Shown here: positions 1 to 32,041 of the stretch, in pieces
Layout: the number at the start of each line of letters is the position of its first letter
Position numbering within the stretch: position 1 is the stretch's first letter
Origin: Acidobacteriota bacterium
GTDB lineage: Bacteria > Acidobacteriota > Terriglobia > Acidiferrales > UBA7541
Assembly: GCA_003167215.1 (NCBI GenBank)
Contig: PMTV01000022.1
Span: forward strand, 1 to 32,041
Length of the DNA: 32,041 nucleotides
Direction: 5' to 3'
Program-made: the position numbers and the translations under genes
Notes under the pieces: model-generated
What the model was told of the DNA's origin: nothing
Database searches by the model: none
The model's input: the letters and a program-made list of their open reading frames with translations, nothing else

Positions 1-2016
1 GATCCGGCATTTCCCGACACGTATTACGTGGCGGAATTGATCGGCCCGGATACGGTGGATACGATTCCTCCGGCGACCTTCGATGCATTTCGCGACCATG
101 GAAAGCCGCGCGCAAGCCTTGAAGAAGATGTCCCGGCGGCGCGCGCGACGATGGAAACTCTAGTTCGTGTCGGAATATCGATGAAGGATGCCACCGACAA
201 ATTGACCGAGGACGGCGTGAAGCAATTTGCGGACGCCTTCGATAAGCTGCTGGCCGCCGTTAGCAAGCACACCGAGAAGACAGCCTCTTCGGCGGTCAAT
301 AACCTCACATACCGTCTTCCGGAAAATCTTAGCGAAGATGTGAAAGGGGCTCTCGAGGATTGGAAAAAAAACAATAAAGTGAAGCGTTTGTGGGCCCGCG
401 ATGCCTCGCTATGGACGAACAAAGACGAGGGCAACTGGCTGGGCTGGCTTGGAATCACGGACGACCAGATTTCCCATAATAGTGAGTTCAAGAAAATCGC
501 GGATGAAATTCACCAAGGCGGCTTTACCCACCTCGTCCTTCTCGGCATGGGCGGGTCGAGTCTTTGCGTGGAAGTGTTCGAGAAAACTTACGGAAGGATC
601 CAGGGTCAGCCGCAGGTGCTGGTCCTCGATTCCACGGACCCGGCGCAAATCCGCACGCTAGAGAGCAAGATCGATATCGCGAAAACCCTTTTTATCGTTG
701 CGAGCAAGTCCGGGACGACCCTGGAACCGAATATCTTCAAGCAATATTTTTACGAGCGGGTGAAGCAATCCGCGGGCGCCACCGAAGCGGGGAAGAGGTT
801 CATCGCCATCACCGACCCGGGATCCCAGATGCAGAAAGTCGCCGAGACCGATAGTTTTCGTCACATCTACTACGGCGTGCCAAGCATCGGCGGGCGCTAC
901 TCGGCGCTCTCAAACTTTGGAATGATTCCAGCGGCGATCCAAGGCGTGGACGTGCCAAAGTTTCTCGATCGCGCAGAGGAGATGGTCCACGCATGTGCTT
1001 CGGTAGTGCCGGCGGATGAAAATCCGGGTGTGATTCTGGGCGCAATTCTGGGAACGCTCCAGAAACAGGGCCGCGATAAGGTCACCCTCTTTGCTTCGCC
1101 CGGAATTTCCGATCTGGGAGCGTGGCTGGAGCAGCTTCTCGCCGAGTCCACCGGGAAAGAAGGCAAAGGGTTGATTCCGGTAGACCGCGAACCGATTGGT
1201 TCACCGGATGTGTACGGCAGCGACCGAGTCTTCGTTTATGTAAGGCTCGAGGATGGCGCGGACTCAAAGCAAGACGCGGGAGTGGAAGCGCTGGAAAAAG
1301 CCGGCCAACCGGTGGTCCGCATTCAAGTGGCAAATAATTATGAGCTCGGGCAGGAATTCTTCAGATGGGAGATCGCGACGGCCGTAGCCGGCTCGATTAT
1401 CGGCATCAATGCATTTAACCAGCCCGATGTGGAAGCAAGCAAGATCGAAACGCGCAAATTGACCGATGAATATGAGAAGTCCGGTTCGCTTCCGCAGGAA
1501 ACGCCTTTCTACCAAGACAAGGGTGTCAAGCTGTACAGCGACGATAAGAATGCGTCGGCGCTAAAGCAAGCGGTTGGGAAAGACGCGACGCTAGCCGGAT
1601 ATTTGCGCGCGCACGTGAATCGTTTAAAGGCAGGCGATTATTTTGCCGTGCTTGCTTACATCGAGCGGAATGAGAAACATCAAACACAGCTTCAGTCCAT
1701 ACGCCAGAGCGTTCGCGATAAGAAGCATGTGGCTACTTGCCTCGGTTTCGGGCCGCGGTTTCTTCACTCGACAGGACAGGCTTACAAGGGCGGCCCGAAC
1801 TCGGGCATCTTTTTGCAAATCACTTGCGATGACGCCTCCGACCTTCTTGTGCCCGGCCAGAAGTATACATTTGGCGTGGTGAAAGCAGCGCAGGCCCGCG
1901 GGGATTTCAACGTCCTGACCGAGCGCGGCCGGCGAGCTCTTCGCGTACATCTGACGGGAGATCTGGCGACCGCACTTACAAATTTGCAACAGGCTATCCA
2001 ACAGGCGCTTTCATAG
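1..2016 (+). CDS. Bifunctional transaldolase / glucose-6-phosphate isomerase, 5'-truncated
   Basis: The frame is open from base 1, so the true start lies to the left of the window; 671 residues are visible. The first 80 or so residues match the C-terminal end of transaldolase (ELIGPDTVDTIPPAT, then AFRDHG). The rest is a phosphoglucose isomerase: a sugar-phosphate-binding GMGGSS motif, the signature WLEQLLAESTGKEGKG, and the C-terminal stretch HSTGQAYKGGPNSG typical of tal-pgi fusions. By family knowledge the protein would couple the non-oxidative pentose phosphate pathway (sedoheptulose-7-P + glyceraldehyde-3-P to erythrose-4-P + fructose-6-P) to fructose-6-P/glucose-6-P interconversion in the cytoplasm. 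It lies 9 bp upstream of glucose-6-phosphate dehydrogenase in the same direction, so the two are almost certainly one operon. The transaldolase catalytic lysine lies outside the window and cannot be checked. Confidence 0.93.
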   Translation, partial: DPAFPDTYYVAELIGPDTVDTIPPATFDAFRDHGKPRASLEEDVPAARATMETLVRVGISMKDATDKLTEDGVKQFADAFDKLLAAVSKHTEKTASSAVNNLTYRLPENLSEDVKGALEDWKKNNKVKRLWARDASLWTNKDEGNWLGWLGITDDQISHNSEFKKIADEIHQGGFTHLVLLGMGGSSLCVEVFEKTYGRIQGQPQVLVLDSTDPAQIRTLESKIDIAKTLFIVASKSGTTLEPNIFKQYFYERVKQSAGATEAGKRFIAITDPGSQMQKVAETDSFRHIYYGVPSIGGRYSALSNFGMIPAAIQGVDVPKFLDRAEEMVHACASVVPADENPGVILGAILGTLQKQGRDKVTLFASPGISDLGAWLEQLLAESTGKEGKGLIPVDREPIGSPDVYGSDRVFVYVRLEDGADSKQDAGVEALEKAGQPVVRIQVANNYELGQEFFRWEIATAVAGSIIGINAFNQPDVEASKIETRKLTDEYEKSGSLPQETPFYQDKGVKLYSDDKNASALKQAVGKDATLAGYLRAHVNRLKAGDYFAVLAYIERNEKHQTQLQSIRQSVRDKKHVATCLGFGPRFLHSTGQAYKGGPNSGIFLQITCDDASDLLVPGQKYTFGVVKAAQARGDFNVLTERGRRALRVHLTGDLATALTNLQQAIQQALS

Positions 2017-2025
2017 CACGCTCAG

Positions 2026-3636
2026 GTGGAGGAAGACTTGACTCAGAATTCTGATGCGGTGAATGTGTCCCAGGAAACGCTTGGCCGTCCCGCTCCTCCC
2101 TGCACGATGGTCATTTTCGGCGCGGGGGGCGATCTCACGAAGCGCAAACTGATTCCAGCGCTGTACAATCTCGCGAAGGGGAAATTGCTTCCGCAGGAAT
2201 TTGCAATCATCGGCGTGTCGCGCGAAAACTTTTCTTCCGATGATTTCCGGCAGCGTACCGGGCAGGAGATTCGGGAGTACGCAACGAGCGAAGTGGAGCA
2301 AGCTTCGTGGGATCAATTTGTCAAGCGGCTCTACTACACCCCGGGAGATTTCAAGGATCCCGAGCTTTACAAGAAACTGGGCGATCTCCTCGTCCAAGTG
2401 GAAAAAGAACAAAACACGCACGGAAATTGCCTTTTTTATCTTGCCACCAGCCCAACTTTTTTCCCCATCGTAGTGAAACAACTTGGCGCGGCCAAGCTGA
2501 CCAACGAAGAAAACGGCAAATGGAAACGCGTGGTGATCGAAAAACCGTTTGGGCACGATCTTGATTCGGCGGTCGCATTGAACCACGAAATAGGCTTGGT
2601 GCTGCGCGAAGACCAGGTTTATCGAATCGATCATTATCTTGGAAAAGAAACAGTTCAGAATATTTTGGCGTTCCGTTTCGCGAACGGCATTTTCGAGCCG
2701 GTTTGGAATCGCCGCTACGTGGATCACGTGCAAGTGACAGTGGCGGAGGAACTCGGCGTGGAAATGCGGGGAGATTATTACGAGCATGCCGGCGCGTTGC
2801 GCGACATGGTGCCGAATCATATCTTTCAGCTCATCACGCTTACAGCAATGGAGCCGCCGATTTCTTTCGACGCGCAGGCGGTTCACGACGAACAGACGAA
2901 AATCCTGCGCGCCGTCCAGCCTCTGAATCCCGAGAAAGTGCTGGATCATGCCGTGCGCGGCCAATACGGGGAAGGAGAGATAGACGGCAAACACGTCCCG
3001 GGCTATCGAACGGAGCCGAACGTGGATCCGGCATCGACGACGGAAACATTTGTCGCGCTCGCGTTGAATATTGATAATTGGCGGTGGGCGGGCGTGCCGT
3101 TTTATCTGCGGACGGGAAAGAGATTGCCCACACGTTCCACCGAGATTGTGATTCGCTTTCGGCGGCCTCCTTTCGTGCTTTTCCGCAAAACCTCCGTGGA
3201 AAAAATTGCGCCCAACGAGCTGGTGATTAATATTCAGCCGAATGAAGGAATTTCGCTGAGCTTCGAGGCCAAGGTTCCCGGCCCGATTGTGCGACTCGGC
3301 GCGGTGAACATGGATTTTCAGTACTCCGACTATTTTGGTACCACGCCGTCCACTGGGTATGAAACTCTTCTATACGATTGCATGATGGGCGATCCCACGC
3401 TGTTCCAGCGCGCCGATATGGTGGAGGCTTCGTGGACGATTGTGCAACCCATACTCGATTTATGGAAGGCGCTCCCTCCGCGCGATTTTCCAAACTATGC
3501 CGCAGGGAGTTGGGGACCGGCGCAAGCGGAGGAATTGCTTCGGCGCGAAGGACGCGAGTGGCACGATTGCACTCAGAAAGCGGCGTCACTAAAGAATGCC
3601 GCCGCGGGAATGTCTGTGCTTGGAACGAAGGCCTGA
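2026..3636 (+). CDS. zwf: Glucose-6-phosphate 1-dehydrogenase
   Basis: A 536-residue protein with the complete G6PDH signature set: the Rossmann nucleotide-binding motif [10 protein letters not shown] (about residues 32-41), EKPFG (172-176), and the substrate/active-site motif RIDHYLGKE (200-208) containing the catalytic His. It oxidises glucose-6-phosphate to 6-phosphogluconolactone with NAD(P)+, the first oxidative step of the pentose phosphate pathway. It is slightly longer than typical (about 490 residues) because of an N-terminal tail and a C-terminal extension. The GTG at 2026 has no obvious ribosome-binding site. A TTG at 2038 in the same frame lies 5 bp after GGAGG (2028-2032) and may be the real start, removing four residues. 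The 9-bp gap to the tal-pgi gene implies co-transcription. Confidence 0.95.
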
Positions 3637-3728
3637 GCGAGTATACGCTGGCGATTCGCGCGCTCGGTCCGGATCTCTTACGCCCGGCTTCTTGCGCAGC
3701 GTCTGATCGTTCCTCGATGAACGCAAAT

Positions 3729-3734
3729 TATAAT
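3729..3734 (+). promoter_or_regulatory. Candidate -10 box for glpD
   Basis: A perfect TATAAT lies 100 bp upstream of the proposed glpD start, in the 197-bp gap after zwf, whose local composition is more AT-rich. No good -35 hexamer is seen at 16-18 bp, so the call rests on the -10 alone. If used, it would place the transcription start near 3741, excluding the upstream in-frame ATG at 3718 and favouring the ATG at 3834. Confidence 0.3.
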
Positions 3735-3833
3735 CTCGCCTGTTACCCAATCGTTCAAAACAATAATCTGCGAGGATGGCCCTTTGCCAGGGTCTCCAAA
3801 CCCTATTGCGGATCCGCGGGGAAAAGCGGGCGC

Positions 3834-5489
3834 ATGAAAACTCGCGAGGAATCCCTGCGAGCGGTTGAGGGAAAAACCTTCGATGTTTGCGTGATCGGAG
3901 GAGGCGCAACCGGGTCCGGCTGCGCACTGGATTCGCAGCTTCGCGGCTTGAAGACGGTGCAACTCGAAGCTGAGGATTTTGCGAGCGGCGCTTCCAGCGC
4001 GTCCACGAAGATGGTCCATGGCGGCGTGCGATACCTGCAGGAAGCAATTCGCAATTTCGATTTCAAAGAATATCGCGTCCTCAAACAAGCTCTCCACGAG
4101 CGTGTTTATATGTTGCAGAACGCCCCGTTCCTAACGAATACGAGACTGTTCCTTACTCCTTGCTATCGCTGGGTCGACGTCGCTTACTTCACGGTCGGCC
4201 TGAAACTGTATGACCGAGTGGCCGGCCGGGATGGTCTCGCGCCAAGTATTTTCATATCGCGCGAGAAGGCTCTTCAACGAATGCCTATGCTTGCGTCGCG
4301 TGGCCTGGTGGGAGCTGTAGTGTATGCCGACGGTCAATTTGATGACGCACGCTACAACATCACCTTAATCAAGACTTTCACAGAGGCCGGCGGCGAAACG
4401 CTGAACTATGCGCGCGTTGTTGCGTTTGAAAGGAATGCCGAAGGAAAGCTTTCCACGGCGGTAATCACAGACCAGCTTACGCGCCGGGATTTCATGGTCC
4501 ACGCGCGCAGTTTCGTGAATGCCACAGGTCCTTACGCGGACACGATCCGTGAGATGGCGACGGCGGGCGTTCCGCAGCGCATACGGTTCAGTAAGGGTGT
4601 GCACGTAGTCCTTCCGCCGGAAGTACTTTGCGACAGGGAAGCGATGCTGATCCCCAGAACCGAGGACGGCCGGGTGCTGTTCGCCATCCCGTGGCTCGGA
4701 AGCGTACTGGTGGGCACAACTGATGAGGAAATTGAGTCTCTGGACCATCTCCATCTGGAGGCCGAGGAGGTGAAGTACCTACTGCGGCATCTGAATCGTT
4801 ACTTGGAGCAGCCTGTTACCGCGGACCAGATCGTCAGCGGCATGGTTGGCGTGCGTCCGCTGGTTAGTTCCAGCCAAACAAAAAGCACGAAGAAGATCGC
4901 GCGCAACCATGAAGTGGAACTCGATTCGCAATCAGGATTAATCAGTATTATGGGCGGCAAGTGGACAACCTATCGAGCCATGGCCCAGGACACCATCGAC
5001 GCCGTGCAAAAATGCCTTGGCGTTTCTCTTTCGCAGTGCCAAACGATCCGGTACCGGCTGGTGGGCTCCGACGGTTATTCAACGGACTACTGGCGAGCAT
5101 TAGCAAAACTCTATGGCGTGACGGAGTCGACAGCGCGACATTTGGCCGGAAAATTCGGGACGCGCGCTTCCAACGTAATGGACTTGACTAGAGGAAATCC
5201 GGAACTCGCCCAACCTCTCGTCGAAGGCCTGGCGCCGTTGCGCGCAGAGGTAACTTTCGGAATTCAAGACGAAATGGCAGTTTCAATCGAGGACATTCTG
5301 TTACGCCGAATTGGTCTCCAGGGGCATAGTTGGAAGCATGCCATGAGAGCAGCGCCGGTGGTCGCCGAGCTTCTCGCGCGCGAATTCGGCTGGCTGGAAT
5401 CAAGGAAGCAGGACGCGCTGAATCAATATCTCGAAAAAATACGCGAGCTCATGGAGAAAGCAGGTCTTGCAGGAACTCCCGCAAATTAG
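3834..5489 (+). CDS. glpD: FAD-dependent glycerol-3-phosphate dehydrogenase
   Basis: A 551-residue flavoprotein that oxidises sn-glycerol-3-phosphate to dihydroxyacetone phosphate and passes electrons to membrane quinone. The N-terminal FAD-binding Rossmann motif is clear (DVCVIGGGATGSG, about residues 17-29), followed by the family motif ASGASSASTKMVHGGVRYL. The C-terminal half matches the helical cap domain of aerobic GlpD (GVRPLV, then GGKWTTYR and a long C-terminal tail). The frame stays open back to 3378, overlapping zwf, but similarity begins only after the ATG at 3834. That ATG lacks a strong Shine-Dalgarno sequence. Spacing of 197 bp from zwf and a candidate -10 suggest a separate promoter, though read-through from the sugar-phosphate operon is possible. 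No glycerol kinase or glycerol facilitator gene is visible nearby. Confidence 0.9.
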   Translation: MKTREESLRAVEGKTFDVCVIGGGATGSGCALDSQLRGLKTVQLEAEDFASGASSASTKMVHGGVRYLQEAIRNFDFKEYRVLKQALHERVYMLQNAPFLTNTRLFLTPCYRWVDVAYFTVGLKLYDRVAGRDGLAPSIFISREKALQRMPMLASRGLVGAVVYADGQFDDARYNITLIKTFTEAGGETLNYARVVAFERNAEGKLSTAVITDQLTRRDFMVHARSFVNATGPYADTIREMATAGVPQRIRFSKGVHVVLPPEVLCDREAMLIPRTEDGRVLFAIPWLGSVLVGTTDEEIESLDHLHLEAEEVKYLLRHLNRYLEQPVTADQIVSGMVGVRPLVSSSQTKSTKKIARNHEVELDSQSGLISIMGGKWTTYRAMAQDTIDAVQKCLGVSLSQCQTIRYRLVGSDGYSTDYWRALAKLYGVTESTARHLAGKFGTRASNVMDLTRGNPELAQPLVEGLAPLRAEVTFGIQDEMAVSIEDILLRRIGLQGHSWKHAMRAAPVVAELLAREFGWLESRKQDALNQYLEKIRELMEKAGLAGTPAN

Positions 5490-5493
5490 GCGC

Positions 5494-5526
5494 AATTGTT
5501 TGGTCGTCGGGGGCCAACAAACAATT
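5494..5526. terminator. Hairpin between convergent genes (possible bidirectional terminator)
   Basis: A perfect 9-bp inverted repeat, AATTGTTTG (5494-5502) and CAAACAATT (5518-5526), with a 15-base loop. It lies just after the glpD stop and touches the stop codon of the convergent ATPase gene. There is no T-run on either side, so it may work with factor-dependent termination or as an RNA 3'-end stabiliser. Position and perfect pairing are seen; function is inferred. Confidence 0.45.
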
Positions 5527-7021
5527 AGCGTCGCTGCGCCGGACGAAGCGGCGTCTGCAGCCATCGGACGATGGGCTCCGCTCTGTCTCGAAGATTATTG
5601 CTTACTGCCGAGAAACGACTGGGCGGTTCAACGTGTGTTTTTGAATTGGTTCGCACGAGCAGGGTCGGTGGCCGCGGTTCCTTCAGCCAAGAGATAAACG
5701 GCGTTGTGATTCGCTTGAGAACCGGCGAGGCCATCGCAAGGAACTGGTTAGACCAGCGCCGATAATAGGATCGCAGCGAAATTAATCCGTCGCGCGTTTG
5801 GCGTCCAAACTCCGCGCTGCTCTTTGCGACGGACGCCAATAGAATCGCGTTCGCTCTTGCCAGCGAGGAAATCGATGCGCGATTTGAGACCGCAGCAAGA
5901 TTGGAATTGCTTTTCGCGCCAGCGGGGTGAATCACGACCGGGGCGTTAGCTTTGGCGCCGGCCGAAAGTTCAGCGATTATCTGGCCAACGTCGGCGGAGG
6001 CCTTTGGATGGCGGACCAATTCCGCTTTGGCCGGGGGCGCGGGGACGCGGACTGTCTTCGGGTCTTGTCGCCCCTCCGAGGCCAATCCAGCCGCCGCAGC
6101 AAAGGTCATCATAGGTTTACTCGACATCGATTGCATGGGAATCAGGTTCGCGCGCAATCCGATCGCTTCGTCCGCCTTCAGCCGCGGTGGCATAGGGCGA
6201 TCTCCGTCGAATTGAAACTCGCGTGAAGCATCCTCGATCATGCTTGCTGAAACTGGACGGATTCCGCTGTAGTAGGCTTTCAGGAGGGCTTGTTCGCAAA
6301 GCAAATTTATTATCCGCGGAATTCCACGCGAATAAAAATGAGCGCAATCCATGGCTTCGAGAGTGAAAAGCGCGTCATCCTGAGCACCGGCAACGCGCAG
6401 GCGATGCTGGATGCAGCCGCGCGTTTCCTCCAACGTCATGGGGCTGGTTCTGCAACGAAGTGAAATACGCTGATGGAGCGGCCGCAGGTCGAGCCGTTTG
6501 AGCCTGTCGTTGAACTCCGACTGTCCCGATAGAACGATCTGAAGTAACTTGCCGTTCGGCGTTTCGAGATTCAGCAACAATCGAATTTCCTCGATGGTAT
6601 GTGACGGAAGCCCTTGCGCCTCGTCGACAATAAGCACAGCGGTCTCGCCGGCGCGGTAGCGCTCAAGCAGCCAGGCATGCAGGTGTGACACCGCGCTGCT
6701 CGTGGAGCGCACATCGGACGCGATATGAAAATCCGCGAGCATTAACTCAAATAATTCCCGGGCCTCAAGGTGGGAATTGAAGATAAATGCCGTCGGTATT
6801 CCATTCTGCTGCAGCCATTCGAGCAGGGAATTGATGAGCGTTGTCTTGCCGGTCCCCACGTCGCCGGTAAGCAGGACGAGCCCCTGCCGGGATTGAACGC
6901 CCTGGATCAGAGCATCCAAGGTCGTCTGAGTTTGCCGAGTTAGGAATAAGTGCCGCGGATCCGGGTTTACGCTGAAGGGATTCTCGCGCAGTCCGAAGGA
7001 ATTGAATATAGACTTGTCCAT
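5525..7021 (-). CDS. ExeA/GspA-like AAA+ ATPase (TIGR03015-type) with long disordered tail
   Basis: A 498-residue ATPase. The N-terminal motif FGLRENPFSVNPDPRHLF is characteristic of the ExeA/general-secretion AAA family. Walker A is GDVGTGKT (residues 53-60) and Walker B is VLIVDEAQ (129-136); a sensor-type region and the IPRIINLLCE helix-bundle motif follow. Residues after about 285 are Ala/Ser/Pro-rich and low in complexity, with no convincing transmembrane helix, unlike ExeA itself, which continues into a membrane segment and peptidoglycan-binding domain. In relatives the ATPase supports assembly of secretion or export machinery at the cell envelope. A Shine-Dalgarno GAGGA lies 4 bases before the ATG. 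It is the last gene of a minus-strand run behind two VWFA-type exported proteins, with a 146-bp gap, so it may or may not share their transcript. The exact partner machinery cannot be told from the window. Confidence 0.8.
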   Translation of the reverse strand: MDKSIFNSFGLRENPFSVNPDPRHLFLTRQTQTTLDALIQGVQSRQGLVLLTGDVGTGKTTLINSLLEWLQQNGIPTAFIFNSHLEARELFELMLADFHIASDVRSTSSAVSHLHAWLLERYRAGETAVLIVDEAQGLPSHTIEEIRLLLNLETPNGKLLQIVLSGQSEFNDRLKRLDLRPLHQRISLRCRTSPMTLEETRGCIQHRLRVAGAQDDALFTLEAMDCAHFYSRGIPRIINLLCEQALLKAYYSGIRPVSASMIEDASREFQFDGDRPMPPRLKADEAIGLRANLIPMQSMSSKPMMTFAAAAGLASEGRQDPKTVRVPAPPAKAELVRHPKASADVGQIIAELSAGAKANAPVVIHPAGAKSNSNLAAVSNRASISSLARANAILLASVAKSSAEFGRQTRDGLISLRSYYRRWSNQFLAMASPVLKRITTPFISWLKEPRPPTLLVRTNSKTHVEPPSRFSAVSNNLRDRAEPIVRWLQTPLRPAQRR

Positions 7022-7167
7022 ATCGTCCTCGGTGCGGGGGAGGCCATTGTACCTGAAAAACTCAATTCACAGCAAGTAGAACGTACCTGAAGAGCGTCAG
7101 GCTGTTTGCTGGGGGCTATTCTCTTGGTGAGGTCGAGTTTCGGCAAATCCAGAGCATTTTGCCGAGA

Positions 7168-9528
7168 TTACTCGGTCTGAAATGTCGCTATCCGAACATG
7201 TGAGATTGCCCCACCTGCGTCGCCCGACTGCATTTCGAGGCGATATTCTCCCGGGGGAAAAGTGTCGACCGGAACTTTTAGTGCTAGCGGCACCACGGGA
7301 TTTCCCTTCAACACATACGGAGTCACACTGAACAGACCAGTCGAAAGTACCTGTTTTCCGGTTTTTTGGTCGAAGATTACATATCGGCATCCCACGAGTG
7401 GAGGGTTGGGATTAGACAAACTCGGGTCGTAAACTTGTGCGTACAAAACGACTCTATCGGTTTTCTTGAAGTGATTGCTTCCCGAAGGAGTCAGTTCTAC
7501 GCCTTGCACGATCATGGGCATACGATCCGCAAGTAAATCGGCATCCAAGTCACTGGAGCCCTCGGACACACGTTGCATTTGATTACTGAACGCCAGTCCG
7601 CTTAGGCTGAACGTCTTTCCGTCGTACGGCTCGATTACGAGGGGAGTCTCGTATTTCCCAAATTTCTGCGCGCCACCCGACAGAACAACAGTCAGCCGAT
7701 ATTGTCCCGGAGCGACGGAGAACTGAGTTTGATAGCGCATCGGCGACTGCGTAAACTTCTGCAATTCTTCTTTTTCGAAGTCCATATTAATTTCGTCGCT
7801 AAATCTGGCAGCCACCGATCCATCCGGCCGGTAGGCGATGCCAAGAACGTTTACATCTGCATGGTATTTTCCCTTTACCTTGGAAAAATCAATCGTCGCA
7901 GAAGGCACTTCCATCGCCAAATCCACTCGAGCCTCGTTATTCGAGGTGTAGAAGAACGGCGCTTCCAGCGAGCCTTCGGTAGCGGCTCCCGAGGCTGCCG
8001 CTCGCGTCTCAAGCTCTTTTTCGATCGGTTTTCCGGCCAGCATGTCGGTGGCTTTAATGTTGCAGTACCCGCTGCGTGCTCGTACGTTCGCGCCGCCGCG
8101 CTCGACCTTGACCTTCAGCGTGTGACAACTGCCCTCCGTTGAATCGGTCGGCACATATCCTAAAAGGTAGTACTCATTTTGTTCGTTCGCGATCTTTTGC
8201 AGTCCAGCGAACAAGTCGTTCGTATCGAAAATAGGAAAACCGCCAGTTCCATCAGCCAACATATAGAGCACTTGCTGATTCGTGGCCGCCGATGGCGGAA
8301 ACGCGGGAACAATTGCTCGCGGCTGGGTGTTGTTTGGGTTGCCATAAGTCCCGGTGTTGTTAACTCCTCCGCGGCTTCCGCCACCGCTGGTGCCGCCCGT
8401 ACCACCGGAGCCGCCTTTGCCGCCGCCAGTGCCGCCTGTCCCGCCTGTGCCCCCTCCTCCACCGCCCCCACCATGTCCACCTCCGCCTCCACCACCTCCG
8501 TGCTGCAGATAAGCCAATTCAGACGGAGGAGAGACGTGATAAGAGGCGAGAGAAATGCCTGCGCCGGTCGATTGAAGTCTTTCTGTTTCAATTAGAGAGT
8601 GCATCGACGCCGAAGTGGAAGCGCCGGGAAGGCTGTTGTCGGGAATAAATGACGAAGGCCCGCGCCCGGATCCGGGCGCAATGTCCGGCGTCACCAAACC
8701 GCGCACGTCCAGCGGATAAATTGCGACGTTCGCTTTGTTGCAGACGTCGATGGTTGCGGTTAGTTCCGACTCGGCCTCGGGAGTGAGCGGAAAGCCGGAC
8801 GAAAAAAGGATCATGCTTTTTCGCCCTGGAACACTCGCGAGACTTTTTGCCACGCTTCGGACTGCGAGCAACAAGCTCTGCACTCCAAAATCGGCGACAG
8901 CAGCGTCGGTCGAGGGCGAACCCGGAAGAGACAGCCCACCGGAAGAAAACGCTCCGCTCGCAGTTCCGTTGGGGTCGACGGCAGAAGTTTTTATATTTTG
9001 CACCGCTTGCTTGAGCCGGGTCGCATCGGCGGTGAAATTCTGCTCGACCCGTAGAGTGCCCCCGAAATCCATAACCGCCATCACGCGATCAGGTCCGGCG
9101 TTCTGGTCGATGAATTTTGCCGCGGCAGTGCGCGCTTGCGCCTGATCGCCTACATCCATGGTGGAATTGTCAAAGAACAGCACCATGTAGTGCCGCCCGG
9201 ATGCGGCAGCGGCGTTTGGATCCGCGCCAAACGAGAAATTGGTGACCGGCTGCTGCTTATTGTCCTCGTAAACCTTAAAATCGTCGGCCTTCAGATCGTG
9301 CACGTAATTGCCCTTCTTGTCGGTCACGACAACATCGACGCGCACAGCCCGCGACTCAGCCTTAATGGAAGGAGCAGCTGCCTGTGATGCCGGTTGCTGA
9401 GGGGAATCCTGTGGCGCCTGATGCGCCAGCGCGACTCCAAAAGACCCAATCGAGCGTTCTCCGAGGCCGCCCGCAACGAGAAAAAGCAGCAGCAGAAATA
9501 CAAGCAAGGCTACTCGGCGCTGAGTCAT
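7168..9528 (-). CDS. Exported VWFA-related protein (acidobacterial TIGR03436 type) with Gly-rich linker
   Basis: A 786-residue protein with a cleavable signal peptide (hydrophobic core about residues 7-22). The N-terminal module has the family hallmark DLKADDFKVYEDNKQQPVTNFSF (about 78-100), followed by a von Willebrand A-type fold starting at MVLFFDNSTM (115-124). The metal-ion-dependent adhesion motif is degenerate: D120 and S122 are kept but the second Ser position is Met. Residues 344-388 form a Gly-rich linker, after which come beta-rich regions. Location is probably periplasmic or surface. Family members are abundant in Acidobacteria with unknown function. The ATG is preceded by GGAAGGTGA, and only 15 bp separate it from the related upstream gene, so the two look like a duplicated pair in one operon. 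Confidence 0.85.
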   Translation of the reverse strand: MTQRRVALLVFLLLLFLVAGGLGERSIGSFGVALAHQAPQDSPQQPASQAAAPSIKAESRAVRVDVVVTDKKGNYVHDLKADDFKVYEDNKQQPVTNFSFGADPNAAAASGRHYMVLFFDNSTMDVGDQAQARTAAAKFIDQNAGPDRVMAVMDFGGTLRVEQNFTADATRLKQAVQNIKTSAVDPNGTASGAFSSGGLSLPGSPSTDAAVADFGVQSLLLAVRSVAKSLASVPGRKSMILFSSGFPLTPEAESELTATIDVCNKANVAIYPLDVRGLVTPDIAPGSGRGPSSFIPDNSLPGASTSASMHSLIETERLQSTGAGISLASYHVSPPSELAYLQHGGGGGGGGHGGGGGGGGTGGTGGTGGGKGGSGGTGGTSGGGSRGGVNNTGTYGNPNNTQPRAIVPAFPPSAATNQQVLYMLADGTGGFPIFDTNDLFAGLQKIANEQNEYYLLGYVPTDSTEGSCHTLKVKVERGGANVRARSGYCNIKATDMLAGKPIEKELETRAAASGAATEGSLEAPFFYTSNNEARVDLAMEVPSATIDFSKVKGKYHADVNVLGIAYRPDGSVAARFSDEINMDFEKEELQKFTQSPMRYQTQFSVAPGQYRLTVVLSGGAQKFGKYETPLVIEPYDGKTFSLSGLAFSNQMQRVSEGSSDLDADLLADRMPMIVQGVELTPSGSNHFKKTDRVVLYAQVYDPSLSNPNPPLVGCRYVIFDQKTGKQVLSTGLFSVTPYVLKGNPVVPLALKVPVDTFPPGEYRLEMQSGDAGGAISHVRIATFQTE
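8365..8499 (-). repeat. Low-complexity glycine-rich coding tract
   Basis: A 135-bp stretch encoding 45 residues that are mainly Gly, with Thr, Ser, Lys and His, largely as GGT/GGTG-like units (residues 344-388 of the VWFA-related protein). It is in frame, starts right after the motif AYLQH, and ends at RGGVNN. It looks like a flexible linker between the VWFA module and the C-terminal half. Repeated codons make it a likely site of length variation by slippage between strains. Confidence 0.8.
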
Positions 9529-9543
9529 CGCTCACCTTCCCTT

Positions 9544-11409
9544 TTACGGTATCTCGATTACACCATTTTTTGCCGATAGCACGGAGGCTTTCGAGTCTCG
9601 CACGACCAACCGGACGATGTAGCCGCCGGGCTTAACGTCGAAGCCCATTTTCACGGTCATGCCGGTGTGAGACAGCTTTTCGAGAGTTGCATCTTTCAGG
9701 TGCAGGTCTACGACTTCCTGGTTTCCGGTGATAAAATTTCCATTCCGGTCGAACAGCGCCGCGACAACAGTCAGCTGATCCCGGTTTCTTCCGTCTGTCT
9801 TTTCGAAACGCACGTGATTTACGTCCACTCGGGTCAGCACGGAGAGTTTTGCATCCATAGCATCGCTTTTGAAATATTGCAGTTGAAGTTCGATTGGAAC
9901 GCCCTGCTGTTCCTCCTGCGAAAAAACCGCCTCCTCAATATCCTGCTTGGCAGTTTCTTCCGGAGTTTGCCCGTGTTTGGGCGCGAAAAAACCACGCCGC
10001 GCCTGGATCGTATATTTTTCTTTCGTGGCCAGTGTCACCTTGATCTGGTGGAACTTGCCGTCAAATTTCAACGCTTCTGGAGAGAAGGCAAGCAAATAAG
10101 TAACTTCGGGCGCCGCCGCCGTCATGCGGAATCCCGCGACAAGATCATTATTATTTCGAAAGTAAAAGCCGCCGGTGCTGCCGGAGAGATTCGCCAGCGC
10201 ATCCGATTGAATCGATTGTTCTTGGGATCGGTATAACGCGTCCTGGGCCGCGGCATTCGAGTTGGAAAACCTTGGCGGAGGCCGGCTGATATCGCCGCCC
10301 ACATCGACGGTGTAAAGCCCACGTCCGTCGAGCGTGTTAATGAACACGTTCGCGCGCGTGGCCTTATCAATAACCTCCAAAAGGTCGTACTGGTAGGTCG
10401 AAGTGACCAGAAACCCGGGAGAGACAAAAACAATACTGCGTTGCCCGGGAACAGCCGACATCCGGCGAACGAGTTCCGTTAACCGCCGAATCACGAATTG
10501 GGTGTTGTTTTCTCCCGCGAGTACCATTTGCTGGGCTGTTGACTGAACAAGCATAGCCGCGGACTGACTCGGGCCATTCTCCCCACCGCAAGCCTGCGCG
10601 TCCGCGGTCGCGGCTTGGATGGCTTGTACGTCGTGTTGGTTTATGATCAAGTCGGCTTCGTAATAGCCCATCTGAGGGCACTGGGTCGTGTCGGAAGGAT
10701 CGTACATGCCAATGTAATGAGGTATGAGCTGTTGCACCATTGCCCGGACTTTGGCGCGATCGTCGGTGAAGTCTACTTGCGATTGTCCCGAGGTGGTAAA
10801 CACAGCAACACGCTCGCTTGGTTCCGTCGCTGCGTCCAGATAGCGCACAGCGGCAAGACGCGCTTGCATCAGGTCTTGAGTGCTCAATTCCACATCATCG
10901 AACAGAAGCGCGACGAATCGCGACGGCAGAGTCAAAGTTCCGGGAGCGGAGACGTTCGGCTGATCTCCACCCGCCTCGCCTCGCACAACCTGTTTCGCGA
11001 CCGAGGCTGGAGTCTCCACAGAGAAATGCAAAATCGTCTGAGGCCTGCGGTCCTGAGACAGCCGGAAATCTTCTTTAGTCAAATTAGCTACGGCCTTGCC
11101 GTTCGAATCGTGCACCACTACACGAACCGGGACCAAGTTCACATGCGACTCGAAGGGCGTACTCGCATGCGTATTCACTTCGGATGTTGCGTCCGAGGAG
11201 GCCGGAGCCTGCGGCGGAGGAGCCGGCGCTGGCTGCTGAGTTGTGGTGATTTCAGGTGCGGGCTGGGCTGCGGGTGCTTGCTGCGGAGGACTGCTTTGCG
11301 GCGATTGCGCCGCACAAAGAAATGAGCACGGCATCAGCAAACCACAGAGCAAAACTCCCATGCGAGCAGCAGTCGGCCCTGAAAAGCGACGACCCGCAGC
11401 AGCTTTCAT
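9544..11409 (-). CDS. Exported VWFA-related protein (acidobacterial TIGR03436 type)
   Basis: A 621-residue protein with an N-terminal signal peptide (hydrophobic core about residues 18-33) and a Pro/Ala/Gln-rich spacer to about residue 70. The VWFA-related module follows: NLTKEDFRLSQDRRPQTILHFS (about 109-130) corresponds to the same hallmark in the next gene, and the A-domain strand FVALLFDDVELS (165-176) lacks a canonical DxSxS metal site. The C-terminal part has a beta-rich domain related to that of the neighbour (MTVKMGFDVKPGGYIVRLVV). It is the first gene of the minus-strand set; GGAG lies 6 bases before the ATG. Role unknown; exported and probably structural or binding, by analogy with VWA proteins. 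Confidence 0.85.
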   Translation of the reverse strand: MKAAAGRRFSGPTAARMGVLLCGLLMPCSFLCAAQSPQSSPPQQAPAAQPAPEITTTQQPAPAPPPQAPASSDATSEVNTHASTPFESHVNLVPVRVVVHDSNGKAVANLTKEDFRLSQDRRPQTILHFSVETPASVAKQVVRGEAGGDQPNVSAPGTLTLPSRFVALLFDDVELSTQDLMQARLAAVRYLDAATEPSERVAVFTTSGQSQVDFTDDRAKVRAMVQQLIPHYIGMYDPSDTTQCPQMGYYEADLIINQHDVQAIQAATADAQACGGENGPSQSAAMLVQSTAQQMVLAGENNTQFVIRRLTELVRRMSAVPGQRSIVFVSPGFLVTSTYQYDLLEVIDKATRANVFINTLDGRGLYTVDVGGDISRPPPRFSNSNAAAQDALYRSQEQSIQSDALANLSGSTGGFYFRNNNDLVAGFRMTAAAPEVTYLLAFSPEALKFDGKFHQIKVTLATKEKYTIQARRGFFAPKHGQTPEETAKQDIEEAVFSQEEQQGVPIELQLQYFKSDAMDAKLSVLTRVDVNHVRFEKTDGRNRDQLTVVAALFDRNGNFITGNQEVVDLHLKDATLEKLSHTGMTVKMGFDVKPGGYIVRLVVRDSKASVLSAKNGVIEIP

Positions 11410-11800
11410 CCGGCACTCCGGTGGTACATCCGTGGAATCTGTATAATTCCGCCTGAATGTACATTTGGGAAGTCAGGACGGAGTCTACTCGGCGCTGTAC
11501 ATGCGCGTCAATGTCTTCCCGGTTAGCATTTTGCGCCGACATTTGAATTGGGATTGCAGGGGTACGGCCGAGAACAAGCGCATGCGGTGTGATTGTGGAA
11601 GTCTGTTGAAATCACCGATTTTTCATGTGTTGCTGGTGATTCTTCTTCTCTATAGTGCTGAAAGTGCGGCATTTGTGTCTGGTTCGCGCATGAAGCGAGT
11701 AGGTGGTAAATTGCCGCAAATTTGAGTTACAAATCACAGCGAAGAACAGGTACAATCCGCATCCTATTCCTTTTCGAATTGTCCGCTGACGAGGTTCACG
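11410..11800. other. Divergent intergenic region (391 bp)
   Basis: Spacer between the minus-strand VWFA operon and the plus-strand zinc-ribbon gene. It is more AT-rich than its surroundings. It holds a perfect 10-bp palindrome AATGTACATT (11456-11465), 46 bp from the VWFA start, which could be an operator. A TACAAT at 11751-11756 could be a -10 box for the plus-strand gene, but no matching -35 is clear. A short open frame (11582-11725, 47 codons, one hydrophobic stretch) shows no convincing ribosome-binding site or codon bias and is not called. Confidence 0.5.
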
Positions 11801-12109
11801 ATGACCCTTGGAACTAGGATGGAGAAGTACCACGGTGTGCAATGCCGTTCGTGCGGAGAGACCATTGCCGTGCCGTCTAGAATCGCGAACAAGGAAGTCC
11901 TACCTGAAGGCAGCGCGTCCAGCGATGGAAACGAGGCGAGATTTCCTTCGCTTAATCTGCGCTGCCGGATATGCGAGAAGGAAAACTTCTACAAAATGAG
12001 CGACGTTCGGGAAATAGAAGAATCCCCCGCTTCGCCTGCGGTACACGAGCGGCCGGCCCCTAGCCGGCTTCGTCCGCAAGCCAAGCTATCCAAAGCAGCG
12101 AAGGTATAA
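11801..12109 (+). CDS. Small zinc-ribbon-like protein, function unknown
   Basis: A 102-residue hydrophilic protein with two CxxC knuckles: C15-x2-C18 (CRSC) and C55-x2-C58 (CRIC), separated by 36 residues. This pattern fits a rubredoxin-like or zinc-ribbon metal site. No signal peptide or membrane segment is seen, so it is probably cytoplasmic. The C-terminal 30 residues are basic and Pro/Ala-rich and likely disordered. GAGG lies 6 bases before the ATG; a second ATG at 11819 would remove six residues and keep all four Cys. The gene stands alone between a divergent spacer and a convergent cytochrome operon. It may be a regulator or nucleic-acid-binding protein, but nothing in the sequence decides this. 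Confidence 0.6.
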   Translation: MTLGTRMEKYHGVQCRSCGETIAVPSRIANKEVLPEGSASSDGNEARFPSLNLRCRICEKENFYKMSDVREIEESPASPAVHERPAPSRLRPQAKLSKAAKV

Positions 12110-12173
12110 GCGGAGCCAGTTTTTTCCGCGGACGGCCGCTCAGTCCGCAGATCGAAATCAATTCCCGCGAGCG

Positions 12174-13550
12174 TCACTTTCCAACCGAAGTCTGCGCGTT
12201 CGCTTCATGCGGCTGGCGGCGGTTTAATTGGAAAAGAGTGAAATTGCCATGAGCAGGTTTTTCTTTGCTCCAATCGTGGTACGTGTGGCATTCAAAACAC
12301 CGCGCCTCAGCCCCGTCGCTTCCCGTGTGATGACACTGCTCGCAGGTCCGAATTCCCGGCAAAAGAATATCGGAAGTTTCCTGGCTCGTTCTTGCGGCTG
12401 AATGGCACTCCTCGCATTTCACCAGCCGGTGTTTGTCATGATTGAACATGGCATGCTGGAACCAGTGGACAGTAATATTCGAGTTTGCAACCACGGGAAG
12501 TGGCTGGTTCGTAGGAAAGCTTAGCGCATGGCACTGCATGCACGTTTTTCTCCACAAGAGTTGCTCCGACTCTGCCGCACGCTCCGATACCCACTGCTCG
12601 GGTGTAAGCACTCGAGGAGAAATAGGGAAGGGTTTCTGAGGCAAGTTCGGATCTGAATTTGTAATGCGCAATTCCGCTGGATGCGTGGCAATGTACTGCC
12701 GGAACCTGAGCACTACAAAAGCGTGAACTGCCGTTGGAGTATCGTGCGGCGCGCTTTCTGCAAAACGTTTATCGAATTGCAGCCCGTGGCAGGCAATGCA
12801 GTGCTGTGCGTAGGAGACGGGCGACATATAGGCCCGGGCGGGATTGATCGAGGGAGGTTCCTGTTTCTGCGCAACCGAGGAAGCCTTCGGCTGCGGCACG
12901 CCGCCGAATCTCCATGGCTCATTGGACGCAGGCGGCCGGTGGCAGTCGCCGCAATCGAGTTGCACGGCCGCTCCGTTCGGGCCCATCAGATTTTTTTTCA
13001 GATGTACTCGGTGATCGAGTTTAATGGTTCCGGGATCGACGCTGCCGGCACGCACGGCCGAAAATTCGGGATGGCTGGAGTCGAATCCGTCGATGTTCCG
13101 CGCAAAGTCTGTCGCTGAACCAGCCACACGAAGATTGGCATGACATTGCGTACAACTGAGGTCGCTGGTCGCGGCTAGGCGCAGGCTGCCGCGGTGCTCC
13201 CGATGGCATGAGGAGCAGTTCGGTGTGAACAATTGATTTGTGTGATGAATGGGGCCGTCGTGGCAGGTTTCGCAGGCTTGGTCGCTTGCTTTCGCACTAA
13301 AAGCCCGGGCCTCCTTTACGTGACACGAGCTGCATTGCTCAGTCAGTACGGAATGGCTCACGGACATCTTCCCGCTGCTGTACACGTGATTGTTGCGGGT
13401 CAGTCCATACCAGGCCAGCCAGATAATCGCGAGCGCCGGCACACAGACCGATAAAAGAAAGCGCAAGCGCCGGAAAGGATGCGGGCGCTTGAAGTAATTC
13501 AGATCGATGCGCTGCGCAAGCTTTTTTGTTTTTAGCTTTGCTCGCGGCAA
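12174..13550 (-). CDS. Membrane-anchored decahaem cytochrome c
   Basis: A 458-residue protein with a basic N-terminus, one transmembrane anchor (about residues 30-50), and ten CxxCH haem c sites (CSSCH, CETCH, CSSCH, CTQCH, CGDCH, CIACH, CMQCH, CEECH, CEQCH, CFECH). The haems lie in two groups, four before residue 150 and the rest later, with isolated His residues that could serve as distal ligands. Topology predicts a short cytoplasmic tail and a periplasmic haem domain. It is the last gene of the four-gene redox operon, 25 bp after the cytochrome-b-like gene, and is the expected periplasmic partner of the complex. The start is a TTG with GAGGA 4 bases upstream; no better in-frame start is seen. 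It resembles cytochrome c3/c7-like multihaem proteins in motif spacing, but no exact family can be assigned by eye. Confidence 0.85.
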   Translation of the reverse strand: MPRAKLKTKKLAQRIDLNYFKRPHPFRRLRFLLSVCVPALAIIWLAWYGLTRNNHVYSSGKMSVSHSVLTEQCSSCHVKEARAFSAKASDQACETCHDGPIHHTNQLFTPNCSSCHREHRGSLRLAATSDLSCTQCHANLRVAGSATDFARNIDGFDSSHPEFSAVRAGSVDPGTIKLDHRVHLKKNLMGPNGAAVQLDCGDCHRPPASNEPWRFGGVPQPKASSVAQKQEPPSINPARAYMSPVSYAQHCIACHGLQFDKRFAESAPHDTPTAVHAFVVLRFRQYIATHPAELRITNSDPNLPQKPFPISPRVLTPEQWVSERAAESEQLLWRKTCMQCHALSFPTNQPLPVVANSNITVHWFQHAMFNHDKHRLVKCEECHSAARTSQETSDILLPGIRTCEQCHHTGSDGAEARCFECHTYHDWSKEKPAHGNFTLFQLNRRQPHEANAQTSVGK

Positions 13551-13575
13551 GATTCCTCGCTTCTTTCCCCGAAAG

Positions 13576-14463
13576 TCAGTAACGCAGAGCCATCACCGCA
13601 TGCACGCATCCCAGAAGCAGCAGTGCGAACGACAGCGGGATGTGCAGCATCAGCCATCCATGGAGCCAGTGATGGAGCCGCGCCTGCCTGCGCAACTGCC
13701 GCTCCTCATCGCAAATTTCCTCGAAACGCTTCACAGTGTCATGCGCTTCGGGCGGTAAAAGGCTACGCAGCTCCGCAAAAATTGTGCGCGCCGTATTTGC
13801 GTCTGCAAGCGGCTGGTTTTGCGGCCCTTCTTCTTGCAGAAATGGACGCATCTCGTTAGCGTAGAAAGTAGAAATCGGCAGAGCCGCTTCCGGGGCAAGA
13901 GCCGCTGTTTGTCCAATAGCGGCAGCGGATCTTGCCGATTGTTTTGTTCCCGGAGCTCTGCCTGACCCCACTGTCGCTGCAATCATTTCGTCGGTCTCAG
14001 CGATCAGCCCGGCGCGGACGTGATCGATTTGCTCGAATATGGTTTCCTTGGATACTTCCGCCGTCATCACGTTCGGCATGTAGTGCTGCAACGCAGCGCC
14101 GAAAAGTCCGCTGGCAACGACAATTATGAGCAATACCATCAAGACACTGGTGAGCGGACCGCCGAATCGGAAGCCTCCGTGGAACAGGATAAGCGGCAGA
14201 CTCAGCAGCCCAAGCCACAGGTGGCCGCGCATCCAAGTCTGAGCGCGACCTAATCGCCAGACCGGCAGTTTCTTACGTCCCGCCAGCAGGCCTGCGAATA
14301 ACATGAATGCGGAACCAACAATTCCAAAAGCGAGTCCCACAGGGCTTCCGCCGCTCGGACCAGCGGGCGAATGCGCCGCATATACGACGTAGACGGCCGT
14401 TGCTGCGCTTAAAATGATGAGCGAAGCGGCAAGCCATTTTTGATGAGTTCGATCAATGCGCAC
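13576..14463 (-). CDS. Putative di-haem cytochrome b-like membrane protein
   Basis: A 295-residue protein from a GTG start 30 bp after the upstream stop. A longer frame from 14592 would overlap the upstream gene by 100 bp and adds no recognisable sequence. There are about five transmembrane helices: residues 10-30, 41-62, 80-97, 103-125 and 267-293. A soluble segment of about 135 residues lies between helices 4 and 5. Helix 3 has H81 and H95 and helix 5 has H274 and H288, both exactly 14 residues apart. Such spacing on two helices is the classical arrangement for two stacked b haems, as in ferric-reductase-like and other membrane cytochromes b. The likely role is to carry electrons between the cytoplasmic Fe-S protein and the periplasmic decahaem cytochrome, possibly with a quinone site. 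Haem binding is inferred from the His pattern only. Confidence 0.6.
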   Translation of the reverse strand: MRIDRTHQKWLAASLIILSAATAVYVVYAAHSPAGPSGGSPVGLAFGIVGSAFMLFAGLLAGRKKLPVWRLGRAQTWMRGHLWLGLLSLPLILFHGGFRFGGPLTSVLMVLLIIVVASGLFGAALQHYMPNVMTAEVSKETIFEQIDHVRAGLIAETDEMIAATVGSGRAPGTKQSARSAAAIGQTAALAPEAALPISTFYANEMRPFLQEEGPQNQPLADANTARTIFAELRSLLPPEAHDTVKRFEEICDEERQLRRQARLHHWLHGWLMLHIPLSFALLLLGCVHAVMALRY

Positions 14464-14492
14464 TTTGAATTTGTCTGGCCAGTCGCAATTTG

Positions 14493-16661
14493 CTAACGCT
14501 TGCTCGTAACCGGAGCTTGATTCAGCAGCCCGGCAAAGAATTTCCGCGGATCGACACGGTGAGCCGCATCGTGCGGACAGGCATAGACGCAACTCGGCTC
14601 GGCATACTCAGTACACAGGTCGCACGAAGTAGCTTTCTGCTTCACCATCGCTTTCTTGTGCCCGGGCGCTGCCGGGTCTTCCGCCATCACGTTAAACGGA
14701 TGAATGTTGATATTTCCATAGGGGCAATTCTCGGCGCACAACCCACATCCAATGCACCAATCCTCGATAATCACTTCCAGCGAATTGCGGCGGCGAATCG
14801 ATCCCACGGGGCAACCGACCATACACAATGGATCCAGGCACTGGCGGCAGGACGTTGCCACCAGGTAATGGTCAAAGCGCAGCCCTTCGCGAACCAGGCG
14901 CGTCACACCGTCGTGGGCGTCCGCGCAAGCGCGCACACATGCATCGCAACGAGTGCAACTCGTGAGGTCCAATAACAAGAGGCTTTGCGCTTCCATCAAG
15001 CCTTGAGTCAGAAAATCGTCGAGCGGAACATTTTGCAACACGGAAAGCCGTTCGCGATTCATTTGCGCGCGTTCCTGTTCCACGACCTCCAATTTCCGGC
15101 GCACTTCAGGGAACTCCGCGAGCATGCGCTTGAAATCCTGCGCGCCGATTCGAACCAGCTCCACGTGATCGAGTGCCGTGCAGGTCGCCGTGCGCACATC
15201 CTCGCGCAGCAAACCCGTCTCTCCGAAATATTCGCTGCGCGAAAGATAGGCCATCACCATCTCTCCGCCAAGATGGGATTGCGTCACTTTCACGAAGCCA
15301 ATGCGCACGAGGTAAAAACAGTCAGCAGGCTCGCCCTGGCGGCAAATCACCTGGCCCGGCGAATAGCGAACGAGTTCCACACTTTCGCGCAAGCTGCCGA
15401 TGAACTCGTCAGTCAACTCCGCGAATACGGGAACCGCACGCAAGTGGCTGTCCAGGGCCCGTTGGCGATAGGATTTTTCAAGCTGCGCGCGAAAATTCTT
15501 GTTGCGCTGCATGATGTCGAGAACGTTTCGCAGCATCTCAAGCATCGTGCAATCGGTCTCGGCGCGCACCGTTGCCGACCGCGGATACAAACTCATGCAA
15601 GTCATCTCGCCAAACAGATCGCCCGGATTCAATTCCGCCACCGGGCTGTCGTAATCGAGATCAACCGGCGCGTCGATGGGTATCCAGCGCTTATAGGTTT
15701 CTTCGTCCCGCTGATCTTGCTGGCGCTGCGCAAGCTTGCTGGAAAGTTTTCCCAGAAATTTCTTCACTGCGCCCTTGGTTTTCACATGGGCCATGGGATT
15801 CGAAATCGAAACGCGCGCTTTGCCCTCGAGTATGTAAAAAGCCGTCGAGCCATATTCGCCCTCGCGGCAAATTATGTCTCCGCGCTTGAATTCCCGGCGC
15901 ACAACCGCGCCGCGGTTTAAGCTTAGGAAAGTCCCCGACACTCCTTGAAAGAAGGGAAGTTGTTGCAATTCCTCAACGGGGACGGCTTGGAAAGTGGGAC
16001 CAGTGCCGAGAGCCGTATGCGTGAAGCTTTTGTTAGTGAGAGCTCCCGTCGGGCAGGAAACCATGCATTCGCCACATGAAACGCAGGACGATTCACCCAT
16101 GGCGCGCTGATCGTCGAAAGCAATTCCGGCTGCCGTACCCTTGCCCATCCGCGCTAACACAAAATGATCGCGAATTTCGCTGCAGCCCCGGACGCAGCGG
16201 TCACAGAGAATGCAAGAATCGAAATCCACCGCGATACTTGGCGACGAGCTGTCTTTCGCGCGTCCGGTACTGTACGGCGCAAAACGCGGGCGCGTCAGAT
16301 TCTCGCGCCTCGCAAGAGCTTCGAGCTCGCAATCCCCGGAATGCTGCTCCCGCGTGCAAGGGCTCGGATGGTCTGCCATCAATAGTTCAACAAGCGTGCG
16401 CCGCGCGCGCTGCACTTTCTCGGAGTTCGTGTTCACCACCATGCCTGCTTCCACTGGGCGCACGCAAGACGCGGTGAAAACCCGCGCTCCCACATCTACG
16501 ACGCACATACGGCACACGCCTACCGGGGTTTCATTTTGCTGGTGGCACAAGGTTGGGATTGCAATGCCATTCAGGCGGGCTGCGTCAAACACAGTCGTCC
16601 CCGCGGCGACCGAAACTTTGTTTCCGTCGATCGTCAGTTCGACGAGCCCGGTGCTGCTCAT
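14493..16661 (-). CDS. Fe-S oxidoreductase: NuoG/HoxU-like N-terminus, two cyclic-nucleotide-binding domains, polyferredoxin C-terminus
   Basis: A 722-residue, apparently cytoplasmic protein with three modules. Residues 1-210: a [2Fe-2S] domain (C39, C50, C53, C66), a NuoG N5-like His/Cys motif (H98, C102, C111) with Glu instead of the middle Cys, and a ferredoxin domain with two [4Fe-4S] sets (C150/153/156/160 and C193/196/199/203). About 236-525: two cyclic-nucleotide-binding folds, each with the phosphate-binding-cassette pattern (FGE, then R361 in the first and R490 in the second); the first carries a charged insert near 300-335. About 565-700: a DmsB/HybA-like polyferredoxin with four Cys sets (C569-579, C605-617, C636-646, C680-695). 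No molybdopterin domain is present. The ATG overlaps the upstream stop as ATGA, indicating translational coupling. It would take electrons from the NuoEF partner and pass them to the cytochrome b-like protein. Confidence 0.85.
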   Translation of the reverse strand: MSSTGLVELTIDGNKVSVAAGTTVFDAARLNGIAIPTLCHQQNETPVGVCRMCVVDVGARVFTASCVRPVEAGMVVNTNSEKVQRARRTLVELLMADHPSPCTREQHSGDCELEALARRENLTRPRFAPYSTGRAKDSSSPSIAVDFDSCILCDRCVRGCSEIRDHFVLARMGKGTAAGIAFDDQRAMGESSCVSCGECMVSCPTGALTNKSFTHTALGTGPTFQAVPVEELQQLPFFQGVSGTFLSLNRGAVVRREFKRGDIICREGEYGSTAFYILEGKARVSISNPMAHVKTKGAVKKFLGKLSSKLAQRQQDQRDEETYKRWIPIDAPVDLDYDSPVAELNPGDLFGEMTCMSLYPRSATVRAETDCTMLEMLRNVLDIMQRNKNFRAQLEKSYRQRALDSHLRAVPVFAELTDEFIGSLRESVELVRYSPGQVICRQGEPADCFYLVRIGFVKVTQSHLGGEMVMAYLSRSEYFGETGLLREDVRTATCTALDHVELVRIGAQDFKRMLAEFPEVRRKLEVVEQERAQMNRERLSVLQNVPLDDFLTQGLMEAQSLLLLDLTSCTRCDACVRACADAHDGVTRLVREGLRFDHYLVATSCRQCLDPLCMVGCPVGSIRRRNSLEVIIEDWCIGCGLCAENCPYGNINIHPFNVMAEDPAAPGHKKAMVKQKATSCDLCTEYAEPSCVYACPHDAAHRVDPRKFFAGLLNQAPVTSKR

Positions 16662-18370
16662 GCCGGCCTCGAAGCCATCGCCGCTATATTCGGCCGTTTG
16701 TCGGCCGCGAAGCAGATGCCCGACGGGCACTCTCGGCGCGACAAGTGTGCGTCCACTTCCTCGCGAAAATGCTTCAGTACGGACGAGATTGGCGCCGGAA
16801 CCACTTGTCCCAGACCACAGATCGACGTCAGCCGCAGCGCGTCGGAAAGCTCGTCGATAAGCCCCATGTCGCTCGAAGATCCTTCGCCCATGGTCCATGC
16901 AGTAAGCAGGTCAACCATCTTCTGCGAGCCTACGCGGCACGGGACGCATTTTCCGCAGGATTCGTTGCGGAAAAACCGCGTAGCGTTCAGCGCCATGTCC
17001 AACATGCACGTTCCCTCAGCGCAAACCACCAGCGCGCCAGAACCAAGCATGGACCCGGCATCCGCGAGTGACTTGAAGTCCAACCGCACGTCAGCCATGG
17101 ATGCCGGCAGGTATCCCGACGAAGGCCCTGACGACGCAAAACCTTTCAGTTTTTTCCCATTGGGAAGACCACCGGCATAGCGAAAAATCAATTCAGACAC
17201 CGGCGTGCCCATGGGCACTTCATAAACGCCGGGCCGCACAACGTCACCACTCACGCCGATAAATTTTAATCCCGCGCATCCTCCCGTGCCCTGTGCTTTA
17301 TACCAATCCACACCGCGCAACAGAATCGAAGGCACGTTTGCAAACGTTTCGACGTTGTTTATAACGGTGGGCTTGTTCCACAGTCCCTGCTGGACAGGGA
17401 AGGGCGGTTTATTTCGCGGCTCGGCGCGCTTGCCTTCGATCGCTTCCAGCAACGCGCTTTCTTCGCCGCAGATGTAGCCGCCCGGGCTCACAAAGGTATC
17501 CAACTCGAACGCAATGTCACTGCCCAGAATGTTCGGCCCCAGAAGGCCTTGCTCCCTGCATTTCCGAATTTCTTCCTGGAGAATTTTTTCCTGTTCCTCG
17601 TATTCGTGCCGGATGTAGAGAATGCCCGTGCGCGCGCCAGTCAGCACGCCGGCAAGGATCATGCCTTCGATAACCAGATGCGGAAGGTGTGTGAGTATGA
17701 AGCGGTCCTTAAATGTACCAGGCTCGCTTTCATCCGCATTGCACACCACATACTTTTCGGTGCCCGGCGCTTGCCGCACAAGTTGCCATTTTGATTCGGT
17801 AGGAAAGCCTGCGCCGCCAAGACCCCGGAGGCCGGAAGATTTGAGCGTCGCAAACGCCGAATTCCAATCCCGCGATGCAATGACACTCCTCACAACGGCA
17901 TAACGCGCTTCACTGTCAGCTTGGTAAGGATCCGAGGCACATTTTGCGTCACGTTTCGGATGCGGAGGATGCGGCAAAGCTTTACCCGATATTGCGTCGC
18001 CGATCATTACCATCACTCGCTCTTCGGTCATCCCGCTATAAATGCGGTCGTTGACAGAAACAGCGGGCGCCTCATCGCAACGCCCCAGGCAGGAAACACC
18101 GCTGACGCGAACGTCCGGGCTGTTCGCCTGCGGAAATGCGTCTTCCAAACTGGCGCGCAAGCTGCAAGCCTGGCGCAGGTGGCAGGACATGTCCTGGCAG
18201 ACTCGAACGTCCACTCGGGGCGGCGGAGTCAGACGGAAATGCGGGTAAAAGCTGGCCACGCTGTGCAGGCGGGAAAGCGGTACATCGATTTTCCTGGCCA
18301 AAGTCCTGAGCTGCTCGGCGGGTATGTATCCGAACTGGCGCTGAATCTCCCTGAGGTCTTCGAAAACCAA
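16658..18370 (-). CDS. NuoE-NuoF fusion, NADH-oxidising flavoprotein subunit
   Basis: A 570-residue fusion. Residues 1-130 are NuoE-like (thioredoxin-fold [2Fe-2S]) with Cys ligands C58, C63, C94 and C98 in the standard Cx4C / Cx3C spacing. From about 155 it is NuoF-like: the FMN/NADH motif GLRGLGGAGFPT (180-191), NADESEPGTFKDR, and the [4Fe-4S] ligands C472, C475, C478 and C518. By family it oxidises NADH (or reduces NAD+), handling electrons through FMN and Fe-S clusters. No other Complex I subunits are nearby; instead the gene heads a four-gene operon with an Fe-S/CNB protein, a cytochrome b-like protein and a decahaem cytochrome. The start is TTG, with a GGGGAG-type ribosome-binding site; no ATG or GTG is available before an in-frame stop. 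The C-terminal tail has two extra Cys (C548, C553). Confidence 0.9.
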   Translation of the reverse strand: MVFEDLREIQRQFGYIPAEQLRTLARKIDVPLSRLHSVASFYPHFRLTPPPRVDVRVCQDMSCHLRQACSLRASLEDAFPQANSPDVRVSGVSCLGRCDEAPAVSVNDRIYSGMTEERVMVMIGDAISGKALPHPPHPKRDAKCASDPYQADSEARYAVVRSVIASRDWNSAFATLKSSGLRGLGGAGFPTESKWQLVRQAPGTEKYVVCNADESEPGTFKDRFILTHLPHLVIEGMILAGVLTGARTGILYIRHEYEEQEKILQEEIRKCREQGLLGPNILGSDIAFELDTFVSPGGYICGEESALLEAIEGKRAEPRNKPPFPVQQGLWNKPTVINNVETFANVPSILLRGVDWYKAQGTGGCAGLKFIGVSGDVVRPGVYEVPMGTPVSELIFRYAGGLPNGKKLKGFASSGPSSGYLPASMADVRLDFKSLADAGSMLGSGALVVCAEGTCMLDMALNATRFFRNESCGKCVPCRVGSQKMVDLLTAWTMGEGSSSDMGLIDELSDALRLTSICGLGQVVPAPISSVLKHFREEVDAHLSRRECPSGICFAADKRPNIAAMASRPA

Positions 18371-18451
18371 CGTCGCTCTCCCCGCACTGGGAGGAATTCA
18401 ATCTTCAAGCGGAATATGTTAGCCACTGAGAGATGGGCGTTAAGCATGATT

Positions 18452-18480
18452 GATATAGCAAATCCCAAGTGGCAAGTCCA
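18452..18480 (-). promoter_or_regulatory. Candidate promoter of the NADH/cytochrome redox operon
   Basis: Read on the minus strand: TGGACT (18480-18475), a 17-bp spacer, then TATATC (18457-18452). The -10 is preceded by TGC, giving an extended -10 look. Both hexamers match the housekeeping consensus at four of six positions. It would give a leader of about 75 bases before the TTG start. This is a moderate match only. Confidence 0.35.
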
Positions 18481-18579
18481 GAAAGGGAGTGGAGATAAGT
18501 TCTCAACTGTTACATCCAAGACGCCATCGCGCCGGAATCCGGGAACTTTGAATTAGGACACTACCGAAGGTTGATGTCG

Positions 18580-18608
18580 TTGACTTAAGTCGAGGTGGGT
18601 AGTATAAA
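18580..18608 (+). promoter_or_regulatory. Promoter of the c554-like cytochrome gene with overlapping palindrome
   Basis: TTGACT (18580-18585), a 17-bp spacer and TATAAA (18603-18608) make a strong sigma-70-type promoter. A perfect 10-bp palindrome GACTTAAGTC (18582-18591) covers the -35 and the start of the spacer, so a repressor or activator dimer could bind there. The predicted transcription start near 18615 lies after the GTG at 18595, so that GTG cannot be the translation start on this transcript; the ATG at 18670 is preferred. Confidence 0.55.
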
Positions 18609-18669
18609 AATTCGGCTGTTGAGTTTTTTCGCTGATTCTGCGGCGCGTGGCCGTCCTGCCAAACGGAAA

Positions 18670-20070
18670 ATGACAACGAGACTTACTAAGGCAGCGCATT
18701 CGCGCACCGTGAATGTTTCAATTCTTCTCGCAATCCTTGCTATTTTCGCTTCTATTTTTCCCCTGGATGCCTATTCGCAGAGCCGCTCTATTTCGTCGCC
18801 CGCGACAGCGAAGCCTGACGACGCAGCTGGCAAGTACACAGGACCCGGTTCGTGCGCCTCGACGACCTGCCACGGAAGCATAGTTCCGCGGAGCGATAAT
18901 CGCGTGCTGCAGAATGAGTACAGCATCTGGATCGTAAAGGACAAACACTCGAAAGCATACGCAGCTCTGACCGGCCCAATTGGGGAGCGAATGGCCAAGA
19001 TTCTTGGCATAAGTGCCGCGGAAACCGCGCCCAGATGTCTGGCATGCCACGCGGTCGATGTGCCGCAGAGCGAACGCGGCCGCACGTTCGAGTTGAGCGA
19101 GGGGGTTAGCTGCGAAAGTTGCCATGGGCCGGCAGCCGGATGGCTGGGCCCGCACACGGAGCGCGATTGGACGCATCAAAAATCGCTCGCGCTTGGAATG
19201 TACGACACGCGCGATCTGACCAAGCGCAGTGAGAAATGCCTTTCGTGCCACCTGGGCAACGACGAAAAGTCCGTGGATCACGAAATGATCGCCGCGGGCC
19301 ATCCGGATCTTTTCTTCGAACTGGATACTTTTTCCGACGTGATGCCGCGCCACTGGAAAGAACCTGGAGAGCCGGGCGAAGCCGCCGGCACGGACCCTTG
19401 GTACAACGTTCGCGAGCTTACCAGCGGGCAAGCCGTTCAACTCCGGCAGTCTCTACTGCGGCTCGCGTCGAGGTCGCACGGTAAAATTTGGCCTGAATAC
19501 TCGGAACTCCAATGCTACGCGTGCCACCACAGCCTAACTCCTCCGGAGCAGAGTTGGCGCCAGGCCCGCGGCTATCCGGGGCGGCGTCCGGGCAATCCGC
19601 CTTGGAATCCTTCGCGCTACGCGGTGTTCCGCGATGTTGTTCGTCAGCTCGATGGAGAGAATGCGGAAAAGTTGGATTCCGAACTTTCCCGCCTCGGGCA
19701 ATTAATGAGCCAGCTCAATCCCGACCGCAATGCGGTTGAGACATCGGCGACGAATTCGGCACATCTGGCCGACGAGTTGCTGGCGAAGATGAACTCCGCA
19801 CCTTATGATCCTGAGGTCACGTTGCATTTGCTGCAGAAAATCTCCGCCGACGCCGACGATATTTCCGGCCAGGGCGAGCATTCCGCAGCGCAAGCGGCCA
19901 TGGCGATTCAATCTCTTTTTCTCGCTTACGAGCGGAACGAAAAATTGCAAAATTCCGACCAGTTGCGCGCTGCAATCAAGGGCTTGTTTCAAGAGTTGCA
20001 AAACCCGTCCGCTTACGATCCTGCTCGATTCGCCGCTCAGATGAAGCAGGTGAACGCTCTGCTGCGCTAA
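18670..20070 (+). CDS. Exported pentahaem c554-like cytochrome c
   Basis: A 466-residue protein with a signal peptide (hydrophobic core about residues 14-30, likely cleavage after AYS near residue 36). It has one unusual CX4CH site (C62-C67-H68, CASTTCH) and four CxxCH sites (CLACH 123, CESCH 148, CLSCH 190, CYACH 282). The pattern resembles the cytochrome c554/c' group. The C-terminal 180 residues are helical and haem-free. It is probably a soluble periplasmic electron carrier or reductase. The start was set by the promoter at 18580-18608; a longer frame from a GTG at 18595 lacks sense upstream of the signal peptide. It is divergent from the NADH/cytochrome operon, and the glycoside hydrolase gene begins 6 bp after its stop. 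No catalytic specificity can be read from the motifs. Confidence 0.85.
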   Translation: MTTRLTKAAHSRTVNVSILLAILAIFASIFPLDAYSQSRSISSPATAKPDDAAGKYTGPGSCASTTCHGSIVPRSDNRVLQNEYSIWIVKDKHSKAYAALTGPIGERMAKILGISAAETAPRCLACHAVDVPQSERGRTFELSEGVSCESCHGPAAGWLGPHTERDWTHQKSLALGMYDTRDLTKRSEKCLSCHLGNDEKSVDHEMIAAGHPDLFFELDTFSDVMPRHWKEPGEPGEAAGTDPWYNVRELTSGQAVQLRQSLLRLASRSHGKIWPEYSELQCYACHHSLTPPEQSWRQARGYPGRRPGNPPWNPSRYAVFRDVVRQLDGENAEKLDSELSRLGQLMSQLNPDRNAVETSATNSAHLADELLAKMNSAPYDPEVTLHLLQKISADADDISGQGEHSAAQAAMAIQSLFLAYERNEKLQNSDQLRAAIKGLFQELQNPSAYDPARFAAQMKQVNALLR

Positions 20071-20076
20071 CCTGCG

Positions 20077-22791
20077 ATGCCAAAAAAAACCAGCCAACAG
20101 TCACGCGAACAAAAACGGCTCGAAGAATCCGACCCAGGTTCGGTTCCGCTCTGGTTGCGATGGGGTCCGTACGTCAGCGAACGCGCCTGGGGCACCGTAC
20201 GCGAAGACTACAGCGCCAACGGTGATCCCTGGAGCTTCCTACCGCACGATTTGGCGCGCAGCAAAGCCTATCGCTGGGGCGAAGATGGAATCGCCGGGAT
20301 CTGCGATCGGTACCAGCTTCTGGTCTTTGCGCTCGCGTTTTGGAACGGGCGCGACCCGATCCTGAAAGAGAGAATGTTCGGGCTGAGTTCTCCCGAAGGC
20401 AATCACGGCGAAGACGTAAAAGAATATTATTTCTACCTCGACAACACTCCCACGCACAGCTACATGCGGATGCTTTACAAATACCCGCAAGCTGAGTTCC
20501 CGTATTCCCATCTGGTGGAAGAAAACCGCCGCCGCGCCGGACAAGGTCCGGAGTTCGAATTGCTCGATACGGGCATTTTCGATGACAACCGGTATTTCGA
20601 TATCTTCGTCGAGTATGCCAAAGCCGACCCCGAGGACATCTGCATACGCATCGAGGCTTTCAATCGGGGCCCGGAAGACGCGGTGTTGCATATTCTTCCG
20701 CATTTGTGGTTTCGAAACACCTGGTCGTGGACCGCGGTGGCGGGAACGGAACCGTCGATTCGGGAAGGAACGGCGCTCGCGAGCGCTGTGGTGCTCGAAG
20801 CCGACTGCACTGCCGCAAAACCTCTGGAGAATCTGCAGGTGGATTATCGCCTGGGCTTGATGCGTCTTTACGGCCCAACTCCCAAGGAAATACTTTTCAC
20901 GGATAACGAGACCAATGCCGGCCGCGTGTTCGGCCCGGGCCACTCTAACCGCAAGGCACACGCGAAAGACGCCTTTCACCGCCATGTAATCAGCGGTGAA
21001 AATTGCGTTAACCCGGAACGTGTCGGAACCAAGGCATGCTTCCACTACGCGCTGAAAATTCCCGCGGGGAAATCAGTGGTTTTACCTTTGCGATTGACGG
21101 ACAAGAAAGTGGGAAGCGGTGATTCTCCGCTTGCGAGCGTGGATGGCACTGTCAAGCAGAGAAGGGAAGAAGCCGACGAATTTTATTCCACCATCCATCC
21201 CGTCGGCGCATCGCCGGAAGAACGCATGATTCAACGTCAGGCTCTCTCCGGCATGCTTTGGAATAAGCAGGCCTATTTTTTCGACGTGGCCCTCTGGCTC
21301 GATGGCGAAAATCCCAATTCTCCTCCGCCGGCGTCACGCAAAGAGATTCGCAACGTGCACTGGCGTCATTTGAACTCCATGCGCGTGATGCTCATGCCCG
21401 ACAAATGGGAATATCCGTGGTTCGCCTCCTGGGACCTGGCATTTCATTGCGTCACGCTGGCCTTGGTGGATATCAGAGAGGCTAAGGAAAATTTGTGGGT
21501 CCTACTGTTCGAGCAATTCCAGCATCCCAATGGCCAGATTCCCGCCTACGAATGGGAATTCTCCGATCTGAATCCGCCAGTGCAAGCCTGGGCCTGCTGG
21601 CGCATTTACCAGATGGAGAAAGAACGCACCGGCACTGCGGATCAGGAATTTCTGGAAAAATGCTTTCACAAGTTGCTTATTAATTTCGCTTGGTGGGTGA
21701 ACAAGGTCGACAGTCAAGGGCTCAACGTTTTCGAAGGCGGATTTCTCGGGCTTGACAACATCACAGTTGTTGACCGCAGCGAGAAACTTCCTGCCGGCGC
21801 GGTTCTGGAGCAATCGGATGCCACCGGGTGGATGGGATTTTTCTGCCTGCACATGATGCGTATCGCCCTTGAGCTAGCCGAAGACCGCCCCGTGTACGAA
21901 GGGCTTGCTACCAAGTTTTTCGAACACTTTATCGGTATTGGCGCAGCCATGAAAAAAATGGGCGGGCGCGATTACCAGTTGTGGGATGAAAAAGAAGGTT
22001 TTTTCTACGACGTTCTCCGCTTTTCCAGCGGCGAATTTCACAAATTCCGCGTGCGCTCGCTGGTGGGGCTGATTCCAATGCTGGGCGTCGAACTCATTCG
22101 CGAAGATGAGTCAAAGCACTTGAAGCACTTCCTAGCAAATGTGAACTGGTTTATCAAAAACCGCCCCGATCTGGTCGGTCACGCCTGTCATACGGACATT
22201 AGAGACGGAGTTCGCTGTCACGTGCTTTCGATCGTCGATCGTGCGCAATTGACCCGGATTCTGCAGCGGCTATTCGATCCTGAAGAATTTCTATCCTCTG
22301 CAGGCATACGCAGCCTTTCCAAGTTCCACGAGCGCTCTCCATTCGCATTTGCGAACAATGAAGTGCGCTACACGCCGGCGGAAGCGGACGTAAAAATCAA
22401 AGGTGGGAACTCCAACTGGCGCGGCCCGGTCTGGTTCCCCACGTCTTATCTGATTCTCGAATCCGTGCTTAAATTCGCAGACGCTTTTGGCGACGATTTG
22501 AAAGGTTCGCGAGGCCCCAAGCTCCGCGCCATGGCCGGAGAGATCGCCAATCGCATGATCGGAATCTTTCGCCTGGACCGCAATGGCAAGCGCCCGGTGT
22601 TCGGCAATGCAAAGAAGTTCCAGGAAGACCCCCACTGGCGAGAATGCCTGCCGTTCCATGAATTTTTTCACGGCGACACGGGCGCCGGTTTGGGCGCAAG
22701 CCACCAGACTGGATGGACGGGGCTGGTTGCCAACATGATCGACGAGTGGCGCCGCAAAGATCCGGAAGAATCACTGGATCGAAAAAAATAG
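20077..22791 (+). CDS. GH63/MGH1-like glycoside hydrolase (glucosidase)
   Basis: A 904-residue protein without a signal peptide, so probably cytoplasmic. The N-terminal motif [19 protein letters not shown] and [10 protein letters not shown] belong to the MGH1-like/GH63 glucosidase group. The catalytic (alpha/alpha)6-barrel region begins with [14 protein letters not shown], where D453 is a candidate general acid, and includes [13 protein letters not shown] (W781 to W786 region). Relatives hydrolyse alpha-linked glucosides such as glucosylglycerate, mannosylglycerate or oligosaccharides; the substrate here is unknown. The ATG follows the cytochrome stop by 6 bp and has no strong Shine-Dalgarno of its own, suggesting translational coupling. 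The pairing of a sugar hydrolase with a multihaem cytochrome is unexpected and may only reflect shared transcription. Convergent with the following lipoprotein gene. Confidence 0.8.
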
Positions 22792-22863
22792 CAACCTGGT
22801 TTCCCGCCCGCGAATTGCACGCGGTTCAGCAGACTGAAAAGCGCAAGCACGAGCGTCGAGAGG

Positions 22864-24477
22864 CTATTGCGTAGGATTGCGAGGAAACGAAAGATAGGGC
22901 AGGCGCACGCCGTCGATAATAATCCGGTCCGCGCGGATTGACGCGGGAGCTTCAAATCCCACACCCCCTCCGGCTGTCACGAAATCGTCTTGATCCACGC
23001 CGTCTCCGCTGATTCCCAATCCGCCTACCAACACGCCGTTGATATAGAGCGGCTCCGAGCCCGGGAAAAAGACGACCCCACTTTGATTGGGATTAGGCGC
23101 CTGGAATCCTTGGGTGCAAGGATTGGCTACGTCTTGCGTGTACAGATTGAAAAACGGTCCCGCCGCTGAACCATCAATTCCAGGCGGGAAGAACGGCTGC
23201 GCGCCGAAGCCGATTGTGCGGTTGGTCACAGCGGTGCCGATGGGAACTTGATTCAAATCCGCCATCGTTCTGGTCGTACCGCTGAAATAAATCACGTTTC
23301 GCGCTTTGGTGGCGGCGACATCGATGCTGAACACGGTGGCATCCGGCATCCTATACAGTCCTATCAGCGTGCCATCGAGATCGCTCACCGCGATCGCCAT
23401 TCTGGCCTTAGAACCCAACGGCAGTCGAATCTGTGCCCGTGTCTGGTTCGCCGTGGCCACAGCCGCGTTGATGATCTGAGTGACCTGCGCCACGGTCAAG
23501 CCTCCCAGCGGTCCATTCGTCGGCGTGATCAAATTCCCGTCGGGCGGGGCACCGGGGCTGGCCGTGGGTCCCACTGAAAAGAAGGCCGCGTTGAATGTGC
23601 CGGGCGCGGTTGCTCCAGAGGGAAGCGTAGTTTGATTTACAAACGGTAGCGTAATCCCGTTAATCGTAACCACGCCTGGTGAAGGGAATTGCGGGAACCC
23701 TACCTGATCCGTTTGTGTGCTAGGTCCACCCGCGGCAATCATGCCGGCTGCGACGAAGGCAACATATTCCGCAACGTCCGCGCTCACGCCTGTGACTCCG
23801 ACTCCTCCCACTTCCTGCCCATCTTTGAATATCGGCACTCCGCCGGGATTCACAGCGGCTTGTTGCGAGTCCTCCACGTCTGCTTTGCCCGTGGCGATCC
23901 CGAGTCCGGGGCTTAAGCCTAGAATCGTCGTGGAGGGCGGGACCGTGGCGGAAAGTGTGCTGGATAGAGTGCAGCCGCGGTTTGTATTCTCGATCCCGTA
24001 GAGCGCGCCATTGGCAGTGTTCATCACTTCCGGTGGGAAATGAGTTCCGCTTATGAAGCGAACGGTGCGTGAGGACAGCGGTGCTTGGTCGTTGCTAAAA
24101 AACGCACCGGTCCGAGCAAGGGAAACTGCGAGGTCGTCCGATGCCACCATCTGGCTGAAGTTACCCACCACGGTCGGGGGCACGGACGGCTCCTTGTAAA
24201 CAGCCAAAATGCGCCCGAGCCGGTCCACAACCGCGATCGCCATCGTGTCCGAACTGACCGCTTCGGCGGCCGCTTGCACTATGGCTGACACGTCAGTCTT
24301 GCTGAGTGTTTGAGGTGGCGGGGGCGGTGGAGGAGGCGAATTGCTGGAACTGCCGCTATTTCCGCCGCAGGCGCACAGCACTAGGCACAACGCTGAAGCG
24401 GCCCAGGCTAGCGGGGTAAGGCTCTGCCTTGTTGCGCGATGGAAGCTTCTGAACATCCTCGTGCCTATTCGTACCAC
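22864..24477 (-). CDS. Lipoprotein with two GlcG/HbpS-like (haem-binding) domains
   Basis: A 537-residue predicted lipoprotein: hydrophobic signal ending in LVLCAC, a lipobox-like cysteine, then a Ser/Asn stretch and an eight-proline run before the folded part. Two related domains follow, each ending with the GlcG/HbpS-type motif: VGGVGVTGVSADVAEYVAFVA in the first and VGGLGISGDGVDQDDFVTA in the second. HbpS of Streptomyces binds haem extracellularly, while other family members act in glycolate use or as cofactor-binding proteins. Haem binding here is inferred. A GTG at 24477 has GGAGG 8 bases upstream; an ATG at 24456 is a possible alternative, and the frame opens at a GTG at 24492. It sits between the two cytochrome gene sets and is divergent from the beta-barrel gene. 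Confidence 0.75.
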   Translation of the reverse strand: MVRIGTRMFRSFHRATRQSLTPLAWAASALCLVLCACGGNSGSSSNSPPPPPPPPQTLSKTDVSAIVQAAAEAVSSDTMAIAVVDRLGRILAVYKEPSVPPTVVGNFSQMVASDDLAVSLARTGAFFSNDQAPLSSRTVRFISGTHFPPEVMNTANGALYGIENTNRGCTLSSTLSATVPPSTTILGLSPGLGIATGKADVEDSQQAAVNPGGVPIFKDGQEVGGVGVTGVSADVAEYVAFVAAGMIAAGGPSTQTDQVGFPQFPSPGVVTINGITLPFVNQTTLPSGATAPGTFNAAFFSVGPTASPGAPPDGNLITPTNGPLGGLTVAQVTQIINAAVATANQTRAQIRLPLGSKARMAIAVSDLDGTLIGLYRMPDATVFSIDVAATKARNVIYFSGTTRTMADLNQVPIGTAVTNRTIGFGAQPFFPPGIDGSAAGPFFNLYTQDVANPCTQGFQAPNPNQSGVVFFPGSEPLYINGVLVGGLGISGDGVDQDDFVTAGGGVGFEAPASIRADRIIIDGVRLPYLSFPRNPTQ

Positions 24478-24648
24478 AGCTTCGACCTCCACTCAATGTG
24501 TCGTTAGTTACTTGGCGTGGCTGGTGGTTGGAAATCCCCATAAAGTTCCTGGCCGAAATCCCTTGCCCAGTCTGAAAGACCTGTGATAGCAACAACCGTT
24601 AAGTCTTGCTTGCAAGTGAAATTCGTAAAACATCCAAGGACAATTTGG

Positions 24649-26880
24649 GTGCGCTCCGCATCCCACACTTTTTTGCGAAAACCGGTGCCTGGATACCTGC
24701 TCGCATGTTTGTCCGCGATTGCGTTGTTTTCGTCATCACCCATCGGCGCCAGCAGCTTGGTAATACCCGCGCTAGATCGAACCCGTGGCACAGAATGTTC
24801 GAGCCCTATTCAACAAGCCACTTCTCAGCAGCGTATTCCAGGGCAAGCGCCGCAGAAAACGGGCGCACTCCAGGGAGCCGTCCGTGACGGCGGCGAGGTG
24901 CCCGTGATTGCCGCGAGCGTCGTTTTGCGAAATATCGCGACGGGCCAGGAGCAAAGGAAAAGCAGCGACGCCCAAGGCGTATTTCGATTTATCAACGTGT
25001 TACCGGGGCAATATGAATTGAGCGTGGATGCTCCGGGTTACGCGAAATTTACAGAAGACGGCATCCAAGTGAATGCTGGAAGCGTTGTGATTCGGGAAAT
25101 AAAGCTGACGCCGATTCCGATCACGGTCGCGTCTTCAACCGCTCTGCCGCAGTTGCCTCCACGGGCCGCTCCAGTGGCGGCAGGCGAAGGCCCGCCCGCT
25201 ATTGGCTACCCAGAGATGAAGCAGAACTTGGGACTCGAGCTCGGTGCAAATATGCCCGCTCCTGAGCCCCCTCCGCCTCCCGTTCCAGTTTTCAGTTCGG
25301 AGCCTGACCGCTGGCTTCTTACCATGCCTGACTGGAACCGTTACGGAACGGGTGGCGAGCATCCTTACGTGAAGGGAAAGTTCTGGGATCCTTTCGACAC
25401 GAACAAGCTGAAGGGCGATGTGCCAATCTTCGGCCAGCAAACTTTCTTCAACTTCACCGCCATAAGTGACACATTTGTCGATGGCCGCCGGTTGCCGACG
25501 CCGACCGGCGCCAGCACCGCACTTCCCGGAACGACCGGTTTCTTCGGCAACGGCAATCAAGCGTTTGTAGATCAAGTATTTCTTTTTTCCTTCGATTTGT
25601 TCCACGGAGACACTTCTTTCCGTCCCGTGGATTGGCGCATTCGTGTCACTCCGGCGATTAGCGTGAATTATCTGGATGTGCAGGAATTGGGCATCGTTAA
25701 TGTGAACGTGAACAAAGGCACGACGCGCTTGGATTCCCACATCGGCTTGCAGGAAGCCTTCGCAGAAGTGAAACTTCACGATCTCAGCTCGAATTTTGAT
25801 TTTATTTCCGTACGCGCCGGCATTCAGGGATTTAACAGCGACTTCCGCGGCTTTCTCTTTGTAGAAGAGCAGCCGGGCATTCGGTTTTTTGGGAATCTCG
25901 AATCAAACCGCTGGCAATACAATCTCGCCTATTTCAATTTCCTGGAAAAAAACACGAACAGCGAATTGAATTCCATGGCGTTAAGGAACCAGCAGGTAAT
26001 CATCGCTAACGTTTATCGTCAGGATTTCCTCTTTCAGGGTTACACAGCCCAGTTCAGCGTCCACTACAATAAAGACGATGCCACCATTCATTACGACGAC
26101 AATGGTTTTCTGGTTCGGCCAGCTCCGATCGGCGCGGTTTTCTCGCAAGGCGTTCTGCATCCGCACAGCATCCACGCCGCGTACGTTGGATGGACCGGAG
26201 ACGGCCACATCGGTCCCATAAATCTGACGCATGCTTTTTATCAGGCGTTTGGGAACGATAGTTTCAATGGAATTGCCGGACGCGCCGTCACCATCAATGC
26301 GCAGATGGCAGCGCTCGAACTTTCCGTAGACAAAGACTGGATACGATTCAAAACTTCCGCGTTTTACTGTTCTGGGTCTGCTCATCCCCAAAGCAGCCGC
26401 GCGCGCGGCTTCGACTCCATTGACGACTTCCCCGAATTCGCCGGCGGAATCTTCAGCTTGTGGAATCGCGAGAGCATTCGACTAACAGGTACAGGTGTAG
26501 CGCTCAATTCGGGCAATAGCCTGATTCCGGACCTGCGTTCGAACAAGGACGAAGGCCAGTCCAATTTTGTTAATCCGGGGATTTTTCTGGCGAACGTAGG
26601 CGCGGATTTTGACATAACGCCCAAATTGCGCGGATTTGTGAACGTGAATTATCTGCGCTTCATGGATACCGAGCCGCTGGAACTGGTTCTTTTCGACTCG
26701 CCAATTCACCATGCCATTGGGGTCGATTCGAGCGTAGGCGTTCGATACCGGCCACCGCTGACGGAAAATATTTCCATCACCGCAGGCGCTGCAACTCTGA
26801 TCCCAGGACAAGGGTTGCGCGACATTTACACTGGAAGAACGTTGTTTTCACTTTTCACTGATGTCCGATTTCAGTTCTGA
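24649..26880 (+). CDS. Outer-membrane beta-barrel protein with carboxypeptidase-regulatory-like domain
   Basis: A 743-residue exported protein. After the signal peptide (core about residues 14-32) comes a CarboxypepD_reg-like beta-sandwich (GALQGAVRDG, DAQGVFRFINVLPGQYELSVDAPGY), a Pro-rich linker, and a long region of alternating strands rich in aromatic residues that ends in VRFQF; a terminal Phe is typical of outer-membrane barrels. No TonB box or plug domain is recognised. The GTG at 24649 has AAGGA 8 bases upstream; a GTG at 24583 opens the frame but lacks such a site. The decahaem protein gene starts 33 bp after its stop, so the pair is probably an operon. The arrangement suggests a porin that houses or anchors a multihaem cytochrome. 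Barrel identity is inferred from sequence character, not from a named family. Confidence 0.65.
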   Translation: MRSASHTFLRKPVPGYLLACLSAIALFSSSPIGASSLVIPALDRTRGTECSSPIQQATSQQRIPGQAPQKTGALQGAVRDGGEVPVIAASVVLRNIATGQEQRKSSDAQGVFRFINVLPGQYELSVDAPGYAKFTEDGIQVNAGSVVIREIKLTPIPITVASSTALPQLPPRAAPVAAGEGPPAIGYPEMKQNLGLELGANMPAPEPPPPPVPVFSSEPDRWLLTMPDWNRYGTGGEHPYVKGKFWDPFDTNKLKGDVPIFGQQTFFNFTAISDTFVDGRRLPTPTGASTALPGTTGFFGNGNQAFVDQVFLFSFDLFHGDTSFRPVDWRIRVTPAISVNYLDVQELGIVNVNVNKGTTRLDSHIGLQEAFAEVKLHDLSSNFDFISVRAGIQGFNSDFRGFLFVEEQPGIRFFGNLESNRWQYNLAYFNFLEKNTNSELNSMALRNQQVIIANVYRQDFLFQGYTAQFSVHYNKDDATIHYDDNGFLVRPAPIGAVFSQGVLHPHSIHAAYVGWTGDGHIGPINLTHAFYQAFGNDSFNGIAGRAVTINAQMAALELSVDKDWIRFKTSAFYCSGSAHPQSSRARGFDSIDDFPEFAGGIFSLWNRESIRLTGTGVALNSGNSLIPDLRSNKDEGQSNFVNPGIFLANVGADFDITPKLRGFVNVNYLRFMDTEPLELVLFDSPIHHAIGVDSSVGVRYRPPLTENISITAGAATLIPGQGLRDIYTGRTLFSLFTDVRFQF

Positions 26881-26913
26881 GAGATTAGGGCAAGAGTTTT
26901 GGGAGCTTTTCTG

Positions 26914-29900
26914 ATGGCGTGGCTGTGCTTCTGGAAAGATTTGTGGAGGCGGCACTTCGGCGGACGGCGTATTGCCGGTTGCACGCTGCTCTTCGCGTCG
27001 GGCTTTGCGCTGTGGCTGGTGTCCGGCCCAAGCGCGCGTTCCCAAGTCCAGCAGTCCAGCCTCATCAGCCAGACCCAAGCCGACGTGGAGCAGAAGAATG
27101 CGGGTTGCGTTAGCTGCCACGTCAACACCGACGAGCCGACTATGCATCCGACGAGAACGGTTCGCCTGGCCTGTACCGATTGCCATGGTGGAGACTCGAC
27201 CGCAAGCCTTCCTGCAGGCACCGCAGAAGATTCGGCTACCTATGAACAGGTAAAAAAGAGAGCCCACCCCCAGCCACGAGAAGCTCAGCTAGCAGACAGC
27301 TCGGCCAATGAAGTGCGCCCGTACACCGAATGGCTGCGCGAAAGTTATGAGTACGTCCGTTTTGTGAACCCCGGTGATCTGCGCGTTGCGGCACAATCTT
27401 GCGGAACGGCGGGATGCCACGCGTCCGAAGTCCTCAAAGTGAAAAGCAGCATGATGACGCATGGCGGCATGTTGTGGGGCGCGGCGCTTTACAACAACGG
27501 CTCCGTTCCTTTTAAGAACACACGGTTTGGCGAAAGCTACTCGGCGGACGGATTGCCCCAAACAATGAAGACCGTCCCGACTCCGACGCCGGAAGAGACA
27601 CGTTTAAAAGGTGTTTTGCCCGAGCTTACTCCCCTGGACCGATGGGAAATCTCGCAGCCGGGCAACGTGCTGCGTGTTTTCGAACGCGGCGGCGGGAAGA
27701 AAGGTGAAATAGGCAATCCCGATCGCGAAGAAGAATCCGGCCGCCCCGACGATAAACTCGGCGAGCGTGGATTTGGCACATTGCTCCGCACCGATCCAGT
27801 TTTTCTTGGTCTGCAAAAAACGCGCCTTCTCGATCCTCTTCTTTCGCTTCCCGGCACGAACGACCAGCCCGGCGATTTTCGAGGCAGCGGCTGCACGGCG
27901 TGCCACGTGGTTTACGCCAACGATCGCTCCCCGGAGCACTCCGGTGGCTACGCACAGTTTGGAAATCTGGGAGAGAGCGCCTCTTCCGACACCACTATTC
28001 CGAGGCACGAGCAGGGACATCCCATTCGCCACACGTTTACCAGATCGATTCCGTCCAGCCAATGCATGGTCTGCCATATTCATCCGGGAACGAACATGGA
28101 AACTACGTACTTCGGCTACACCTGGTGGGACAACGAAGCGGACGGCGAATTTATGTATCCGAAAACGCAGCGGAATCCGACGGACGAGCAGAAATATGAA
28201 GTAGCGATCAGAAATCCCGAAGGTGCGGCGGCAAAAGGCCTGTGGGCCGATCCCAAGTTTTTGGAGAATATCGGCAGCGAGCAATTCAACAAGCAGCTAA
28301 AGCAAAGCCAGTTCGCCGACTTTCATAGCCATGGCTGGGTTTTTCGCGCGGTTTACAAACGCGATCGAAAAGGGAATCTGCTCGACGCAGAAAATAAAAT
28401 CGTGTCTCCTGATGACCCGGAGAAATTCGGCAAAGCAGTGCATTTGGCGGACATCCATCTGGAGAAAGGAATGCATTGCGTGGATTGCCATTTCGAGCAG
28501 GACGATCATGGCAATGGAAAACTGTACGGCGAGCCGCGCGCCGCCACCGAACTCGACTGCGTGGATTGCCACGGAACGGTGGATAAGCCCGCCACATTGG
28601 TCTCGTCAGGCGCTGCAGCGCCGCTGGGCGGCACGCATCTCGACGCCCTTCGAACTCCCTGGAACAACCGCCGCTTCGAATGGACAGCTGGAAAACTGTA
28701 CCAACGTTCGATGGTAGAGTCCGGCAAGGAATGGGAGGTCGTTCAGGTTCTCGACACAATCACGCCTGGTAACCCTCACTACAGCGAAAAATCGCGCTGG
28801 GCAAAGACCATCCGAGCAGACGGCAAGACCTGGGGCGATGTGCCGGCGGACTCCTCACAGCTCGCCCACGCAAATAGCCGCATGACTTGCTACGCCTGCC
28901 ACACTTCTTGGACACCGAACTGTTTCGGTTGCCACTTATCCATGACCGCGAATCAGAAAAAGCCCATGCTGCACAATGAGGGTCTCACCACGCGCAACTA
29001 TACCGCCTATGATTTTCAAGTCTTGCGCGATGACGGTTTCATGCTGGGGATTGACGGCACTGTCACCGGCCATCGTGTCGCGCCAGCGCGTTCCTCTTGC
29101 GCCATTTTGGTCAGCTCGCAAAACCAGAATCGCGAGTGGCTTTATTACATGCAGCAGACAGTTTCCGCCGAGGGATTCAGCGGAACCGCTTTCAGCACGT
29201 TCGTCCCGCACACCGTCCGGGCGAAAGAAACCAAAACTTGCGACGATTGCCACGTTTCCGACCGCAATGACAACAACGCGTGGATGGCGCAAGTCCTGCT
29301 GCAGGGAACTAACCTTTTGAACTTCATGGGCCGCTACATTTATGTCGCTGACGGCGCCAAGGGTTTCGATGCGGTCGCCGTGGCCGAACACGATGAGCCG
29401 CCCGCGATCATTGGCAGTTACTTGCAGCGTCTTGCATACCCTGAAAATTTTCGCCAGCACGTCGCACGGGACCGGCAGTTGAAGGAAGCTTATCATCACC
29501 TCGGAAACGTTCTTGACGTACAACTTCGCGGTGAATATTTATACGCCGCTCTGGGGAAGGGAGGTTTCCGGGCTTACGACGTAGCCAACATAGACAACAA
29601 GGGTTTCTCCGAACGCACGATCACCGCGCCCGTTTCGCCGCTGGGCCAGCAGCTTTACGTGAAGACGAAATACGCTATGGCGGTAGCTAGCCCCTCCACG
29701 CTGGCGATTGATCCGGCTCGCACGCGCAGCCCCGAAAACGAAGAGCAGCCGATTCACCCGATTTACGCTTACCTGTACGTCGCGGACAAGTATGAAGGCC
29801 TCGTGGTCATCGGAGACTCGAACCCGAAAAGCAAAACCCCCGGCGTAAGCACGCTCCTTGATGGCGATCCAAGAAATAATTTTCTGAAACGAGCGCTGGC

Positions 29901-30678
29901 ATTTAACCCTGGCGGAATCTTGAATGGCGCGCGACGCATCACCATCGCCGGCACGTACGCTTACATTTTGTGCGACCGTGGCTTGGTCGTCGTGGACCTC
30001 GACAAGCCTCTGCAACCGCGAGTCGCAGCGGTGGTCGGCGCGCCTGATTTGAATGACCCGCAGGGAATCGCGATCCAGTTCCGCTACGCTTTCATCGTCG
30101 ATCGCAACGGACTGAAAGTTCTTGACGTCACGCAACTGGATCATCCGCGTATCTTGCCAGACGCCACCGTAGCGCTCCAAGAGGCCCGCAACGTTTATGT
30201 AGCGCGCACATACGCATACATCGCCGCCGGGAAAAACGGCCTTGCGATTGTGGATGTCGAACGCCCCGAGCACCCAAAACTCGATCAGATGTTTTCCGCT
30301 GACGGCAAATTGAATGACGTACGCGACGTGAAAATCGGAATGGTCGACGCGAGCGCTTTCGCCTTCGTTGCCGACGGCGTCAACGGCCTTCGCGTTCTGC
30401 AAATATTGTCGCCCGAAGATTCACCAAACGCCTACGGATTCAGCCCGCGTCCCACTCCAAAACTCATCGCTACGTACCGCACGGCCGCCCCCGCGCTTGC
30501 AATCTCAAAAGGAACCGATCGCGATCGCGCCGTTGACGAAAGCGGCAATCAATTGGCGGTATTCGGCCGCCGCGGTGCGAGACCCTTCAACCGCGACGAG
30601 GCATCAGGCCTCTATCTACACGACGGAAAACCCTACACTGTTCCCTCCGATCCACCGAAGCTGCAAACTCAGCCGTGA
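26914..30678 (+). CDS. Large exported multihaem cytochrome c with LVIVD-type beta-propeller
   Basis: A 1254-residue protein with an N-terminal signal or anchor (about residues 20-42). Residues 65 to about 800 contain nine CxxCH sites (CVSCH, CTDCH, CTACH, CMVCH, CVDCH twice, CYACH, CFGCH, CDDCH) and one CX4CH (CGTAGCH), ten haem sites in all. From about residue 800 to 1190 run about seven LVIVD-like blade repeats, for example [22 protein letters not shown], each with an aromatic-x-Tyr start and a hydrophobic D-containing core; these predict a beta-propeller. The ATG at 26914 has GGGAG 8 bases upstream; a TTG at 26899 is an alternative. The gene follows the barrel gene by 33 bp. The protein is probably periplasmic or at the outer surface. 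Its role as an outer-membrane electron conduit or a haem oxidoreductase is inferred. Confidence 0.85.
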
Positions 30679-30749
30679 GACCTGAAATCTCTGCGTTTGG
30701 ATAAACCTCGGGCCATTTGCTCGCCGGTTAGCTCGTCGGAGATTGACGC

Positions 30750-30777
30750 TTGACATCATTTTAGTTTTATCTAAAAT
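30750..30777 (+). promoter_or_regulatory. ArsR-gene promoter with overlapping operator
   Basis: A consensus TTGACA (30750-30755), a 16-bp spacer and TAAAAT (30772-30777). A perfect 7-bp inverted repeat, ATTTTAG (30758-30764) and CTAAAAT (30771-30777) with a 6-base centre, covers the spacer and -10, as expected for an autorepressed winged-helix regulator. The predicted transcription start (about 30784) coincides with the GTG start codon, which has no Shine-Dalgarno sequence, so the transcript is probably leaderless. Confidence 0.65.
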
Positions 30778-30783
30778 AACGGT

Positions 30784-31134
30784 GTGTCCTCGCAAGCCAC
30801 AGTTCTCGCCGCGCTCGCATCGCCCCGCCGGCGTGAGATTCTCCGCCTGGTCTGGAAGGAGGAACTCAGTGCTGGAACCATTCATCGCGCGATGCCGGAC
30901 GTGACCTTCGGAGCCGTTTCCCTACAACTCCGGTCCTTGCTCGAAGATGGCCTGGTGGAAGCGCGTGCTGAAAGCCGCCGCAGGTTTTACCGCGCCCGGC
31001 GCGAAGCCCTCGGCACGTTCGCTGAGGTGTTGGAACGCATGTGGGACGACAAGCTCTGGGGACTAAAGCTCGAGGCCGAGCTGGAGGGGTCCCGGCGCGG
31101 CCCGCGTCCGCGCCGTCGCCGGAGAAAAACCTAG
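30784..31134 (+). CDS. ArsR-family winged-helix transcriptional regulator
   Basis: A 116-residue regulator with the ArsR-type fold: the LASPRRREILRLVW helix (about residues 11-24), a recognition region around SAGTIHRAMPDVTFGAVSLQLRSLLEDGLV (29-58), and a wing with RRRFYRARR. It has no Cys, so the usual metal-thiol sensing is excluded. The C-terminus is strongly basic (Arg-rich). It has the start GTG at 30784, directly on the predicted transcription start, and an inverted repeat in its own promoter. Its stop lies within the AGGAGG ribosome-binding site of the SRPBCC gene. ArsR regulators paired with SRPBCC/AHSA1 proteins are a common two-gene unit whose ligand is generally unknown; autorepression is the expected mode. 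Confidence 0.85.
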   Translation: MSSQATVLAALASPRRREILRLVWKEELSAGTIHRAMPDVTFGAVSLQLRSLLEDGLVEARAESRRRFYRARREALGTFAEVLERMWDDKLWGLKLEAELEGSRRGPRPRRRRRKT

Positions 31135-31149
31135 GAGGGTTGCTGAATC

Positions 31150-31929
31150 ATGGGACCACTTACGCACAAACTGGATCGCTCGATTGTAATCCAAGCCACG
31201 CGCGAGACCGTTTTCCGTTTCTTCACTGATAGCGCGAGATGGGCCAAATGGTGGGGAGCAGGCTCCAGCATCGAAGCTCGCGTGGGAGGCAAGGTGCTGA
31301 TTCGCAATCCCGGCGGAATAGAGGTGCTCGGCGAGGTCCTCGAAGTGCTTCCGCCAGAACGCATCGTGTTCACCTATGGGTTTGCCACTGGCGAGCCAAT
31401 TCCCCCGGGCAGCTCACGCGTGACTATCTCTCTGGAACCGTGCGAAGCCGGCACCCGCCTTCATCTTCTCCATGAATTTCCCGAAGCGGCGGTGCGTGAC
31501 GAGCACGTGCAAGGCTGGCGCTTCCAGCTTTCGCTTTTCGCAAACATTGTCTCCGATGAAGTGTTCGCGAACTCGGCCCGTGTCGTGGACGCATGGTTTG
31601 AAGCATGGACTGTCACGGATGACCTTGCTCGGGGTGAGGCGTTCGCCAGAATAGCTACGCCCGATGTGGGTTTTCGCGACCGCTTCAGCTTGCTCGATGA
31701 CTTGGCTGATCTCTCGGCTCACGCGGGAGCCGCCCAGCGATTCATGCCAGGTGTGCGGATGCGGCGCAAGGGCGAGCCGCGTCAGTGCCAGGGCGTGGTG
31801 CTCGCAGACTGGGTCGCGAGCGGCGCCGACGGCCGGGAACTAATGAGCGGCACCAATGTGTTTGTGCTCGGACCCGACGGTCGAATCAGCTCTGCGATTG
31901 GTTTTGCGAATCCGCCCGAGCCGAAGTAG
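31150..31929 (+). CDS. SRPBCC (AHSA1-like) domain protein fused to a SnoaL/NTF2-like domain
   Basis: A 259-residue protein. Residues 8 to about 145 are an AHSA1/SRPBCC fold: IQATRETVFRFFTDSARWAKWWG at the start, then an aromatic-lined cavity region (RIVFTYGFATGEPIPPGSSRVT) and the C-terminal helix GWRFQLSLFANIV. Residues from about 146 (VDAWFEAW) to the end look like a SnoaL/NTF2-like domain (GTNVFVLGPDGRISSAIGF). Both folds bind small hydrophobic ligands; no catalytic residues can be named. AGGAGG (31133-31138) lies 11 bases before the ATG and overlaps the regulator stop. It is co-transcribed with the ArsR gene and is the probable target of its regulation. Likely cytoplasmic. Confidence 0.8.
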   Translation: MGPLTHKLDRSIVIQATRETVFRFFTDSARWAKWWGAGSSIEARVGGKVLIRNPGGIEVLGEVLEVLPPERIVFTYGFATGEPIPPGSSRVTISLEPCEAGTRLHLLHEFPEAAVRDEHVQGWRFQLSLFANIVSDEVFANSARVVDAWFEAWTVTDDLARGEAFARIATPDVGFRDRFSLLDDLADLSAHAGAAQRFMPGVRMRRKGEPRQCQGVVLADWVASGADGRELMSGTNVFVLGPDGRISSAIGFANPPEPK

Positions 31930-32008
31930 AAAGTAAGCCGTCCCACCGAAAAAATGTCAGGCCGGTTTTCGGGCTCGGGAATTGGCAGGGAAGGACGAAG
32001 AAGGGAGA

Positions 32009-32041
32009 TGGTTGCGGGGGTTGGATTTGAACCAACGACCT
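32009..32041 (-). tRNA. tRNA 3' end, probably initiator tRNA-Met (partial)
   Basis: On the minus strand the last 33 bases contain the T arm (GTTGGTTCAAATCCAAC), the acceptor 3' strand CCCCGCA, A73 and an encoded CCA. The base at position 72 is A; with the CCCCGCA acceptor this fits the unpaired C1-A72 of bacterial initiator tRNA. The anticodon lies outside the window, so the identity is inferred from the acceptor end. Confidence 0.75.

Follow-up and report, generated by a model that had tools for sequence, protein, structure and literature searches.

Porin–cytochrome conduits of the Mtr/Pcc type (MtrCAB with CymA, CbcL, or ImcH) combine an outer-membrane barrel and multihaem cytochromes with a multihaem relay in the periplasm and a cytochrome as the entry point at the inner membrane. 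For bacterial extracellular electron transfer (EET), the entry proteins catalogued at the inner membrane are quinol oxidases (PMC6295460). The Geobacter ExtHIJKLMNOPQS cluster likewise encodes a porin together with several cytochromes of the multihaem type and a cytochrome b of the inner membrane, and its porin ExtI is needed for normal selenite and tellurite reduction (PMC5877670). In the Rnf–MmcA system of Methanosarcina, a complex that uses a cytoplasmic reductant has been proposed to pass electrons to a multihaem c-type cytochrome and so to support EET (PMC6703419). Finally, HydABC/Bfu and the NuoEFG part of complex I provide the described NADH input modules to which the one examined here is homologous (PMC9304861).

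The locus that we analyzed lies in a window of 32,041 nucleotides, the whole stretch of Acidobacteriota DNA under study, and differs from each of these systems. Where Mtr/Pcc conduits begin with a quinol oxidase, it encodes an NAD(P)H/Fe-S/CNB module and a predicted bis-haem b protein, and its porin carries a CarboxypepD_reg domain and has its best fold matches to AlgE and other porins. It shares partial ExtM similarity with the Ext cluster but lacks the rhodanese, the Rieske protein, and ExtKL, and has a NuoEF or PyrRedox module and CNB domains. The Rnf–MmcA proteins are unrelated to those described here; Rnf is an ion pump in an organism with no outer membrane, whereas no pump is encoded at this locus. 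The B2-site ligands of HydABC/Bfu are kept, but there is no hydrogenase, quinone, or molybdopterin module and no BfuB C-terminal domain, and the N5-type site is short of one Cys in 29/29 sequences. The initial annotation knew of no named complex of this composition, and we found none in the open-access literature, although an earlier description elsewhere is possible. We infer that the encoded conduit is related to porin–cytochrome conduits and that its new element would be entry from a soluble reductant rather than from quinol.

The core operon and its predicted cofactors

Four reverse-strand genes form the core, and all four open reading frames lie at the coordinates and in the order given in the initial annotation. 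The first encodes a NuoE–NuoF fusion (16658..18370, 570 aa, TTG start) with 2Fe-2S_thioredx, Complex1_51K, SLBB, and NADH_4Fe-4S domains in Pfam, for which the predicted cofactors are NADH/FMN, the NuoE [2Fe-2S] cluster, and an N3/B1-type [4Fe-4S] cluster. The second (14493..16661) encodes an Fe-S/CNB protein in which a NuoG-like Fe-S N-terminus is followed by cyclic-nucleotide-binding domains and a C-terminal polyferredoxin (Fer2_4, Fer4, cNMP_binding, and Fer4 arrays in Pfam, with further evidence from NCBIfam). The third gene, Mem (13576..14463), encodes a membrane protein, and the fourth (12174..13550) a decahaem c-type cytochrome, Cyt10, with an N-terminal membrane anchor. Pfam thus agrees with the part families originally named, and the decahaem assignment of Cyt10, a protein of the cytochrome c7/c3 type with a single N-terminal transmembrane segment, is borne out by exactly 10 CxxCH motifs. 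The PDB search with Cyt10 gave one weak match only. The described spacing holds for the 4-bp ATGA overlap between the NuoEF and Fe-S/CNB genes and for the 25-bp gap between Mem and Cyt10; the gap between Fe-S/CNB and Mem, given as 30 bp, measures 29 bp.

Conservation of this arrangement was examined in a class sample of 399 Terriglobia genomes, with the NuoEF fusion called at E ≤ 1e-150; nearly all named Acidobacteriota records are MAGs. The fusion is present in 53/399 genomes, and all 53 also contain the Fe-S/CNB gene and Cyt10, nearly always in tandem. The NuoEF and Fe-S/CNB genes are on the same contig in 52 of the 53 genomes and, in 51, at most 300 bp apart on the same strand; Cyt10 lies one gene beyond Fe-S/CNB in 51/51 genomes having both on one contig. 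Linkage of the four genes is therefore far above chance expectation. Wherever the flank was sufficient, the order NuoEF, Fe-S/CNB, Mem, Cyt10 was kept, usually with a c554 gene alongside, and the 10 haem motifs persist in nearly all complete Cyt10 orthologues. The relatives recovered in a profile scan of genome contigs were Terriglobia MAGs, mostly from soil. Co-occurrence across genomes had been proposed as a check on the operon, and both partners occur in 53/53 fusion genomes, with near-invariant synteny.

Bifurcating HydB/BfuB is the top-scoring PDB match of NuoF, and that of the Fe-S/CNB protein is HydA1. The B2 [2Fe-2S] ligands linked to bifurcating enzymes are C438, C/T476, H525, and C531 in A. 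mobile numbering (PMC9304861). When mapped through the PDB alignment and followed over 31 NuoF orthologues, their equivalents C455, H542, and C548 are present in 31/31 and T493 in 29/31. Only 13–32 residues follow H542 in the 31 orthologues, so that the BfuB C-terminal Fe-S domain is missing, and the FMN-site residues A202/M204 of bifurcating enzymes are replaced by T219/K221 in 31/31. Because of these two features, we class NuoF as an NADH module outside the Bfu family whose B2-like site is unusual; on the same grounds, and although the B2 ligands are kept, we do not take electron bifurcation as the best reading of its main function. A role for NuoEF as part of complex I was also rejected, since the host has a separate complex I cluster elsewhere in its genome (C53, L118); no complex I membrane subunits were found at the locus.

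In the Fe-S/CNB protein, the polyferredoxin has four [4Fe-4S] motifs, whose 16 Cys are kept in essentially every copy aligned; the missing Cys noted above belongs to the NuoG-type site with a His ligand (N5-like). Among the phosphate-binding cassettes, that of CNB1, FGEM..M..YPRSAT, is found in 35/35 sequences and that of CNB2, GE...RTA, in most; both have the conserved Glu and Arg of cyclic-nucleotide-binding regulatory domains. These cAMP-type cassettes suggest that a cyclic nucleotide may gate electron flow or assembly.

Mem has the five helices originally described, which appear as five long membrane helices in the AlphaFold2 model. It has no Pfam match of its own; weak matches to Ni_hydr_CYTB and DUF4405 occur in some members of the family. 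Four His residues are conserved in 52–54 of 54 diverse homologues and form two HX13H pairs, H81/H95 on helix 3 and H274/H288 on helix 5. The two pairs are kept across the Acidobacteriota. Two His pairs with ~13-residue spacing on two helices, for two haems b, are expected of an FRD/NOX-like or cytochrome b membrane protein, and from this His pattern Mem is predicted to be a bis-haem b protein. A Foldseek search of the Mem fold gave no significant match, and a profile search of the PDB gave no useful one. STEAP1/4 appear among the VIA-align rows at Z 6.5–7.1, a range typical of unrelated helical bundles, and fold matches to TorS and the dynein stalk were rejected as helical-bundle similarity.

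The outer half of the locus and its exchangeable input

The unit is larger than the four-gene operon first described: that core stands, but c554, porin, LVIVD, and HbpS-like genes also belong to the unit, whose eight genes occur together. A divergent cytochrome c554-family protein, recognized by Pfam, is encoded on the forward strand at 18595..20070 (start codon uncertain) and has 4 CxxCH motifs and one conserved CX4CH; its gene conservedly adjoins the core operon. A predicted outer-membrane porin (24583..26880, forward strand) carries at its N-terminus a CarboxypepD_reg domain found by Pfam and ends in a Phe, as do nearly all orthologues. AlphaFold2 predicts a barrel of ~18 strands at a mean pLDDT of 59.9, and the best Foldseek matches are to the AlgE porin (E 4e-13) and then to other porins. 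Adjoining it on the same strand, at 26899..30678, is the gene for a secreted LVIVD-repeat multihaem cytochrome with 9 CxxCH motifs and 1 CX4CH, and the locus thus pairs an outer-membrane β-barrel gene with a multihaem cytochrome gene, as porin–cytochrome conduits do. The PDB search with the LVIVD cytochrome gave no match. No conserved lipobox was found in this protein, and its surface exposure stays putative. The eighth gene (22864..24492, reverse strand) encodes a predicted secreted protein or lipoprotein that is HbpS-like by Pfam and perhaps has a role in haem handling.

The LVIVD cytochrome occurs in 48/53 genomes with the NuoEF fusion versus 12/346 without it (Fisher p ~1e-44, a statistic that takes no account of phylogeny). 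Its gene lies at most 15 kb from the operon in 29/53 genomes; in the other 24/53 it was not found within that distance on the same contig, and many of the contigs are short. It was undetected in 5/53 fusion genomes, two of which are 99% complete (G445 and G480).

A Mem profile matched 40/297 genomes of the phylum, and inspection of 40 stretches from these genomes revealed five arrangements. In Type I, which includes the window and L115, NuoEF is paired with NuoG-CNB-FeS. In Type II (L098, L099, L100, L101, L120, and L139), Pyr_redox is fused to CNB-FeS, and Mem, FHA-Cyt10, HbpS, porin, and LVIVD share one operon, although no FHA part was detected in L139. Where the flank is readable (L136 and L137), c554 comes after LVIVD, giving the full Type II operon in L098 with L136 and in L099 with L137, all from distant Acidobacteriota. 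Type III (L103, L104, L113, and L122–L124) has CNB-FeS, Mem, and Cyt10, with Pyr_redox as a protein of its own and, as a rule, an FHA protein too. In Type IV, CNB-FeS-Mem is a single protein beside FHA, 7–8-haem, 4Fe-4S, and Pyr_redox parts, which are fused in L105, L106, L108, L109, L130, L131, L134, and L135 and split in L107, L126–L129, L132, and L133; not every member of the split set showed a Pyr_redox gene. Type V (L110, L111, L112, L116, and L117) is the core with no NADH module nearby, and in L110 Mem is fused to Cyt10.

A pyridine-nucleotide module is thus encoded or fused in most of the relatives examined, and the NADH input is interchangeable, being NuoEF/NuoG in the window and an unrelated Pyr_redox flavoprotein elsewhere. 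The initial view of the NADH module as part of the operon applies to the window type; its absence near the Type V cores means that it is not obligatory. In L105, a single protein contains FHA, an 8-haem domain, 4Fe-4S, and PyrRedox, joined across a membrane helix. The replacement of NuoEF/NuoG by Pyr_redox, together with such flavoprotein–multihaem fusions, is the strongest evidence that NAD(P)H chemistry belongs to the same system as the haem chain.

Outside the Acidobacteriota, sampling was through plasmids only. In a tblastn search of plasmids, the CNB-FeS protein was found on 12 Sphingobium plasmids; 12 plasmids from Sphingobium and one from Sphingopyxis carry the LVIVD cytochrome. Plasmid pMSHV of S. 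herbicidovorans, which is typed as conjugative, carries Pyr_redox-CNB-FeS, Mem, a 10-haem Cyt10, c554, HbpS, porin, and LVIVD, a complete Pyr_redox version of the system. By annotation and gene order, the Sphingopyxis record has the outer half as a four-gene run in the stretch read.

A proposed electron path and its alternatives

The locus probably encodes a conduit that is linked to NAD(P)H and carries electrons across the cell envelope. The transmembrane module from NADH to periplasmic haem envisaged in the initial annotation is supported by the synteny, by the separate complex I cluster, by flavoprotein replacement of NuoEF/NuoG, and by the fusions that join its parts. In the proposed path, NuoF-FMN would oxidize NADH in the cytoplasm, and electrons would pass through clusters of the NuoF and NuoG types to the polyferredoxin with its four clusters, from there to the predicted bis-haem b Mem, and across the inner membrane to anchored Cyt10. 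The c554-type cytochrome would act as a periplasmic relay from Cyt10 to the LVIVD multihaem cytochrome, which with the porin at the outer membrane may deliver electrons to an external acceptor (candidates include metal oxide, a humic quinone, or another compound). Electrons from NADH would in this way be disposed of without energy conservation at the conduit step. A more specific version, which we put forward tentatively, is a quinone-independent, cyclic-nucleotide-gated wire from NADH to the outside, in which a HydABC-derived NADH module would feed the polyferredoxin through the B2-like site and drive a path of haem b and multihaem cytochromes spanning both membranes, the input would be interchangeable, and the system would have spread on plasmids.

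The step through Mem invites a different reading, in which this protein exchanges electrons with menaquinone and the system is either an NADH:quinone oxidoreductase or a cytochrome chain that quinol feeds and in which the NADH branch is regulatory. DMSOR-B-type polyferredoxins and di-haem b proteins often contact the quinone pool, the weak matches of some Mem members to Ni_hydr_CYTB and DUF4405 point the same way, and some relatives have no NADH module nearby. CymA, CbcL, and ImcH, as inner-membrane entry proteins for EET, also oxidize quinol (PMC6295460). However, the prevalence of an encoded or fused pyridine-nucleotide module among the relatives argues against a quinone link, as does L105, where PyrRedox and 4Fe-4S are joined directly to the 8-haem domain via a membrane helix, and we regard such a link as unlikely, at about one chance in a handful. 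We give much the same weight to the idea that the outer half, instead of being a general conduit, is an enzyme of the periplasm or cell surface with one dedicated task, such as the reduction of an oxyanion or of haem/iron, fed by NADH electrons. The inclusion of an HbpS-like protein in the set would suit such an enzyme, and the LVIVD cytochrome does resemble ExtM from the Geobacter selenite/tellurite operon in NCBIfam, but the match covers only ~275 of 1259 residues (E 3e-19) and, at 68.9 versus 800 bits, falls far under the cut-off; the Ext partners named above are absent from the locus.

The direction of flow is a separate question. Multihaem conduits can run both ways (PMC6295460), and an extracellular donor such as Fe(II), humics, or another cell might use the conduit to reduce NAD(P)+ or ferredoxin in a host that appears to be aerobic, with four haem-copper oxidases in its genome. 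Reduction of NAD+ from a periplasmic haem would, however, be uphill with respect to both redox and membrane potential, with no pump to drive it, so inward flow seems improbable, more so than either of the preceding alternatives; outward flow is favored because it would be downhill on both counts with no ion pump at the locus. Least probable is that NuoEF/NuoG is a second NADH module of complex I or a HydABC-like bifurcating unit with the cytochrome genes as mere neighbors. The HydB/BfuB similarity and retained B2-site residues (PMC9304861) would fit such a unit, but complex I has its own cluster, the synteny with the cytochrome genes is near invariant, and the BfuB domain and FMN-site residues are missing. 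The separate complex I cluster and the synteny also uphold the claim that the module has neither complex I nor molybdoenzyme partners. The host genome contains only two molybdopterin-domain matches, one of them inside the complex I cluster.

Given the four haem-copper oxidases, extracellular respiration through the favored trans-envelope conduit need not be the main lifestyle of the host. The system is found in soil Acidobacteriota that are uncultured as well as on plasmids of Sphingobium, which is culturable, so that it can be tested in a laboratory organism through the Sphingobium copy. A conserved, CNB-bearing system that starts from NAD(P)H would add a new route to the redox chemistry of soils.

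Cluster motif of the NuoG-like protein

The Fe-S/CNB (NuoG-like) protein of the operon carries a His-ligated (N5-type) cluster motif (16329-16370, minus strand) that has lost its middle Cys. This residue is absent in all full-length orthologues (29/29).

Genes around the operon and in other records

Adjoining the operon, two minus-strand genes (7168-9528 and 9544-11409) encode a tandem pair of acidobact_VWFA proteins (TIGR03436); among the loci examined, such a pair was observed beside the operon only in the close relatives L033 and L058. An MGH1/GH63-type glycoside hydrolase gene (20077-22791, plus strand) sits between the genes for the c554-family cytochrome and the HbpS-like protein, and a gene of this type also lies near the operon in L033, L048, L051, L053, L055, L062, L064, and L067. 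At the start of the window, a plus-strand ORF (28-2016) adjoining G6PD gives Pfam matches to transaldolase, in the C-terminal part of the profile, and to phosphoglucose isomerase.

The acidobacterial locus is also contained in L059, a record titled as a Bordetella parapertussis MAG that is probably a mislabelled bin. On a Sphingobium plasmid (L152, 1-7950), the c554 gene has as neighbours a ShlB/FhaC-type secretion gene and the gene for a 2093-aa protein of unknown function.

Mem-family genes beside very large cytochromes

Genes of the family of Mem, the predicted bis-haem b membrane protein, adjoin very large cytochromes with 53 CxxCH motifs in L114 (5878-10893), 44 in L138 (4710-8246), and 28 and 23 in L125 (2189-7425). 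The family may therefore serve other conduits as well.
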